From positions 1 to 58,303 of the IMG/VR virus record IMGVR_UViG_3300003324_000049: DNA of 58,303 nucleotides; one strand, written 5' to 3'. The notes below the pieces were generated by a model, which did not search any database, had not been told where the DNA came from, and worked only from the letters and a program-made list of their open reading frames with translations. The number at the start of each line of letters is the position of its first letter. The first letter of the stretch is position 1. Shown one piece after another: positions 1 to 58,303 of the stretch. Position numbers and translations under genes: made by a program. The DNA comes from a virus.

Positions 1-1077
1 GGCTTCGATGAAGTTGAAGAACACATCAGTCTGAAGCATCATCTCAATCGGCTTGTAGCCTGAGTAGTAATCCCGTCCCATACTCCGGTAGACCTCAAGA
101 CAGTGATGCGCAATCGCACCAAGCTCGAAATCAATCTGCGAGACTAGCGCCTGGTACCTACGAGGCGAGAGTCGTGCACCGGAAGGATGGACGTCGATCA
201 TTCGTCGAATAAGACCCGACTTAGCATCCGTGATTTTGACAGGCTTGTTAGTCGCCATAATCAGGAACGATCGAATCCGCATAGTGTGTTGCGGCTTATA
301 CTTCTCATTAATCGTCATAGCATCATGACCGACTACGGCGTTCAACTTAGTGTTGTCTTCCAGTCGTGACATGTCGCCATCGGGATCGATTGCTACAAGC
401 GGGTTTGATCGAAATGCTTCAGTGGCGAAGGCGCTATTCCCAGTCAACGCTTTAGCATCGAATGTAGAGTAGTAACCTTCAAAGAGCTTCATGATGATTT
501 CGAGAATCGTACCCTTACCAGCGCCGGGAGCTCCATAGAAGACCAAGAACTTCTGAATCTTCTTGGAGTCTCCCGACACAATGGCACCGATAGCCCAAAG
601 AATCTTTGCGGCTTCATCAGGTTCGTAAAGGGTGTGGATGATCTCATCAAAAGCGCTGTGATCTCCGGGAGCCAAAGGATATGGTAGACGACGGCTTACG
701 TAGTCGCCTTTCTTTACCTCTGTGTTGCTAAAGGTCAGGTTCTCGTCAAGTTCCTTTGCCGAATCAGACAAGTGTCCAATGTAGTTACGAAACTTCAGCC
801 AGCTACTGCTACTAAAGTCATTCATGTACTTAACAGATATGACTCCGTTATGACGCTTCCTGACTTCATCCCGCCGCTTCTCGAGCATAGCGTCCACAAG
901 ACGTGGAACGTCGTACTCGTCTGTCGACCACATTTCTGCTTCGTGATCGTACACAGCATAGAAGCTTTTGCCTCGAACCATAAGGTCCTTCGACCGCATG
1001 ACTTTAAAGTCCGGCCTAATCTCAATCTTGTCATCTTTGCCCGGGGCTTCAATGACGCGACAGAAATCCAAATCCAT
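1..1077 (-). CDS. SF3 (D5-like) helicase part of a helicase-primase-DNA polymerase polypeptide (5' part, cut by window edge)
   Basis: Starts at ATG 1077 and stays open to base 1. Because the window ends repeat each other, the frame continues without a stop into the polymerase gene at the right edge, giving one protein of about 1274 residues. This part carries an ATPase core: Walker A GAPGAGKGT at residues 182-190, an acidic Walker B-like IDPDGD at about 230-235, and a sensor-like ATNKP at 275-279, followed by an arginine-rich stretch. This order is typical of superfamily 3/D5-type phage helicases that unwind the fork. Residues 1-130 are a less conserved N-terminal region. The helicase call is firm by motif; joining to the polymerase rests on the 25-base overlap. 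Confidence 0.85.
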   Translation of the reverse strand, partial: MDLDFCRVIEAPGKDDKIEIRPDFKVMRSKDLMVRGKSFYAVYDHEAEMWSTDEYDVPRLVDAMLEKRRDEVRKRHNGVISVKYMNDFSSSSWLKFRNYIGHLSDSAKELDENLTFSNTEVKKGDYVSRRLPYPLAPGDHSAFDEIIHTLYEPDEAAKILWAIGAIVSGDSKKIQKFLVFYGAPGAGKGTILEIIMKLFEGYYSTFDAKALTGNSAFATEAFRSNPLVAIDPDGDMSRLEDNTKLNAVVGHDAMTINEKYKPQHTMRIRSFLIMATNKPVKITDAKSGLIRRMIDVHPSGARLSPRRYQALVSQIDFELGAIAHHCLEVYRSMGRDYYSGYKPIEMMLQTDVFFNFIEA

Positions 1078-1101
1078 ATTTCCCTCCTCTCCCGGAGCTA
1101 G

Positions 1102-1662
1102 TTATGAGACATCCGAGAGATCAGTACTCTCGAGCAAATATGCCTGCAGTTGATACCAAAGATTGACTTGCGTCTGATCATGTCTTGCATGTTTTAGAGG
1201 GAATATCCCCCCAACTCCATTCTTGTCATATTCTCGGTCGAGCCACCTTCTAACAACAGCATCGACCTCCTCCTTGACAATTTGGGAGTAGACACTGTCG
1301 CTATAGCTCTGAAGTCCTAGGTTGCGAATGAACTTCCAGAACCAATTGCCGGGCTCTTCATCAACTTCAAAAGCAGCCCGGCAGGCAAGACCGATCATTA
1401 CCTCGAGTACTGAAGCCTCACGCCACTGCCAACTTATCTCCACGTCTTCAATATCGCATTCATCGAAGAACTGATCTTGAAGACTTTTACCATCCTCAGC
1501 ACGATTCTTGTCATCGCGCATAGGATATGTAAAGGGCATTGTGTATAGCTGTTTTGCGAGTTCCCAGTATGTGGTTCTTGGGTTCTTGTTAGATACAGAT
1601 CCTATGAACCTTTTGTAAAGCCACTCGAGATATAGGTCGTCTAACGTCCCTTCGTTATTCAC
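1102..1662 (-). CDS. conserved phage protein of unknown function
   Basis: 186 residues from a GTG start preceded by AGAGGTGA. It is rich in Trp and aromatic residues, has no membrane segment and no recognisable catalytic motif. It lies 6 bases after the stop of the membrane-anchored gene at 1669-2490 and 24 bases before the helicase-polymerase start, so the three are probably co-transcribed. Function unknown; the position suggests early expression with replication genes. Confidence 0.75.
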   Translation of the reverse strand: MNNEGTLDDLYLEWLYKRFIGSVSNKNPRTTYWELAKQLYTMPFTYPMRDDKNRAEDGKSLQDQFFDECDIEDVEISWQWREASVLEVMIGLACRAAFEVDEEPGNWFWKFIRNLGLQSYSDSVYSQIVKEEVDAVVRRWLDREYDKNGVGGIFPLKHARHDQTQVNLWYQLQAYLLESTDLSDVS

Positions 1663-1668
1663 TCACCT

Positions 1669-2490
1669 CTACCTCATTTTCCTGAGTTTGTTCTTGGGAA
1701 GGTTGTTCATGTCCTCTTCTTCCGGGTCGAAACCGAGGACATTCTTCGAATATGATCCGAGATCGAGAGTTACCTCGAAGTCCGCCATAACACGTTCATT
1801 ACGAACGTGAAGAACTCGAGGGTCACCTGATGCCAAACCAAAGAACCGGAGGTTGTCTTCCCCAACGGTCCCTTCGAGATCGGGAATGTACTGTCGTCCT
1901 TCATCAGCAAGAGTGTTGTCTTGCTTGTAGTAGGTGATCGACAGCTTTTCAAAAGTGGGCTCGTCAATCCGGAACTCTTCTTCCGTAATGACATATGGGA
2001 AATCAGGATCGCGGTCCCATGTCGTTACATCGTTCGGATCATTACGATCGGGATTGACAACTCGGATATTGTGCACGTACTCGACGTCCTCTCTAAGGTC
2101 GTCCTCCACCTCATTAGGTGTTGGGAATGGTTCGTCCCCCGCTGACGTGTAAACTGGTGGTACATAATTCGGATCTCGTTTGAGTACTACGTCTTCCGCG
2201 TTGACGTAGCCGAGAGTTACTGCCTTTTCTGCAACGCTTTCCGGAGTAACCCCGTCGTGATCGTCTGCCTCAGGCTCTTTTTCAATGTCTTCCTCGGTGT
2301 CAGGATTCCAATCAGCCCTGGCTTGCGCGGCATCTTCGTCCCTAAGACGGCGGAACATAGTCTTGACACCTTCGATTTCGGCTTCCGTCTCACGCCGAAC
2401 TTTTCTTTCAGCAATGAAGTAGCCAACTCCTCCACCAATACAGAGCCCAGCTGCCAGAGCAATTCCGATTTTGACATTTTCATTTGCCAT
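1669..2490 (-). CDS. membrane-anchored acidic protein, unknown function
   Basis: 273 residues. An N-terminal hydrophobic segment (about residues 8-26, rich in Gly/Ala) is followed by a charged, probably helical stretch (27-60), a long acidic linker (60-120) and a C-terminal domain (about 165-260) rich in Tyr and acidic residues. The topology suggests one membrane anchor with a large soluble domain. The neighbours 2740-3714 and 3733-4023 are also membrane proteins, so this belongs to a membrane-associated module. I do not recognise an enzyme family. Confidence 0.75.
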   Translation of the reverse strand: MANENVKIGIALAAGLCIGGGVGYFIAERKVRRETEAEIEGVKTMFRRLRDEDAAQARADWNPDTEEDIEKEPEADDHDGVTPESVAEKAVTLGYVNAEDVVLKRDPNYVPPVYTSAGDEPFPTPNEVEDDLREDVEYVHNIRVVNPDRNDPNDVTTWDRDPDFPYVITEEEFRIDEPTFEKLSITYYKQDNTLADEGRQYIPDLEGTVGEDNLRFFGLASGDPRVLHVRNERVMADFEVTLDLGSYSKNVLGFDPEEEDMNNLPKNKLRKMR

Positions 2491-2501
2491 ACCTTTCTCG
2501 C

Positions 2502-2642
2502 CTACTTGTTCTTACGGGGAGCGCGCTTGCTGTTCAGCTCTTTCTGCAGAGCGCGCAGACCTTCATGCTCACGGAACGCAGGGTTACGAACCGGGGCAGA
2601 CGGCTTCTTCTTTGCAACGGTAACTTCAGACGGCTTCGTCAT
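2502..2642 (-). CDS. small basic protein, 46 aa
   Basis: ATG at 2642, stop at 2502, 11 bases before the start of 1669-2490. It is rich in Lys, Arg and Pro (N-terminal repeats of AKKKPS type) with a basic C-terminus, which could bind nucleic acid or a membrane surface. It lies just downstream of the hairpin at 2691-2729 and is probably a short real gene. Function unknown. Confidence 0.55.
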   Translation of the reverse strand: MTKPSEVTVAKKKPSAPVRNPAFREHEGLRALQKELNSKRAPRKNK

Positions 2643-2687
2643 TTTTCTGAGACTCTTTCTTTACATCAAAATAAGGGGCGAATAAAA

Positions 2688-2732
2688 CAACGAGTGGTGT
2701 GCCACACATATTTGCAGCACACCACTCGGAAA
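2688..2732 (-). terminator. rho-independent terminator after the 2740-3714 gene
   Basis: Minus-strand GAGTGGTGTG pairs perfectly with CACACCACTC across a 16-base loop, followed by a T-rich run (GTTGTTTTATT). It sits directly after the stop at 2740. Confidence 0.8.
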
Positions 2733-2739
2733 TTGCAAG

Positions 2740-3714
2740 TTACAGTTTGTCGTGAATGACGCCGTCGACGTTGAAGTCGATCCAGCAAGAACGCTCGAAG
2801 CCGTTCACGAAGTCACGAACACCGGCCTTCTCGATCTCGTCAAGACCGAGATCAATGCAACCATCCTTGGAATCCTCATGATCGCGACGAAGCCAGCCGA
2901 CAATCTGACCTTCCGTTGTTGCCGGGAAACCAAGAGATTCGTAGACATCATTCAGGAACAGGTATCCCCGAGCATTGAGTCGATCATTCAACCAGTTCTG
3001 CTGGTGTGCAAGAGTCAGCTGGTTTTGACCCGGAACCTTTGACCAAAGGTCGTTGTGCTCATCGAAGACACGAGCGTACGGAGAACGACCGTTTTTCCAG
3101 TCGATGTCCAGAACCTTCTTGGTCCCAACCTGGTTCCCTTCTTCATCGAAGTCGGGAATCTCCTTCTCGACGATGCCGAAGCGGATCTGCTTTTCCTTCT
3201 CCTCACCGAACTCATCCGAAACTGCCCGACGGTAGTTCTCGAATGCCGTTTCAGTTGCCTTGAGGGCAGCTGCAATTGCAACCTGACGCTGGCTCATGAT
3301 GCCGTGGGCGCCGAGGAGTGCGCCGATTGAGAGAACACCCACAGACAGAGCCGGAGTGTAGAGCTTCAAGATATCGACGCCACGCTTGACATAGGCCTTC
3401 GTGAGAGCCTTGTTGAACTCGGTCTCTGAGTCGAACTCGTTCACGGAACGACGATCCTTGACATCAGCGATGTCCTGTTCGGCCTTCTCGACAACTGTCT
3501 CGAGCTTCAGAGTTGCCTTGCAGGCGAGGACTCCAGCGGTTACCACACCGGCTACACCGGCCACCATGAGGATCTCAGGGCTGAAACGCTTGACCTTGCC
3601 AACACCCTTGAAGAACAGGGAAGTTGCCGTGGTTGCGATCTTCTGCGCAGGCTCTGCTGCTGCGGCGACGGTTTCCGCTACGTCGTGTACCGTGTTTGCC
3701 ACTTCGTTACTCAT
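2740..3714 (-). CDS. DUF6353-like phage membrane protein (paralogue 1)
   Basis: 324 residues. Hydrophobic segments lie at about residues 45-65 (in a context of Pro-Glu-Ile-Leu and Gly/Val/Ala runs) and 120-140. A charged connecting helix follows, then a soluble C-terminal domain with many acidic and aromatic residues. The same layout, with similar membrane segments, is seen in 7361-8122, so the two are paralogues. The family is found in many phages of Gram-positive bacteria but has no established function. Start chosen at the first ATG, after TCAGGAGAAAAC. A strong terminator follows. Confidence 0.75.
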   Translation of the reverse strand: MSNEVANTVHDVAETVAAAAEPAQKIATTATSLFFKGVGKVKRFSPEILMVAGVAGVVTAGVLACKATLKLETVVEKAEQDIADVKDRRSVNEFDSETEFNKALTKAYVKRGVDILKLYTPALSVGVLSIGALLGAHGIMSQRQVAIAAALKATETAFENYRRAVSDEFGEEKEKQIRFGIVEKEIPDFDEEGNQVGTKKVLDIDWKNGRSPYARVFDEHNDLWSKVPGQNQLTLAHQQNWLNDRLNARGYLFLNDVYESLGFPATTEGQIVGWLRRDHEDSKDGCIDLGLDEIEKAGVRDFVNGFERSCWIDFNVDGVIHDKL

Positions 3715-3732
3715 TTTCTGTTTTCTCCTGAA

Positions 3733-4023
3733 TTATTCTTTGACCATGCGGTCAAGAGCTCGTGCAAGTACGGGCATGTTCTTGCGTACTTCTTCTTGCA
3801 TTTTCTTGTGGTAACGAGGAAAATCACCAGGCTCCGACCATGCCATCAGGACAGCTGCCCCTGATGGAATATCGTCGTACTGGGTCAAATCCACATTTGC
3901 CTCAATAGTGGAATCGAGCTCCTTCTTCGTCCTACGTCGAAGGAGCACCTCCCCGAGTGCATAGAGAATCGCAATCAGAGCTACGATTCCCGCTAGCACT
4001 ACAAATTTGTCATCGATGATCAT
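3733..4023 (-). CDS. small single-pass membrane protein
   Basis: 96 residues with one N-terminal membrane segment (about residues 7-27) followed by basic RRRTKK, a positive-inside signal, and a soluble tail of about 65 residues. GGGGAGAAATACG precedes the ATG. Located 18 bases before the DUF6353-like gene. Function unknown. Confidence 0.7.
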   Translation of the reverse strand: MIIDDKFVVLAGIVALIAILYALGEVLLRRRTKKELDSTIEANVDLTQYDDIPSGAAVLMAWSEPGDFPRYHKKMQEEVRKNMPVLARALDRMVKE

Positions 4024-4049
4024 CGTATTTCTCCCCTGTTCAGCAATCG

Positions 4050-4064
4050 CATGTAGACTACATG
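4050..4064. promoter_or_regulatory. perfect 15-bp palindrome upstream of the 3733-4023 gene
   Basis: CATGTAG-A-CTACATG on the plus strand, with a minus-strand TCGCAAAAATG block about 25 bases upstream that resembles the cassette promoters further along. The position between terminator and gene suggests an operator or promoter element. Confidence 0.4.
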
Positions 4065-4089
4065 GATCTGAGCATCCGACATTTTTGCG

Positions 4090-4136
4090 ATTTTAAGCGA
4101 GCCAGGATATCGCTCCAATACCTTGGCTCGCTTCTG
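4090..4136 (-). terminator. rho-independent terminator after the 4138-4347 gene
   Basis: Minus-strand AAGCGAGCCA pairs with TGGCTCGCTT across a loop of about 19 bases and is followed by AAAATCG. It begins immediately after the stop at 4138. Confidence 0.65.
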
Positions 4137-4137
4137 T

Positions 4138-4347
4138 TCAGGCGACACGACGCCAGTAGACGATTACGCCTCCTGCAGTTTGGTCATAGACCGTCCCAAA
4201 TTCAAACTCAGGATGATCCATGCACGCTTTGGAGAAAGCGTCTGATGCTGCTTGAAGTACGTCTGTATGCATCATCACAAGCACAGACTCTGGAATAAAC
4301 TTCTTTCCAGAGTCCTGCTTGAGATCTTCTTGTGAGACCAGTTCCAT
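4138..4347 (-). CDS. small conserved hypothetical protein, 69 aa
   Basis: ATG at 4347 directly follows the TAA of 4348-5046, so translation is probably coupled. No membrane segment or catalytic motif is visible. The C-terminal half, with Phe/Tyr and a VIVYW stretch, suggests a small beta-containing fold. Function unknown. Confidence 0.65.
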   Translation of the reverse strand: MELVSQEDLKQDSGKKFIPESVLVMMHTDVLQAASDAFSKACMDHPEFEFGTVYDQTAGGVIVYWRRVA

Positions 4348-5046
4348 TTACTGCATCTCGATCGGAGCGGGGAGAAGCAGAATGAATCCTTCTCGAACCT
4401 TCTGAACACGAGCGCCGTTGAGCGATGCTGCATCCCAACCGAACTTCTGATCGGTGAAGCCGGTTCCAGTGATCTCGAGAGCATCGTAAAGATCTGCTAC
4501 AGGAACGACGCCGAAGTCCTCGACTGCACTCTTGAGTGTTTCCAGAACCTCTTCAGCACGATCTCGATCTTGGAATACAACATTGGAGAAGTCAAACTGC
4601 TGACGTTCACGATCGCTCAGAGTTGGACCAGGACCGCCAACAATCCGAGTCTGTGTGCTGACGCTGTTGTAGTTCGTCCCACGAATTCGAGTAGCACCAC
4701 CACTCACGATCGTCTGCGCAAGCGAAGAGGTCGAGGAGCGACGACGTCCACTTTCACCGTAGATCGAGCGCTGAGCACCTTCGTTGACGATATCGAAGAG
4801 GAGGTCTTTTGCATTTGGGACAATTACTTCAAGCAGGACTGCCGTTGCGACCATCTTGAAGTTTTGTCCGCCAAAGCTCTTACGAATCCTCGAACCGAGA
4901 GTCGGCTTTGTCGAGACGAGATTTACGCCCTCAAATTTCTTCAGACGAGGTCCTGCTTTGACAGCCGCTTCTTCAGCAGCGATTTGCTTGTCGAGCTTGC
5001 TGTTGCCCTGATAATTAATCTTGGGCCCGGGTACTGCAGATGACAT
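4348..5046 (-). CDS. conserved phage protein with a central hydrophobic segment
   Basis: 232 residues. The N-terminal 60 residues are basic. A hydrophobic stretch (about 65-85, including MVATAVLLEVIV) is followed by a Ser/Arg-rich linker with IYGESGRRRSS, and an acidic C-terminal domain (about 145-230). It belongs to the same leftward group as the other membrane proteins. Similar architecture recurs in phages of Gram-positive hosts, but I know of no assigned function. Confidence 0.7.
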   Translation of the reverse strand: MSSAVPGPKINYQGNSKLDKQIAAEEAAVKAGPRLKKFEGVNLVSTKPTLGSRIRKSFGGQNFKMVATAVLLEVIVPNAKDLLFDIVNEGAQRSIYGESGRRRSSTSSLAQTIVSGGATRIRGTNYNSVSTQTRIVGGPGPTLSDRERQQFDFSNVVFQDRDRAEEVLETLKSAVEDFGVVPVADLYDALEITGTGFTDQKFGWDAASLNGARVQKVREGFILLLPAPIEMQ

Positions 5047-5091
5047 TTGTAATCCTTAAATTAGGGGCGTACGTCGAGGCAACTCGATATA

Positions 5092-5430
5092 CTACTTGGA
5101 GTCTTTGTCGTTCTTCTTGGACTTGTCGACGAGCTCATTGAGCCACACATTCATTTTCTCGACATCGTCGAAGGTCTGGTCGATCTTCTTGTCAGCATAT
5201 TTGACAGCCTGTTCGGATGCCATGCCAGCGAGAGCAGCCGCGCCTGCCGGAATTGCGTACTTCTGAAATGTCTTCCAAACAGTGACTGCCGCCGGAATAT
5301 GGCGAATGGTGAAAGGAGCGACCTTGGGGACACTTGATTTTGCAGCATAACCGACGATTGTGCTAACACCGGAAGATACGAGCATGGTGCTAACCATTTT
5401 GGTTGTACTTACAAGCACGGGACTGATCAT
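5092..5430 (-). CDS. membrane-associated small protein, 112 aa
   Basis: Two moderately hydrophobic segments (about residues 10-30 and 60-75, Ala/Gly-rich) followed by a Lys/Asp-rich tail. ATTTC-TCCTT complement (AAGGAGAAATAAG) precedes the ATG, a strong ribosome binding site. It sits between the 232-aa and 207-aa genes in the early membrane module. Function unknown. Confidence 0.7.
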   Translation of the reverse strand: MISPVLVSTTKMVSTMLVSSGVSTIVGYAAKSSVPKVAPFTIRHIPAAVTVWKTFQKYAIPAGAAALAGMASEQAVKYADKKIDQTFDDVEKMNVWLNELVDKSKKNDKDSK

Positions 5431-5521
5431 CTTATTTCTCCTTTAAGAAGCGGGGCACAATCTTCTGTCATTTAAAATCGACCCAATGGGCATTCGGGTG
5501 ATCCCCCTGTATATTTTGGTG

Positions 5522-6145
5522 TTACTTCTGAGAAAGAGCTGCCATGAGCTCTTCACGAGTCATCGAGCCGTAGTCCGGCTTTGCGACTTCAGTTGTAGCT
5601 TCCTGTCCCGTAGGACCGGACTCAAGAACTGCGGGGGCAGCCTCGAGTACTACAGGCTGTTCTGCCGGAAGATCGGGCACCTTCTCGACAGTGGTCTTCG
5701 GCTTTTCCTGCTTCTGACGGAAGCCCTGCATCTGCTCCATCGACCGAATGCGAGGATCGTTCTGCTTCTTCGCTTCCTCAGCGAGTTCTGCCGGAACGAT
5801 GGCGTTGACGAATTCGGCTGCCTTACCTGCGTCAGTCACGAGTTCCACGTACAGAACGTCGTATGCCGCAGTGTGAGAGAAGTCTTCAGCAAGCTTCTCG
5901 GACTTGACGAAGCGCTTGCCGTCTTCCGACTTTTCACCGTAGGCCTTGAAGATGATGGACTTGAAGGTGTCCATGATCAGCTTGCCATTCTGCGAATCGA
6001 CTACCTTCTCGAGGTAGGAGACGAAGCTGTTTCCTTCGGCGGTCAGCTCGAGCTCGATGATCTCTGCCTTCGTGAGGTTAAAGTAGAAGTCCTCGGTGTG
6101 CTCGACATCATTGAAGTCGGTGTAGGTGATTGCTTTCTTCAGCAT
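5522..6145 (-). CDS. conserved phage protein, possibly tail-assembly-chaperone-like
   Basis: 207 residues. The first 125 form a compact acidic domain with a beta start (KKAITYTDFNDVEHTEDF) and several helices; the rest is a Pro/Ala/Glu-rich tail ending in a short helix. The N-terminal domain resembles a widespread phage family sometimes annotated as tail chaperone. It lies far from the tail genes, which have their own candidate chaperone at 28426, so the role is uncertain. Confidence 0.65.
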   Translation of the reverse strand: MLKKAITYTDFNDVEHTEDFYFNLTKAEIIELELTAEGNSFVSYLEKVVDSQNGKLIMDTFKSIIFKAYGEKSEDGKRFVKSEKLAEDFSHTAAYDVLYVELVTDAGKAAEFVNAIVPAELAEEAKKQNDPRIRSMEQMQGFRQKQEKPKTTVEKVPDLPAEQPVVLEAAPAVLESGPTGQEATTEVAKPDYGSMTREELMAALSQK

Positions 6146-6280
6146 TTAGTTGTTTTCTTCCGTTTCGAAAATGGCTTGGATTTTGGTACCGCATTCGACA
6201 AAGTCGTCGGTTTCGGGATCGAGGGCTACACCAATGCAGATATTGGTCTTGCCGTTCTTACACTCGGGGCAGAGAGGCAT
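6146..6280 (-). CDS. zinc-ribbon-like microprotein, 44 aa
   Basis: Contains CPEC near the N-terminus, then Cys at about 15 and 31, a possible four-cysteine metal site. Start ATG 6280 lies inside the 3' end of the preceding gene (23-base overlap); an upstream in-frame ATG at 6298 is an alternative. Ends next to the start of 5522-6145. Function unknown. Confidence 0.6.
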   Translation of the reverse strand: MPLCPECKNGKTNICIGVALDPETDDFVECGTKIQAIFETEENN

Positions 6281-6581
6281 TGTACGCCAGCAGCCCTTCA
6301 TAAGAGGAGTCGGAGAATCCTCGGTTGACATCCTTGATGTACTGGTCGACGTACGTCTCCTGCTTAACGCCGTTGTACGTCACCTCCCAGTAAAAACCAT
6401 TGACGATGTCTGTACTAACCATTGCCTTCCAATTACCGAGAACCTTGACGAACCAGACGATATAGAAGTCTTCCGGAATGGTCTGCATATCCGAAGTTTC
6501 AAACCTCTGGTTAAAGGTTTCGGCTACAAGGGCCTTAGCCTTCTTGATGTACTGGTCGTGATCTACTGCTTCTTCAGGCAT
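6258..6581 (-). CDS. conserved hypothetical protein, 107 aa
   Basis: Good ribosome binding site AGAGGAAAAA before ATG 6581, located right after the T-run of the terminator at 6592-6639. Predicted soluble with mixed helix and strand, rich in Tyr, Trp and Val; no motif recognised. First gene of the 5.5-6.6 kb group. Confidence 0.7.
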   Translation of the reverse strand: MPEEAVDHDQYIKKAKALVAETFNQRFETSDMQTIPEDFYIVWFVKVLGNWKAMVSTDIVNGFYWEVTYNGVKQETYVDQYIKDVNRGFSDSSYEGLLAYNASLPRV

Positions 6582-6591
6582 TTTTTCCTCT

Positions 6592-6639
6592 CAAAAAAAG
6601 ACTAGGAGTGTATGTAAATTTCTCTACATACACTCCTAG
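6592..6639 (-). terminator. strong rho-independent terminator
   Basis: A perfect 15-bp stem, CTAGGAGTGTATGTA with TACATACACTCCTAG, loop of 8 bases, followed on the minus strand by a run of seven T. It separates 6646-6837 from 6258-6581. Confidence 0.9.
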
Positions 6640-6645
6640 GGGACA

Positions 6646-6837
6646 TCAGTCGGTTTCGGGATTGGTTTCGGTGATCGAGCCGTTTTCCTCGACGACTTCG
6701 CCAACGACGATCTCTTCTTCAGGCTTCACGAGGAGGGCGCCAGCGACAAGGCCGAGGGCGATTCCTCCCACGAGCAGAGCCTTCCGAGCAATGATCTGCT
6801 TGTTGGTCGATACGAGGGTGGTGATCTTCTTGATCAT
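6646..6837 (-). CDS. single-pass membrane protein, 63 aa
   Basis: Basic N-terminus, membrane segment at about residues 20-37 (Gly/Ala/Leu-rich), then an acidic tail with repeated Glu and Thr. This charge layout predicts N-in, C-out. CTTGAAAGGATAAAATC precedes the ATG. Directly followed by a strong terminator. Function unknown. Confidence 0.7.
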   Translation of the reverse strand: MIKKITTLVSTNKQIIARKALLVGGIALGLVAGALLVKPEEEIVVGEVVEENGSITETNPETD

Positions 6838-6895
6838 GATTTTATCCTTTCAAGATAGACAGGGTGTCCATTATAGGACACGTTAAATTTGCGAC

Positions 6896-7354
6896 TTAGT
6901 CACGAAGGTGTTCGTAACCGTTCGGGACATGCGAGTGGATATTTGCCGCAATGGATGCTGTAGTGGGCGGGGCAGTCAACCTCTCTCGAATTTCAGCAAG
7001 TTGAGGATCTTCAGAACCTTCCGACTGATCACACTTGTCGAAGAGTTCCCGACCCTCCTCCTCAACAATTGCACGAAGAAGTAGAAGGTAGTTGATGTGA
7101 TCCGTGATCTTCTCATTCCAAGTATCAAACGAGGCAAGATTTTCCGCATCACACAGGTCATATACCGATACTGTGTGCTTGAGCATCATTCCTGAAAGAG
7201 CCTGACGAGGAGTCTGACCACGAAGCCCGGCAGCTTTCTTGAAGCTTTCGAGCTTATCGCCTTCCGGATTGTAGTGCTCATTCTTGTCACGAAGCATGTC
7301 GAGCGAACGCTGAACCTGCTCCGTAACTACTGAGGTGAACTGCTTTGAATCCAT
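6896..7354 (-). CDS. nucleotide modification-associated / MazG-like domain protein
   Basis: 152 residues. The pattern FKKAAGLRG (about residues 38-46), TPRQALSGMMLKH (48-60), SVYDL and the W-EKI-DHINYLLLL helix (80-97) matches the phage domain linked to MazG-like pyrophosphatases and nucleotide-modification gene sets. Such proteins probably act on or sense nucleotides. No partner base-modification enzyme is evident nearby, so the substrate is open. Confidence 0.6.
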   Translation of the reverse strand: MDSKQFTSVVTEQVQRSLDMLRDKNEHYNPEGDKLESFKKAAGLRGQTPRQALSGMMLKHTVSVYDLCDAENLASFDTWNEKITDHINYLLLLRAIVEEEGRELFDKCDQSEGSEDPQLAEIRERLTAPPTTASIAANIHSHVPNGYEHLRD

Positions 7355-7360
7355 ATTTCC

Positions 7361-8122
7361 TTATCCGAATCGGTTGTAATCGCGAATTGGGTTCTTCCAG
7401 TAGTCGATAACGACACAAGGTCGTCCATCTGCTGTGAGGACTGCTGAGTACCGAACTTCCAACTTGTTGTCGTGAGTCCATCCAACTTCATCCCCAACAA
7501 CACTCCCAGGAACAGACAAACGATTAAAGAAATCGTTAAGAGAAGCGTAGTCTTGTCCATAAATCTGTTCGTTGATGTCGTTGACTGCACTTCGGACCGA
7601 TTCATAATCGGACTCAAAGTAAGTCTTGGTGTAGTTGTCGAGAAAGAGCGAGCGGCCACCACCAGTCACAATGACTGAACTTTCGGATACCGGGTTCCTA
7701 CGCACGACATCCTGCATGACTTCGTCGTGGATCTTCGTCTCTTTCTTTTCGCCAAGTTGCTCAACAACCTTTTCACGATATTCCTTGAAGGCATATTCGC
7801 TGAGGCCTACGGCACTGGCAAGTGCAGCACTACGCTTAGTGCTCACAGTGTTCGCTCCAATAATGCAAGCGATGGTGGAGGCTCCAGTAACAGCCGCCGG
7901 GATATAGTGCTTGTATGTGAGCCGAACCTTTTCGACGAGAGTTATTTCGTCAGTCTGTTCGGACTGCGCATGGAGGATATCTTGGTGTGCCTTAGGCGCA
8001 GCCTTTCCTACGAGCACCGCAGTCGTGACTACACCAACAACAGCCACAGCCGTGAGGATAGCCGGAGAGTTGTCAGAGACAAGTTTCCGTGCCACCCCAG
8101 CATAGCGAGTGAGTCGTATCAT
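7361..8122 (-). CDS. DUF6353-like phage membrane protein (paralogue 2)
   Basis: 253 residues with two membrane segments: about 20-40 (PAILTAVAVVGVVTTAVLVG) and 72-90. A long charged helix joins them to a soluble C-terminal domain. It shares with 2740-3714 the order short N-terminus, Val/Gly/Ala segment, Lys/Ala-Pro-Lys stretch, second segment and aromatic C-terminal domain. Placed behind the small-RNA promoters at 8.15-8.6 kb, with a distant AAAGG upstream of ATG 8122. Function unknown; the duplication suggests that a multi-subunit membrane assembly is possible. Confidence 0.75.
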   Translation of the reverse strand: MIRLTRYAGVARKLVSDNSPAILTAVAVVGVVTTAVLVGKAAPKAHQDILHAQSEQTDEITLVEKVRLTYKHYIPAAVTGASTIACIIGANTVSTKRSAALASAVGLSEYAFKEYREKVVEQLGEKKETKIHDEVMQDVVRRNPVSESSVIVTGGGRSLFLDNYTKTYFESDYESVRSAVNDINEQIYGQDYASLNDFFNRLSVPGSVVGDEVGWTHDNKLEVRYSAVLTADGRPCVVIDYWKNPIRDYNRFG

Positions 8123-8148
8123 CAGTTTGGTTTAACCTTTCAAGAGTC

Positions 8149-8228
8149 AAAAAAATAATGAGAAGATGTAGTCTCTCTCTACTCGGACCCAGAACATTCC
8201 CTAGTAGCGGGCGATGATGGGGGTCTTC
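8149..8228 (-). ncRNA. short structured RNA A with own promoter and terminator
   Basis: Downstream of the promoter at 8234-8262 (-10 TATAAT). The predicted transcript folds with CTACT/AGTAG inside and a closing AGAAG/CTTCT helix, then runs into seven T at 8149-8155. No open frame of note. Not matched to any known RNA family. Confidence 0.45.
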
Positions 8229-8231
8229 TTC

Positions 8232-8264
8232 TCATTATAATCTTTGTTATTTTTGCGATAGGCA
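8232..8264 (-). promoter_or_regulatory. cassette-type promoter for RNA A
   Basis: Minus strand TCGCAAAAATAACA, 5 bases, TTATAATGAGAAG: matches the consensus of the small-gene promoters. Confidence 0.6.
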
Positions 8265-8265
8265 A

Positions 8266-8326
8266 AACAAAAAATGAGAGTGATTGTATTGCTACAATCT
8301 CTTCGATACTATTGCTAGTATGTACT
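8266..8326 (-). ncRNA. short RNA B with own promoter and terminator
   Basis: Begins about 7 bases after the -10 at 8332-8337. Contains an ACTA-GCAA-TAGT hairpin and ends in a GATTGTA/TACAATC stem followed, after ACTCTC, by ATTTTTTG, so a transcript of about 60 nt is expected. No coding potential seen. Confidence 0.45.
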
Positions 8327-8329
8327 CTC

Positions 8330-8360
8330 TCATTATAAGCCATGTTATTTCTGCGATTGG
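8330..8360 (-). promoter_or_regulatory. cassette-type promoter for RNA B
   Basis: Minus strand TCGCAGAAATAACATGGC then TTATAATGAGAGAG. Directly upstream lie one TGGCCA (8358-8363) and one GTGGGCA (8369-8375), the motifs clustered at 44.2-44.6 kb. Confidence 0.55.
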
Positions 8361-8467
8361 CCAGAAAAGTGGGCAGATGCAAAAAATATAAGGCTTGCAT
8401 CTCAAAGTGCTTGTCCCATAATTGGTTACGCAGAATGCAATGAATCACTTTTGCTATCGGTGATACC

Positions 8468-8575
8468 TTAAATAGAGAAGAGCCGTGACGCGAATGTCAC
8501 TCTAACTAGGTGGACCTGACAGGGAGCTGAAATCACGTCAACGGGGACGTCGGAGATCAGACCGTCAGGGGTTCT
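8468..8575 (-). ncRNA. structured RNA C of about 105 nt
   Basis: Driven by the promoter at 8580-8606. Predicted pairings: CCTGAC/GTCAGG enclosing an ACGTC-CCCGTT-GACGT hairpin, a GTGAC-ATTCGC-GTCAC hairpin (8485-8500), and a closing GAAGA/TCTTC helix. A TATTT run follows but the terminator is weak; a TTGCATCT/AGATGCAA inverted repeat at 8375-8403 may end read-through. Family not recognised. Confidence 0.45.
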
Positions 8576-8650
8576 TCTCATTATAAGCTATGTTGTTTTT
8601 GCGACAGGCAAAAAATAAGAGACCGTGTTAGGGTCTCCTATTTTGAGGAT
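8576..8650 (-). promoter_or_regulatory. terminator-promoter cassette between the 8651-8872 gene and RNA C
   Basis: Terminator stem TAGGAGACC/GGTCTCTTA right after the stop at 8651, then promoter TCGCAAAAACAACA with -10 TATAAT at 8580-8585. Confidence 0.65.
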
Positions 8651-8872
8651 TTAGTTCTTTACGAGTTTGTTACGGATCAAGCTAAAGATGGTCTGCGGTT
8701 CATCGAATTCTTCAATGAGCGACGGGTACTTCTCGATCAAGCGTTCCATCCACTTCTCACCATTCAGCGCGAGTACGGCTGAGAGCGAGAGGGACAGAAC
8801 AGCTCCAATCAGGAAGGAGTTCGCTTCAATGAACTGGCCGATGATGGACAGAACAGCAAAGATGGTTTCCAT
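8651..8872 (-). CDS. membrane microprotein, 73 aa
   Basis: Two close hydrophobic segments in residues 4-37, then an acidic amphipathic C-terminus. ATG 8872 follows GAAAGGAACCTATT. Last gene of the cassette array; its own promoter is in the interval to 8968. Function unknown; a hairpin membrane insertion is plausible. Confidence 0.7.
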   Translation of the reverse strand: METIFAVLSIIGQFIEANSFLIGAVLSLSLSAVLALNGEKWMERLIEKYPSLIEEFDEPQTIFSLIRNKLVKN

Positions 8873-8967
8873 AATAGGTTCCTTTCAGAGGGGGTTCATT
8901 CTCATAATAACCTATGTAGAACCTGCGAACAAAAAATGAGAAGCCGTGTTAGGGCTTCCCATTTGGG
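8873..8967 (-). promoter_or_regulatory. terminator-promoter cassette
   Basis: Terminator GGGAAGCC-CTAACAC-GGCTTCTC then T-run; promoter TCGCAGGTTCTACATAGG with -10 TATTAT; ribosome site GAAAGGAACC. Confidence 0.7.
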
Positions 8968-9204
8968 TTAGTCTTCCAGTTCTTTCTTGGAGCGGTTTTC
9001 AATTCCAGTCATAGCGGCGAACTTCGCTGTGTCGAGAGCGGCGGAGGCGGCGAGGACGGTGAGGGCTCCAACGGCAACGTACTTGACGACAGTCTTCGAG
9101 ATTTCGAGGATGTCTTCTTTGGTTATCGAGGGAGTCACATCGACCATGCCGTCTTCCGTGCGGTCCTTCTTCAGGCGGATTTCGAGCTTGTGGTTCTTGA
9201 ACAT
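8968..9204 (-). CDS. membrane microprotein, 78 aa
   Basis: Start set at ATG 9204, 6 bases after GAAAGGAAC; the longer frame would translate the promoter. Basic and charged N-terminal half, one membrane segment at about residues 40-58, short charged tail. Function unknown. Confidence 0.7.
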   Translation of the reverse strand: MFKNHKLEIRLKKDRTEDGMVDVTPSITKEDILEISKTVVKYVAVGALTVLAASAALDTAKFAAMTGIENRSKKELED

Positions 9205-9294
9205 GATGTTCCTTTCATAGTGGGTTAACTTCTCATTAAAGGCCATGTAGAACCTGCGAAAAATGAAAGGCCGTGTTAGGGCCTCCCATTTTGA
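9205..9294 (-). promoter_or_regulatory. terminator-promoter cassette
   Basis: Terminator GGAGGCC-CTAACAC-GGCCTTTC; promoter TCGCAGGTTCTACATGGCC with -10 TTTAAT; ribosome site CTATGAAAGGAA. Confidence 0.7.
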
Positions 9295-9576
9295 TTATTC
9301 CTTCTTGAGCATATCTATGGCGGTTTGCATCGCGTCATTCATCTCTGCCGAATATTCGGTGAGTGACGTAACGGTAACCTTCATCTCAACAAGAGTCTTG
9401 AGGGTCAGCTCTGTCAACTCAATAGTGGCTTCCCTATTCGGTAGTTCGAATTCTTCGGGAAGAGCTTTGAGTGTGGCAAGAGCTTCAACATAAGTCTTGA
9501 TGAGAAGGTCTGCGTTTGACGTCATCTCATGTACTTTCGACATGAAGATGAGTTCGGGCGATTCAACGTTATCCAT
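9295..9576 (-). CDS. helical soluble microprotein, 93 aa
   Basis: ATG 9576 after CGAAAGGAAATACA. Acidic, predicted almost entirely alpha-helical, with repeated Leu-Thr-Glu heptad-like spacing (about residues 30-85) that suggests a coiled coil. No membrane segment. Function unknown. Confidence 0.7.
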   Translation of the reverse strand: MDNVESPELIFMSKVHEMTSNADLLIKTYVEALATLKALPEEFELPNREATIELTELTLKTLVEMKVTVTSLTEYSAEMNDAMQTAIDMLKKE

Positions 9577-9668
9577 TGTATTTCCTTTCGTAGGGGGTTC
9601 TCATTATAAGGCGTGTAAATCCTACGAAAAAATGAGAAGCCGTGTTAGGGCTTCCCATTTTGAAGTGG
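9577..9668 (-). promoter_or_regulatory. terminator-promoter cassette
   Basis: Terminator GGGAAGCC-CTAACAC-GGCTTCTC; TTTTTTCG; TTTACACGCC; -10 TATAAT; GAAAGGAA. Confidence 0.75.
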
Positions 9669-9872
9669 TTAGTATCGTGCGCGCTGTTTCTGTTCGCGAC
9701 GCTGGACTTCCTTCCTCCAGGTCTTCGCATTGCGTGCTTCGGTAGTGCTCGATATGATCTTGGCAACTGCAAGTGCAGCGGCTGAGAGCACACCGATCGT
9801 TTCCAAAGGACGTTCTTCGAAGGCCTGCAAGAGGCGAGCCTTAGCGTTCTCGTACGTCTTCTTGGCGTTCAT
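9669..9872 (-). CDS. membrane microprotein, 67 aa
   Basis: ATG 9872 chosen because CTATGAAAGGAATATC precedes it; a longer frame starts inside the promoter leader. Amphipathic basic N-terminus, membrane segment about 24-42, very basic C-terminal tail (many Arg and Gln). Function unknown. Confidence 0.7.
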   Translation of the reverse strand: MNAKKTYENAKARLLQAFEERPLETIGVLSAAALAVAKIISSTTEARNAKTWRKEVQRREQKQRARY

Positions 9873-9960
9873 GATATTCCTTTCATAGGGGGTCTTCATT
9901 ATAAGGAGTGTAGAACTTGCGAAAAATTAGAAGGCCGTGTTAGGGCCTCCTAATTAGGAG
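9873..9960 (-). promoter_or_regulatory. terminator-promoter cassette
   Basis: Terminator AATTAGGAGGCC-CTAACAC-GGCCTTCTAATT; TTTTTCGCAAGTTCTACAC; -10 TATAAT; CTATGAAAGGAA. Confidence 0.75.
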
Positions 9961-10209
9961 TTAGTCCTTTTCAGGATCGGGGACAACTTTGAGGTTCTTC
10001 TTGTTCTTGCGAGCTTTCGTGTACTCAAAGACAGCCGTTCCAACCAAATCGCCCAATTTGGCAGTTCCGAGGATGACGCCAACGCAGATAAGTCCGACGG
10101 TGGCACCAACCGCGTAAGAGACAAATTGTTCTTTGGGGGTGTACTTGGGCTGAATGTAGTTCACGACGATTTTGTCGCTGTTTTCAATCAGTTCTTCGAT
10201 GCAATCCAT
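9961..10209 (-). CDS. membrane microprotein, 82 aa
   Basis: ATG 10209 follows GAAAGGAAATATC. One membrane segment at about residues 30-50 (Gly/Val/Ile-rich), then a cytosolic-type basic tail with KARKNKKN. Function unknown. Confidence 0.7.
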   Translation of the reverse strand: MDCIEELIENSDKIVVNYIQPKYTPKEQFVSYAVGATVGLICVGVILGTAKLGDLVGTAVFEYTKARKNKKNLKVVPDPEKD

Positions 10210-10303
10210 GATATTTCCTTTCATAGGGGGTTACTTCTTCATTATAAGACATGTAATTTTTGCGAAAAACTAGAAAACCTTGTAGGGTCTTCTAGTCTGA
10301 GAT
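10210..10303 (-). promoter_or_regulatory. terminator-promoter cassette
   Basis: Terminator ACTAGAAGACC/GGTTTTCTAGT; TTTTTCGCAAAAATTACATG; -10 TATAAT; CTATGAAAGGAA. Confidence 0.75.
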
Positions 10304-10609
10304 TTAATCAGTTTCTGATGCTAGTTTACGCAAATCTTCAACGTATTGATTCCAGGCTTCCGGCTGCAGCTCCTGCCACGCCATGTATCGCGCATATAGC
10401 ATTCGGCGGAGCGGGTCGATTTCGGGATGTATTATAGCAAGGTATTTCCGAGCTTTTCTAGTTTCATCTCTCAATTTTCGATCTGCACGAAGGGCTTCTA
10501 ACGGATTTGTGATAAGCGGGGTGTAGCTGAGTATGGCTTTGTCTAGGGGACCAATCTCATTCTTGAGGAATTTAAATGCGTTAACAAAAGTTTTAACAGT
10601 TTTAAACAT
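10304..10609 (-). CDS. soluble microprotein, 101 aa
   Basis: ATG 10609 after GAAAGGAAATC. Predicted helical, with a basic middle (RADRKLRDETRKARK) and aromatic/acidic C-terminus. No membrane segment or known motif. Function unknown. Confidence 0.7.
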   Translation of the reverse strand: MFKTVKTFVNAFKFLKNEIGPLDKAILSYTPLITNPLEALRADRKLRDETRKARKYLAIIHPEIDPLRRMLYARYMAWQELQPEAWNQYVEDLRKLASETD

Positions 10610-10688
10610 GATTTCCTTTCATAGGGGTTCTCACTATAAGGGATGTAAATCTGGCGAAAAAAAAGAAGGGCTTGTTAGGCCCTCCTCT
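10610..10688 (-). promoter_or_regulatory. terminator-promoter cassette
   Basis: Terminator AAAGAGGAGGGC/GCCCTTCTTT with eight T; TTTTTCGCCAGATTTACATC; -10 TATAGT. Confidence 0.75.
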
Positions 10689-10844
10689 TTAGTACCGGTT
10701 ATCGTACCGGCGGTCGTAGCGAGGGTGTTCGCAACGATTGTTTCGACGCATTTCGCGAATGAAAATCCAGATGAGCCAGATTCCACCCGTCAGACCTACA
10801 AGGATGAGGTCGAGGATGAAATTCCAGAATCCATATTTCTTCAT
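10689..10844 (-). CDS. membrane microprotein with basic tail, 51 aa
   Basis: ATG 10844 follows GAAAGGAACACACATATC. Hydrophobic residues 5-29 contain a GGIWLIWIF stretch, then a tail dominated by Arg, Asn and Tyr. The charge distribution predicts a cytosolic C-terminus. Function unknown. Confidence 0.7.
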   Translation of the reverse strand: MKKYGFWNFILDLILVGLTGGIWLIWIFIREMRRNNRCEHPRYDRRYDNRY

Positions 10845-10942
10845 GATATGTGTGTTCCTTTCGTTTTGGGGGGTTCTCATTATAGGACGTGTAATTCTTG
10901 CGAAAACAAAAAATAAGAGGCCGTGTAGGCCCCTTATTATGA
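10845..10942 (-). promoter_or_regulatory. terminator-promoter cassette
   Basis: Terminator AATAAGGGGCC-TACAC-GGCCTCTTATT with T-run; TTTTCGCAAGAATTACACG; -10 TATAAT. Confidence 0.75.
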
Positions 10943-11203
10943 TTACTTTTTCAGGTCTTTAATGAGCATTTCGAACTTGTAGTCTTCATGGGCATCTTCG
11001 TTGACGTGACGCTGTTCTTCTCGTGTCAGATGCGACAGGGCGTGATCGTAGGCACGGTTGAGCACTCGATTCTTCCGTCGGCAGTTAGCCAACTTGAATT
11101 CGAGATCTCTACGTTCCTGATCGATCTTTCCGATCGCGTACAGAGCACTAAAGATTGCGAATACGGCACCAAGAGTCTTGAGGACGATCTTAAAGCTGTT
11201 CAT
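10943..11203 (-). CDS. membrane-anchored coiled-coil-like microprotein, 86 aa
   Basis: ATG 11203 after GAAAGGAACTACA. N-terminal membrane segment (about 5-24), then a charged helix (25-65) rich in Arg, Glu and Asp and an acidic end. The layout resembles phage spanin-like or scaffold-like anchors, but no lysis gene adjoins it, so I leave function open. Confidence 0.7.
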   Translation of the reverse strand: MNSFKIVLKTLGAVFAIFSALYAIGKIDQERRDLEFKLANCRRKNRVLNRAYDHALSHLTREEQRHVNEDAHEDYKFEMLIKDLKK

Positions 11204-11293
11204 TGTAGTTCCTTTCATAGTGGGTTCTCACTATAAGGGATGTAAAACTAGCGAAAAAATGAGAAGCCGTGTTCGGGCTTCCCATTCGAGGTA
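11204..11293 (-). promoter_or_regulatory. terminator-promoter cassette
   Basis: Terminator GGGAAGCC-CGAACAC-GGCTTCTC; TTTTTTCGCTAGTTTTACATC; -10 TATAGT; CTATGAAAGGAA. Confidence 0.75.
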
Positions 11294-11488
11294 CTATTCA
11301 GTCAATTCAGGTGTCTTCTTCTTACCTTCGATTGCTGTGATGATGAAGTCGGATGCGAAGTGTGCAATTACGCTGGCAACTACACCAATAACAATCTTAT
11401 TGGTCATGAAGCGGGCGAGCTTGCGACTTGCACCAACGATTTCGTCGTCAGTAGCGTTTTCGAGTTCGGTAATGAGGGTAGTGGGCAT
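11294..11488 (-). CDS. membrane microprotein, 64 aa
   Basis: ATG 11488 after GAAAGGAAACATC. Acidic N-terminal helix, one membrane segment at about 31-54, short Lys-rich tail. Function unknown. Confidence 0.7.
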   Translation of the reverse strand: MPTTLITELENATDDEIVGASRKLARFMTNKIVIGVVASVIAHFASDFIITAIEGKKKTPELTE

Positions 11489-11574
11489 GATGTTTCCTTT
11501 CATAGTGGGTTCTCATTATAAGACAAGTAATTTTCGCGAAAAATAAGAGACCGTGTTAGGGTCTCCTATTTTGA
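11489..11574 (-). promoter_or_regulatory. terminator-promoter cassette
   Basis: Terminator AATAGGAGACC-CTAACAC-GGTCTCTTATT; TTTTTCGCGAAAATTACTTG; -10 TATAAT; CTATGAAAGGAA. Confidence 0.75.
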
Positions 11575-11829
11575 TTACTTCTTCCAGAATTGGAGGCGTT
11601 CCAACAATGGTTTCTTTTCCAGCTGCTTGAGTTCGGTCTCAATTATGGGTAGGTAGATATTACAGTGACGAATCAGATCGTCGAGCTGCCATTCAGCTTG
11701 AGTGTGGATGAATTCACCAATGGTGTTTGTAACATCCGCATCAAGATATTCTTTGAGGCGCTCGTTCTGAGTTTTACGTGTGTATCCAACATGCCATTTG
11801 AGGTCGCGGAGGGCGGCTTTGGGGTCCAT
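11575..11829 (-). CDS. soluble microprotein, 84 aa
   Basis: ATG 11829 after GAAAGGACCCTAAAA. Helical, with His/Trp in the first third and a Lys-rich C-terminus (about 70-84). No known motif. Function unknown. Confidence 0.7.
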   Translation of the reverse strand: MDPKAALRDLKWHVGYTRKTQNERLKEYLDADVTNTIGEFIHTQAEWQLDDLIRHCNIYLPIIETELKQLEKKPLLERLQFWKK

Positions 11830-11926
11830 TTTTAGGGTCCTTTCATAGGGGTTAGTTCTCACTATAGGACGTGTAATCCCCGCGAAAAAAAAAAGGAGGG
11901 CTTGTTAGGCTCTCCTCTTTTGGGTC
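11830..11926 (-). promoter_or_regulatory. terminator-promoter cassette
   Basis: Terminator AGAGGAG/CTCCTTTT type stem with ten T; TTTTTCGCGGGGATTACACG; -10 TATAGT; CTATGAAAGGA. Confidence 0.75.
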
Positions 11927-12040
11927 TTACTGTGTAGCCATATGGGCAAATATCGCTAGGACTGTGACGACTAGGAGGTACATCTTTATTGTAAAGAGTT
12001 CTTCTCTATGATCGTGACAGAACATTTTGACTTTGTTCAT
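11927..12040 (-). CDS. membrane microprotein, 37 aa
   Basis: ATG 12040 after CGAAAGGAAACC, with the full upstream cassette. Charged, His-containing N-terminal half, then a single C-terminal membrane segment (about 19-35) ending close to the stop. This is a tail-anchored topology. The regular cassette on both sides supports it as a gene. Confidence 0.6.
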   Translation of the reverse strand: MNKVKMFCHDHREELFTIKMYLLVVTVLAIFAHMATQ

Positions 12041-12119
12041 GGTTTCCTTTCGTAGGGTTCTCACTATAAGACGTGTAATCCCCGCGAAAAAAAGAAGAAG
12101 GGCTTGTTAGGCCCTCCTC
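12041..12119 (-). promoter_or_regulatory. terminator-promoter cassette
   Basis: Terminator AAGAGGAGGGCC/GCCCTTCTTCTTT; TTTTTCGCGGGGATTACACG; -10 TATAGT; ACGAAAGGAAA. Its promoter core differs from that of the 11830-11926 cassette at a single base (TCTTATAG versus TCCTATAG). Confidence 0.75.
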
Positions 12120-12254
12120 TTAGTATACGAACCGATAACCATTCTCAGGTTGAATGTGATGACAGAGGGGTACACCAAAGACAATTGGCGCTGTGCAAGG
12201 TTTGATCTCATCAAGTTGCTTGTAGCACCAATCATCGATGTATTCGTGTTTCAT
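12120..12254 (-). CDS. soluble microprotein, 44 aa
   Basis: ATG 12254 after GAAAGGAACAAA. Contains three Cys and three His (WCYK, PCTAP, LCHH), compatible with metal binding, and ends in aromatic residues. Bounded by cassettes on both sides. Function unknown. Confidence 0.6.
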   Translation of the reverse strand: MKHEYIDDWCYKQLDEIKPCTAPIVFGVPLCHHIQPENGYRFVY

Positions 12255-12343
12255 TTTGTTCCTTTCATAGTTGGTTCATTATAACCAACGTTATTCCTAC
12301 GAAAAAAAATGAGAATCCTTGTTAGGGATTCCCATTTGGGTTG
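12255..12343 (-). promoter_or_regulatory. terminator-promoter cassette
   Basis: Terminator AAATGGGAATCC-CTAACAA-GGATTCTCATTT; TTTTTCGTAGGAATAACG; -10 TATAAT; CTATGAAAGGAAC. Confidence 0.75.
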
Positions 12344-12526
12344 TTACTCCTTTTCGGAGGGGACGGCATTCGCCAGCATTTCACGCTGGTTCATTTCATC
12401 TTTCACATCTTCCTTGAATTCCCGGATGGATTCGATTGCGGCTCCGGGGAGGGAGGCAATGACCTTGGGGACAAAGAGGACGGAAGCGATGGCACGAACG
12501 GGCTTGGAGTGCTTGGTGAGTGACAT
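12344..12526 (-). CDS. microprotein, 60 aa
   Basis: ATG 12526 after GAAAGGAATCAAA. Moderately hydrophobic N-terminal half (ASVLFVPKVIASLPG) with basic residues, then a charged helix. May associate peripherally with membrane. Function unknown. Confidence 0.65.
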   Translation of the reverse strand: MSLTKHSKPVRAIASVLFVPKVIASLPGAAIESIREFKEDVKDEMNQREMLANAVPSEKE

Positions 12527-12619
12527 TTTGATTCCTTTCATAGGGGTTAACTTCTCATTATAATACGTGTAATTTTTGCGAAAAAAAAGGAGGGCTTGTT
12601 AGGCTCTCCTCTTTTGGAA
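12527..12619 (-). promoter_or_regulatory. terminator-promoter cassette
   Basis: Terminator AGAGGAG/CTCCTTTT type stem with eight T; TTTTTCGCAAAAATTACACG; -10 TATAAT; CTATGAAAGGAA. Confidence 0.75.
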
Positions 12620-12859
12620 TTACTTCTTAAAAATCCATTTCCAAAGCGGCTTCTTCACAGGTTCTTCCTCTGCTCGGCTCCAGACTCGGAAGATCATCGC
12701 ACGATTCGCAGCAGCTTTCTTATGCAGCTTTCCGAGCTCCTTCAAGTCATCCATAGTGATGTGCTTGGGGGAGGCCATGAGCAGCTGTTCGAGCTGATCG
12801 ATTTCGTCGAGGGCTTCAGAGTACAGAGTGGCAGCGGTTTCGCGAGTTACTGTAGTCAT
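12620..12859 (-). CDS. soluble helical microprotein, 79 aa
   Basis: ATG 12859 after GAAAGGAACACTAAA. Helical with Leu/Glu repeats (about 12-60) and a very basic, Trp-containing C-terminus (KKPLWKWIFKK), which could bind membrane or nucleic acid. Function unknown. Confidence 0.7.
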   Translation of the reverse strand: MTTVTRETAATLYSEALDEIDQLEQLLMASPKHITMDDLKELGKLHKKAAANRAMIFRVWSRAEEEPVKKPLWKWIFKK

Positions 12860-12952
12860 TTTAGTGTTCCTTTCTAGAGGGTTAATTCTCACTATAAGAC
12901 AGGTAATTTTCGCGAAAAAAAAGAGAATCCATGTTGGATTCTCCCTTGAGGG
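12860..12952 (-). promoter_or_regulatory. terminator-promoter cassette
   Basis: Terminator GGGAGAATCC-AACAT-GGATTCTCTTTT; TTTTTTCGCGAAAATTACCTG; -10 TATAGT; GAAAGGAACAC. Confidence 0.75.
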
Positions 12953-13060
12953 TTATTTCTTGAGGTTCGGGGTGTTCAGTTCTGCACATACGAGGATTGC
13001 TGCGAATTTGGTTTCCCATTCGAGCAGCAGTCGCTGGTTATCGCGCTGGTACTGAGTCAT
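12953..13060 (-). CDS. microprotein, 35 aa
   Basis: ATG 13060 after GAAAGGAACTAAA; the longer upstream frame crosses promoter and terminator and is not credible. A short amphipathic helix with Arg/Gln/Leu and one Cys. The flanking cassettes are the main reason to accept it. Confidence 0.55.
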   Translation of the reverse strand: MTQYQRDNQRLLLEWETKFAAILVCAELNTPNLKK

Positions 13061-13152
13061 TTTAGTTCCTTTCAGAGGGGTTTCTTTCTCATTAAAAGGC
13101 ATGTAAAATGTGCGATGCAAAAATGAGAATCCATGTAGGATTCTCATCTTAG
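13061..13152 (-). promoter_or_regulatory. terminator-promoter cassette
   Basis: Terminator GATGAGAATCC-TACAT-GGATTCTCATTTTTG; promoter TCGCACATTTTACATGCC with -10 TTTAAT; CTGAAAGGAAC. Confidence 0.7.
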
Positions 13153-13377
13153 CTACTTGTTGTAGCTGATGTCGATGATGACGTAATCGTTGGCAAACAT
13201 GTGATGTTCCTTATTAACGTCCAACATGGCCTTCAGCGGCTGGGTTACGTTGCTAGCCGGTGTCCTCTCGAGAATCTCTACATGGCCGCCTTTGACGACG
13301 AACAGAGTTCCGAGAAGCACCAGTGCAACAGCAATGCTGATGAGCAGGGCGTTAAAAAAGTTTTCAACAATCTTCAT
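13153..13377 (-). CDS. membrane-anchored microprotein, 74 aa
   Basis: N-terminal membrane segment at about residues 8-29, then an extracytoplasmic-type domain of 45 residues with His, Asn and Val. A signal-anchor topology is likely. Start ATG 13377; AAGGAATAATC precedes it. Function unknown. Confidence 0.7.
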   Translation of the reverse strand: MKIVENFFNALLISIAVALVLLGTLFVVKGGHVEILERTPASNVTQPLKAMLDVNKEHHMFANDYVIIDISYNK

Positions 13378-13571
13378 GATTATTCCTTAATTTGATAGGG
13401 TCTTCTTCTCATAAAAACCCATGTAAATCATGCGATTGTTTTCCCAGAAATTCCCCCCGCGCTTTTTTTCAGAATCGAAAAAATTAAAAGCCATGTAAAA
13501 ATAGAAGCCCTGTGTAAGAGGTTTTAAGTCTTACACAGGACTCCTATTTTGATTACTTGTGGTGGTTCATG
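13378..13571 (-). promoter_or_regulatory. long terminator-promoter cassette
   Basis: Begins after the stop at 13572 with a strong stem of about 18 bp (CCTGTGTAAGA/TCTTACACAGG core at 13509-13539), followed by TTTTTACATGGCTTTTAAT, a possible partial promoter copy, and then TCGCATGATTTACATGGG with -10 TTTTAT at 13412-13436. It is about 100 bases longer than the other cassettes; nothing else is recognised in it. Confidence 0.6.
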
Positions 13572-13856
13572 TTATGGTTTGAACTTTCCAACAAATGCCA
13601 CGGCTTTCGACGAGATGACGTGCAACCGTTCATGCTGAAGGATAGCCACGATACCGACGAGGTTACCACCGACCGCGATCAAAGCGTTCTTGCTCACAGG
13701 TTCGCTCTTCCGTGTGGAGGCGATCTTGTTGAGGCGATCTAGCTGATCGAGGATCTTGTTGTATTCGTCAGTACCGGGAGTTGCTTCATGCAGTGCTTCG
13801 GTTACAAGGCCAATCACCGTTTCGAGTCCGGCAATGTTTTTATCTTTTTTAAACAT
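13572..13856 (-). CDS. conserved small phage protein with C-terminal membrane segment, 94 aa
   Basis: ATG 13856 follows GAAAGGAGACCTC. Soluble helical N-terminal half, Lys/Arg-rich middle and a hydrophobic C-terminal stretch (about 60-90, with GGNLVGIVAIL). First gene of the cassette array after the late operon. Function unknown. Confidence 0.7.
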   Translation of the reverse strand: MFKKDKNIAGLETVIGLVTEALHEATPGTDEYNKILDQLDRLNKIASTRKSEPVSKNALIAVGGNLVGIVAILQHERLHVISSKAVAFVGKFKP

Positions 13857-13913
13857 GAGGTCTCCTTTCAAGAGTCTTCATTATAATGCGTGTTTTATCC
13901 GCGAATCCGCTCA
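13857..13913 (-). promoter_or_regulatory. promoter without upstream terminator, at the end of the late operon
   Basis: Minus strand TTCGCGGATAAAACACGCATTATAATGAAG, abutting the holin stop. Unlike the other cassettes it has no hairpin, so late transcripts may read into the array. Confidence 0.65.
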
Positions 13914-14300
13914 TCAGGCGGACGGATCGTATCCCTTAATTACCAGCTGGGACTTGTTGAGGAGATCAGAAGCAGAAGTCTCGTTCAGCTGAACTCGAAC
14001 AATCGGTTCGCCAGCTTCATTAATTCCGTCAACAACTGCACCATCAAACCCACCGGGAGGTGTCTCGGTAGACGGTGTGTAACCCCTACGAGCAAGGCTC
14101 AGAACTACACCAAGAAATACCGCAGCACCAGCAAGCGAGCCGGTCACCTCTACGACATTATTCCAATGAAAATAGCCGCCAAGCAGTGCGTAAAACACAC
14201 CAGCCGCAGGGAAGACTTTTTCCAGGATAGCCCGAAAGAAGTCATACTGCGCATCAGACAACTGGACAAATCCAGAATTTGTTGCAGAATGATCTGCCAT
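13914..14300 (-). CDS. holin candidate (r1t-like)
   Basis: 128 residues. Two membrane segments at about 30-48 (FPAAGVFYALLGGYF) and 53-72, separated by a short polar turn, then a soluble tail of 55 residues. This two-segment layout fits the r1t-type holin family that releases the lysin at the end of infection. It follows the tail genes and two more membrane proteins, but the lysin lies 23 kb away. Alternative: a non-lytic membrane protein. Confidence 0.65.
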   Translation of the reverse strand: MADHSATNSGFVQLSDAQYDFFRAILEKVFPAAGVFYALLGGYFHWNNVVEVTGSLAGAAVFLGVVLSLARRGYTPSTETPPGGFDGAVVDGINEAGEPIVRVQLNETSASDLLNKSQLVIKGYDPSA

Positions 14301-14305
14301 TTTGA

Positions 14306-14650
14306 TTACTCCTCTTTACGTTCTATACCGTGTTTGACGGGTTCGATACCGGCGAGTATTAGCTGCCTTTGAAGTTTTGCGACGTGCTCTTCAGCTTGAC
14401 GACGTAGTTTATCTGCAGCGTCTCGCTCCGCTTCGGCCTTATCAACCTTTTCATCGCGATCCGCAACCGCATCATTACGTTCTTTAATAGCTGTAGCACG
14501 CTGTTCTGCAAGGGTGGTATTTCTGATTCGCTCACGACCAGCTGCTCCTGAAAGCCACTTGATCAGACCGTTAATCAGAGCCAACAGCGCCGCCCCGCCA
14601 CTCCCCGCACCGAGTGCAGTAATGAGTAGTTTCGCTGTTTCACCATCCAT
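14306..14650 (-). CDS. membrane-anchored coiled-coil protein (possible lysis accessory)
   Basis: 114 residues. N-terminal hydrophobic segment (about 8-32), then a long charged helix (45-100) with heptad-like Ala/Glu/Arg spacing, typical of a coiled coil. It lies 5 bases upstream of the holin candidate. Such anchors accompany lysis cassettes or baseplates; the exact role is not shown. Confidence 0.65.
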   Translation of the reverse strand: MDGETAKLLITALGAGSGGAALLALINGLIKWLSGAAGRERIRNTTLAEQRATAIKERNDAVADRDEKVDKAEAERDAADKLRRQAEEHVAKLQRQLILAGIEPVKHGIERKEE

Positions 14651-14652
14651 TT

Positions 14653-15105
14653 TTACTCCTCTCGAGGTGCTAACAGGAATTCTCTAATATCCAGCCAGCG
14701 AAGAGCAAAGACAAGAATGAAAATTGTGGGTAGAACAGTAACAAGAATTGATGCGCCAAGAAATACAAGCATTCCCGCGTACATTGCAACACCACCGGCC
14801 ATAGCATATAGACCTGAGCGTTCCAACCACCAAATTCCTGGAAGAACTGCTATGGTGCTCAAGATGGTTCCGCCTACGATAAGTCCCCCAAAGACGTATA
14901 CGAGGAAGAGTCCGAATTCACCTTCGATAGCCCTAGGAGGCCTAAAGAATACAGACGAGCCAAGAATGCCCAATCCGACATAGATTCCAAAATACATGAG
15001 TCGTCGAACTCGTGGTTCGGCAATCTTCATGAAAAGGTATACGAAAGGTATATGAAGACCGGTCTTTTTTAGCGCTTGTTTCATGTTTAGTTTGCTTTCT
15101 TCCAT
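14653..15105 (-). CDS. polytopic membrane protein, 150 aa
   Basis: About four membrane segments (roughly residues 38-55, 65-85, 98-116, 118-138) with short loops and an acidic C-terminal end. Start at ATG 15105, which overlaps the fibronectin-domain gene by 19 bases; ATG 15084 is an alternative. Together with the next two genes it forms a membrane/lysis group after the tail genes. Confidence 0.65.
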   Translation of the reverse strand: MEESKLNMKQALKKTGLHIPFVYLFMKIAEPRVRRLMYFGIYVGLGILGSSVFFRPPRAIEGEFGLFLVYVFGGLIVGGTILSTIAVLPGIWWLERSGLYAMAGGVAMYAGMLVFLGASILVTVLPTIFILVFALRWLDIREFLLAPREE

Positions 15106-15497
15106 TTGCCACCAGACTTGACCCAGGCTTCAGCAACGACCCATTTACCTTTGTATTTAACCATTGGTACAGCTTCTTTCCAGACAGTACCAAGCTTTAC
15201 ACGAGCTCCAGCATCGGTCCTTCGATATATTCGACCGGACCAAGGACCCCATCCTTTAGCATTTCGTCCTCGTACCCAGAAGTAATACACTGTGGCTGGC
15301 TTAAGCCCTCCAACAGAGGTATGACCTCCTGAACGAATATACTTCTGTGGGGTATTGGGATGTGTTCCATACCCAATCTGCCATTCCAGGACTTTTGAGC
15401 CGCCGTCACCGTTACTTTTAAACTTGTAAACAAGTGATGTTGGTGTCGTATCTGTAAAGCCGAGAGGTTCTGGTGCTGGAGGCGTAGTGATTGCCAT
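15087..15497 (-). CDS. fibronectin type III domain tail protein
   Basis: 136 residues. Residues 5-90 follow the Fn3 pattern, with strands around Trp and the terminal YYFWVRGRNAKGWG. The remaining 45 residues are basic with repeated VxxKGKWV-type units. Fn3 domains on phage tails bind cell surfaces weakly. It ends the tail operon. Confidence 0.7.
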   Translation of the reverse strand: MAITTPPAPEPLGFTDTTPTSLVYKFKSNGDGGSKVLEWQIGYGTHPNTPQKYIRSGGHTSVGGLKPATVYYFWVRGRNAKGWGPWSGRIYRRTDAGARVKLGTVWKEAVPMVKYKGKWVVAEAWVKSGGKWKKAN

Positions 15498-15499
15498 AG

Positions 15500-15736
15500 T
15501 TAGATAATCTTGAAGTAGATATCTCCGTCAGAACCACCTGAAGGATTGGCTGTACCCGAAGTGATGCCTGCCCAAACACGTCGAGCAGGTCGGTTCGTGG
15601 GGATAAGTGCTTTAACCAGAGCGATATAGTCTCGAGTTCGGTTAATTTCTCGAGCGCCCCATTTGACTTTACCTTCTTCGCCCGTATCAGGGACGATAGA
15701 ATAGCCAGCTTTCTTAGCGTCAGCTCCGATAGCCAT
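15500..15736 (-). CDS. small tail-tip-associated protein, 78 aa
   Basis: Lies between the Gp37-like and Fn3 proteins with gaps of 3-25 bases, so it is part of the tail unit. Predicted mixed fold with Gly/Ser-rich end (GSDGDIYFKII). No family recognised. Confidence 0.65.
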   Translation of the reverse strand: MAIGADAKKAGYSIVPDTGEEGKVKWGAREINRTRDYIALVKALIPTNRPARRVWAGITSGTANPSGGSDGDIYFKII

Positions 15737-15760
15737 AGTCGGACTCCCTTCTTAAATATG

Positions 15761-16927
15761 TTACGCAGTCGCCCATGTGTCGGTCCTCTCGGCCCAAGTA
15801 TCGACGTCCACGTTTGTTGCAGCTGCCCACGATCCAACGGTGGCAGTGTTATCGACGACTAGTGTCGGATATGACTTATCGCCTTCTTGATCTGAGCTAA
15901 ATATCTGCTCAGTAACTCGCATTTGACTAGACACACCGTCGGAATTGCGAAGCTCTACGAGATCGCCGAGGAAGTAGTCTCGAGCATATTTATAGGAGCC
16001 TCGTTGAGGGATCTCACCATCAAAAGCAACGACTTTTCTAGCTTTAGCGAGTTCTTCATAAGCCAGCTGTCGTGCGATATCGGTAAGTGCTGTTCCAGTC
16101 TCGTCGCCATCATATTTAACCATCATGACACGACGTTCGAAACCAGATACAGAAGGATCTACACCGGGAGCATAATATACCAGAACACCTGTCTTTGTGA
16201 TGACATAACAGGTGTTCTTATACGTAGCTTCAGAAGAGAGCTCGGAGATATTCTCCAAGTTATTCATCTCGTGGCTAAATATAACCGGTTTGAAGTTAGT
16301 TTGGTAAAGCGTCCGATCATCACCGGTGTAGACGCTAAACCGCAATAGACCTGTGTCACCGATTCTTGTCAAGGAGTAGCCAAAGTCATATGCTTCAGCA
16401 ATTTCCTTGATAGCGGTATAAACAGATTTTGGTTCGATAGTTACGGTGACGACATCGGATGGTTCGGGCCTCGTGTAGGGAGGATTAGGAATGATCGCTT
16501 CCAAGTTGGGAATACGTTCAGTGCTTGAAGGATATCCTGTCCTACAAATCGTGTTGAATATCGTTCTCACGATGTTCATTGGTTTATCAGCTATTGCCCA
16601 GTTAGGGTGCGCTGTGGTACCGACAATTGAGTTGTTGGCAATACGATCGTCGAGAATAGACTCGAGTGATTTACCGGACAAAGTGAGCATATGCTTACCT
16701 TCAGCATCCAGTTTATTTTCGATTGTATCGATCTGCATCACACGAGTCGACTCGTTTAGTGCAAGTCTCGATCCCATGGGAAAGAGTGCGCGATTGGCAG
16801 ACGTTGAGTGAGTCACCAACTCAAAGTCGCCATAAGCTGTATACCTTTCGGTCCAAATAAGTGACTCAAACCTATCGACAACTTCTGATCTTCTCAGAGA
16901 ATCGTCAAGAATATACACCTCCATCAC
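15761..16927 (-). CDS. ReqiPepy6 Gp37-like tail protein (distal tail / tail lysin hub candidate)
   Basis: 388 residues. The N-terminal pattern with ESLIWTERY-YGDFEL, then Leu/Ser-rich beta strands and LTLSGKSLESILDDR (about 80-95), is characteristic of the Siphovirus ReqiPepy6 Gp37-like family, part of the tail hub. Four-base overlap with the upstream Dit-like gene (ATGA-type coupling). This is one of the better indications of an actinobacterial host. Confidence 0.8.
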   Translation of the reverse strand: MMEVYILDDSLRRSEVVDRFESLIWTERYTAYGDFELVTHSTSANRALFPMGSRLALNESTRVMQIDTIENKLDAEGKHMLTLSGKSLESILDDRIANNSIVGTTAHPNWAIADKPMNIVRTIFNTICRTGYPSSTERIPNLEAIIPNPPYTRPEPSDVVTVTIEPKSVYTAIKEIAEAYDFGYSLTRIGDTGLLRFSVYTGDDRTLYQTNFKPVIFSHEMNNLENISELSSEATYKNTCYVITKTGVLVYYAPGVDPSVSGFERRVMMVKYDGDETGTALTDIARQLAYEELAKARKVVAFDGEIPQRGSYKYARDYFLGDLVELRNSDGVSSQMRVTEQIFSSDQEGDKSYPTLVVDNTATVGSWAAATNVDVDTWAERTDTWATA

Positions 16928-17760
16928 AAACCTCCGTACTTCGTGGTGTATTCGATCGTATATGGAATTGGAGCCCCAAGGTCGTCAATGAAGACGCGAA
17001 TATAATTCCTACCCGGGAACAGCTGTATCCAATTGGACGTAGGATTCATTCCATAGAGGATTGATTTACTACCATCAACGTCATTGGTTAGGGTCAGGCT
17101 CTTAGCGCCAGAAACAGTACTGATATCCAGTGTGTCTCCAGCACTAAGAGCCTGTTCGAACTCAAGCGCAGAAAGCGTATTGTTCGCAGAGCGGTGGTAG
17201 ATCATGAATTCCGGAACTGCTCGATCCATCGTGATGTTGAACAGAATTCCGGTTTCCACTGTACCGCTGTAGTCGATGACTGTCTCGATAACGTCGTTGG
17301 TTGTGAAACCTTCAACAACTCTCGAGTCAATCTCGTAGAAATCCGAAAGAAGGCAGCGGATACCAATCGTTGCTTCAATTTCTGGAACGTACAGGGGGCA
17401 ATCGAAAGACTCGACTACCCCCTGAATGTCCACGAATTCCACATCCATCTCATCGTCATAGAAACGAAGTGTTACAGTCATTTCAGGCATGAGATATTTG
17501 TAGAGATTGTTTCGAAGCTGGCGTCCCGTTCCGTTATTCCCGCCGGGCTCGAGAACCAGTTTAAAGATAAGGTCTCGAGCCTCTCGACGAGTGGAATGGA
17601 ACTGCTCACCATCAACATTAGCGAAACTCGATGAAACAATTACGGCTTTAACCGGGTCAGTCCCATCGATATCCCTGACTGTATATCCCTCGGAATCATC
17701 ATCCAGGGGAAGCTCCAACACATCACCCTGAGCGGTGATAACGTCAACTTTGTTTAACAT
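16924..17760 (-). CDS. distal tail (Dit-like) protein
   Basis: 278 residues, directly after the tape measure gene (shared base at 17760). The N-terminal 150 residues have the beta-rich pattern of phage distal tail proteins; the C-terminal half (about 160-278) looks like a galectin-like second domain. Its position between tape measure and Gp37-like hub supports the call. Confidence 0.75.
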   Translation of the reverse strand: MLNKVDVITAQGDVLELPLDDDSEGYTVRDIDGTDPVKAVIVSSSFANVDGEQFHSTRREARDLIFKLVLEPGGNNGTGRQLRNNLYKYLMPEMTVTLRFYDDEMDVEFVDIQGVVESFDCPLYVPEIEATIGIRCLLSDFYEIDSRVVEGFTTNDVIETVIDYSGTVETGILFNITMDRAVPEFMIYHRSANNTLSALEFEQALSAGDTLDISTVSGAKSLTLTNDVDGSKSILYGMNPTSNWIQLFPGRNYIRVFIDDLGAPIPYTIEYTTKYGGL

Positions 17761-20700
17761 TATTTCTTTGTCAGAGCTCCCTTCGCTACTGATATTTGGT
17801 TGTTAGTCTGTCGATAGATCTCAGACCTCGACAGGGCCTTAGGCGAGTTGTTGACCTGTGTGAAGTTCAACGTGGTACCCTCGGATGGTGTTGCACCAGA
17901 CTTACTAGCGACAACTTCCTGGTTTGCGAGTGTGGCGTTGGACAGAACCGTAGCCTTCGCATAGGTGCCAGCAACAGCAAGTGAAGGAGTAGTCGAAACC
18001 ATTCCGCCAATAAGACGTGAATCCTTCTTTACTGCAGACAGGTCGAGTACCGGACGTATTGTCGGACTTAGGTTGATGTTATCCATAGCAGCTGCTGTAG
18101 CGATGCCGGATATAGACTTCTGAAGAGTTGTGAGAGCTGTAGACCCCATATCTTCAGCAGCCGTTGCAACGACCCCAGACATACTGTTAAGACCGATAGC
18201 CATGCCTTCTGCTGACCAAGCACCAACCTTCTTGAATTCACGAGAAGGTGATTTAATCCCAAGGATATTTTTAGCCGCATCCAAAGCACTTCGACCAAGG
18301 TTGACCGCTCCATCGATAACGGACTGAATACCCGCACCAATACCGTTGACCATACCCTCGATAATTGCGCTGGCCAAGTTTCGACCAGCATCATCGAGTC
18401 GGCTACTGTTATTACGAATAGTGTCGGCAAGACCATTGATGAAATCAAGGATCAAGTCGGCACCAGCCTGCAGAAGCCTTGGTATTGCTCTACGAATACC
18501 GCCGATAAACTCGACAAGGATATTTACACCAGCGTCGACAATTCGACCGATACGACTGGCAATACCATTCAGGAAGTTGACGATGATATCGCCTGCAGCC
18601 TGAACAATCTTACCGATATTGTTCGCGATACCCCTAAGGATTCCGAGAACAATCTTCATACCCGAATCGACCATCAAAGGAATGGCTTTGACAAGCAGCT
18701 GAAGCAGCATCACGATCAGTTTCCACAGTGTGTCAATGATCTTTGGTGCTACCTGATCAATTGCCTTGAGGATGGTCATGATAAGTACCACAGCCGCATT
18801 CAAGAATGTTGGAGCAGCATTACCGATCACCCCTGCGAAGGCCACAATACCCTTTGCCAGTTCAGTCATCGCAAATGGAATCAGCTGTAGAATACCCATA
18901 AGCAATGCGACAAGCGCTGGAAGTGCGGCAACGCTAACTGCAGCCAGAAGTGCAAGTCCTGTGGCAAACGCCAAAGTACCCGCACCAACTGCAAGCAGTC
19001 CAAGACCCATCATGGCGATAGCTGTACCAAATGCCAAAATGACCGGTGTCAAAGGAGCAAGAATGAGACCCGACAATCCAAGCAGAACAAATATGCCTGC
19101 AAGTGCTGCAAGTCCATGGAGAATCTGATCCCATGACATATCACCAAGAGTCTTCAAAGCAGGCGCCAAGATAGTCATAGCTGCTGCAACTACAAATATA
19201 GCTGCGGCACCGGCAAGAGCCCCCGACATAGCATTTGTTGCTACGGCCATCAGAAGAAGTGAAGCAGCAAGAACTGTAAGGCCCTTACCAATCTCTTCCC
19301 AAGACATCCCACCCATGTCCTTGATTGCTGAAGCCATAATCTTCATAGCAGCGGCGATTGCCAGAATCCCAATTGCGTTAGCAAGGATATTCTTAGGCAT
19401 AGCCTGTACTGCTACAGTGATTGCCTTGAGAGCTACCGCCATGCCGAGAAGACCTGTGACCAAAGTCCCGAGGGGAATTGTGCCAAAGTCATTCACAGCA
19501 CTGGCAAATACCTTCATGGCGAGGCCGAGAACAACCATAGCTGCTGCCATTTTGAAGATTCCCGTTGGGTCTTTAATGGCATTGGTAAACTTCGACATGG
19601 TGTTCATGACGATGATCAGAGTTGCGAGACCCTGAACCAAATTACCAATACTCAGAGCAGCAAAGTCGGAAACTGCGCTAGCCATGAGCTTCAAAGCAAC
19701 ACCCAGAAGGATCATTCCGGCACCTGTAGCCAAAGCACCCTTATCGACCTTAGCTGTATTGGTAAAGATTGAAAGAGCTCTAAGGAGAATACCGACAGCA
19801 ACAAGACCCTTGATCATGTCGCCCCAGCTAATCGAGGAGAAGTCCTTTACAGCACTCGCCAGGATCTTAATAGCTATTGCAATCGCGATCATGCCGATAC
19901 CTGTAGCGATCAGGTTAGCCGCATTCTTCGACATCAGACTAGCGGCACGAGCAACTGCCTGAAGAAGAACTACAACACCAACGAGACCCTTGGTAAGCTC
20001 ACCCCAACTCAGTTTCGACAGCTTCTCGACTGCACTAGACAGAATGAGAAGTGCGATAGAGAGGAGGATAAGACCTGCTGCGAGGAAGGGCATCTTCATG
20101 ACTGCCGGTCCGGAAGACACCTTCTCAAATACTGCCAGCGCACCTGCAAGCAGAGTAAACATCACAGAGATTGCAATCAGAGCCTTTGTAAGGGCCGCCG
20201 AATCAATCAATGAGAGTACGACAATAGATGCCGTAAGGATACCGATAGCAATAGCAATCTTCATCAGGGTATCTGCCTGAAGATTCTTCTGCATAGCTTC
20301 AAGAGTTCCTGTTAGTCCCTCAAGTGCGCCGGTCACACCCTCAAACATCTTGTCGACGTTGCCGAGAATGCCATCCTTTAGTTCACCACCAAGACCGAGT
20401 CCACCCTTCACAAACTTCTTGAAGAGAAGAACGATACCGCCAAGAAGACCGGTGTTGATCATATCCAAGGTATCGTCGTAGTTGACGTCCTTGAATACGT
20501 TCGCCAGTTCCTTACCCATATCCTGGAACATCTTAACTACTGCTGTGCGGATTGGTTCGAGAGCGGTCCAAACCCTCTTACCAAGATCAACGATTCGATT
20601 AACGAAACGTTCAATCGACTGGATGCGTTCCCGAACTCGAGTGGTAATAAGTTCCCAAGTATCTACAACACCTGCGGCAAACTCACCAAGAGCTTGCTGA

Positions 20701-22823
20701 GTACCCTTACCAAGAGCTTTGAAAGACTGCTTGGTAATGAAGCTGAGTTCTTTAAGACCATCTTGGAATACCTTGACGCCCTTTTCCCAACCTCCATTTA
20801 CGAACGCATCGACAGTATCTCGAATAAGATCGCTGAACTGACGAATCGAACGTAGGGATGTCTCAATGGCACCCTTTACTGCATAGAATACAGGAATGAG
20901 TTTGGTGTGAAGACCGATGGCAGCAATCTCGATATTCTTGCGGAATACGTAGAACGACGCATCTGCCTTGATGAAGAAGATCGACATGATAACCCCGAGG
21001 TTCGAGAACACATGTCCGATAGTCCCGAAGACATTGCCGAGCATAGCACCAAGGTTCTTAGCGCCATCTTGCATCATTTTGAAGAATGCGTTTATGAATG
21101 AGAAGTTCTTAAGAGCCTTATTCAGGTTCTCGAAGAACTTACCAATCTGTTCGCCGGTTTTGTTGACTTCTTCCCCGCCACTGAAGAGTGCCCCAAAGAA
21201 AGCCCCAAAGATCTTGAGTACACCACCGATAATTGTGGTGCCAAGCTTAATGATGCTGAACAGGAATTTAGCTACTTGGAATAGCGCGTTTGTTGCGTCC
21301 TTACCGAGAATCAGACCTCGTGTGAAGTTCCTGATTAGGACAGTAAGGTCATACAACTGTTTACCCGTAGTTGGCGGGAAGACTTGCTGAAAGGCACGTC
21401 GAATCGGATTCAAGATACCCATAAGAGCCTTGAAGGCGTTCGACACAGCCTCAATCATGACTGTTCGACCACCGAGTTTATTCCAGTCGCCGAGCATCTT
21501 GTTTCGGGCGTCCGCAGAGGCCTGAACAATTCCACCAAGAACTTTGTAGACGTTGGTCCACATAGCCTTAGCCTGCTCGAAGTCGCCGAGAATAAGTCGC
21601 CAAGTCAAAGCCCAGCCGGAACCCGTGATTTCGCTAAGGGTTCCTGTCAGCTGAGAGAATGTCTTGATCTTGGTTGCAGCATCCTGAGCAGTCTTGGCCA
21701 TTTTCTGGATTCCAATGATCTGTTCGTCATTGTATCCCATAGCCTTAAGCTGCTTATCAGTCAAGTCACCAGTCATCTTAGCCAAGGTTTCATTCATGAC
21801 CTGAGTGGTAACCCAGCCTTCTTGCAGAGACTGTCGGAAGCTACCATTCTTCTGAATAAGGTAGTCGACGTTCTTTCCCTGGTTTCGAGCAGTCTCGATA
21901 AGCGCATCCTGGAAGACTTTACCACCCATACCAGCATTGACTACTGAGTTCCAGTCCTCAAGTCCAACCTTACCGGCGGACATTGCCTGAGAAAGCTGGT
22001 ACATAGCAGTAGATGCCTGCTGAGAGTTTGAGCCTGAGAGAGCAGCAAGGTTGGCGATACCCTTAATAGCTGCAGTTGAGTCATCCAGACTAACGCCGGC
22101 AGCCGTAAAGGTACCGATGTTGTTAGCCATTTCGGAGAAGTTGTAGATGGTCTTATCCGAATATGTGTTCAGCTCATCGAGAGCCCGGTTAACATCCTTT
22201 AGGTTCTTGCCCTCATGCTGCGTATTTGCAAGAATAGTCTGAATAGAACCGATGTTGGTTTCATATTCTTCCAGACCAGACTTTGCAGGATCGATAACAA
22301 AGTTTGCTGCCATTTGAGCACCAACCACGGCTGCCTTGGCACCCAATGCGGCAAGTGCGGCTATGCCTACGACAGACATGGCTGAGAACTTGTTAGAGAC
22401 CTTATCAATGCTGTTGACTACGGAGTTAAGATCGACCTTCTTCGCAGCCATATCCAAATCACCAAGGCGAGTGATAGCAGTGTTTACGCCATTCATCATG
22501 ACCTGCATACCACGCTGGAAACCTGTAGCATTTGGATTAATTGTTACATTCTTGCCAGCTTTATCGAGGTCGGCGAGTTTCTTCATCGTGTTATCGGCAG
22601 TACCGGAAACAGACTTCGCACTTGCGTCGAACTCTTTATTGCTAAGTTTTAGGATGAGACCTTTACCCTTTTGGGCAAGATCGTCAAGGCTTTTCTTTGC
22701 AGAATCGAGGTTCAAACTCTTCTTGAGCCCATCCAATGAAGTCTGGGTAGACCTAATCCCAGCTTCGAATTGTTTACCATCAAACTTCATAGAGACGATG
22801 TGTTCGTCAATAGTAGTGCTCAT
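17760..22823 (-). CDS. tape measure protein
   Basis: 1687 residues, the longest gene. The N-terminal 100 residues are a charged coiled-coil-like domain, followed by long hydrophobic Ala/Gly/Ile/Leu repeats (about 850-1400, many units of the kind ILASAVKDFSSISWGDMIKG) and a Ser/Pro-containing C-terminal domain. It sets tail length and probably enters the membrane at ejection. By the usual 1.5 angstrom per residue rule the tail would be about 250 nm. Confidence 0.95.
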   Translation of the reverse strand: MSTTIDEHIVSMKFDGKQFEAGIRSTQTSLDGLKKSLNLDSAKKSLDDLAQKGKGLILKLSNKEFDASAKSVSGTADNTMKKLADLDKAGKNVTINPNATGFQRGMQVMMNGVNTAITRLGDLDMAAKKVDLNSVVNSIDKVSNKFSAMSVVGIAALAALGAKAAVVGAQMAANFVIDPAKSGLEEYETNIGSIQTILANTQHEGKNLKDVNRALDELNTYSDKTIYNFSEMANNIGTFTAAGVSLDDSTAAIKGIANLAALSGSNSQQASTAMYQLSQAMSAGKVGLEDWNSVVNAGMGGKVFQDALIETARNQGKNVDYLIQKNGSFRQSLQEGWVTTQVMNETLAKMTGDLTDKQLKAMGYNDEQIIGIQKMAKTAQDAATKIKTFSQLTGTLSEITGSGWALTWRLILGDFEQAKAMWTNVYKVLGGIVQASADARNKMLGDWNKLGGRTVMIEAVSNAFKALMGILNPIRRAFQQVFPPTTGKQLYDLTVLIRNFTRGLILGKDATNALFQVAKFLFSIIKLGTTIIGGVLKIFGAFFGALFSGGEEVNKTGEQIGKFFENLNKALKNFSFINAFFKMMQDGAKNLGAMLGNVFGTIGHVFSNLGVIMSIFFIKADASFYVFRKNIEIAAIGLHTKLIPVFYAVKGAIETSLRSIRQFSDLIRDTVDAFVNGGWEKGVKVFQDGLKELSFITKQSFKALGKGTQQALGEFAAGVVDTWELITTRVRERIQSIERFVNRIVDLGKRVWTALEPIRTAVVKMFQDMGKELANVFKDVNYDDTLDMINTGLLGGIVLLFKKFVKGGLGLGGELKDGILGNVDKMFEGVTGALEGLTGTLEAMQKNLQADTLMKIAIAIGILTASIVVLSLIDSAALTKALIAISVMFTLLAGALAVFEKVSSGPAVMKMPFLAAGLILLSIALLILSSAVEKLSKLSWGELTKGLVGVVVLLQAVARAASLMSKNAANLIATGIGMIAIAIAIKILASAVKDFSSISWGDMIKGLVAVGILLRALSIFTNTAKVDKGALATGAGMILLGVALKLMASAVSDFAALSIGNLVQGLATLIIVMNTMSKFTNAIKDPTGIFKMAAAMVVLGLAMKVFASAVNDFGTIPLGTLVTGLLGMAVALKAITVAVQAMPKNILANAIGILAIAAAMKIMASAIKDMGGMSWEEIGKGLTVLAASLLLMAVATNAMSGALAGAAAIFVVAAAMTILAPALKTLGDMSWDQILHGLAALAGIFVLLGLSGLILAPLTPVILAFGTAIAMMGLGLLAVGAGTLAFATGLALLAAVSVAALPALVALLMGILQLIPFAMTELAKGIVAFAGVIGNAAPTFLNAAVVLIMTILKAIDQVAPKIIDTLWKLIVMLLQLLVKAIPLMVDSGMKIVLGILRGIANNIGKIVQAAGDIIVNFLNGIASRIGRIVDAGVNILVEFIGGIRRAIPRLLQAGADLILDFINGLADTIRNNSSRLDDAGRNLASAIIEGMVNGIGAGIQSVIDGAVNLGRSALDAAKNILGIKSPSREFKKVGAWSAEGMAIGLNSMSGVVATAAEDMGSTALTTLQKSISGIATAAAMDNINLSPTIRPVLDLSAVKKDSRLIGGMVSTTPSLAVAGTYAKATVLSNATLANQEVVASKSGATPSEGTTLNFTQVNNSPKALSRSEIYRQTNNQISVAKGALTKK

Positions 22824-23206
22824 ACAGATTTCACCTCTTTTCTAACGCTTTCTGCAATGTGATCAAAGACGGGTTTCATGGCAGGATTGATGAAGTCCCG
22901 TCCTTTTACATACCCACCGGTTCCTGTAGCGTGTCCGTATTGCAGAAGAATTGCAACAGGCTCTCCATCTACAGTCATGTGAGAGTTGGTCCAAAGAATA
23001 GACACCGACCCCCTGGAGCGTTTGATCTTAAAACCCCAGGAGGTCGATGTCTCGGCAGAGTCAACAGGCGTTGCTTTGGAGAGAGCCGCGACGCCCTCCT
23101 TAGCATACTTCTCCAAATTGTTCAGAAAATCCCCCTTGGACAATTTGCGAAGGTAGCGATCAGTATTTTTAAAGAGACCGCTCGAAGAGCTAACTGAAAC
23201 GCCCAT
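22820..23206 (-). CDS. HK97 gp10-like head-tail or tail completion protein
   Basis: 128 residues. Contains the features of the gp10-like family: helix with LEKYAKEG, ATPVDSAETSTSWGF (about 46-60), and YVKGRDFINPAMKP (about 98-111). In most phages it lies next to the head connector genes; here it sits between fibre genes and the tape measure. Start ATG at 23206 after AATAGGAGTAGTCA. Confidence 0.75.
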   Translation of the reverse strand: MGVSVSSSSGLFKNTDRYLRKLSKGDFLNNLEKYAKEGVAALSKATPVDSAETSTSWGFKIKRSRGSVSILWTNSHMTVDGEPVAILLQYGHATGTGGYVKGRDFINPAMKPVFDHIAESVRKEVKSV

Positions 23207-23227
23207 TGACTACTCCTATTTTGATTG

Positions 23228-24805
23228 TTATACAGGGAAGTTATCGATCGGCATGTTGAAGCCGGTTGCAATTTCCAAGAACACGCCCGCAGGAATGTTC
23301 ACAGAAGTACCACTCTGCTGTCGCATCATGATTTCACCGGAATAGAAGTTAATAAACACCTGAACCGGCAGGTTGAAACCCGCTCCAGCAAGCCATCCCT
23401 GTAGATACTTCGATGTCAAAGCGCTGTTTAGAATCGCTCGAATGTTGGTTGGAATAACTAGACCGCATGAGACAAAGGTGTTTGCCATCGCTAAGTTTGG
23501 AGCCCCAGCAGATCGTTCCAAATGAATGTCGATTTCAAACTGCTTGTAGCTACCAATGTCTTTGACTACGAAGCTACCCCTGTTTGTCCAGTTGGTTGGT
23601 GACAGAGGTGTATAGGCATCTGTCCCATCTGGTGTTGTATATGGTGTTCCACCTGCACGAAGGAAGGATCGATACAGGTTCCATACAGGACCAGCATCTG
23701 TCCACCCTGTGTAGAAGAGACGGAATCCATGAACACCATTCTCAACAGCCGGAACCATTGTTGACCGGTAGAGCTGATCATGCTCACCCGCTTGATACAT
23801 GGGTACAATAGTCTTTGCTGATGACTCAAAGGTGTATCCGTCATACGATTGCATGAAGTGGAGTTCGCCGTTAGCGCCGTTCTGATCCAGATCACAGGTA
23901 TTCAGAAGACCAAAGTATTTACCCCCATGTTTCATCATAAAGATGTGCCATGGTTCCTTACCCGCCGGAAGAGCATTGTGTGTTGGGTAGTCGATAGCGC
24001 CCCACTCAGCCATGGATGCCGGAACATTTGAGTTTGCACTCTTCCTTCGAATAACCCTATTTGGCGATGACGTGATGTCAACACCCCACATAGTCCATTT
24101 ACCATCTTCAAATATGAGAGATGGCGACATGATTCGTAGCACATCCTGATCGAGGATGTGGAATGTTGTAGGTCCTACCCAGTTAACGCCATCTTTTGTC
24201 TTAAAATAACGGAACTGCTCTTCAGTACCACCATTGTCGACAGAAGCTGCCCAACGATAGAACAGATACATAGTGTCATCTGGTCCCATTTTGAGGTCTA
24301 CGTCTGAGTGATACTCAGGCTGACCCGTCGCATCGGCTAGAGGGTTGGTTACCCCAGCAGGAACCTGCCATGAAATTCCGTTATTGGAAACGACGATGTT
24401 TGGATCTTCATGATCGTCGTTTCCACCGGGATATGGAGTATGGGCAAGCCAATACTTCCATTTAGCGGGAGACCCCCACCCCTCTGGAAAGAATAGCGCA
24501 GAAGGGTGGGTAGTCTGACCCGGGTTTGAGATGTGTGTAGGAATGTTCATTCGAGTTCCGACAGGCGCCGAAATCTTATCAACATTGAAGTTCATCTCAA
24601 TGGGCACATCATCTTTTACGTTACCCATATCGAATGGACGACCTGTGTAATAACCCAGATCCTTCCAAACTTTTGTACCATCTCCGAACTTAAGGAGACC
24701 TGTATCGGTCTCCAAACCAACTTCACCGGAATTGAGCACCGGGTTGGTTGAAGCCCATGAAGCGGCAGTTCCTCTCCGAGGCTGAATTACAGTTTGTGCT
24801 GGCAT
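23228..24805 (-). CDS. tail fibre with Mtd-N domain and glycoside-hydrolase-like beta-propeller
   Basis: 525 residues. Residues 1-50 repeat the N-terminal module of 24809-25885 (IQPRRGTAASW, GEVGLETDTG, KFGDGTKVW), the Major tropism determinant N-terminal type. The body (about 95-420) has repeated strands with HEDPNIVVS, YHSDVDLKMG and several Trp, as in five-bladed propeller glycosidases (GH43/32 type). A receptor-binding or capsule-cleaving role is likely, but catalytic acids cannot be confirmed by eye. Confidence 0.75.
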   Translation of the reverse strand: MPAQTVIQPRRGTAASWASTNPVLNSGEVGLETDTGLLKFGDGTKVWKDLGYYTGRPFDMGNVKDDVPIEMNFNVDKISAPVGTRMNIPTHISNPGQTTHPSALFFPEGWGSPAKWKYWLAHTPYPGGNDDHEDPNIVVSNNGISWQVPAGVTNPLADATGQPEYHSDVDLKMGPDDTMYLFYRWAASVDNGGTEEQFRYFKTKDGVNWVGPTTFHILDQDVLRIMSPSLIFEDGKWTMWGVDITSSPNRVIRRKSANSNVPASMAEWGAIDYPTHNALPAGKEPWHIFMMKHGGKYFGLLNTCDLDQNGANGELHFMQSYDGYTFESSAKTIVPMYQAGEHDQLYRSTMVPAVENGVHGFRLFYTGWTDAGPVWNLYRSFLRAGGTPYTTPDGTDAYTPLSPTNWTNRGSFVVKDIGSYKQFEIDIHLERSAGAPNLAMANTFVSCGLVIPTNIRAILNSALTSKYLQGWLAGAGFNLPVQVFINFYSGEIMMRQQSGTSVNIPAGVFLEIATGFNMPIDNFPV

Positions 24806-24808
24806 AAG

Positions 24809-25885
24809 TTAAGGTGTTCCTCCATCGATCGACAGAATATCTGCCGAGGTGTGCGTGTGAGAAAGTGCAGCTTTACCAGCAAGAGCTGTAGAAGTTGCAC
24901 TAGAGATCGGCTTGTTTGCATCCGAGGTGTTGTCGACGTTGCCAAGACCAACATGCGACTTGGTAAGACCGGTAACACCAGTAACACCCGAGAAGCTGGG
25001 GGTACCTGTGAATGCGGGAGATGCAAGGTTTGCTTTGAGGTCGAGTGCAGCCTGCTGAGCGGTAGAAACCGGCTTTGCCGAGTCAGCAGTGTTGTTGACA
25101 GAACCCAGACCAACTGCGGCAGAGTTCAGAGTCTGCCAAGTCTTATCGCCACGGTAGTACTGTGCAGTAGTACCCGCGGCAATTGTGCCTTCCTTTGCAT
25201 TCAGAGCAGTCTGAGTTGCAGAAGAAATCGGCTTGCTTGCATCCGAAGTGTTGTCGACGTTTGCAAGACCAACATCCGACTTGGTCAGAACAACTGCGCC
25301 AGTGCGACCAGCAACAGAGGAAACCGCACCCGTGGTGACAACTTCCAACCAGTCGGCGAGGGTGCCCGGGCTGTCGGTGGAAAGAATAAAGGTCTTTCCG
25401 ATATCCGAACGAATAGCAACGTCACCACGTTCTGCCGTCAGCGCAAGCATTGCTGCCTGAGAGGCTACAGGATAGGTGTTGCTGATTGCGATCGGAGGCA
25501 ACTGAGCCGTCGAAATGGTTCCGGTGATTTCCGAGAAGGCGAAGGTCTTGTTACCCGCCATTGCCGTGGTACCCGTGGTACCAATGACAAGATTCGAGGT
25601 TCCCGCACCAATCGTCGCACGAACCGAGGCCGCGTCCGGATCCTGAAGGATATCCTTACCGATAGTCGAAGCATCTGAAAGCTGCGAAACCGTGTGAGTG
25701 TGTACGAGGTTGGCTTTGTCGGCACCGTTATAAGCGAGTGAATTCCATGCCGTAGCACCATCACCGAGCTTGAATTTATAGGTGTCGGTTTCGAAGCCGA
25801 CTTCACCGGCTGCAAGAACCGGGTTTGCAGTAGTCCACGCAGCGGCAGTACCCCTACGCGGCTGAATTACAGTTTGTGCTGGCAT
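24809..25885 (-). CDS. tail fibre with Mtd-N domain and VGLGNVDNTSD repeats
   Basis: 358 residues. Mtd-N type start (residues 1-52), then three repeats with core VGLANVDNTSDASKP, VGLGSVNNTADSAKP and VGLGNVDNTSDANKP at intervals of about 45-65, a common phage fibre shaft unit, and a short acidic C-terminus. Lies head to tail with the paralogous fibre 23228-24805 (3-base gap). Confidence 0.8.
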   Translation of the reverse strand: MPAQTVIQPRRGTAAAWTTANPVLAAGEVGFETDTYKFKLGDGATAWNSLAYNGADKANLVHTHTVSQLSDASTIGKDILQDPDAASVRATIGAGTSNLVIGTTGTTAMAGNKTFAFSEITGTISTAQLPPIAISNTYPVASQAAMLALTAERGDVAIRSDIGKTFILSTDSPGTLADWLEVVTTGAVSSVAGRTGAVVLTKSDVGLANVDNTSDASKPISSATQTALNAKEGTIAAGTTAQYYRGDKTWQTLNSAAVGLGSVNNTADSAKPVSTAQQAALDLKANLASPAFTGTPSFSGVTGVTGLTKSHVGLGNVDNTSDANKPISSATSTALAGKAALSHTHTSADILSIDGGTP

Positions 25886-25910
25886 GTGTCCCCCTTGTTA
25901 AGAACGTGAA

Positions 25911-26351
25911 TTACGGACTTCCGCCGTCTACTTTTTTTACGTTCCAGTTGCCTGGATTGTATACATCATCAGAAGTGAAAGCAGCTTTTGCTGTCACCAC
26001 ATCACCGTCAGGATTTACTACCGCAGCATTAATTGGGTAGAAAGTCCTCGGTTTAAATTTTGTTACAACACTAGCCCTAAGGGAGTCTTCGGAAAGTCGA
26101 TCGGGCATATTTGCCTCAAGCAACTTTGCGTTTGCATCGAGAGCCGCCAAACCTAAAGCGATGCCTTTTTCCGAAATATTCAGCTTAGAAGCTAGCAATG
26201 CAATGGCTGATGCCGATGCCATATATTCGGTCGAGCCTGTGGCAGGAGCAAAAACCGCATGTAGTTCCGGAGAATCAGCAATAGCTTGACGAATCTCAGG
26301 AGCGAAGACGTTGTCGCCATCCACTCCTGGAAACACAATATAATCGGTCAT
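25911..26351 (-). CDS. fibre-associated protein, 146 aa
   Basis: Soluble; the N-terminus has PGVDGDNVFAP and a helical Ala-rich middle, then a C-terminal strand-rich region (TFYPINAAVVNPDGD). Lies between fibre genes with short gaps. Probably a fibre or fibre-assembly component. Confidence 0.7.
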   Translation of the reverse strand: MTDYIVFPGVDGDNVFAPEIRQAIADSPELHAVFAPATGSTEYMASASAIALLASKLNISEKGIALGLAALDANAKLLEANMPDRLSEDSLRASVVTKFKPRTFYPINAAVVNPDGDVVTAKAAFTSDDVYNPGNWNVKKVDGGSP

Positions 26352-26364
26352 GGCATTTCCTTAT

Positions 26365-26661
26365 TTAAGTTGGAAGGCCAACGATCCTACGAGCAGCTAC
26401 CTCAGAGATTCCGGCATCGATAAGTTCCTGCGCAGCTTCTTGCTTTGCAGCTACGTCGTCGGCTGATTCGACAGGGGCGGGTGTTGTGGCTTGCTGAGGA
26501 GCACTCCAGTTGTCACCGTCCTTTGTCCAACCAATTGAGACTTCATTGGGTGCTGCGAGTAGCAGATGACCACTCGGCGGGGTGTAATGATCGGAAATAT
26601 CCAGAAGGATAACGTTGACTACTTTAGTTCCATCAACAATTGCATATTTTTGTGCGCCCAT
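26365..26661 (-). CDS. small fibre-assembly-like protein, 98 aa
   Basis: N-terminal beta strands with VVNVILLD and GWTKDGDNW, then a helical Ala/Glu C-terminus. Overlaps the preceding gene by one base. Its size and place next to a glycine-rich adhesin suggest a fibre cofactor. Confidence 0.65.
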   Translation of the reverse strand: MGAQKYAIVDGTKVVNVILLDISDHYTPPSGHLLLAAPNEVSIGWTKDGDNWSAPQQATTPAPVESADDVAAKQEAAQELIDAGISEVAARRIVGLPT

Positions 26662-27590
26662 TAGAAGAATACCTCCACGATAACGAGACCTGCTGCACCG
26701 GCACCACCAGAAGCCGAAGCCCCATTTTGGTTTACGGCAGCGCCACCACCGCCTCCGCCATACAAAGTTCCAGGAGCACCTGCTAGAGAGCTTCCGGTAG
26801 CACCATTGTAGGTACCGAAACCACCGGCTCCGAAGAGCGAGGACCCACCGACTCCGCCATGGGCAAGAGAAGCATTTCCACTACCAAAGTTTCCAGGGGA
26901 ACCTTTAATGAGAATAGTTCCAGCAGTCGGAGTTCCACCTGCCCCACCAATAGCGCCAATCATCAAAGCAGTGTCAGCAAACGATGCTCCACCATTGCCG
27001 CCATTAGCAGCAGCATGTGTTCCAAATGACGTTGCGCCACCTGTACCGCCCGCGCCACCAGCGCCACCACCGCCACCTGCACCGATCGTGATGGTTTCAG
27101 AAGCGGCAAGTTGGTCTGCGAGAATAAATTTCTCAGCATATCCACCACTACCTCCACCTGCACCGGATGAGTGGTTTCCAGAACTAGCCGCAGCAGCGCC
27201 ACCACCACCGCCACCTCCACCTACGGCACGAACTCGAATTGCTCGAAGACCGGGGTAGTTGGTCTTAACGAAAGTGCCACTAGATGTGTAGAAAATGGGA
27301 GAGCCCATAGGGCGATAGCCCGAACGTGTAGCAAGAACGTTGGCGAGAGTGAATGGCGTGATAGCTCGTGTGGTATCAGTTCCCGCGATAGCCTCTGTGG
27401 CGTCGGCAATTTCGATACCGCCAGGAGCTTCTTCAGTAGCCAAATATGTTGTAATAGGACCAGCATCAACAGTTGCGCCGCCCCTATTAACGAGAATAAG
27501 GTGGCCCACTTCATCAATGTAGCCATTTACAATTGAGGCATTCTCAATCTCGAGCATTCGACCAGCGGTAAGACCTGTTACTGTAGCCAT
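26661..27590 (-). CDS. glycine-rich tail fibre / adhesin
   Basis: 309 residues. N-terminal 110 residues form a fibre-type attachment part; residues about 115-300 contain long runs of Gly with Ala and Ser (for example GGGGGAGGAGGTGG) between short strands. Such glycine-rich domains form polyglycine sandwiches at fibre tips and determine receptor binding. The gene is followed within one base by 26365-26661. Confidence 0.8.
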   Translation of the reverse strand: MATVTGLTAGRMLEIENASIVNGYIDEVGHLILVNRGGATVDAGPITTYLATEEAPGGIEIADATEAIAGTDTTRAITPFTLANVLATRSGYRPMGSPIFYTSSGTFVKTNYPGLRAIRVRAVGGGGGGGGAAAASSGNHSSGAGGGSGGYAEKFILADQLAASETITIGAGGGGGAGGAGGTGGATSFGTHAAANGGNGGASFADTALMIGAIGGAGGTPTAGTILIKGSPGNFGSGNASLAHGGVGGSSLFGAGGFGTYNGATGSSLAGAPGTLYGGGGGGAAVNQNGASASGGAGAAGLVIVEVFF

Positions 27591-27605
27591 AAGGTTTCTC
27601 CTTTC

Positions 27606-28406
27606 TTATAGAGAACTGATAGTGTACGAAGTTTCATCAATCATCAGAGCCGATGGCCAAGATATCTGGAATTCCGTATCATTGAGCATTGTAATGACGT
27701 CGTCGGGACCTTCAGCAGTCCATGTTCCATCGCCATTATCGGTAATCTTGAGGAGAGCGTTGTCTACGAATAGAGCAATTAGTTCCTCAGGTGTCGGCAG
27801 GGTTGGTGGCGTATCGACAGTTCCATAAAGGAGTTCTTCGACAGCTTTTACAACCCATGGCCATGTTGTACGAGTATCCATAACAATATGAGCACTACGT
27901 GAAGCACCAGAAACTGGAATTGGCTTAGTTGTAATGTCCCAACTAAACTTAGAGACTTCCTGCTCTTCGGTAAGGCTCATATTTTCCCGTGAAGAAGGAC
28001 GAGCCAAAGCGTTATAGACTATATGGATCTTGTATCCGAAGTCCAAAGCCTTTTCATCATTACCGATTAGAGTTCGATATGAGAAACCGAAAGGTTTTCT
28101 CTTCTGCTGGGTAGCAAAGAGACCTTTGGACTCATTATCGATTGCAGTAATCCCTTCACATTCAAGGAATTCATCGGGATAGGTAAAGGCCTCTATTGTA
28201 GCCTCATACTCTTCCCTTGTCGATTGATTGATGTACTTAACACCATCAACATAGATGGGTTGGGCATCTCCACCAGAAGGAGACTCGTTGACCGCGATCA
28301 ACCCATCCCAGGCAACGCCGTCCAATCCGGGAATATACAGGACTCCACGATCCACGCCAGCTTCAAAGTAGCGTTTGCCGTAATCTCCCCAAATGAGTTC
28401 AGTCAT
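27606..28406 (-). CDS. second tail tube protein paralogue
   Basis: 266 residues. It shares with 29012-29884 the ordered blocks SESPSG/NESPSG, ATIEAFTYPDEF, SYRTLIGND, DFGYKIHIVY and ELLYGTV over residues 1-210, then differs: its C-terminus (about 210-266) lacks the Ig-like domain of the first copy. It lies on the other side of the tail chaperone. It could form a minor part of the tube or a tail terminus. Confidence 0.8.
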   Translation of the reverse strand: MTELIWGDYGKRYFEAGVDRGVLYIPGLDGVAWDGLIAVNESPSGGDAQPIYVDGVKYINQSTREEYEATIEAFTYPDEFLECEGITAIDNESKGLFATQQKRKPFGFSYRTLIGNDEKALDFGYKIHIVYNALARPSSRENMSLTEEQEVSKFSWDITTKPIPVSGASRSAHIVMDTRTTWPWVVKAVEELLYGTVDTPPTLPTPEELIALFVDNALLKITDNGDGTWTAEGPDDVITMLNDTEFQISWPSALMIDETSYTISSL

Positions 28407-28425
28407 TATCGCCTCCTTTCAATGG

Positions 28426-28986
28426 TTAGCCTCTTGTATTGTGTTGAGCTTTACGCTGTTCATTAAGTTTGCGACGTTCGGCCATCATCTCAGCCTTACT
28501 ACGAGGCTTCTTATTACCGCCAGCCTCATTCTTAGCGCTATGCACTTTGATAAGGGTGAAGAGACGATTCAAATGCCAGGTTTCGCAATCTTTCCAAATC
28601 TTGTAGATCCCCATCCAGTAGTAAATCAACTCGGAGGTGATTGTCTCACGGCTTCGACGAGGCTGACCGGGCTGGGGCTTCTCATTAAACCAAGTGGCAG
28701 ACATCTTGGCATCGATGTAGTTATTAATCTTGGTAATGAGGTCGTTAGATAGTCTATTGACAATGTCCTCAGGAATATCCGGAGTAAGAATCATACAATA
28801 GATGTAGCTGAGAGTTTCTTCAATAGTTTTTTCATCGTTTCCGATGAAAGGTTTCTCCCAAATAGACTCCCATTTTGAAAGAGAGAGCAGAGAATGCTCG
28901 AGTTCCAAAGTGATCGGATCAGAGTAAACGAACTGATCGGTCCGTTCGTCGAACGATTCAGATCCTGGAATTGTAATCTTGAGCAT
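28426..28986 (-). CDS. tail assembly chaperone candidate
   Basis: 186 residues from ATG 28986, after AAAGGAGAGCAGGGA; a longer frame runs into the tail tube gene. Helical, with SIWEKPFIGNDEKT (about 37-50) and YYWMGIYKIWKD, features of chaperones that coat the tape measure. The C-terminus is Lys/Arg/Gln-rich. I see no convincing slippery site for the usual frameshifted longer form. Confidence 0.65.
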   Translation of the reverse strand: MLKITIPGSESFDERTDQFVYSDPITLELEHSLLSLSKWESIWEKPFIGNDEKTIEETLSYIYCMILTPDIPEDIVNRLSNDLITKINNYIDAKMSATWFNEKPQPGQPRRSRETITSELIYYWMGIYKIWKDCETWHLNRLFTLIKVHSAKNEAGGNKKPRSKAEMMAERRKLNEQRKAQHNTRG

Positions 28987-29011
28987 TCCCTGCTCTCCTT
29001 TCTGGTATGGC

Positions 29012-29884
29012 TTAGACGAAGTCGAAGAACCAGTCGTTGTCGGTGACAGCCGGGAACCGGTAGCCCTCGGAAGGTTCTGCCGTAACAACGGTGTCGTCGG
29101 AGATCGTGACGGTACCCGTCTTCTTTACGCCGTCGATGTAGTAGTCGACGCCGGTGACAGCCGGAATGGTGATGACGTGAGTCGTCGGGTTGTAAGTCGG
29201 AGCCACCGGAGCAACCTCGATAGCCGTACCCTCAAGAAGAGCGATAACAGCTGCCGGGGAAGGCAGGGAAGCGCTTCCGCCACCGACCGTGCCGTAGAGG
29301 AGTTCCTCAAGAGCAGCCAGCTTGTCAGCCGGAACCTTGGTGGAATCCACAGTGATGGTGGAGGTCGGCTTGAGGCCGTTACCCACCTCAACCGGCGTGG
29401 TGCTCAGTTCCCAGCTGAAGGTAGCGGCTTCCGGCGAGTCATTGACCGTCGTGTAAGCCTTCTCCGTGGGAGCAGCAGTTGCGCCGTAGACGAGGTGGAT
29501 CTTGTAGCCGTAGTCCGTACCGTCGACATCATTACCGATGAGCGTCTGGTAGGAAAGACCAAAGGCCTTCCGACGCTGCTGACCGACGTACACGCCAGCC
29601 ACAGGGACAGCGGAGCCGTCGCACTCGGCGAACTCTTCGGGGTAGGTAAAGGCTTCAAGCGTTGCACCGAACTCTTCAGCAGAGATCAGGTTGACGTACA
29701 CCTTGTTGTTGGCGTACTGCTTGTTTGCCTCAGCGCCCGAGGGGCTTTCCGAAACGGAGACGAGGCCGTTCCATGCAAAGCCCTGGTCATAAGCACCGAC
29801 GTTGTTGGGGAGGTAGAGGACACCCTTATTGACACCCGTTTCAAAGGTGCGCTCGGTGACCTTATCCCACTGAAGAACAGTCAT
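29012..29884 (-). CDS. major tail tube protein with C-terminal Ig-like domain
   Basis: 290 residues. Residues 1-215 match the paralogue at 27606-28406 block by block. The last 65 residues form a separate domain (ITIPAVTGVDYYIDG, VVTAEPSEGYRFP) that also ends the capsid protein at 30523-32718. This is a probable surface decoration. Good ribosome site AGAGGAATAAAAC before ATG 29884. Confidence 0.85.
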   Translation of the reverse strand: MTVLQWDKVTERTFETGVNKGVLYLPNNVGAYDQGFAWNGLVSVSESPSGAEANKQYANNKVYVNLISAEEFGATLEAFTYPEEFAECDGSAVPVAGVYVGQQRRKAFGLSYQTLIGNDVDGTDYGYKIHLVYGATAAPTEKAYTTVNDSPEAATFSWELSTTPVEVGNGLKPTSTITVDSTKVPADKLAALEELLYGTVGGGSASLPSPAAVIALLEGTAIEVAPVAPTYNPTTHVITIPAVTGVDYYIDGVKKTGTVTISDDTVVTAEPSEGYRFPAVTDNDWFFDFV

Positions 29885-29896
29885 GTTTTATTCCTC

Positions 29897-30202
29897 TCAG
29901 AAATAAAGGGAGTAGACTTGATGGTTAAGGTTACTTGCCTTGAAAGCTCGTGAAAAAGTACACGTCGGTAAGGCTGCGACTATATCGGGAATCACGGAAT
30001 CGGGATCGCCATCGATAACAGTCACTTGGTATTTCTTGATGCTTCGGTATGGAAGATTGTTTGCAAACGAAGTATCGACGTCATCCAACGAATAGATGAT
30101 GCATGGATACTCCATCATGTTTGCAGGCGGTTCCTGGAAGTAAGCTTTCTTAACTCCGGGAATTGCACTAAGCAGTGCCTGAAGCTCCAGCCTTTGGCCC
30201 AT
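29897..30202 (-). CDS. tail terminator-like connector, 101 aa
   Basis: ATG 30202 chosen after GGAGGTGTTTACA. A small alpha/beta protein with IIYSLDDVDTSF and VTVIDGDPD (about 70-80) patterns typical of tail terminators (gp17/gpU type), which close the tail at its head end. Overlaps the upstream connector by 35 bases. Confidence 0.65.
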   Translation of the reverse strand: MGQRLELQALLSAIPGVKKAYFQEPPANMMEYPCIIYSLDDVDTSFANNLPYRSIKKYQVTVIDGDPDSVIPDIVAALPTCTFSRAFKASNLNHQVYSLYF

Positions 30203-30509
30203 TGTAAACACCTCCGAGACTCAAGATAAGGCGAGGTCGTTGGATCTCGACAGTGTCGACATTCCAATATTCGCCTTCGAACTTGACATACTTGATTTCC
30301 TTTATATGCTCGAAAGCATAGCGGTTACCAACTAAACTAAGAGTCGTGTTTACATCGACATCGTCATTGACTTTGTCAGAAGATTTGGACTGATAGATGT
30401 TGCGGGGGACGCTACCATAAAGTTTCTTCTCTATGATAGCGTCCTCCCACACTCCAGGTACCGTTTCTACAGTGTCTCCGAAACCGATTTCACCGTAGAA
30501 CCGTGCCAT
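30168..30509 (-). CDS. head closure / connector protein, 113 aa
   Basis: Beta-rich protein with FYGEIGFGDTVE at the start and EYWNVDTVEIQRPRLILSLGG (split around 85-105) typical of head closure proteins. Follows the capsid gene by 14 bases and overlaps the tail terminator candidate, the usual connector order. Confidence 0.65.
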   Translation of the reverse strand: MARFYGEIGFGDTVETVPGVWEDAIIEKKLYGSVPRNIYQSKSSDKVNDDVDVNTTLSLVGNRYAFEHIKEIKYVKFEGEYWNVDTVEIQRPRLILSLGGVYNGPKAGASGTA

Positions 30510-30522
30510 TTTGAAGCTTCAG

Positions 30523-32718
30523 CTACGCGGTGTAGGTGAAGGTCCAGTTACGAGTGGACAGCGGAGCCAGGTAGTAACCCGTGGTCGGCTCAGCCGATAC
30601 ATCCGTGGTCTCGGTGATCACGCGGTCACCTGCCGGTACAACAGCACCGTCGATCAGGTACTCAACACCGGTCTGAGACGGGATCGTCAGAGTGTTGGTT
30701 GCAGAGTCGAAGGACGGAGCCGTAGCGGTCACTTCGGTACCCTGATCGCGACGGATAACCAGAGCCGACTTGGGCTTGGTCAGAGCACCCGACATGCGGG
30801 TTTCCATCAGGTACTTGTACTGGTTGAAGTCGATGTCGAAGTCATCGAATGAGGTGATCTCGCCACCCTTGTTGGTACCGACCGTGTAGTCGATCAGGTT
30901 GACGATGATGCCGAGGAGCGTAGCGTCCTCACCCATCGGTTCGACGGGAACGATCTCCTTGACGCGGATCGCGGCGGCCAGAGCAGCCTCGGTCTCGTAC
31001 AGGCGGCGGCCCATCTTGTCCTTCAGCAGGAGCAGTTCGGTCAGAACTGCATCCGTGGTGTAGAAGGTCGGGGAGCCGGAGCCACGGTAGTTGGTACGAG
31101 CGCGGGTGATCTCGTCGATCATCACGTCCGGAGCAACGTTGGCTGCCAGCTGAACACGGTGAGCGTAGAGCTCGTGGTCGTTTGCGATGGAGCGGATACC
31201 GATACCATCGGTCTGGCCCTGCGGGTCCTTGATCTTGTCAGCGTGACCCACTGCACGACCGTCGCCGATAAGGATTGCGCGAGCGATTTCCTCGTTCAGC
31301 ATGAAGCGGATTTCCCACTTCAGCCAGGTGATGATGTCGATGTCGGTGATGTCGATGACGTCATCCCGGTCCAACTTCTGCTTCTTGTAGACAGTTGCCG
31401 GGGAGGTGGAGCGCTGCAGGAGGACGACAACTTCGTCCTTCTTCAGGGTGCCCTTGGTGTAACCCTTGGCACGAGCTTCCTCGGCGGTCAGGTCGGCGAG
31501 GATAGTCTTGACGCGAGCGAAGGGGGAGTGCTTCGTGGCGCCCAGAACCTTCTGAACCCATTCGGTCTGACGAGAGATGAGCTCCGGGGTCTGCGAGGAG
31601 ACACGAGCATCCGGGAAGAGGATGTCGATGTTCTCGATGCCGTAGTCAGCGTGCGCGAGCTGGAACTTGGCGAACGCCTTCTTGAAGGAGCCAGTGGACT
31701 GAGCGAGCTCGTTCAGTTCGATGACGTCGGAGTGGGAGAGCGTGTAACGGTCCTTGGTGGCGGTGCCGCCAGTAGCGCCGTTTTCAAATGCGTTGTAGGT
31801 CATGTCGGCAGAGCCTTCCTGATTGTGCTGGAGATTTTCAGAACCGTCGCCAGAATCGGCGTCGGAGTGTTCGGCTGAATCGTCTGAGTTATCATTCGAT
31901 TCGTTGGAGGTGTCGCTCGAGTCCTCACCATCATTTTCGACACCCTCTTTATCGAGGGCTTCGCCGATCAGTGTGTGGAATACGTCGAGCTGGGTAGGTG
32001 TCAGAGAATCGATAACCTCATCCACATCAATCTCTTCGTCCGTCTCTTCGGCATGAAGCACGACATCGCCGTCCTCTTCGTCAGAGTCGTCGCTGTGCTT
32101 CACAGAGCCAGAGGCAGCCTGAGAGACCAGTGCGTAGAGAACCGTCTTCTGCTTGGGTGACATACCGGCGAGGATTTCCGCAACGGTTTCACCTTCTTCG
32201 GAGTCGTCCTTCGTCTCAGAAGTTTCAGCATGGGAGAGAGTGAATTCTTCACCAGAGTAGATGATCGCTTCACCAATCATGGTGTCGGTACCATCTGCTG
32301 CGTGACGAAGATTGATGTCTTCAATTACAGCTCCCGAATTAGCACCCTTGTATACGAGGCTAACTTCACAGATATTGCCGTGAACAACATCGGCACCCAT
32401 CTGCTTGAGACGATTTGCAAAGATGGAGAGCATCTTTACATCGCCGTGACGGACAAGTTCCTTAGCATCCTTAGCAGCCTGGGTTTCATTGAAGAAAGCT
32501 TCAGTGTAAACTCCGTCTGCACGGTGGTAAAGAACCGCGTGACCCAAGACGTTGCTTGGTGTGTCGTGCTGATGCTGCCATACGAGGGGTACAACTGCCT
32601 GGTCCTGATGAACGAATGCGCCATGCTTGATCGTACGACCATCGGAGCACTCGATGTCGAACCGTGTAGCATAACCCGTAAAGTCAGGCCGTGTACTGGT
32701 TTCCGTGACTACTGTCAT
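30523..32718 (-). CDS. fused HK97-type prohead protease, acidic scaffold and major capsid protein
   Basis: 731 residues. Residues 1-160 are an S78-type protease: HQHDTP and CEVSLVYKG hold the expected His and Ser. Residues about 165-300 are an extreme Asp/Glu/Ser-rich segment that can act as scaffold. Residues 305-660 are an HK97-fold capsid protein (ELISRQTEWVQKV, ILIGDGRAVGHADK). The last 65 residues form an Ig-like domain as in the tail tube. Internal ATG 31803, with AGGAAGG 10 bases upstream, could give the 426-residue capsid part alone. Overlaps the portal gene by 35 bases; AAGGAGAACC precedes ATG 32718. Confidence 0.9.
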   Translation of the reverse strand: MTVVTETSTRPDFTGYATRFDIECSDGRTIKHGAFVHQDQAVVPLVWQHQHDTPSNVLGHAVLYHRADGVYTEAFFNETQAAKDAKELVRHGDVKMLSIFANRLKQMGADVVHGNICEVSLVYKGANSGAVIEDINLRHAADGTDTMIGEAIIYSGEEFTLSHAETSETKDDSEEGETVAEILAGMSPKQKTVLYALVSQAASGSVKHSDDSDEEDGDVVLHAEETDEEIDVDEVIDSLTPTQLDVFHTLIGEALDKEGVENDGEDSSDTSNESNDNSDDSAEHSDADSGDGSENLQHNQEGSADMTYNAFENGATGGTATKDRYTLSHSDVIELNELAQSTGSFKKAFAKFQLAHADYGIENIDILFPDARVSSQTPELISRQTEWVQKVLGATKHSPFARVKTILADLTAEEARAKGYTKGTLKKDEVVVLLQRSTSPATVYKKQKLDRDDVIDITDIDIITWLKWEIRFMLNEEIARAILIGDGRAVGHADKIKDPQGQTDGIGIRSIANDHELYAHRVQLAANVAPDVMIDEITRARTNYRGSGSPTFYTTDAVLTELLLLKDKMGRRLYETEAALAAAIRVKEIVPVEPMGEDATLLGIIVNLIDYTVGTNKGGEITSFDDFDIDFNQYKYLMETRMSGALTKPKSALVIRRDQGTEVTATAPSFDSATNTLTIPSQTGVEYLIDGAVVPAGDRVITETTDVSAEPTTGYYLAPLSTRNWTFTYTA
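31803..31820 (-). promoter_or_regulatory. internal ribosome binding site and ATG for separate capsid protein
   Basis: Minus strand AGGAAGG, 10 bases, ATG in frame with the fused gene and exactly at the junction of acidic region and capsid domain. Confidence 0.55.
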
Positions 32719-33988
32719 TTTGAAGGTTCTCCTTCCTTTCTTGAGTTGTTTCCGATGGTGGCGAAGAGCCTTTTACCTTGCCGACATTATCCTCGTTCGG
32801 CATGTTCGAGTTCTGCAGCTTGTCGGCTTTCGCTTCTGTAGATGGCTTGAACCCGATAGCGGCACGAATTTCATTACTGGTAACAATCTCATTACGAGAA
32901 AGTTTATCGGCAATATCGGCAATGTCGATAAGACTGGCATTCTTAAATGGGTCCCGATAGAACCGAATTGCCTGTCCTTGTGCACGAGCAGTCTTAGATA
33001 GGAACTTTCGCTCCATACCTTCAGAAATAGCTGTGAGAATTGGCTCAACTGTACGGTTGTTGTAGTTGATCAACATCTTTTCATCAGCAGTACCTTCGAA
33101 GACATCCTTCGTGATACCCAGCTGTGAGTACAACTGCTTGGTTAGGAATTCGACCTGTGCCAGCATGTTGTTCTCAGCAGGACGGTTTAGCTGTGTAATC
33201 TTCTCGGTGGCATCTGCATAAGCAACACCATACTTCGAGTTATACAACTGCTCTTCCATGTCCTGTCGACGAGCAGCGGCCTGCTGCTTACGAGATTCAG
33301 ACTTAACTACATAAGGAAGCTGGATAATGATGTCCAGTTTTCCAGAACCAGCCTGTTCATCGATCGCATCGAGGAGGCTGAGCTTACGGGTCAAACGCTT
33401 CAGTGTCGAGTTATCGTCGTTCATCACGGCATAGAGAGGATTCTCAATGATCGCTACTTGACGCTTTGGAAGCGTGAGTTCTTCCCTGTTACCCGTCTTC
33501 TGGTTATAAACCAAAACACGAACATGATCGGGAAACCATGCCACAACTTCACCAACACGCAGTGTTTGGATTTCGTAAGCCATTGATACAGCGGGATCAT
33601 CGGTAGCTTCCATGATGCATACAGCAGCAACACCCTTATCAAAGAGTGTCATTGCGATATTTTGTCGGAATGCACGAGCTCCTTGGTCGAGGTTAGCTTC
33701 AAAAGTAAGACAGTCGTTAAGACCACCTTTCATTTTTTCTTTGAAGCGACCCTCGTCATCCAATCGAACATGTTGAATTGGAATTGCTGCAACGTCAATG
33801 GCAATCTGATTGTAGATAGACGTGATAACCGTCTTATCCCCTGAGAATCCAAATCTTCCAACACTTGGATTACGACCAAAGTTTGCACTAGTTCCCCAAG
33901 ATTGATATCGAGTTGTTTCCTCTTTATCAAATGGACTATAGCTTGCTGCGTGAGCGATGAAATCTTTAACCTGTTGCATAAACCCCAT
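32684..33988 (-). CDS. portal protein
   Basis: 434 residues, HK97/SPP1-type portal. Typical blocks are YNQIAIDVAAIPI (about 57-69), LTFEANLDQGA, a central stem helix with Arg/Gln, LGITKDVFEGTADEKMLINY (split at about 290-310) and a polar C-terminus. Forms the DNA entry ring. GGGGGTGAAAACTT precedes ATG 33988. Lies between the 140-aa basic protein and the capsid gene. Confidence 0.88.
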   Translation of the reverse strand: MGFMQQVKDFIAHAASYSPFDKEETTRYQSWGTSANFGRNPSVGRFGFSGDKTVITSIYNQIAIDVAAIPIQHVRLDDEGRFKEKMKGGLNDCLTFEANLDQGARAFRQNIAMTLFDKGVAAVCIMEATDDPAVSMAYEIQTLRVGEVVAWFPDHVRVLVYNQKTGNREELTLPKRQVAIIENPLYAVMNDDNSTLKRLTRKLSLLDAIDEQAGSGKLDIIIQLPYVVKSESRKQQAAARRQDMEEQLYNSKYGVAYADATEKITQLNRPAENNMLAQVEFLTKQLYSQLGITKDVFEGTADEKMLINYNNRTVEPILTAISEGMERKFLSKTARAQGQAIRFYRDPFKNASLIDIADIADKLSRNEIVTSNEIRAAIGFKPSTEAKADKLQNSNMPNEDNVGKVKGSSPPSETTQERKENLQNDSSHGNQYTA

Positions 33989-34023
33989 AAGTTTTCACCC
34001 CCTCTCATTTTTATAGTGTAGAC

Positions 34024-34446
34024 TCATTTTTTACCCATAGTGTCCGTAACTGCGAATTTGTCACCACGAAGAAGATGCAGATATTGTTTACCTGCGTCTT
34101 TATGCTTCGGGCTGAGATCGCTTACCTTAACACCCTGAAAGTGCTGAGCCATTTTCAGCTCCCACTTACGAGCCTTCTCATTGTATTTTGTGCTCTTGTA
34201 GGAGAGTCGCATACCCTTTCGGATCTTACGGAAATTTCCCCACTTCGAGCCCTTGTACTGAAGCTTGGCACCGCGTTTAGCAAGCTTACTGGCTTTCTTA
34301 TCCAGACGGATTGCTTTTTTAGAAGCACGAGCAAATGTCCGAGAGGCATTACCCCTTCGAACACCCCACTTCATTCCCTTAACGCCAATATGGGCAAGGA
34401 ACTCATCGACTTTATCAGGTTCGTCGACGTTTAAATCGTCGCTCAT
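34024..34446 (-). CDS. basic head-region protein with GVKGMKWG motif
   Basis: 140 residues. The motif AHIGVKGMKWGVRR at about 18-31 is followed by a strongly basic, helical body (Lys/Arg about 25 percent). A related motif starts 36212-36730. The ATGA overlap with the large terminase shows coupling. In other phages this motif sits near the start of head-associated proteins; here a DNA-binding or minor capsid role is inferred. Confidence 0.7.
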   Translation of the reverse strand: MSDDLNVDEPDKVDEFLAHIGVKGMKWGVRRGNASRTFARASKKAIRLDKKASKLAKRGAKLQYKGSKWGNFRKIRKGMRLSYKSTKYNEKARKWELKMAQHFQGVKVSDLSPKHKDAGKQYLHLLRGDKFAVTDTMGKK

Positions 34447-36191
34447 TCAAATGCCTCCTTATTGGCTTTGTATGCTATGTAGGCATCCATCATGGCGGCC
34501 ACATTGTCAATCTTCTGATCTTGACGTTTCTTCAAAAGTTTACGGTTACCATTGGTGTCTTCCATCGTAATGGCGTTACCCATAGCAAACTGCATAAGAA
34601 GTTGATCGAAGATGAGCATACGTTGCTCACTCAGCTGCTTCAGTTCACCAAGAGGAACAGATTCAGTTCGAGCACCCTGAGGAACTTTCTCAATTCCAAA
34701 AGGTCCATTGTCTTGCTCCCACCTACTTACAAATTCTTTAGCATTGTAAGGGTCGAAACCGAAAGCTCGAACATCGAAGCCATTCTTCTCAATGAAAGCA
34801 TCGAGGTCATCGTAGACAGCCATCATGTCGAGGACTGTGCCCTCAAGAACGTGAAGGCTACCCTCTTGAATAAACTCTTCATACTTTGCTCGAGCAGCTG
34901 CCGGAAGCTTCATATGAGTGTTTTGGGAGATGTAACTTCGGGTTATGATTCCGAATGTTCCATTAGGGCGAGGAAACATGAAAGTGAAGGCACAGAAGTC
35001 ATCACCCTGTGAAAGGTCGGCTCCCAAAGCACAAGGTAGTTGCCAGAAACGTGGTACACGCTTATGAGGCTCAGTCTCTTCGTAAGTGAAGAAGTACGTA
35101 TAGCCTTCCATGGGAATTCCGAAACGCTTAGCCAGGATATCGTTCCGTGATGAAGGTGAAGCTTCAATTCGTTCGACATCTCGCTGGTAAGTTTCATAGG
35201 TGACGGTCTGTCCGATGTTGGGTTGGGCCTTGGGCCACATCGCAGGTTCAGTGACTTCCTCCAATTCATCAAGCCGGTAGTGCCAGATTGAAATGTGAGG
35301 CATATCGAATTCGCCCTTGAGAATGCCAGCTAGTTCCATTTTGATAGTGTCACCACTACCGTTACGAACGGTACCCTCAGAGCTGATCGCCACAATCAGG
35401 TAGTCGTCCAATTTGGACGCACCCTGTTCAATAGCACCTACTACGTCTTCACGAACGTCCCCAGACAGCCATTCGTCAACTGTAGAGATCTTCGGACGAA
35501 GACCCTGCAGCTTGTCCACCTTCATTGGGCGAACCTCGAGTAGAGAACCCGTTAGGAAGTTCTCGATACCCTTCTTGGTCGAAGCGAGTTTGACTCGATT
35601 CATCTTGTTTCCCGTGGTGTTCTGAAGAGACCCCTCAGTGAGGAACTTGAACAATGGACCACGAGCGCGAGTAATCGCGGTTCTAAATGGAGACATCACT
35701 TCATCAGCCTGCTTCATGGTTGGAGCAGTTGTGATTTGGTGAGATGTAGAGGTGTCCACATTCAGAAAGTAGCTTTGGATGCACTCAGCATACATGGACT
35801 TGGCAGCACCACGAGCTACGATCAGATACTGCTTGACAGTAAGCCGCTTCTTAATAGTTTTCTGGACATAACGACCACCGTAGTTGTCAGGGGAGGGTTC
35901 GTAAACACTCCGCTCTACAAAGTAGTACCAACCGAAGATCTGTTCAGCCCAAAGTTTGAAGCTATCCAGAAGGTGGAGGTCTGTCCCGTCCGTTAGAGTG
36001 AGCTCATTCTCGCAATACTTGATGAAGCCGTTGATAGCCAAATCATCATAGTAGAAACGAGGGTCGGCGATGAGTGCGTCAATCCGATTCATCTCGGCAC
36101 TGATCTCTTTACATACGGGGATTTCTCCGTTGAGAACTCTCTCACGGAATCTCCCATAATAAATTGGTGTTGCAGTGTTAGACAGAGCCAA
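34443..36191 (-). CDS. terL: terminase large subunit
   Basis: About 582 residues. Motor ATPase: Walker A variant VARGAAKSM at about 126-134 and ISTVDEW for Walker B (about 240). The RuvC-like nuclease has GADLSQGDD, FGFDPYNA and a distal Asp in KIDNVAAMMDAY. Start set at TTG 36191, because the longer ATG frame (36212) would translate an ideal AAAGGAGGG ribosome site. It packages DNA into heads. Confidence 0.9.
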   Translation of the reverse strand: MALSNTATPIYYGRFRERVLNGEIPVCKEISAEMNRIDALIADPRFYYDDLAINGFIKYCENELTLTDGTDLHLLDSFKLWAEQIFGWYYFVERSVYEPSPDNYGGRYVQKTIKKRLTVKQYLIVARGAAKSMYAECIQSYFLNVDTSTSHQITTAPTMKQADEVMSPFRTAITRARGPLFKFLTEGSLQNTTGNKMNRVKLASTKKGIENFLTGSLLEVRPMKVDKLQGLRPKISTVDEWLSGDVREDVVGAIEQGASKLDDYLIVAISSEGTVRNGSGDTIKMELAGILKGEFDMPHISIWHYRLDELEEVTEPAMWPKAQPNIGQTVTYETYQRDVERIEASPSSRNDILAKRFGIPMEGYTYFFTYEETEPHKRVPRFWQLPCALGADLSQGDDFCAFTFMFPRPNGTFGIITRSYISQNTHMKLPAAARAKYEEFIQEGSLHVLEGTVLDMMAVYDDLDAFIEKNGFDVRAFGFDPYNAKEFVSRWEQDNGPFGIEKVPQGARTESVPLGELKQLSEQRMLIFDQLLMQFAMGNAITMEDTNGNRKLLKKRQDQKIDNVAAMMDAYIAYKANKEAFE

Positions 36192-36211
36192 AGCCGACCC
36201 TCCTTTCATCA

Positions 36212-36730
36212 CTAGAGTTTTACTGTAGTTTGTGCACGAGGCGTGAACTTTACAGTTGGTCGAGCAGACCCGCCAGATGCCTTAGAGATAGCTGCTTCGA
36301 TGGCCATTTGCGCACCAACTTTAGCAGCTTCTTTACCGGCGGTCTTAGCAGCGTCTTTCAGACCTTCTTTAAGGGCGTTCTCAATCTTCTGATTGAGATA
36401 CGTCTTTGCTTGCTTCCGACTGACGTCGCCAACATCTTTGAGTAGAGCTGTAACGATCTTTTTACCGTTACTAATCTCAGGCTCAGTAAGTTTGAGGTAT
36501 TCCTTCTCAAGCTTAAGTCGATTGATTGCAGACTTCAGCTCATCGTCAGTCATCTTCTTGACATCTGGCTTCGCCGGTTTAGAGGTAGAGCCATCAGAAC
36601 CTTCAGAGTCTGATGAGGTTTGCTTTTTACGCTTACCCCACCGCATTCCTTTTACTCCAAAGTGAGCAAGCTCGTCCTCGTCCAGAATTACTCCGTGGTC
36701 ACCGAGGATGTCGCTAGCGCTTCTGCCCAT
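36212..36730 (-). CDS. head-region protein with GVKGMRWG motif, 172 aa
   Basis: The motif AHFGVKGMRWGKRKK at about 22-36 parallels that of 34024-34446. Then comes a Ser/Asp-rich linker and a helical body with repeated Lys/Ala/Glu (about 85-150). AAGGGGTGAA precedes ATG 36730; it overlaps the adaptor gene by 43 bases. Possibly a scaffold-like or DNA-associated minor head protein. Confidence 0.7.
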   Translation of the reverse strand: MGRSASDILGDHGVILDEDELAHFGVKGMRWGKRKKQTSSDSEGSDGSTSKPAKPDVKKMTDDELKSAINRLKLEKEYLKLTEPEISNGKKIVTALLKDVGDVSRKQAKTYLNQKIENALKEGLKDAAKTAGKEAAKVGAQMAIEAAISKASGGSARPTVKFTPRAQTTVKL

Positions 36731-37068
36731 TTCACCCCTTCCATATGAACATTAAGACGCCATTCCATCTGACCTGCCTGTCGCTCCATGGCTTCAGCCA
36801 AAGGACCAGTTTGTGGCGGGTCAAATATGAGTCGCACCTTCAAACCCATGTAGGTTTTGACGGCAGCGAGATATTGATCTCCAATAAACTCACTCCACTT
36901 GTTCTCACGACCAGTAATCTGATAGCCGATTTCAGGACCGACGCCCAATTGCTGGAGAACAAAGAAGGTTGAGTTAATATGAAGGATTAGTTCCTCGTCA
37001 GCATCAGTATCTTCAGGATCTAGAAAGACCTGTCGCTTTACTGTGTCGAGAATGCTGTCGTTATCCAT
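36688..37068 (-). CDS. head-tail adaptor (gp6/gp15-like)
   Basis: 126 residues, helical. The block DADEELILHINSTFFVLQQLG (split across about 18-42), then GDQYLAAVKTYMGLKVRLIFDPP, is the pattern of adaptors that bind under the portal. Unusually it is transcribed before terminase and portal. Its start overlaps the small membrane gene. Confidence 0.75.
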   Translation of the reverse strand: MDNDSILDTVKRQVFLDPEDTDADEELILHINSTFFVLQQLGVGPEIGYQITGRENKWSEFIGDQYLAAVKTYMGLKVRLIFDPPQTGPLAEAMERQAGQMEWRLNVHMEGVKWAEALATSSVTTE

Positions 37069-37225
37069 ACCCTACTCCAAAAAGTCTGAGGATCGGATCA
37101 GCTAGACGATGGATCGCGAGAATGAACATAGCTACCCAGATACCAAAAATACCAAGAATGGCACTGATGATACCTAGGAGCAGAACACCTCCCAGGAAAT
37201 GATCCTGGATGAAGCGTGTAACCAT
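37061..37225 (-). CDS. small membrane protein next to lysin, holin candidate, 54 aa
   Basis: ATG 37225, stop TAA 37061, inside ATGGATAA shared with the adaptor start. Almost entirely hydrophobic (residues 9-38: GGVLLLGIISAILGIFGIW and more), with a short amphipathic end. It lies 5 bases after the lysin stop. A short holin or antiholin is plausible; the two-segment protein at 13914 is the competing holin. Confidence 0.6.
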   Translation of the reverse strand: MVTRFIQDHFLGGVLLLGIISAILGIFGIWVAMFILAIHRLADPILRLFGVGYG

Positions 37226-37229
37226 CTAG

Positions 37230-37967
37230 TTAGCCAGCGGACGGAGGAATCGGCTTGTCGTTGACGGTGATGTCAACATCGACGACAGCCTCTTCCATAC
37301 CCTTGCGGACTGCAGCGGCAATCTGGTCAGCGTCGAGGTTCGGGTTCTTTGCAAGCTGCGCAACGAGACCAGAAAGTGCAATGACCTGCTTACGGATAAG
37401 AACGACCTCGGTCTTGAAGGAATGCGAACCGCCGTGAACGACAGTCTGCTCCATGACCTTGTTGGGTACAGCAGAAACAGGCGCATCGAGATAGCGTTCA
37501 ATGCGATCGAGAGCCTGTGAAGCGGTGAGTGCCATAAGGAAATCATCTGCTTTCGTGGTAGTGGTGGATTCGACGTTGATTGTTGAGTTTCCGACTACGG
37601 CATATGAGGCGACGTCTTCCGTCCATCCTCGATACCGAAGGGTCATTCCGTAATATGCGTAGAAAGACTCAAGAGCTTCCAAGCTATCGTGAATAACCGG
37701 CCATCCCGAGTAATCCGAAGTGGAATATACCTTGCCCTCGGGAGAACGCAGCACGACATGACCAAGAGGTTCCTGATCGATGCCATACCAGACGGGAAGC
37801 CATAGACCTGGAGGGAAGTTTCGATCCCGATGCTGGGACTTCGACATATTCCAAGCTTCAGTGGCACTTCCATACTTGATGGGGAGGCGAAATGCTTCTC
37901 GAACATACTGCAAGCACCATCCACCAACACATGGAATCATGGGAACAGGGTTAACAAGCTGTTTCAT
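37230..37967 (-). CDS. endolysin with CHAP/NlpC-like peptidase domain
   Basis: 245 residues. The N-terminal domain has GGWCLQYVREAF (catalytic Cys about 17) and GHVVLRSPEGKVYSTSDY (His about 69 and nearby polar residue), the pattern of cysteine peptidase lysins that cut peptidoglycan. The C-terminal 100 residues carry helical segments typical of a membrane- or self-associating tail. Followed at once by the small membrane protein. Confidence 0.8.
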   Translation of the reverse strand: MKQLVNPVPMIPCVGGWCLQYVREAFRLPIKYGSATEAWNMSKSQHRDRNFPPGLWLPVWYGIDQEPLGHVVLRSPEGKVYSTSDYSGWPVIHDSLEALESFYAYYGMTLRYRGWTEDVASYAVVGNSTINVESTTTTKADDFLMALTASQALDRIERYLDAPVSAVPNKVMEQTVVHGGSHSFKTEVVLIRKQVIALSGLVAQLAKNPNLDADQIAAAVRKGMEEAVVDVDITVNDKPIPPSAG

Positions 37968-37977
37968 GAAGACCTTT

Positions 37978-38415
37978 CTAACTAGCGAGTTTTAGTAGTG
38001 GTTTACTCCACAGTCGCGTGTCTCCAGGTCGACGTTCCGGAAGGGGAAGCGCTAACAGACTTTTATCACCGTAGTGAATTGCGTTGTGGGTTCGGTGTGT
38101 GACGGTTATGAGATACTCCGGGTTAAGAATATCCACGTTGCCGCGAATCAGATCCTTAGGAGCCATGGGATTCATATGATGAATGATGGGGCGTTGAAAT
38201 ATGTCGTAACCGTCGACACCCATATCGCAACTCAGATCTCGAGTTAGGACTTCATCTCGGATAAGACGCCATTCTCTTGAAGTATAGAACTTCTGATTGA
38301 GATGGCGTTCGAAACCGAAGGTGGATTCGCCGACTACACCTTTAATGCTTAGATAGTTGAATCGTTCTTCAAAAGATTCAAGCTTAGCTAGCTCAGTATA
38401 CGTTCGGATCACCAT
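37978..38415 (-). CDS. HNH endonuclease
   Basis: 145 residues from ATG 38415 (GGAGACTG before it). HNH features: HHMNPMAP (about 100), ILNPEYLITVTHRTHNAIH (split at about 118-137) with conserved His and Asn, and Cys at the start of the domain. HNH nucleases next to terminase genes commonly help DNA cleavage for packaging. Overlaps the preceding gene by 23 bases. Confidence 0.8.
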   Translation of the reverse strand: MVIRTYTELAKLESFEERFNYLSIKGVVGESTFGFERHLNQKFYTSREWRLIRDEVLTRDLSCDMGVDGYDIFQRPIIHHMNPMAPKDLIRGNVDILNPEYLITVTHRTHNAIHYGDKSLLALPLPERRPGDTRLWSKPLLKLAS

Positions 38416-38803
38416 CAGTCTCCGTCTCTTGATGTCCTCCATAGCCACGCATAGCAGCCATTGCTTCTATGTAAAGACTCTTCATCTCTTCGACGTTAGC
38501 AAGGTCCTTAACCTTTGCCTCGACAAGGAGAGTTTCCTGCTTCTGCTTCTGAAGCTCCACCTTTTCACGAGTAGAGCCTACTTTAAGGAAGTGGACGATT
38601 ACCTGTGACGAGGCAGTACCTTCACGAAACTGTCTTTCAGCCAAGTCGTAAGCCATAGCTGCCAACTGAGCTTCCCGTGCCTCGGGACTTCTTGCTCGCG
38701 GGAGTCGTTTAAGAGGTTTCTCTTCTTCAACGATCTCGGAGTCATAGACTTTGCGAGCTCTTTCAAGTGGGGGAGGCTCGATACGTTTGCGTGGGCCTGT
38801 CAA
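38393..38803 (-). CDS. terminase small subunit candidate
   Basis: 136 residues. Start TTG 38803 follows AAGGAGGTGAT, a near-perfect anti-Shine-Dalgarno match at correct spacing. Basic Pro/Arg-rich N-terminus, helices, then a coiled-coil-like Lys/Gln/Glu stretch (about 75-100) and acidic end, as in small terminase proteins that recognise the packaging site. No clear HTH, so the call rests mainly on position and shape. Confidence 0.6.
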   Translation of the reverse strand: MTGPRKRIEPPPLERARKVYDSEIVEEEKPLKRLPRARSPEAREAQLAAMAYDLAERQFREGTASSQVIVHFLKVGSTREKVELQKQKQETLLVEAKVKDLANVEEMKSLYIEAMAAMRGYGGHQETETDGDPNVY

Positions 38804-38839
38804 AGGTAATCACCTCCTTAAATATCTAGTAGTAGAGTT

Positions 38840-39079
38840 TTAGACGTACACTCGAGTGTTCATTCGAACGTAACCCTCGTAACATCCGAGTGCTACCCTC
38901 TCGAAATAAGTGCAGCCGTAGCGGTAGCAGTAGTAGCCGCCATTCATTGCCCAGTAACAGCTCGTGTATGAGGCTGCTTCGGCTTTCTGAACAACGGGTG
39001 CTACCGGAGTTCCCGATACAGCCGTTGCCCCGAAGGCAAGCAATGCAGACGAACCAAGAATTGCCAGAAGTTTCTTCAT
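38840..39079 (-). CDS. small secreted cysteine-containing protein
   Basis: 79 residues with a classic signal peptide: KK, hydrophobic ILGSSALLAFGATAV and a probable cleavage near AEA-AS (about 35). The mature part has Cys at about 41, 51, 56, 66 and many Tyr. GGGGAAGT precedes ATG. Secreted proteins of a lytic phage are unusual; inhibition of superinfection or cell-surface modification are possibilities. Confidence 0.75.
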   Translation of the reverse strand: MKKLLAILGSSALLAFGATAVSGTPVAPVVQKAEAASYTSCYWAMNGGYYCYRYGCTYFERVALGCYEGYVRMNTRVYV

Positions 39080-39091
39080 ACTTCCCCTATG

Positions 39092-39271
39092 TTATAGACC
39101 GTTGATTTGTGGAATTGTCTCCACGTATCCAGGACAGTCGAAATGTGGTTCATGACCGATAGTCAAACCACAAAACGGATCTTCCTGAACAGGTTCTGGG
39201 GTTTCTTGACTTGCTTCTTCGGCCGCGGCTGCTTTTTCAGCAATCATTGCGTGTGTTTCAAGCGTGCACAC
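39092..39271 (-). CDS. zinc-binding-like CPGY microprotein, 59 aa
   Basis: GTG 39271 preceded by GGGGGTAACACT. An Ala/Glu-rich N-terminal half is followed by FCGLTIGHEPHFDCPGY (about 33-49): Cys, two His, Cys, a possible metal site. It lies 12 bases before the secreted protein gene. Two other short proteins (51015 and 51154) carry the same Cys-His-His-CPG pattern. Confidence 0.55.
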   Translation of the reverse strand: MCTLETHAMIAEKAAAAEEASQETPEPVQEDPFCGLTIGHEPHFDCPGYVETIPQINGL

Positions 39272-39379
39272 AGTGTTACCCCCGATAGTAATGATGTTTA
39301 TGATGACAAAGTTGCTAAAACAGACAAAAGTAAAGAATACATGTTCGCAACTTTGTAGAATTCGGCAAAAGTAAAGAAT

Positions 39380-39525
39380 CTATGTAGGAACTCTATGATA
39401 GAACGTTAGATCTCGAACGTTTACAACCGCACGAAGTCACAAACGCCTCTTGAAAGGAGTGTAGGGTAGATGAAGTCCTACTTTTATTGTGAGATCTAAC
39501 GCTCTATCACAGAGTCCCTACATAG
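39380..39525. repeat. 35-base inverted repeat with 76-base spacer
   Basis: Arms 39380-39414 and 39491-39525 match at 32 of 35 positions in inverted orientation. The spacer on the plus strand includes TTGAAAGGAG and an 8-residue reading frame, ATG 39471 to TAA, that ends inside the second arm. Confidence 0.75.
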
Positions 39526-39679
39526 TATGAGGGAACTTTGGACCTAGTATGGTGACTGTATACTCATACTTCTTACCCTCAGAAGGAATGCCAGATTTGC
39601 GCGTCGGCAGGGAACGATCATGTCGTAGAAAACCATTAAGTCCGGTGAGACCTGGAATTCCATCTAAAGGTAAGGGGTT

Positions 39680-39805
39680 TACATGTATAGCTTGAAGAGG
39701 GCTTAGGTTCTCTGACGTTGCCCAACGTACTGACTAGGCGGAGAGTCGTCCCGGAATCGACACCTAGGAGATCAACTAAACCCTCATCAAGTCATACATG
39801 TATAG
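39680..39805 (-). ncRNA. structured element flanked by TACATGTATAG repeats
   Basis: A stem of about 16 bp (39691-39706 with 39776-39791, one mismatch and one G-U) encloses CTAGG/CCTAG, GTCG/CGAC and ACGTT/AACGT helices. The 11-base direct repeats TACATGTATAG lie immediately outside (39680-39690, 39795-39805). No RNA family recognised. Confidence 0.45.
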
Positions 39806-39806
39806 T

Positions 39807-39906
39807 GTTGTGGGCGTCGATTCGTCCGGATTTCTCAGCTCTCATGGGGGAAGAGCACGGCCCCAGCCACAGACATTTAAGCTACCTCGGCAGATAGCCC
39901 CACAAC
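39807..39906 (-). ncRNA. second structured element, about 100 nt
   Basis: GTTGTGGGGC pairs with GCCCACAAC to close a domain that contains GCTATC/GGTAGC and GCTCT/AGAGC hairpins. It does not fold as a tRNA. It sits directly downstream of the 39913-40089 gene on the minus strand. Confidence 0.4.
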
Positions 39907-39912
39907 TACTAA

Positions 39913-40089
39913 CTACTTATTGTCGTTCTTCTCAGAAGCACGCGAACGAGAGCGCGAAGGCTTCTCAGCTTCCTTGAGAGTTTCGATTCGAGCATCGACA
40001 ACACGCTCGATGAGGTCCTGGTTGGGAACGAGCCAATCAACCTTGGGGGTTGTGGGAACGGCTTCTTCGTTTTCGGGAGTTTCTGCCAT
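39913..40089 (-). CDS. small acidic-then-basic protein, 58 aa
   Basis: ATG 40089 with CGAAAGGTCTCTATC upstream; a longer frame reaches into the leader. Acidic N-terminus with Pro/Thr, a helix with IERVVDARIETLKEAEK, and a Ser/Arg-rich end (SRSRSRAS). Possibly a nucleic-acid-binding small regulator; no family known. Confidence 0.6.
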   Translation of the reverse strand: MAETPENEEAVPTTPKVDWLVPNQDLIERVVDARIETLKEAEKPSRSRSRASEKNDNK

Positions 40090-40161
40090 GATAGAGACCT
40101 TTCGCAGATTGATGAGGGTCAAATTGTTCCCGGAAAAGTTCCCCCGGGGCATTTTTTAGAA

Positions 40162-40212
40162 GGGCCGCGATGCAGGGAGGGGGGCCTGTTTGCGAGACCC
40201 CTCCCCCCATAC
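40162..40212 (-). terminator. GC-rich hairpin after the 40244-40495 gene
   Basis: GGGAGGGG pairs with CCCCTCCC around a 15-base loop (40177-40207). No U-run follows directly, so termination may be factor-dependent. Confidence 0.45.
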
Positions 40213-40243
40213 CGCTTATTGAATTGTATATTCAGTTATTTAT

Positions 40244-40495
40244 TCAGTTAGAGCTAGGATTTTCAACTCTGATGTAATTTCCAGTGATATTGAGCTCAAG
40301 TATCTCATCGATAGCATGATCGATAGCTTGTATCTGATCAAGTTCACTCAATTCATCACTGAATACACAGATCCTAGCTTGGTAGGCCAGCGTATGGTAG
40401 CCTGACTGCTGGTCCCAGTTGTTCCACTGATCGAACTCAGTGAAAGGATTGTATGGATTGTCAGCTGTCGATAGCATTGTTTCTTTAGCCAACAT
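40244..40495 (-). CDS. small conserved hypothetical protein, 83 aa
   Basis: ATG 40495 after AGAGAAAGGAAAG, a strong site, 12 bases after the polymerase-like gene. Acidic, soluble, with aromatic FTEFDQWNNWDQQ near residue 20 and helix-rich C-terminus. Possibly a partner or regulator of the upstream protein; no family recognised. Confidence 0.65.
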   Translation of the reverse strand: MLAKETMLSTADNPYNPFTEFDQWNNWDQQSGYHTLAYQARICVFSDELSELDQIQAIDHAIDEILELNITGNYIRVENPSSN

Positions 40496-40507
40496 CTTTC
40501 CTTTCTC

Positions 40508-43255
40508 TTAGTCTTCAGTTGGTTTGGGATTGATAGCACGATCCAATGTTGATGTAGATACACCAAGGATAGTAGCCACATCAGCCTGTGTCTTACCACT
40601 AGCCAGCAAGGACTGAGCTCTAGCAAGAGTACTACCTGCCATTACCTCTGTCTTCCTGGGTGTAGCCAGTTCCTTGACGTTGTCTATGTCAGCATTGTCA
40701 AGGATCTTCTCCAGCATGTTGGTACTGATAGCACCAGCCTGGATAGCATCCCATTCTTTAGGGGTGATCTTAATGGTCTGCTTGGTAGCACCGGTTCTAG
40801 CACGGCCTTCTTGTTGTGCAAGACTCTTGATCTTCTTGAGTTCAGCTGCATCCATCTCTGGATTAGCATCTCTCTTAGCCTTAACAATAGTACCGGCTAT
40901 CAGCTGGGCATGGCGTTCAAGGGGTTTATTCTTGAGGGCCTCGTTGAGTTTGCCACGGAGGGCGTCTACTTCGACGGCGTATACCTTCTTAGCAGAGGCG
41001 CTTTGTGGAGTGGGGGTAACATTAACCGCTACCTTCCTTGACTCATTGGCCAGAGCCTTCAGCTTATTGGCATGGTCTGCATAGACATGTTCTATAACAG
41101 TGCCGCCATTAGAAGACACCAGGTCATAAGCATCATCTACTAGATCAAGCTTCTTAACCTTAGTAGTCTTGAGGATACCGGTATCCTCATACTTACCAGT
41201 AGCTGGGTTCAGAGCCTTCCGAGTCTCACCAGTCTCTACCCATACCCTCTTACCAGTAGCCTTATCAATAGGTCCACCATCCTTAGCCATACGAGGTTTC
41301 CTATCAGGAACCCTGGCTTCAGACTTAGCCCTAGAGATAATGGTCGATGCACCACCAGCTTTGCCGTTAGGCTTCATCTGGTATTCCCTCTTAAGAGCAG
41401 CAATGCCATTGTCTTTAGCAGACTGCTTATAATCGAGGTGGTGTTTCTCAGCATCGATAACTACCATTGAGTGCTTGACTGCACGAGCAATCTCATTGAA
41501 TGGTGCACCCTTGATGGTCATGTCTGTAATCAGATTAGAGACATCGCCCATCTGTTGGCCTTTGGCTTTGGCCGACATCTTAGGTGCATCATCGGGAAGC
41601 TTATACAGCTTCTTAGGATCGAAGTCCTTCAGTTCCTTTAGGGGCTGAGATGACTTGATCTTACCTTCAGGATTGGGAATGACAAGGACAGTATCGCCAT
41701 CAAAGTCTGCACCAGACAGTCGTTCTGCTACCTTCGAGTTGATACCAATAGCATCCCTAGCCTGCTTGATTACAGCATTGGCTTCACGGTTCTTGTTGTT
41801 GACAACGAGTTCCGGGATTTCAAAAGTACCACCATGAGGGTGTCGAATCAGAACAACCTTTTCTCCATCCTTGTAATTAGGAGCATAAACTTCATAGTCC
41901 TTCAAACTGTTGAATGGGAGAATGACATGGTTGGCAGTTCGAGGAAGACCCGCTGCTTTCAGATGAACGGCAGAAGAATCGGCTCCATCAGCGAACTTCT
42001 CCATCAACTTCCGTTTTACAACAGGGTTGGTGAGAGAATTGATTTCGTCGAATTCGGCTTTCTTCTGATCATACCGTTTTCCAAGCTGTTCCTTAGCAAG
42101 GCTCGGACTTTGCTTAGAGAGCATCTGTGAGGAAAGCTTATTGGACCATGCAGTCCAGTCACCTTCTTCATTCACAATGTTGAGCGCAGAAGTAACCGTT
42201 TCAGTTCCATCTTTGTTCTTTTTCGTGATTTGACGAACAGCAGACCCAAACGGGTTTTCTTCGTCTTTTTGAGGCTTCATAGCATCGAGCTTGTTGCCGG
42301 TGTCACTCTTATTGGTGTTAAAGATCATATCCACACCATTTGGGAGGTTGTCATTATACATGACCATTCCCTTAAGGTAGTGAGTGCCGTTTACACCAAT
42401 TCGAACCTGGGCATATCGAGAATTCCCCATATCAAGGTCTTTTACGCCTCGACGGATCTCAATAACGCCGTCTTTGTCAGCACCGCCTTCTTCGGCATAC
42501 CGAACGCCTACCCGCTTAAGGTCTACGTTGAGCGGGGGCAACATTCCGAAGTTGGTAAAGGATTTACCGCCATCATCAGAATCTCCAAGCAAGGGTTTGA
42601 TCTTGTCCTTGTTTTTGAGAACGTCAGAATAGGTTTTATCAGGACCAGTCAAAACTTTGATATTGGTAAAGTTACCAGTACCCATCTGTTCCTGTTTAAT
42701 GTAGTGGACCTTATAACCTTCTTCTTTAAGAGCGGCAATAGCCGTTCCGAGGCGAGTACTACTTACGCCAAGATGATTTTCGGTTCCAGCACCGAAGTCG
42801 ACATACTCATTCTTCGAAATTTGGTCTTTGATGAGTTTCGCAGTACCAAGAATCGCATTTTGGTCTTCTTTTTGTGCATCGGCAAGAAGAGCACGAACAG
42901 AAGACTCGTTTTTACCACCCATGAGCTCACCAATCTTTACATTGGTATAACCCTTTTCTTTTAGCTTTACAGCCTGGGCAATATCAGCTCGTTTAATCTG
43001 ATCATTAGCGATAGACGTCAAAGCACGAAGCTGAGTCGTCGTCATTTTGTATTCTTTGCCATCCGCATCGACACCGCTGTAGTATTTAGCGATTTCGGTG
43101 GGAGTCAAACCCTGTTTCTGCAGAGCTTCGATGTGACCTTTAAACGAACGAGACCGTTGTTCAGGATTTTCACCGCTACCCCAAGGATAGCGGCCAGACT
43201 TTCGCAGGATGCCTTCATGTCTTAGAAAGCTTGCGTCTGTAGTTTCTTTTCCCAT
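40508..43255 (-). CDS. two-barrel RNA polymerase-like protein (YonO/QDE-1 type)
   Basis: 915 residues. GADFDGDTVLVIP at 515-527 carries the metal-binding DFDGD of double-psi barrel RNA polymerases, preceded at 466-485 by KVVLIRHPHGGTFEIPELVV, which parallels the beta-prime region before its DFDGD. A likely first barrel lies around 286-316 with HYLKGMVMY. Helix-turn-helix-like segments occur at about 45-125, 160-180 and the C-terminus (880-908). The N-terminus RHEGILRKSGRYPWGSG resembles the motif of two head-region proteins. A single-chain DNA-dependent RNA polymerase, as shown for phage SPbeta YonO, is the best model. Confidence 0.75.
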   Translation of the reverse strand: MGKETTDASFLRHEGILRKSGRYPWGSGENPEQRSRSFKGHIEALQKQGLTPTEIAKYYSGVDADGKEYKMTTTQLRALTSIANDQIKRADIAQAVKLKEKGYTNVKIGELMGGKNESSVRALLADAQKEDQNAILGTAKLIKDQISKNEYVDFGAGTENHLGVSSTRLGTAIAALKEEGYKVHYIKQEQMGTGNFTNIKVLTGPDKTYSDVLKNKDKIKPLLGDSDDGGKSFTNFGMLPPLNVDLKRVGVRYAEEGGADKDGVIEIRRGVKDLDMGNSRYAQVRIGVNGTHYLKGMVMYNDNLPNGVDMIFNTNKSDTGNKLDAMKPQKDEENPFGSAVRQITKKNKDGTETVTSALNIVNEEGDWTAWSNKLSSQMLSKQSPSLAKEQLGKRYDQKKAEFDEINSLTNPVVKRKLMEKFADGADSSAVHLKAAGLPRTANHVILPFNSLKDYEVYAPNYKDGEKVVLIRHPHGGTFEIPELVVNNKNREANAVIKQARDAIGINSKVAERLSGADFDGDTVLVIPNPEGKIKSSQPLKELKDFDPKKLYKLPDDAPKMSAKAKGQQMGDVSNLITDMTIKGAPFNEIARAVKHSMVVIDAEKHHLDYKQSAKDNGIAALKREYQMKPNGKAGGASTIISRAKSEARVPDRKPRMAKDGGPIDKATGKRVWVETGETRKALNPATGKYEDTGILKTTKVKKLDLVDDAYDLVSSNGGTVIEHVYADHANKLKALANESRKVAVNVTPTPQSASAKKVYAVEVDALRGKLNEALKNKPLERHAQLIAGTIVKAKRDANPEMDAAELKKIKSLAQQEGRARTGATKQTIKITPKEWDAIQAGAISTNMLEKILDNADIDNVKELATPRKTEVMAGSTLARAQSLLASGKTQADVATILGVSTSTLDRAINPKPTED

Positions 43256-43267
43256 TCAGGACACCCC

Positions 43268-43846
43268 CTAACTTGCGGCGAGTTCGAGCATTTCATTCAT
43301 AAGACGGTCCGCAGTCTTAATACGGTCCATGATGTAAGCAATGTCATCATTCGGAGGAATAAAAGCAACCACATCGTCGTTCTGATAAATGCGGAGCTCA
43401 ATGAGATCAATCTCGAAAGGTTTCAACTCGTATTCCAAACAGAAGAGGGCAACATAAATCATAAGCTGCCGCATATCTGCTTTGAGGATGCCAGTCTTCA
43501 AGTCATGGATTCGAAGTACGGTACCGAGGTTTGGTTCTTCACGGTAACTGATTGCATCAGCCGTTCCGAAACAATTGTATGAATAGAACAGAATCTGTTC
43601 AGGAGTCATACGAAAGCCGATTGCGTCATTGACGTACCGGCTCAAAGTTTTGTTATTACGAGGGAGTTTGACCCCGAGAAGAATCAGATTCTTAGCGAGA
43701 TCATGAAGTCGACTACCCTCGAGAGCTGCCATCTGGGATTTAACCCATTTAAGCAGCCGGTCGTTGTCGTAGTTGATCCAGTGGTACTTGCTTGCGCTGA
43801 ACTGCGCGTGCTTTCCTTCTAGATGAGAATGCTTGTTGAAGAGCAT
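43268..43846 (-). CDS. PD-(D/E)XK nuclease (RecB/DUF2800-like)
   Basis: 192 residues from ATG 43846, inside the preceding gene. Family signs: QFSASKYHWINYD near residue 15-27, GTADAISY (about 100), and IHDLKTG (about 117-123) with QLMIYVALF following, the D-EXK/QL pattern of RecB/Cas4-type nucleases. Probably trims or resolves DNA during replication or recombination. Confidence 0.75.
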   Translation of the reverse strand: MLFNKHSHLEGKHAQFSASKYHWINYDNDRLLKWVKSQMAALEGSRLHDLAKNLILLGVKLPRNNKTLSRYVNDAIGFRMTPEQILFYSYNCFGTADAISYREEPNLGTVLRIHDLKTGILKADMRQLMIYVALFCLEYELKPFEIDLIELRIYQNDDVVAFIPPNDDIAYIMDRIKTADRLMNEMLELAAS

Positions 43847-44126
43847 TGAGTACAACCTCTTTGTTTTCCGGGTATATGACTGACGAGAATGACATTCGAT
43901 CAAACTGTTCGATGTACCATTCTTGGTTGGGGCGGAAGGGCGCTTGGGCATCACGCTTGGCTTCCAGTATTGCCCAACGGTCATTGAACAAAATTAGAAG
44001 GTCTGGAATCCCTTGTTGCTCATTAGCGTCTAGCTTGATAATGAAGCAGCCAGGAAACAACCTTCGTAACTCTTTCTTGAGACCAGCTTGAAAGTCGGAC
44101 TCGAGCTTAGACTTAGCTTTTGCCAT
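43749..44126 (-). CDS. VRR-NUC type nuclease
   Basis: 125 residues. IPDLLILFNDRWAILEAKR (about 40-58) gives the GIPD-ExK core of the VRR-NUC/Holliday-junction-resolvase fold, and LEAKRDAQAPFRPNQ follows. CAGGAGAGTCT before ATG 44126. Its last 98 bases overlap the start of the next nuclease in another frame. Confidence 0.8.
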   Translation of the reverse strand: MAKAKSKLESDFQAGLKKELRRLFPGCFIIKLDANEQQGIPDLLILFNDRWAILEAKRDAQAPFRPNQEWYIEQFDRMSFSSVIYPENKEVVLNALQQAFSSRRKARAVQRKQVPLDQLRQRPAA

Positions 44127-44137
44127 AGACTCTCCTG

Positions 44138-44173
44138 TTACGAAAAATGAAAGGCGCTGTATAGTACAGACAT
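44138..44173 (-). CDS. possible 11-residue leader peptide
   Basis: ATG 44173 preceded by GAAGGAGTAAG and ending at TAA 44138, between the promoter and the nuclease gene. Too short for certainty; offered because of its strong ribosome site. Confidence 0.3.
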   Translation of the reverse strand: MSVLYSAFHFS

Positions 44174-44175
44174 CT

Positions 44176-44212
44176 TACTCCTTCTATTATAATCCATGTA
44201 TTCCTTACGTGG
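44176..44212 (-). promoter_or_regulatory. cassette-type promoter of the nuclease/polymerase group
   Basis: Minus strand ACGTAAGGAATACATGGATTATAATAGAAG: TACATGG and TATAAT at the consensus spacing seen at 8.2-13.9 kb. Confidence 0.6.
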
Positions 44213-44590
44213 GCAATGGCGGAAAACCCAGACTTGTGGCCACTTGGCCAGAAAACCCACTTAAAACCCAAAACTCTTTATATATACCCTTTTTTACTTC
44301 GATTAAAAGTTTTAAGAAAAAAGTGGGCAAAGTGGCCAACTATGGACGTTTCGTCCAAGTGTGTGGGCACTTTTACGCTAAAAGCGAACAAAACAAGCAA
44401 ATTCAAGCCAAAAACGGCTCAATTTTTTCCGCCATTGCCCACGCAAGCACTAAAAATCAATTTTTCGTCTGGCCACTTATTTTGGCCAAAGTGGGCAGAT
44501 TGGCCACTTTTCTGGCCAGAAATTCAAAACTTGGGTGGAAAGTGCCCACAAAATTTTTCAATAAGTGGGCAGCTGGCCAATTACTGGCCA
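44209..44590. repeat. AT-rich region with TGGCCA and GTGGGCA iterons (origin candidate)
   Basis: Nine TGGCCA copies (44237, 44245, 44333, 44470, 44483, 44501, 44513, 44574, 44585) and seven GTGGGCA copies in either direction (44210, 44323, 44363, 44436, 44491, 44543, 44565). An 18-base inverted repeat links 44209-44226 and 44425-44442. No gene is visible. The pattern fits a replication origin or a multi-site operator. Confidence 0.6.
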
Positions 44591-44929
44591 CTAGATTTTG
44601 TCTAGTTCCACCTTGAAGTGCATACTACTAGGTCCGTAAGAGATAAGTTTGCCCTGTCGCTCGAGCTTCCGAAGTTTAGCCAATAGCAGTTTTTCTGGAA
44701 TAGGTTCAAGTACTTCCGCAATCTCATAGAAGTTCGCGAGCTTCTTCTTGCGATAGTGTAGTGACTTTGCGGGCATCGCTTCATCAGCAAGACTAAAGAT
44801 TGTATGTCTGCCAATCCCAGAAGCTCCAGGCCAGACTGTCCACAGGTTCTGAAGAAAGAAAACTGTCTCGAGTACAACAATGTCCGGGATGTGCTTTAGC
44901 TGTAGTTTAGTCGGTGAACTCTTACCCAT
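44591..44929 (-). CDS. winged-helix-like DNA-binding protein, 112 aa
   Basis: ATG 44929 directly follows the TAG of the HTH gene. Helices with IPEKLLLAKLRKLERQGKL (about 77-95) then SYGPSSMHFKV match a recognition helix plus wing. Adjacent to the iteron region, so a role in binding it is a fair guess, not shown. Confidence 0.6.
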   Translation of the reverse strand: MGKSSPTKLQLKHIPDIVVLETVFFLQNLWTVWPGASGIGRHTIFSLADEAMPAKSLHYRKKKLANFYEIAEVLEPIPEKLLLAKLRKLERQGKLISYGPSSMHFKVELDKI

Positions 44930-45166
44930 CTACAATCCTACTTTCTTCGTTAAAAGCATAATCTCCCAGGTTAGCTTTTTATCCACCATACCTGAGTAGT
45001 CCGGGAAAAACTTTTTCATTGTCCGGTGGCTAACTCCGAACGTCTTCGCAATTTGGGCAAGCGGCCATTCGTCTTCCATGCAGGCCCGAAGCCGCTCAGT
45101 CAATTCCTCACTGAGCGGCCCCCGATCTGCGACAGTCCTACGTTCGATCATTGGGTTCGTCGACAC
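44930..45166 (-). CDS. helix-turn-helix protein, 78 aa
   Basis: WPLAQIAKTFGVSHRTMKKFF (about 35-55) is a clear helix-turn-helix of the resolvase/sigma-like kind. Start GTG 45166 is used; ATG 45151 is possible. Coupled to 44591-44929. A regulator of the region is likely. Confidence 0.65.
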   Translation of the reverse strand: MSTNPMIERRTVADRGPLSEELTERLRACMEDEWPLAQIAKTFGVSHRTMKKFFPDYSGMVDKKLTWEIMLLTKKVGL

Positions 45167-45404
45167 GACTCAATATCCAGAGGACAGTGTATTTACGGAC
45201 GTTATACCAAAGTTCGTAGAATGGCCACACCATTACTAGAAGCCAAGAGACCCAACCTGCAGTCTTATAAGAGTCTTCCTTGTTATAGCTGTAAGGAAAG
45301 TCTTTCTTTATCCATGCATCGATTCGCTTGAAGTAGACGGGCAATCTACTTATACCCACGATCCAGTATCCGATGAAGATAAGCCATCCTGCTAGTTCAC
45401 CCAT
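45138..45404 (-). CDS. membrane protein, 88 aa
   Basis: Hydrophobic segments at about 4-20 and 48-70 with many Trp and Tyr, and a polar linker between. The stop codon of the upstream gene overlaps its ATG (TAATG). Function unknown. Confidence 0.65.
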   Translation of the reverse strand: MGELAGWLIFIGYWIVGISRLPVYFKRIDAWIKKDFPYSYNKEDSYKTAGWVSWLLVMVWPFYELWYNVRKYTVLWILSRVDEPNDRT

Positions 45405-45640
45405 TATGCCACCTTCTTAACGTACACTGCATCCCGCTTCTCCGGAAAGGCACTCAAGTATTGTTCGTGAACAAACACTTCGGTGTTCCATCCATTCCGA
45501 TGAATCAAAACTTTGTTCCCCTCGATAGTGTGGCGTTGCGGAATGATACGCTTCGTCGATATATACCGCACTAACAGAGTGGCCGAGACCTCGTAGCCTG
45601 GGAACTTCGGGATTGGGCGCCACTCTAAATTGTTGCTCAC
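45404..45640 (-). CDS. NUMOD4-like domain protein
   Basis: Contains EWRPIPKFPGYEVSATLLVR (split: WRPIPKFPGYEVS at about 6-18), the NUMOD4 signature of homing nucleases, followed by a small basic domain, but no HNH motif. GTG 45640 after GGGGGAAGCAGCAA is preferred; an ATG at 45721 is also in frame. It overlaps the 45417-45791 frame. Confidence 0.6.
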   Translation of the reverse strand: MSNNLEWRPIPKFPGYEVSATLLVRYISTKRIIPQRHTIEGNKVLIHRNGWNTEVFVHEQYLSAFPEKRDAVYVKKVA

Positions 45641-45791
45641 TTGCTGCTTCCCCCACGTTAAGTAGTAGATCAAGTCGTTCAGGAGACCAAGCCTCAACGA
45701 TGTAGTTTTTGTGTGATTCATAAGTATCGGGCAGATGTACTTTCATCCACTCGACTTGGTTTTTTGTTAGGACTAGAGGGATAGGCTTCAC
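45417..45791 (-). CDS. coupled gene overlapping a NUMOD4-like gene out of frame
   Basis: GTG 45791 shares GTGA with the stop of 45788-46051, strong evidence of a real start. The first 55 residues look like a genuine protein (VLTKNQVEWMKVHLP); the rest, overlapping the NUMOD4 frame, does not. Either the frame shifts into 45404-45640 or the C-terminus is simply dispensable. Confidence 0.45.
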   Translation of the reverse strand: MKPIPLVLTKNQVEWMKVHLPDTYESHKNYIVEAWSPERLDLLLNVGEAASEQQFRVAPNPEVPRLRGLGHSVSAVYIDEAYHSATPHYRGEQSFDSSEWMEHRSVCSRTILECLSGEAGCSVR

Positions 45792-46051
45792 AGCGCCATC
45801 TCTTCCTCGATGACGATGCCCCGACCCTGCTTAATTTTCTTAAGCGTATCCTCGGCTTCTCGGACCCTCTTCTCACAGTTGAAGGTTGTAGGCTTCCAGA
45901 CATGTTCCGGCAGTCTGATAGCCGTTACAGCGCCGCTCACACCCTTTAGAGAATCGACCCGTGTTGCGATCCGAATCGCCTTTGGGTCCAGGTTCTTCCG
46001 GAGTGCGTAGATCGATGCGTGCCGCTGGTTTCCAAACATCAGGTAGATCAT
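45788..46051 (-). CDS. hypothetical protein, 87 aa
   Basis: ATG 46051 overlaps the preceding TGA (TGATG) with GGAGAGCTTG before it. Basic, helical C-terminus with KRVREAEDTLKKIKQG. No family recognised. Confidence 0.65.
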   Translation of the reverse strand: MIYLMFGNQRHASIYALRKNLDPKAIRIATRVDSLKGVSGAVTAIRLPEHVWKPTTFNCEKRVREAEDTLKKIKQGRGIVIEEEMAL

Positions 46052-46284
46052 CAAGCTCTCCTCATCAAGTGCATGTGAAGGTTCTCTTCTTTGATTGTGT
46101 GATACAAAGTTTCTGTAGTCCACACTTGGTTTCGTCCAGCGAGAACCCACTGATCTGTATCATTCTGCAAAGCTATCTGAATGGTAGGAAACTTATCCTC
46201 CCAGTCATGGATAGCAATCACATCACCCAGGACAAGAGATTTGAGGTCTTCCAAACTCTCAATCACTCCACGACGGATGGTCAC
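46051..46284 (-). CDS. hypothetical protein, 77 aa
   Basis: GTG 46284 overlaps the TGA of the membrane gene. Small alpha/beta with GDVIAIHDWEDKFPT and WVLAGRNQVW. No motif recognised. Confidence 0.65.
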   Translation of the reverse strand: MTIRRGVIESLEDLKSLVLGDVIAIHDWEDKFPTIQIALQNDTDQWVLAGRNQVWTTETLYHTIKEENLHMHLMRRA

Positions 46285-46505
46285 TTCTTGTTCTCCTTAT
46301 GAGCCTTCATGGCGTAGTAGATGAACTGGACGATGAGCCCGACCAGAAACATGTTTGGGAAGAATGGACTGAGTCCAAAGAACAGCAGTACCGATGTCAC
46401 CACTAGTCCCAGGAGTAACATAAGGGTTAGGAACCCCATAAGGGCGGACTTCTTCTCGGCCTCAGTCATCGGCTCATGTTTCTTACAACTGCACTGATCG
46501 GTCAC
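46281..46505 (-). CDS. two-segment membrane protein, 74 aa
   Basis: Starts with a CSCKKH cluster, then segments at about 22-42 and 48-66, and ends in Lys-rich residues. GTG 46505 overlaps the upstream stop. Function unknown. Confidence 0.65.
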   Translation of the reverse strand: MTDQCSCKKHEPMTEAEKKSALMGFLTLMLLLGLVVTSVLLFFGLSPFFPNMFLVGLIVQFIYYAMKAHKENKK

Positions 46506-47188
46506 GCTGCGTCTGCTTTCGGGAATGTCGAATTGATTAGGAATTTGCGTTGGACTGCTACCACCTGCTTGCCCTTGCGGAGATGGTAGTAACGTCCTCT
46601 GTTATTACGGGAAATAGTTAGGAGCCGCCCAGTATTGATCTCCCGGACGGCTCCCTTCTTGTTTACTTCATAGAGAGGGAAGTTGTGGGCAACCCTCCAG
46701 ACCTTGTGACCGACCGTACTGCCGTCATCAGCCACTGCAGCTTCTTTTCGACGCTCTCTGGCCCTCTGGTTATGGCACTTACGACAATTCCGATACCCAC
46801 GCTTATCGATTAGCGTATTCTCTTCATTGTACTCATGGCCGCGCCTACAGTGAGATTTCTCCTCACGACCCTTAGGAGCTTCCACCACTTTGGGAGTGGG
46901 CTTCAGTTCCGGGAAGGCCAACCATACCAGTTTCTGCCAGGATCGGTTAGTCTGCCTACCGTCTGGTCGAACCAACTTGAAGTACCAAAGATCCGTACCC
47001 GGTCTCTGCGTTTCAAGCAGCAGGTAGCCGGATCGAAGGCTTCGAAGGTCGCCATCCTTAGTGATCTCGTAGTCGGGGAATTCCGGGATTCTCCGAAACT
47101 CTTCTTTACTGAGATCCCTACCGTCAGCAGTCTCTGTCTCTTTCCAGACAGTCCTCTTAACCTCTGTTGGCTGTGATGAAATTCTCAC
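46502..47188 (-). CDS. tandem NUMOD4-like protein with zinc-finger insert, 228 aa
   Basis: GTG 47188 shares GTGA with the upstream TGA. It has NUMOD4-like units at about 29-90 (FRRIPEFPDYEITKDGDLR) and 165-225 (HNFPLYEVNKKGAVR), separated by a zinc site CRRGH...CRKCH (about 114-137). No HNH catalytic core. A DNA-binding protein derived from a homing nuclease is likely. Confidence 0.7.
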   Translation of the reverse strand: MRISSQPTEVKRTVWKETETADGRDLSKEEFRRIPEFPDYEITKDGDLRSLRSGYLLLETQRPGTDLWYFKLVRPDGRQTNRSWQKLVWLAFPELKPTPKVVEAPKGREEKSHCRRGHEYNEENTLIDKRGYRNCRKCHNQRARERRKEAAVADDGSTVGHKVWRVAHNFPLYEVNKKGAVREINTGRLLTISRNNRGRYYHLRKGKQVVAVQRKFLINSTFPKADAA

Positions 47189-47700
47189 TTCTTGCTCCAC
47201 ATCTGATCGGCAAGCTTCGGACCATCGATGTAGTAGTCCATGCCGTTGATTTTGATCTTGACATTGAACTTCAGCTGATCAATATCCCACCAGTTAGGTT
47301 CAAGGACTTTCTCTTTCCCCTTGATTCGAATAACACCTGTTTGGCTGATTTCGAATGCTCTGGTCGGACCAATTTCAAGATCTCGCCATTCAATCTCGAC
47401 GTTGTCTGTAGGTTCGAGTCCTACCTCTTCGTCTACAGACTCTTCGGTAACCCCGAGCAGTTCCTTCTCCCACTCGGCAAGAGGTTCCTGAATAGGGTCA
47501 TGTCGAAATACTTCCCTACTAATCACCCTAGCCATGTTTGACTTCAAAGCTGGATTGGATGGAAGAAAGAAATTGAGATCCACCTCCAGCGTCTCTCCAG
47601 TCATGAATCCGCTCTGGTCATAAATCGGCAAACGTACGTGCTTCAAATCAGTTCCCCAGCTCTTTCTGTTTCTGTTCAATTGCATCGCGGACTGCATCAT
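47185..47700 (-). CDS. protein with a C-terminal NUMOD4-like unit, 171 aa
   Basis: The C-terminal half has EIEWRDLEIGP-FEISQTGVIR, a divergent NUMOD4-like unit. The start is uncertain: ATG 47700 has no good ribosome site, while TTG 47646 follows GGGGAAC and a stop 4 bases earlier that ends a short frame (VSIDDAVRDAIEQKQKELGN). The latter short frame may be a separate microprotein. Confidence 0.6.
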   Translation of the reverse strand: MMQSAMQLNRNRKSWGTDLKHVRLPIYDQSGFMTGETLEVDLNFFLPSNPALKSNMARVISREVFRHDPIQEPLAEWEKELLGVTEESVDEEVGLEPTDNVEIEWRDLEIGPTRAFEISQTGVIRIKGKEKVLEPNWWDIDQLKFNVKIKINGMDYYIDGPKLADQMWSKK

Positions 47701-47730
47701 CGATTGATACCGCGGGTGTTTCGAAGTAGG

Positions 47731-47931
47731 TCAGATCACTTCCACTAACAGTTTGTAAATCTGTCCGCCGTACGGGTCTTGCATGATCGGGTCGACCACC
47801 CACGTCACTCCCGTTACCAGCCATGTCTTTCCGTCCTTCAGGTCGATGTTGTCGTTGATCCTCGGTGCAAAGGGCATCGGAAACTCGGCAAGCATACTTC
47901 CATCAACCGCATGGATCTCAACACGAATCAT
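47731..47931 (-). CDS. hypothetical protein, 66 aa
   Basis: ATG 47931 shares ATGA with the upstream stop. Beta-rich, acidic, with KTWLVTGVTWVVDP. Function unknown. Confidence 0.65.
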   Translation of the reverse strand: MIRVEIHAVDGSMLAEFPMPFAPRINDNIDLKDGKTWLVTGVTWVVDPIMQDPYGGQIYKLLVEVI

Positions 47932-48077
47932 TTCTTGACCTTCGCATCCCAAATAATTTCGAAGTTGTCAGTTATCCATTCCTCACTCAGATGGCATTCA
48001 TCCCGAAGTTTCTCGAAAGCAGTCTGATTGATCTGCGCTACGAATGGACTTATCTCAACCAATTGTGATGGAATCAT
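47928..48077 (-). CDS. microprotein, 49 aa
   Basis: Both ends are coupled: ATG 48077 overlaps the preceding TGA, and its own TGA overlaps the next ATG. Acidic, helical, ending WDAKVKK. The double ATGA overlap is the main support. Confidence 0.65.
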   Translation of the reverse strand: MIPSQLVEISPFVAQINQTAFEKLRDECHLSEEWITDNFEIIWDAKVKK

Positions 48078-48283
48078 CGCGTCGGGGTGTAGCGCATCGA
48101 GATGTCCGGGAAGGCAAGGTGGATTGCCATCTGAATAGTTATGTACGATCCATCATGCCTACGTATCTCATTTACATTGCAGTAGTCTTTACCGTCGATC
48201 TGTACGTCACCGTCACGACTTACTTTGAGACTGTCGGCGACTCCGGGAACTGATCGAAACTCGTAGTTACGTTCTTTAGTCAT
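48074..48283 (-). CDS. divergent NUMOD4-like protein, 69 aa
   Basis: ATG 48283 after AAGGAGAATTCAG. Pattern EFRSVPGVADSLKVSRDGDVQ near the N-terminus (residues about 7-27) matches the NUMOD4-like paralogues; the rest is short. No nuclease. Confidence 0.6.
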   Translation of the reverse strand: MTKERNYEFRSVPGVADSLKVSRDGDVQIDGKDYCNVNEIRRHDGSYITIQMAIHLAFPDISMRYTPTR

Positions 48284-48575
48284 CTGAATTCTCCTTGGGC
48301 CATGCAGCACTCATGATGCTGTCTAGTGAGATTGTGTGTTTCTGTCCGCTGATCCAGAAGTCAACGAACTCGCCCTCATTGGGCCGGAGCATGTACTTGT
48401 AGGGCTGTGAGGGAGCTTTGGTAGTGGTTCGACGTACCTGCCGGTTAGCGTTTACCTCGTACTCAGGAAACCCCGGGACAGGCCTCCAGTCGAGCTCCCG
48501 CTGTTCATTGCGTTCGATATCAGCCAACCGACCATAACCTTTCGCTCGAGCCATAATGGATGGTTTAGGTGTCAT
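48276..48575 (-). CDS. NUMOD4-like protein, 99 aa
   Basis: ATG 48575 within the 3' end of the previous gene. LDWRPVPGFPEYEVNANRQVR (about 28-48) is a clear NUMOD4 unit, followed by a strand-rich part. No HNH. Confidence 0.65.
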   Translation of the reverse strand: MTPKPSIMARAKGYGRLADIERNEQRELDWRPVPGFPEYEVNANRQVRRTTTKAPSQPYKYMLRPNEGEFVDFWISGQKHTISLDSIMSAAWPKENSDD

Positions 48576-49023
48576 TACGTCCCCATCGAATCGCATCGCT
48601 CTGATCTTCAAGAGCTCGTTGAGCCTTCTCAATTTGAAATTGTTCCCACTCCTCTTGCTGAATTTCAACAGTCTCATCCATAGCATCTTTGATTAGACCT
48701 TCGATTGTTATCGGTCCAACCGGCTCCCACTCCTTCTTATCCTCATTCCAAGTAAGATCAGAGGTTGACCCGTACTCGTCCAGGAGATTGAGAGCCAGCT
48801 CCCATGCAACTTGCCAAGGAACGCAAGAGATCGTGAAGTTTTTGAAGAACTCATCGGCCTTGTCATTCTCAACAGCGTAGTCATCTGCACAATCACTGCA
48901 GTGAACGGCCAGTGTTGACCAAAAGGCATTACCCGCATTGTCGAGTTCTTTGGTGTAGTGACCCTCGGTCTCATCGATAATCGTGGTACCTACGGGAAGT
49001 TCGGAAGGCTTGAAGATAGTCAT
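48565..49023 (-). CDS. hypothetical protein, 152 aa
   Basis: ATG 49023 after AAAGGAGTAAACAG. Contains a possible metal pair HCSDCADD (about 41-48) and an acidic C-terminus. The gene lies behind a promoter and a strong hairpin, so expression may be attenuated. Confidence 0.65.
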   Translation of the reverse strand: MTIFKPSELPVGTTIIDETEGHYTKELDNAGNAFWSTLAVHCSDCADDYAVENDKADEFFKNFTISCVPWQVAWELALNLLDEYGSTSDLTWNEDKKEWEPVGPITIEGLIKDAMDETVEIQQEEWEQFQIEKAQRALEDQSDAIRWGRNDT

Positions 49024-49039
49024 CTGTTTACTCCTTTCA

Positions 49040-49078
49040 AGAGTGAAAAAGATAAGAGACCTTGTTACGGGTCTCTTA
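49040..49078 (-). terminator. leader hairpin between promoter and gene (possible attenuator)
   Basis: AGATAAGAGACC pairs with GGTCTCTTATCT around an 8-base loop and is followed by TTTTTC. It starts within about 10 bases of the expected start of transcription. Confidence 0.7.
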
Positions 49079-49108
49079 TCTCTCATTATAAACTGTGTAG
49101 ATCTTGCG
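49077..49108 (-). promoter_or_regulatory. cassette-type promoter of the 48565-49023 gene group
   Basis: Minus strand ACGCAAGATCTACACAGTTTATAATGAGAG, matching the small-gene promoters. Confidence 0.65.
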
Positions 49109-49324
49109 TTAGAACGAGAATTCGGGGATAGTAGAGAGCAGATCATTAGGACTCTTAATCCAAACAAGACTGTCCTTACGCAATGGATACCACTGCTTCC
49201 CGAACTGCTCTCTACGTATTAGCCGAGTCTTAGTATCGGCATGACGCACATCCCCATACTGATTGATCTCGTACAAAGGAAAGTCGGGGAGAACCTTCCA
49301 CTTCTGCCTGGGTTTCTTAGGCAT
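49109..49324 (-). CDS. NUMOD4-like protein, 71 aa
   Basis: Starts with basic residues, then WKVLPDFPLYEINQYGDVR (about 9-27), a clear NUMOD4-like unit, and a Lys/Arg-containing tail. Single unit, no nuclease. Overlaps the previous gene by 8 bases. Confidence 0.65.
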   Translation of the reverse strand: MPKKPRQKWKVLPDFPLYEINQYGDVRHADTKTRLIRREQFGKQWYPLRKDSLVWIKSPNDLLSTIPEFSF

Positions 49325-49574
49325 GGCTGAAGAGAGGACTGGTCGGAATGCCTTCCTTCGGCATCAGTTCGATCCAGTCATTTGCCAGCTTCTTGCCCGT
49401 TCGGAAGTACTTGTCCGAAAGAGCTGCAGGCTTCAACACGCCCTCATACTGGGAGTTCCCATCACCTGCCACGAGATACATTCCGGAGGAGAGCTCAAGC
49501 TCGCCCTGATCCATGTGGAACTGAGCTTCCAGCTTCGCCTTGTTATCCTTGGTGATTCGGATTGCTTTCATCAT
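49317..49574 (-). CDS. hypothetical protein, 85 aa
   Basis: Soluble, mixed fold, with ELSSGMYLVAGDGNS in the middle. Overlaps both neighbours. Function unknown. Confidence 0.65.
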   Translation of the reverse strand: MMKAIRITKDNKAKLEAQFHMDQGELELSSGMYLVAGDGNSQYEGVLKPAALSDKYFRTGKKLANDWIELMPKEGIPTSPLFSHA

Positions 49575-49789
49575 TACTGGTAATTCCTTTTCAATAGATG
49601 ACGGTTCTTTGCGGTGTAGCTGATGGCCTGAGCTACGAGAACCATGTCGACTGGACGGTTGATGTGGAAACTGTGCTCCAAAGCCAAAGCGAAGATACGC
49701 CTTCCTACGGCCATAGGCAGTTCTACTCGCCTACACATCAGCGTAATCATAGTCTGGTTACCGTACTTTGGCTGTGGATTCTCACTCAC
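49574..49789 (-). CDS. hypothetical protein, 71 aa
   Basis: Helical, basic, with a RRVELPMAVGRRIFALA stretch. One-base overlap with the next gene. Function unknown. Confidence 0.65.
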   Translation of the reverse strand: MSENPQPKYGNQTMITLMCRRVELPMAVGRRIFALALEHSFHINRPVDMVLVAQAISYTAKNRHLLKRNYQ

Positions 49790-51015
49790 AGTGCTTTCAC
49801 CAAATCCTTTTCATTGAAGTTCTTCTTCTCCATGATTGAGCGCATGATCGCTTTATCAATCAGACTGTTTGACCTCAGGATGTAGTAGTACAAATCCTTG
49901 TACGGCGTATTCAATCGATCGATACGTCCCTTCGACTGATGGTTTATCTTGTAGCTGTAGTTTAGAGAGAAGAATGCCATTGCATCCGTGGTAATACAGT
50001 TCCAACCTTCAGCTCCTGCCGTGTACTGGACGAGATAGACCCACTTCTTTGACTTAGGGACTTCCTCATGTTTATGCCCATTCCACTCGGCGGACTTTAT
50101 ACCATGAAGTTTAGCCAGGGTCCTAAGATCGTCGAGTTCGTAGTTGAAATTGTAGAAGACGATGAGTCGGTTGTGCTGATCAAGAAGCTCGGAGATGGCT
50201 TTAAGACGGGAGGTGTGGGAGTTAACCAGTTTCCTCGCCACAATGAAGAGTTCGCCAACGTCTCTGAGGGGTCGATCCTCATAGATATGCCAGCGGTCTT
50301 GCCATACCCTCTTGAATAGCGTCTCATCGTGTCGTACCGGAACGTACTTAATGTGGCGGGTGGTATGGCGGGGGTACGGCATATAGACAGTAATCTGTCT
50401 CTTATACCGCATAAGAATTCCCGTATCAACGAAGCGTTCAATCTTAGGAAATTTAGAAAAGCGCTTGTAAACAGCGTGTTGATTGGTGAACTCGGTTTTG
50501 TTCTTGTAGAAACCATTAGCCACGAACACTGGACAGTAGTCCATCCATGTGTCTCCTGGAGTGGCCGAAAGTAAGATCCACTCATTATGCTTTGCAATCT
50601 TGAGAAACGCCTTGACCCAACTGCCCGATCCCACAAGTCTCTGCTCGTCAAAGATGAAGAATGCATTCTCTACATCCTGATACTTTGCGATGTTATTCCA
50701 CGAGTCCACGAAGACCTGTGTCCCCGAGTGTCCCAACTCGAATTTAGTCGAGAGACCGAAGGGAGCACACTCTTCTTCCCACTCCAGCTTGTCACGTTTC
50801 TTCGCTGTGGTGATGATATATAGGTCTCGAGGGCGTTGCATAGCTTCGAAATCGCCGAAACCATTGACTCGTACATTTCCCTTACATACTTTAAGCAAGT
50901 AGTAAGCGACTGCTGTACGCGACTTACCTGTTCCAACGTCTCCGTTGAGAATACAACCATTCTTCATCTCCTCGATTGCTTTAAGCTGATGTTTTGCTAG
51001 TTCTACCGCAGGCAT
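49786..51015 (-). CDS. SF2 helicase/ATPase (UvsW/SNF2-like)
   Basis: 409 residues. Motif I GDVGTGKSRTA (about 25-35), motif II FIFDEQ (about 120), motif III LLSATPGD (about 154-161), and motif VI QSKGRIDRLNT (about 356-366) mark a two-domain superfamily 2 translocase. Shorter than SNF2 proteins, with no nuclease. Probably remodels forks or recombination intermediates. Confidence 0.85.
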   Translation of the reverse strand: MPAVELAKHQLKAIEEMKNGCILNGDVGTGKSRTAVAYYLLKVCKGNVRVNGFGDFEAMQRPRDLYIITTAKKRDKLEWEEECAPFGLSTKFELGHSGTQVFVDSWNNIAKYQDVENAFFIFDEQRLVGSGSWVKAFLKIAKHNEWILLSATPGDTWMDYCPVFVANGFYKNKTEFTNQHAVYKRFSKFPKIERFVDTGILMRYKRQITVYMPYPRHTTRHIKYVPVRHDETLFKRVWQDRWHIYEDRPLRDVGELFIVARKLVNSHTSRLKAISELLDQHNRLIVFYNFNYELDDLRTLAKLHGIKSAEWNGHKHEEVPKSKKWVYLVQYTAGAEGWNCITTDAMAFFSLNYSYKINHQSKGRIDRLNTPYKDLYYYILRSNSLIDKAIMRSIMEKKNFNEKDLVKAL

Positions 51016-51161
51016 TACCCACCATGCTCAGACCAGTATCGAGCTTCTTCCAGTTGTGTGTCATAGCCCGGACAGTTAAAACTATCCTGGCTCAATTGAA
51101 CAACATGGTGTGCATGATGATCGATCTTCCATCCACAGGATTTGGTTTTTAGTTCAGGCAT
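51015..51161 (-). CDS. CPGY microprotein, 48 aa
   Basis: ATG 51161 (8-base overlap with previous gene). Carries SCGWKIDHHAHH and NCPGYD (about 8-37): Cys and His at spacing suited to zinc. Same pattern as 39092-39271 and 51154-51312. Ends at the helicase start. Confidence 0.6.
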   Translation of the reverse strand: MPELKTKSCGWKIDHHAHHVVQLSQDSFNCPGYDTQLEEARYWSEHGG

Positions 51162-51312
51162 TCCATTCCTTAACTTCTTGAAAAGCATTCTCATATGTCC
51201 ATCCTGGACACTGATAGGTAGTACTCCCAGCATAAATACCAGGATCGCGATAGAACATATGACCGTAGTGGGGTGTTTGAATTCCACAAAATCGGTGAAC
51301 ATGCAACAACAT
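51154..51312 (-). CDS. CPGW microprotein, 52 aa
   Basis: ATG 51312 overlaps the preceding TAA. Has FCGIQTPHYGHMF and QCPGWTYENAF (about 8-44). Paralogue of 51015-51161. Confidence 0.6.
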   Translation of the reverse strand: MLLHVHRFCGIQTPHYGHMFYRDPGIYAGSTTYQCPGWTYENAFQEVKEWNA

Positions 51313-51407
51313 TAGATCTGAGAAGAGACGACGTGCACCCAACCCATAGGGGTGTCTTCCTTGCATCCCGTGCAATTGGTGTTGGTGCAATCACAAATAA
51401 TAATCAC
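51312..51407 (-). CDS. cysteine-rich microprotein, 31 aa
   Basis: GTG 51407 after TAATAAGGACAAGCT. Contains CDCTNTNCTGC near the start, a tight Cys cluster. The TAATG junction with the next gene and an exact fit between neighbours support it. Confidence 0.55.
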   Translation of the reverse strand: MIIICDCTNTNCTGCKEDTPMGWVHVVSSQI

Positions 51408-51419
51408 AGCTTGTCCTTA

Positions 51420-51893
51420 TTAATCGTAGTAATCAAAGGTATAACCCATATGAGAACGACGGTCCCCCCGAAGGCACGCGTAAACACTCCCATAATCTCC
51501 ATCGATAAAATTTGCACAATCACGAGCAGTCCGAAAGACCTGTCCGGTCTCCTTGATCAATACTCGACGTCCGCCCCGAGGTCGAATGATCCTAGGTGAT
51601 TCGTAACGAACTTGCTTTCGAAGGCAAAGATTATCGACGGCATTATTCAATTTGTTTTTGTCATAGTGTGTGACTTGTTCCCTCGGGTTGTACTCAGGAA
51701 AGAACGCCGAGGCAACTAGGCGGTGTACGTAGAAATCTCGTACACGACCTTCGAATGAGAGAGAAACTCGTAGAAGCCCATCTTCATTCGGGCGCAACTG
51801 CAGTAGTCTGTCGCGCTGTAAATTTGCTACGCGGCCAAGGTTGCTGACTGCGTAGTTTGGGTAGCCCTCAATCTCTACCCATTCTTCTTGCAT
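51420..51893 (-). CDS. NUMOD4 / HNH-like homing nuclease relative, 157 aa
   Basis: From ATG 51893. NUMOD4 unit EEWVEIEGYPNYAVSNLGRV (about 3-22), then an HNH-like region VTHYDKNKLNNAVDNLCL in which the first catalytic His-Asp pair appears altered, and a NUMOD1-like TARDCANFI end. It may be a degraded or tamed nuclease, and the likely parent of the shorter NUMOD4-like genes. Confidence 0.7.
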   Translation of the reverse strand: MQEEWVEIEGYPNYAVSNLGRVANLQRDRLLQLRPNEDGLLRVSLSFEGRVRDFYVHRLVASAFFPEYNPREQVTHYDKNKLNNAVDNLCLRKQVRYESPRIIRPRGGRRVLIKETGQVFRTARDCANFIDGDYGSVYACLRGDRRSHMGYTFDYYD

Positions 51894-51924
51894 TAAGACT
51901 GAGACCCTTTCAAAATCCGCGATA

Positions 51925-51966
51925 AAAGCAGGGGTGAGATGCTTAGATCCCACCCCTGCTCTCTAT
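51925..51966 (-). terminator. rho-independent terminator
   Basis: AGCAGGGGTG pairs perfectly with CACCCCTGCT across 14 bases, then TTTTAT. It ends the 52-54 kb group. Confidence 0.8.
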
Positions 51967-51982
51967 TTAATTGTCTATTTAG

Positions 51983-52207
51983 TTAGGCTACCCTGCGTGG
52001 TTTTCGTATGTTTCGCTTGAAGCGAGGACGTGAGACCCTTGCTTTGTTAAGTGAGACTACTTCCGCAATGTGCCCAGTAGCCAGATGATCCCGGCTCTCC
52101 TGAGTGAGAACCCACTTATCCGGATGCATTTCCGGATCTCTAAAGTGGTAGCGCAATTCGAAATTGCACTTCGGACATGCTGGCTTGAATACTGGTTTAA
52201 GACTCAC
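51983..52207 (-). CDS. small zinc-finger-like protein, 74 aa
   Basis: CPKCNFELRYHF (about 11-22) with further His in HLATGH (about 41-46) could bind zinc; very basic C-terminus (RFKRNIRKPRR). Function unknown; nucleic-acid binding is likely. Confidence 0.65.
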   Translation of the reverse strand: MSLKPVFKPACPKCNFELRYHFRDPEMHPDKWVLTQESRDHLATGHIAEVVSLNKARVSRPRFKRNIRKPRRVA

Positions 52208-52237
52208 CTTTGAACTGCCCCCTGTATTACTTTCTAC

Positions 52238-52513
52238 TTAGACCTGGTTGTACTCTGCATCTAGTTCTTGCTGACGGACTACCGCGAAGCTGCCGTCTTG
52301 TTTGTGCATAATCCAGTCCCCTACGTATGCGTATTGGAACTTGTAAAGCTGATCACTATCGATCTTGATATGTTCAGCAAAGCGTCCGTTTTGAGGTCTC
52401 CAACTCGAACGCCCTTCATGGGATTGAATCCAGAATGTTAGATCAGTTCCATTTTGTATCCCACCAGTAAACTGACGGGCATCGACTGTTTCAATTTTTT
52501 GGAACGTAGGCAT
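52238..52513 (-). CDS. GDW-family phage protein (copy 1), 91 aa
   Basis: Pattern VDARQFTGG, a central Trp, then YVGDWIMHKQDGSFAVV (about 63-79). It shares this order with 53112-53435 and 53432-53794. These small proteins are common in phages and remain uncharacterised. Confidence 0.65.
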   Translation of the reverse strand: MPTFQKIETVDARQFTGGIQNGTDLTFWIQSHEGRSSWRPQNGRFAEHIKIDSDQLYKFQYAYVGDWIMHKQDGSFAVVRQQELDAEYNQV

Positions 52514-53112
52514 TATACGTTCGCAAAGGAGAAGTGGATTGGCCTCTTACCATCCTCATCCAGCGGATCATCATTCATAGTGAACGTCTTTCCTCCATCA
52601 GCTGAGAAGCAACGACCATCCCTCTTGTTTTGCCAGATACCTCCTGGAGCTCCCCAAATCTCAGGACCATGATAGAACCACTCATTTGGGTCATCCGTAA
52701 TTGGCGATAGAGGCATGTAGTTCAAGAGACGGGTCAACGATGGCATAACAGCCATGTGGGAACCACCCGAATGACCGAAGGATGAATATTCTTTGATCAC
52801 TCGTACATACCAGTCAATGACATTTTTCTCTTCACCGATGAGTTCGAGTTCGTGACGGGCATGGGCTATGAGATTATTCTCGCCCTTATATCGCTCTCGA
52901 ATCCATTTCCATGAGTTCCACCCAAAGACTGCTGAGTAGAACATGGCGGTCACGAAGAATGCCGGTTGATGCGAGAGTATCGCATAGGCGATCCAGAGAA
53001 CCTGGCAGCCGAGGTTTACAAGCCAAGCCCACCAGACCTTGTTGCCTGCGAGGATGAACCCGGTGATTCCTACAGCACCGAGTACCCAGGTTAGAATTTG
53101 TATGTTGTCCAT
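52513..53112 (-). CDS. membrane protein fused to a conserved soluble phage domain, 199 aa
   Basis: ATG 53112. Three membrane segments (about 5-24, 28-46, 51-70) resemble small PnuC-like or phage membrane modules. The second half (about 80-199) has the block FGHSGGSHMAV and LNYMPLSPITDDPNEW, a soluble domain found alone in other actinophages. The fusion tethers that domain to the membrane. Confidence 0.7.
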   Translation of the reverse strand: MDNIQILTWVLGAVGITGFILAGNKVWWAWLVNLGCQVLWIAYAILSHQPAFFVTAMFYSAVFGWNSWKWIRERYKGENNLIAHARHELELIGEEKNVIDWYVRVIKEYSSFGHSGGSHMAVMPSLTRLLNYMPLSPITDDPNEWFYHGPEIWGAPGGIWQNKRDGRCFSADGGKTFTMNDDPLDEDGKRPIHFSFANV

Positions 53113-53435
53113 TAACTTTTTACCTCTTCGTATTCGTTGTTTTTCGCATGGTCTGGAAGACGATTGAACTGGTGGTTGAAGGTGTCGAGATATACCCATT
53201 CTCCGGGATAGACCTGAATAGAACGCCCATCTCTCGAATTGACTTGGATGAAGCCTTCTCGGGTATCCTCAGCCCAAGGGGTTAGAATTAGTCCTGCAGA
53301 TCCCCCATTGATGAGAACCCACTGAACAATTCGTTCAACGGCCTCGGGGCCATTGTAGTGCATTGCTGGATGTATCGGCGCAACACGCTTAATGTGTTTG
53401 ATATGTTCGCTAAGGTCACCGATATTGAAAGTCAT
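53112..53435 (-). CDS. GDW-family phage protein (copy 2), 107 aa
   Basis: Contains HYNGPEAVERIVQWV, IQVNSRDGRSIQVYPGEWVY (split at about 66-85) and a final EYEEV. The usual GDW reads GEW here. Coupled with neighbours by 1-4 base overlaps. Confidence 0.65.
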   Translation of the reverse strand: MTFNIGDLSEHIKHIKRVAPIHPAMHYNGPEAVERIVQWVLINGGSAGLILTPWAEDTREGFIQVNSRDGRSIQVYPGEWVYLDTFNHQFNRLPDHAKNNEYEEVKS

Positions 53436-53794
53436 ATCTTCACCTCTTCATAGATCGCTTCGAAAATGTCCTTGTTTGTGATGTAGTAGTCTCCATCACG
53501 TTCGACCACATAGTCGCCGAGATAGCATTGGTCAACACCGAGCTCGACTCTCTCGCCAGTCTCCTCATTGAGTCCGAACTCTCGGACAAGCTTGAGATGT
53601 TCGGGGATGATGATCTCTTCAGCCTCACCATCTTCGTTCTCGAACCACTGATCAGTCTTCTCCTGATCAACCCAGTAAGTGTAGATATCCTTACCGGTAA
53701 GGAAGCCAATGATCCAGATGGTGTTCTCGTCACCTTTGCCATTAAACTGGATGGCCTGGCATCGAGTTCCATCGGCGCGCTTATAGTACTTCAT
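53432..53794 (-). CDS. GDW-family phage protein (copy 3), 120 aa
   Basis: Contains CQAIQFNGKGDENTIWIIGF and CYLGDYVVERDGDYYI (about 89-104), then YEEVKI as the end. Same family order as the two preceding paralogues, with an acidic insert. TAAAGGAGAAATTAG precedes ATG. Confidence 0.65.
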   Translation of the reverse strand: MKYYKRADGTRCQAIQFNGKGDENTIWIIGFLTGKDIYTYWVDQEKTDQWFENEDGEAEEIIIPEHLKLVREFGLNEETGERVELGVDQCYLGDYVVERDGDYYITNKDIFEAIYEEVKI

Positions 53795-53806
53795 CTAATT
53801 TCTCCT

Positions 53807-54139
53807 TTAGTCGCGGGGAGGACAACCACATGTCGGGCAAGTAATACCTTTAACCGTTCGATTAGGTCCGGCGCAGGTGGGGCAAAGCAGAGCTTGATCG
53901 TACTCGTTGATGAGAAGACCGAAGGCATTTGGTTTTTCCATGAGAATGGAGTAGATCGCCATTGACGATAAAACTCCTCCACGGAACCATTCCCACTGCT
54001 CTTGGGTGATTCTGGGATCGTCTTGGAGTTTCTGTGTAAGCTCGACGGATCGTCTGAGAATTCCATACAACTCCTTAGCAATCGGATCGTTCTCGAGTTG
54101 TGGATTACCCGAGACTTGTTTCTTTTTCTTCTGAGCCAT
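53807..54139 (-). CDS. zinc-ribbon protein, 110 aa
   Basis: Helical N-terminal 80 residues with a basic start (KKKKQ), then CPTC and CPTCGC (about 87-106), a C-terminal zinc ribbon. Such proteins bind nucleic acid or partner proteins. An ordinary hairpin follows. Confidence 0.7.
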   Translation of the reverse strand: MAQKKKKQVSGNPQLENDPIAKELYGILRRSVELTQKLQDDPRITQEQWEWFRGGVLSSMAIYSILMEKPNAFGLLINEYDQALLCPTCAGPNRTVKGITCPTCGCPPRD

Positions 54140-54159
54140 CTGTCTCTTTCAAGAGTTAT

Positions 54160-54200
54160 AAGGGGCGGCAGGACTATCCCACCGCCCCTCAAGGTATTAC
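54160..54200 (-). terminator. hairpin terminator after the ssDNA-binding candidate
   Basis: GGGGCGG pairs with CCGCCCC around a 13-base loop, followed by TTATAAC; directly after the stop at 54201. Confidence 0.65.
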
Positions 54201-54785
54201 TTAGAAGCCGCGCTCGAGTTCGAGAGGAGCCTCTTCGAGGATGTCGTCTCCTCCGGGAGTCCCCCACGGATCATTTGCTGCACCCGATTCGAGAGCGAGC
54301 ACGTTGCCCTTCATGTCTGCCTCAGGGATCTCGGCATACTTGCGCTCCAACTCATCCTCACGGATGGTGACGTAGAGAGCATTCAGGTAGTTGGTGACTC
54401 CCTGTTTTCCATTCCAGTCATACTGGTTTGCCCGAACGATAGCATCGACCTTCTCGATGTTTGCGTAGTCGAGAGCAAACAGAGAATCCTCATCGAGGGT
54501 TACCTGCTTGGTTCCCTGCTGAATCAACATCTTGATACGAGGCTTGGACCGCTCAGTGTATTTGATCTTTACTGGAAGAACAGCTCGTGCCGGGTATTCC
54601 TCGGTTGCCTCACTGATTTTAACCTTGTATCCCATATCGGCCAAGGCTGATGCTTGATCCAAATCGAGAATGATTGCAAAGTTACGATCCCCAGCATTGT
54701 TGTACATGCGCTGCTCACCCGAGAAGTTCTTCCAGGTAATCTGGGCGTTCTCGATGGTGACGTTCTCAATGTAGCGCTTAGTCAT
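54201..54785 (-). CDS. ssDNA-binding protein candidate
   Basis: 194 residues. The start RYIENVTIENAQITWKNFSG, RNFAIILDLDQASALADMGY (split) and a beta-rich core resemble a phage OB-fold family thought to bind single-stranded DNA. The C-terminal tail is acidic (DDILEEAPLELE), as in many SSBs. Its place next to the replication polypeptide and behind a structured leader fits high-level early expression. Confidence 0.6.
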   Translation of the reverse strand: MTKRYIENVTIENAQITWKNFSGEQRMYNNAGDRNFAIILDLDQASALADMGYKVKISEATEEYPARAVLPVKIKYTERSKPRIKMLIQQGTKQVTLDEDSLFALDYANIEKVDAIVRANQYDWNGKQGVTNYLNALYVTIREDELERKYAEIPEADMKGNVLALESGAANDPWGTPGGDDILEEAPLELERGF

Positions 54786-54814
54786 GATTTTTAGTTCTCC
54801 TAGAACTGATATTT

Positions 54815-54892
54815 GATTTAGAGTGAGTGTTGCGGTGACCCGAGTCAGGTAGGACCAGATGTGCCCAACACGGCCAGCACTCTAACCCAGGT
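54815..54892 (-). promoter_or_regulatory. structured leader of the ssDNA-binding candidate
   Basis: TTAGAGTG pairs with CACTCTAA and GTGTTG with CAACAC as nested stems, with an inner TGAC-TCGG-GTCA hairpin. It lies between the 54927-55169 gene and the next ATG, upstream of GGAGAACTAAAAATC. Confidence 0.5.
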
Positions 54893-54926
54893 TCTTATCT
54901 GCCGTTTCAGACCGCTAAGATTTGGG

Positions 54927-55169
54927 TTAGAACTTGTTGATCGTGGGAGTCACGAATGCTTCGGGTTCTTTATACTTCGTCATGATCGAAAGGTTCTCGG
55001 TGACACCTTCCGTAAACTTCTTTGCCAAGACCGGGGAAGTGATGGATGCTACCAGCATTCCCGTGTGATCGATCTGAGCATTTCCCACCTTCTCCCCATC
55101 AACCATGACAGGGACGGACTGCTTGCACCAGCAAGGTCCATTAACGGTGTGGGGTTGTGCACTATTCAA
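54927..55169 (-). CDS. hypothetical protein, 80 aa
   Basis: TTG 55169 after GGAGAAAGCAAAAA, overlapping the preceding stop. Contains GPCWCKQSVPVMVDGEKVG (about 11-29) and ITSPVLAKKFTEGV. A small soluble protein; function unknown. Confidence 0.6.
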   Translation of the reverse strand: MNSAQPHTVNGPCWCKQSVPVMVDGEKVGNAQIDHTGMLVASITSPVLAKKFTEGVTENLSIMTKYKEPEAFVTPTINKF

Positions 55170-55269
55170 TTTTTGCTTTCTCCGTAATAATGGGGACGGT
55201 TTTGGTGTCTACTGTAACCACCTCTCCGTCAACGATTTTTTCGATTGGGATTTCAATGCTTTCGGTCAC
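55162..55269 (-). CDS. acidic microprotein, 35 aa
   Basis: GTG 55269 shares GTGA with the upstream stop. Beta-rich with VDGEVVTVDTKTV. The tight overlaps at both ends support a real gene. Confidence 0.55.
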   Translation of the reverse strand: MTESIEIPIEKIVDGEVVTVDTKTVPIITEKAKIE

Positions 55270-55481
55270 TTCTTTGCTCTCCTCAAAAGTGCCTTCCGCA
55301 TGACCTCAACACACTTGGTGCAGAGATCAAGATCGAACAGGCGAGTGTGGTTTGTGTTTCCTACGATATGAGCCCAGTCTTCGGGCAACGTGTTTCGTCG
55401 AGGATGCCCAGCCACATCTTCTTCGGGCGAAGTTTCATGACAGTTGTCGCATTCAAAATGCACTACTTCTTTTTTCATCAT
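55266..55481 (-). CDS. zinc-finger-like protein, 71 aa
   Basis: CDNCHET (about 11-17) with a second pair LCTKCVEV (about 53-60) gives a four-Cys site. Basic C-terminus RRAKK. GAAGGAGTAG precedes the two tandem ATG codons. Confidence 0.65.
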   Translation of the reverse strand: MMKKEVVHFECDNCHETSPEEDVAGHPRRNTLPEDWAHIVGNTNHTRLFDLDLCTKCVEVMRKALLRRAKK

Positions 55482-55492
55482 CTACTCCTTCA

Positions 55493-55532
55493 AGAATGAG
55501 TGGGGCCTGTACTAGCACCCCACTCTTATTTC
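55493..55532 (-). terminator. terminator after the polymerase gene
   Basis: AGAGTGGGG/CCCCACTC stem with a loop of about 12 bases then ATTCTT; begins at the polymerase stop (55531). Confidence 0.75.
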
Positions 55533-58303
55533 ATACTACTGCTACGAGATTTCCGTCATCGACAAGAGCCTCAAAATCTCCGAACTCGGAGATGGTCTCT
55601 ACAGCTGCATCGACAAGATTCTTGAAGTACGATTCATCAATATCGTTCTCCTTACCAAGCGTCTTCACATAGTCAGCTTCCAGCCAGTGATAACCCTTGC
55701 TTCCCGTTGCGGCATCGTACTTACCGTCCTTCTCACGAAGGAGCAGAGCACCGCCATGACCATCTTTGATCGGGCAGAACAATCCGCCCTTACCGATGAA
55801 CTTCAAGTTACGTTCACCAGTATCATTGACCATCATTTCGCTGTCGCTAGAGAAGTCCAAGTACAGAGCCGTCTTAACATGCTTCTCTTCACACTTGTCC
55901 CTGAACTCAATCGGCTCTTTGCTGAAGAGAGTCTTGTAGACGTAAGGATGTTGGAATTGAGTACCAACGGCATCCCACTTTCCAATATCCTTTTCCTTAG
56001 CCGCCCAACCGATCTTGCCGATATATACAGCCTTGTTTACCAGAGCAAACTTGCTGAAGGTTTTCTCGTGCTCGAAGTTGTAGCCATACTTCTTACCAAA
56101 CTCCATAACCTTCTGAATAACCTCTGGAGTAGCTCCAGGGATTTTGATCGAGTCGGTCTTGATGTGGACCACATCATACCCTAGAGAGTTGACGTACTCC
56201 TTCAGGTCGATCATAAACAGAGCGCCACGCTTTGCCACGATATTATCGACGTTACGAGGGTCCTTGAATGGGTTCTGGAACTTCGCCGAAGTCATACCGT
56301 AAACGATGTTGACTGTAATCTTCAGAGCGTTGGAAAGAGCTTCTGCATCGTCCTTGTTCTTCAGATACGGAACCAGTTTTCCATCCAGCATCTTAGAAGC
56401 CGCTTCATAGTCCTTATTCTTGATTGCCACACGAGCATCCAACAGAGCCTTAAACTTCGGCGTGTATGGACCAAAGTGGTTCATGTTGATCAGACTGTTC
56501 GGATGCATTGAGGTTACGTCAAGAAGTACGACATCTTCGTAGATACCAGGATCGGCATCGACAAAACCTCCTTCGCCAACTTCAACACCTTTATAGGTAC
56601 TCTTCCCGAAGCTGTATTTATACCCAGGGAACATTTCCGAGAGATTTACGTATTCGAACTTCTCCCAAGGACGACGATCATCACCGAAGATGATTCGTGC
56701 AGTATGACGCTGAGTGGTGTCGTTAACTGACAACCCACTCAGATCCGATAGAATCTGACGAGCCATAAAGTCCTGAATACGTGATTCGAAGACCTGTTCG
56801 GTGGTGATAACGTCATTGACGCAGTATTCTTCAACCTGATCCCAAAGCTCTTCCGGAACTGGCTGATCCCAAGGGAGGCCAAGCTCCTTATGAACCAAAC
56901 CAAGTTCGATCTGGAACTTCTTCAGGCTCTGCTTCTTGGTCGAGAAGTCAAGGATATCCGCATAGGAGATGTTGTATGCCTCGCCGAAATATGCATTCGG
57001 ATCACCACTAACGAGACGCTTACTGACTTGGTAGATCTCTGGAAGCTTGAATCCCATGTAGGCAGCCCAGAGAATATGATTGTCGTACTTCCGGTTATAG
57101 AACCCAACAAGCTTAAGCTTTAGCAGCTGCGCTACCTGCATGGGCGTTGGGTTGATCATCCGAATCACAATGTCACTGCCACGTTTCTTGTAGCAGATCA
57201 TGAAGAGATTCGGGAAGACTTCCACGTCATAGAAGTAGATCTCGTCGTCAGCCGGAGCCTCATGCTCGATGAGTGCCGAAGGAGTCACTTCAACATCATT
57301 CTCCGGACGATCTGCCGATTTGAACTTCATCTCCTTGACAAGCTTGATGCAGACGAGAGGCTGATTGGTACTTCTTGCCGCAAACTGCAGAACTACCTGC
57401 TTCAGATCACTCACGTCATATGAGAGACCTGATGCATAGGATTCGTCAAGGATTTTCTTGATGAAATCGATACTGGGTTTGGTCCCAGTATGAATCTGCT
57501 TACGAAGATTCCGATCAATCAAGTTGCGAATTGTTCGTTCGCTCTTGACTACTTCGGTGTTGATCACTTTCTTCTCCTTCAGGGGAAGACCAGATGAGAT
57601 GACCGCAACTGGGATGTTGTTACATTTGAGTAAACGCCTTCGTAGGGAACTATCCCCCGTGAAGACCTTAACCTCGATCCCATCATCATAAACGCGACTG
57701 AGCTCGGAAACATCCCCATCGTAGATATAATGGAGATGCACTCCAGCCCCACTCTTGCTGTACTCAGCGTAAGTACTGGGCCATGAGCTAGCAGCTTCGA
57801 GATTTCGCTCTGCTGACTTTGCGCCATTCGCATCCTTCAGATCGAAGTCGATCACAATGTGGTTGGCCGGAGGCTTCACATAGTGCAACTTAGTTGTGTC
57901 AATCTCATCCAATTTTGTTGTTACATCCGACCATTTCTTGAGGGGCGTCTCATTGACAGTCGTGTATTGGGCAGGTTGTTCTGAGTACAGATCATCAAGA
58001 ATCGATTCTGTCTCATCCATGACGAGTGAGAACGTCTTCTCATCCTTCTTGGTTGGTGCTTTATATTTCTCGGCGGTGAAGCCCGAGTACCATGAACGGA
58101 CTCGGACATCATTCACCATTGCACGTTCTTCGAAGTTCTTGAAGTAGTTGCTCAATTCTTCTCGAAGCTTCATCCGGTTCATTGCGTAGTCGAAGCCAGA
58201 TTCAGCGGTCCATGTCTTATACATATCGTAAGCCTGCTGGAGGGTCACTCCATCCTGCTCTTTGAAAATGTCGTAATGGGCTTCGATGAAGTTGAAGAAC
58301 ACA
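55531..58303 (-). CDS. primase and family B DNA polymerase part of the helicase-primase-polymerase polypeptide (5' end lies at window start)
   Basis: 923 residues here, continuing the helicase part (1-1077) in frame. AEP-type primase signs: VIDFDLKD, SKSGAGVHLHYIY and IEVKVF (full-length about 501-564). Family B exonuclease: YDVEVFPN (about 709), FYNRKYDNH, YCVNDVIT. Polymerase motif A LLDVTSMHPNS (about 944), motif B KITVNIVYG (about 1012), motif C KTDS (about 1066; the usual DTDS with the first Asp replaced by Lys). Ends just before a terminator. It combines unwinding, priming and synthesis in one chain. Confidence 0.9.
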   Translation of the reverse strand, partial: VFFNFIEAHYDIFKEQDGVTLQQAYDMYKTWTAESGFDYAMNRMKLREELSNYFKNFEERAMVNDVRVRSWYSGFTAEKYKAPTKKDEKTFSLVMDETESILDDLYSEQPAQYTTVNETPLKKWSDVTTKLDEIDTTKLHYVKPPANHIVIDFDLKDANGAKSAERNLEAASSWPSTYAEYSKSGAGVHLHYIYDGDVSELSRVYDDGIEVKVFTGDSSLRRRLLKCNNIPVAVISSGLPLKEKKVINTEVVKSERTIRNLIDRNLRKQIHTGTKPSIDFIKKILDESYASGLSYDVSDLKQVVLQFAARSTNQPLVCIKLVKEMKFKSADRPENDVEVTPSALIEHEAPADDEIYFYDVEVFPNLFMICYKKRGSDIVIRMINPTPMQVAQLLKLKLVGFYNRKYDNHILWAAYMGFKLPEIYQVSKRLVSGDPNAYFGEAYNISYADILDFSTKKQSLKKFQIELGLVHKELGLPWDQPVPEELWDQVEEYCVNDVITTEQVFESRIQDFMARQILSDLSGLSVNDTTQRHTARIIFGDDRRPWEKFEYVNLSEMFPGYKYSFGKSTYKGVEVGEGGFVDADPGIYEDVVLLDVTSMHPNSLINMNHFGPYTPKFKALLDARVAIKNKDYEAASKMLDGKLVPYLKNKDDAEALSNALKITVNIVYGMTSAKFQNPFKDPRNVDNIVAKRGALFMIDLKEYVNSLGYDVVHIKTDSIKIPGATPEVIQKVMEFGKKYGYNFEHEKTFSKFALVNKAVYIGKIGWAAKEKDIGKWDAVGTQFQHPYVYKTLFSKEPIEFRDKCEEKHVKTALYLDFSSDSEMMVNDTGERNLKFIGKGGLFCPIKDGHGGALLLREKDGKYDAATGSKGYHWLEADYVKTLGKENDIDESYFKNLVDAAVETISEFGDFEALVDDGNLVAVV
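58279..58303. other. 25-base terminal repeat identical to bases 1-25
   Basis: Identical sequence at both ends in direct orientation, and the reading frame of the large replication gene continues through it. It is the closure overlap of a circular or circularly permuted molecule; real genome length about 58,278 bp. Confidence 0.9.

Follow-up and report, generated by a model that had tools for sequence, protein, structure and literature searches.

The window, meaning the whole stretch of viral DNA analysed here, is 58,303 bases long. Its first and last 25 bases (1-25 and 58279-58303) are identical, and the window is therefore probably a circular molecule opened at an arbitrary position. A long open reading frame, 55531-58302, runs up to the last bases of the window and probably resumes at the beginning. 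The gene of main interest encodes a putative RNA polymerase at 40508-43255 and has the following neighbours, identified by gene or PHROG annotation unless stated otherwise:

30523..32718, minus strand, head maturation protease/capsid fusion (PHROG 3270; "major capsid and protease fusion" in relatives)
32684..33988, minus strand, portal protein
34024..34446, minus strand, DUF7211-tagged protein (LAHIGVKGMKWGVRR) in the terminase-portal interval (tag search and gene annotation)
34443..36212, minus strand, terminase large subunit
36212..36730, minus strand, DUF7211-tagged protein (LAHFGVKGMRWGKRK) adjoining the terminase (tag search and gene annotation)
39080..39912, no strand, largely gene-poor stretch, probable counterpart of the relatives' genome ends (from the gene order of Mudcat, Gordon and 1706)
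40244..40495, minus strand, small conserved ORF after the polymerase (PHROG 4303), homologue of 1706 orf76
40508..43255, minus strand, putative single-chain two-barrel RNA polymerase of 915 residues (PHROG 4291; profile match, motifs and model)
43268..43984, minus strand, exonuclease (PHROG 3953), upstream of the polymerase in the same operon, in the order seen in Mudcat and FP_oengus
43749..44126, minus strand, endonuclease (PHROG 93), first gene of the operon

The polymerase gene is the last in this endonuclease-exonuclease-polymerase operon, which is preceded by a copy of the repeated element described below. The true start of the exonuclease gene is probably downstream of the listed one. 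In relatives, the polymerase gene comes last at the right end of the genome, and the lysis and terminase genes come first at the left end.

The open reading frame at 40508-43255 is intact, with an ATG start and no internal stop codon. The PHROG 4291 profile matched its product with E = 0, residues 5-909 being aligned to positions 6-906 of 909. Relatives were encoded in 250 of 50,697 phage records, in 249 cases over at least 80% of the length. The phages concerned infect mostly Arthrobacter, Gordonia and Streptomyces, and further carriers were found among phages of Lactococcus, Curtobacterium, Rhodococcus, Microbacterium and Faecalibacterium. Relatives were also present on bacterial genome contigs, many of them from Clostridia and other Bacillota. 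Database names for members of the family are "RNA-dependent RNA polymerase", "HTH DNA-binding protein" and "hypothetical". The polymerase matches of Gordonia phage Tanis (56591-59299) and of two IMG/VR genomes (G040 and G045) contain one in-frame stop each (TAG or TGA), possibly reflecting frame ends at the gene edge or real interruptions.

The following features were assigned within the polymerase gene, all on the minus strand:

43154..43225, minus strand, N-terminal tag, residues 11-34 (LRHEGILRKSGRYPWGSGENPEQR), putative virion-packaging signal (predicted disorder, conservation)
42809..43150, minus strand, N-terminal HTH-like helical region, residues ~36-149 (model helices, weak PHROG match)
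42266..42535, minus strand, putative first-barrel (beta-like) region, residues 241-330, with R285 and K295-G296 (conservation, model strands)
41837..41845, minus strand, R471-x-P473 of the beta'-like barrel (invariant in both alignments)
41693..41707, minus strand, predicted catalytic DFDGD, residues 517-521 (invariant in both alignments)
40532..40636, minus strand, C-terminal HTH, residues 874-908 (Pfam HTH_23, model helices)

The first-pass annotation had singled out GADFDGD (residues 515-521) and a preceding R-x-P block (RHP, 471-473) as marks of a polymerase catalytic barrel. Neither motif varied in an alignment of 17 relatives, which is the less biased set because it was gathered without GADFDGD, R-x-P or R285/K295-G296 as criteria, nor among 96 relatives, most of which were found by the N-terminal tag pattern and then filtered for GAD[FYL]DGD. 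R285 and K295-G296 were likewise invariant in both sets. R285 and K295 fall in the beta region of the structural model, in which a second double-psi barrel (DPBB) with two basic residues had been sought, and may be the basic residues of the second half of the active site. Judged by motif and model, DFDGD represents the metal-binding DxDxD triad that two-barrel RNA polymerases carry in a DPBB.

An AlphaFold model from the 96 sequences reached a pLDDT of 87 and a pTM of 0.75. It supersedes an earlier model from 17 sequences, which was too poor (pLDDT 73, pTM 0.48). The best fold matches in the PDB were QDE-1 (E 8.8e-10), followed by P74-26 gp62, the "P32 gp64" RNA polymerase and plant RDR2. Foldseek superpositions were loose (TM 0.25-0.30 when normalised to query length, with a maximum of ~0.30; rmsd 12-24 A), and thus support assignment to the two-barrel kind of enzyme, not close kinship. 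The evidence for the fold comes from structure, because PDB sequence searches with the single protein and with the profile returned only HTH and helical-repeat proteins and no polymerase. A predicted fold without the two barrels had been named beforehand as the outcome that would speak against a polymerase; the prediction instead has QDE-1 as its best PDB match, and the earlier reading of the product as a single-chain RNA polymerase holds, as a candidate activity supported by sequence and model.

HTH-like ends had also been expected from the sequence, and both were recovered. At the C-terminus, Pfam HTH_23 matched with E = 2.3e-6, beyond the family cut-off. At the N-terminus, the model contains HTH-like helices at residues 38-149, and a weak match to an HTH-type PHROG was found in the same region. 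A small separate HTH protein of Arthrobacter phage Qui (BFVD A0A5B8WIH5, 95 aa) has a fold that aligns with some 85 residues of the modelled polymerase (E 0.004, TM 0.77 across its own length), and is possibly the HTH domain of the polymerase in stand-alone form.

The N-terminus of the polymerase (residues 1-35) is predicted to be disordered (pLDDT <50) and contains a tag with the consensus LxH-x-G-x-x-RxSGRYPWGSG. In an alignment unbiased with respect to the tag (A1), the mean conservation of SGRYPWGSG was 0.98, compared with 0.32 for residues 1-10 and ~0.5 for the HTH region that follows, so that the tag is as strongly conserved as the active site. It was present in all 17 sequences of the unbiased relative set; frequencies from searches that had the tag among their patterns are biased. 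The tag is also found on phage proteins that are not polymerases, namely on a 390-aa protein in contig L019, on three proteins in contig L046 and on one in contig L079. The three in L046 (154-3798) are consecutive, carry the form HYGxxxxxxHSGRYPWGSG, and include two GNAT acetyltransferases.

The body of the tagged L019 protein matched PHROG 7502, and the start of that profile was itself matched by another tag, L-x-HHG-x-x-GQKWG, which is Pfam DUF7211 (PF23847). Because PHROG 7502 thus occurs with either type, the two tags appear, from these sequences, to be interchangeable. They share the L-x-H-x-G beginning and occur in the same phages, but the polymerase tag continues with RxSGRYPWGSG and DUF7211 with GQKWGVRR. 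The DUF7211 model matched polymerase N-termini weakly in several genomes (E 0.001-0.006, positions 5-14), and the polymerase tag scored below the curated Pfam cut-off. A direct hhalign comparison of the two tags (prob 93.6) was discarded as circular, both sets having been drawn by an L-x-H-x-G expression.

DUF7211-type tags and the polymerase have closely similar distributions. Phage counts for the DUF7211-type query and the polymerase query, respectively, were 95 and 95 for Arthrobacter, 55 and 55 for Gordonia, 54 and 54 for Streptomyces, 7 and 7 for Curtobacterium, 4 and 4 for Microbacterium, 4 and 4 for Rhodococcus, and 2 and 2 for Faecalibacterium; for Lactococcus they were 13 and 4. The DUF7211 model was found in 30 of 31 polymerase-carrying records tested (the exception being G026) and in 0 of 9 records without PHROG 4291. 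When sampling started from DUF7211, a PHROG 4291 match was present in all 8 contigs longer than 50 kb (one cut by the contig end, one marginal). The tag may nevertheless occur without the polymerase as well, because 0 of 8 DUF7211-bearing contigs of 27-47 kb had a detectable PHROG 4291 polymerase.

In the carrier phages, tagged genes cluster from the lysis and terminase genes to the portal gene; in the window, the two DUF7211-tagged proteins flank the terminase, one on each side. DUF7211-type tags were also seen on Thiqqums gp6, Hydrus gp15, OhMyWard gp18, TaidaOne gp10 and Ingrid gp10. Among the annotations of these five proteins are RNA ligase, acetyltransferase and protease, which makes for a wide range of possible cargo. 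A DUF5662 protein in contig L008 (3177-3809) has its DUF7211-type tag at the C-terminal end and not the N-terminal one; such a change of place would be expected if the signal is movable.

Lactococcus phage 1706 (EU081845) offers a link to the virion. Its orf75 is a homologue of the polymerase (36% identity, E = 1e-167) with DFDGD and tag intact, and was deposited as "structural protein". The same designation was given to orf7, which bears two DUF7211-type tags, and to orf62 and orf71. The label probably stems from detection of the proteins in virions, because orf62, orf71 and orf75 lie outside the block of structural genes and nothing in their sequences points to a structural function. Co-purification is a possible source of the label of orf75.

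The other feature of the window that bears on the polymerase is a repeated element, 31 bp long with the consensus TCGCA-N5-TTACAY-N3-YTATARTGAGA. The first-pass annotation had spoken of unusual cassette promoters, and about 21 copies of the element are indeed present on the gene strand. In the form TTCGC-N7-AC-N6-TATAATGAGAA, motif search located 21 copies between 6.9 and 13.9 kb, a further copy at 49.1 kb and, at 44.18 kb, a weaker one:

6865..6895, minus strand, element copy before a 63-aa ORF
8229..13905, minus strand, array of 20 copies of TTCGC-N7-AC-N6-TATAATGAGAA
44181..44211, minus strand, weaker copy 55 nt before the endonuclease-exonuclease-polymerase operon
49080..49110, minus strand, copy 57 nt before a 152-aa ORF

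Most copies in the array stand 18-30 nt before a small ORF led by a ribosome binding site, often with a terminator-like hairpin preceding them, and such hairpins are in excess within the array. The copies at 8327-8357 and 8575-8605 have no RBS-bearing ORF close behind and may start small non-coding RNAs. Similar copies were found upstream of the polymerase operon in genome G002 (506) and in DrGrey (51922). Element copies were absent from the late region including 39.1-39.9 kb, and a late promoter at that site was rejected on this ground; the late genes behind 39.3-39.9 kb, suggested at first pass as a possible target of the polymerase, are thus not supported as such. The repeated intergenic regions described for CaiB (PMC9302106) are of a different sequence.

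In Arthrobacter phage Gordon, de novo motif search recovered the element of the window; in Lactococcus phage 1706 it recovered a core shared with that element, TTACAT-N4-TATAGTAGAAA. No clear motif emerged from FP_oengus, and the one from Mudcat was weak; in Mudcat the element was later counted by consensus. With up to two mismatches allowed, the counts on the gene strand and the other strand were 20/0 in the window, 17/0 in G002, 23/0 in G003, 13/0 in 1706, 7/1 in Gordon, 5/0 in Mudcat, 12/0 each in Tanis, DrGrey and ReqiPepy6, and 4/0 in Yotsuba. Eight phages that infect the same host genera but lack the polymerase gave, on plus and minus strand, 3/2 (949), 0/2 (c2), 0/1 (TP901-1), 2/0 (sk1) and 0/0 each (phiC31, ArV1, ArV2 and GTE2); presence or absence of the polymerase was checked for the named phages, G002 and G003. 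The element is thus enriched and strongly strand-biased in most carriers from several hosts, and at background level in the eight controls. Sites were intergenic in 11 of 11 cases in DrGrey and in 11 of 13 in 1706, genomes with only 5-7% intergenic sequence. Several carriers have few copies or none (FP_oengus, G006, G012 and G026, for example, all 0/0), and in those with none the element is taken to be diverged or absent. The strand bias in most carriers and the background level in the controls support the earlier suggestion that the polymerase may use the cassette promoters.

Taken together, these findings point to a virion-borne, DNA-dependent RNA polymerase of the single-chain two-barrel kind, which would begin early transcription at the element, a reading to which we assign a probability of about 0.62. 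Catalysis would be performed by the two barrels, with the metal held by DFDGD, as fold and motifs suggest in silico. The enzyme would be loaded into the particle through SGRYPWGSG, the tag in its disordered N-terminus and a variant of the DUF7211 tag carried by other head-region proteins of these phages; the tag is shared between these proteins, and the structural records of 1706 argue for the putative loading function. After injection, the polymerase would recognise the 31-bp element as its promoter, perhaps with its own HTH domains, and may transcribe about 20 small single-gene units from it, as the linkage between element and enzyme suggests. The copy before the endonuclease-exonuclease-polymerase operon would then allow new enzyme to be made for the next virions. 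Co-occurrence of polymerase, tag and element could also reflect common descent of one phage group.

Virion RNA polymerases form a known class (gp66, gp96 and the phiKZ vRNAP), and there is precedent in it for such a mechanism. Phage P23-45 has two enzymes, the virion RNA polymerase gp96 and the non-virion RNA polymerase gp64; the virion two-barrel enzyme reads early promoters, whose motif is found only in phages with the enzyme, and gp96 enters the particle as a fusion with the tape measure protein (PMC10770324). The logic of an enzyme-linked early motif is the same here, and P74-26 gp62 and "P32 gp64" are among the best fold matches, but a short N-terminal tag is proposed in place of a tape measure fusion, and one enzyme in place of two. 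Gp66 of phi14:2, from the crAss-like phages, is likewise a virion-packaged single-chain two-barrel RNA polymerase for early genes (PMC10770324); going by its description, it is set apart by family and packaging. Known members of PHROG 4291 (such as Mudcat gp94, 1706 orf75 and FP_oengus gp55) match over the full length, occupy the same place after endonuclease and exonuclease genes, and show no essential difference.

YonO of SPbeta suggests a different role for the enzyme. Like the present polymerase, it is single-chain, about 100 kDa, phage-encoded near late genes and equipped with DxDGD, and it transcribes the late genes of SPbeta (Forrest et al., 2017; PMC5467207). By analogy, the polymerase of the window might be a non-virion protein, made by the host enzyme after infection, that transcribes late structural genes behind it in the circular genome. 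With the genome ends joined, the late genes follow immediately after the polymerase gene, and SPbeta has yonO in close company with an exonuclease gene and with terminase and portal genes. We nevertheless regard this role as unlikely: the element copies lie in small-gene arrays and before the polymerase operon and not in the late region, the 1706 homologue is recorded as structural, YonO has no tag and SPbeta no shared promoter element. Similarity to YonO around DxDGD was not significant by hhalign (prob 0.3, E 0.17), and the PHROG 4291 profile had no match in SPbeta. The likeness to YonO and QDE-1 noted at first pass therefore stands for QDE-1 as the top PDB match, whereas for YonO it is one of kind only. 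Far less probable still is an RNA-dependent RNA polymerase acting on phage or host RNA. Many records and the PHROG 4291 label say so, and QDE-1, which uses both RNA and DNA, and RDR2 are the nearest solved folds; these, however, are eukaryotic RNA-silencing enzymes with ~11-13% identity in structural alignment and without HTH ends or tag. The Pfam RdRP model (PF05183) scored 16.7 bits, under its curated cut-off of 23.8, and we found no evidence for RNA dependence here. The label appears to have been transferred from distant similarity, and the enzyme, from a DNA phage, bears HTH domains of DNA-binding type.

Two further explanations concern the element and the tag, and each seems to us rather doubtful, if somewhat less so than a late-gene role. 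The element contains TATAAT, the host -10 consensus, and could be a promoter read by a host sigma factor and overlapping a phage regulator's operator, with the polymerase acting elsewhere. Repeated operator or promoter arrays exist in other phages. Yet no -35 hexamer was found at the right spacing, sigma-70-type promoter matches in the array were not in excess (10 against 9.0 expected), and the core is common to phages of Actinomycetota and Lactococcus while remaining at background in phages of the same hosts that lack the polymerase. The tag, for its part, could instead serve to dock the tagged proteins onto a common partner outside the virion, for instance a factor of phage or host origin that brings them together in infected cells. 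The chemical diversity of tagged proteins (GNATs, DUF5662, annotated RNA ligases and an RNA polymerase) would suit a docking site, but tagged genes cluster between lysis/terminase and portal, and two tagged 1706 proteins are recorded as structural.

A broader version of the virion polymerase reading, for which we would give even odds, is that a single modular signal, existing in the two forms DUF7211 and SGRYPWGSG, loads enzyme cargo, and that the loaded polymerase sets the promoter language across hosts. The cargo would then comprise RNA polymerase, acetyltransferases, RNA ligases and others in a large group of siphophages, and phages of very different hosts would have one promoter language in common. 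If the tag is a loading signal, injected cargo proteins could be identified in many phage genomes. The "RNA-dependent RNA polymerase" or "HTH protein" of hundreds of genomes would become a virion RNA polymerase for which a promoter is predicted, in effect a new kind of injected transcription machine, and the way in which common actinophages and gut phages control their early genes would become testable. Single-chain two-barrel enzymes also bear on the origin of cellular RNA polymerases. The kind of enzyme and its family, PHROG 4291, are already known. The open-access literature searched contained no mention of GQKWG in phages, of GRYPWGSG or of DUF7211 in this context, and no report of packaging or of a promoter for PHROG 4291 polymerases; by this measure the tag, its link to DUF7211 and the promoter element are new.

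Elsewhere in the window, two direct repeats of 159 nt, 72% alike and 1080 bases apart, lie at 24647-25885 within the structural gene region.
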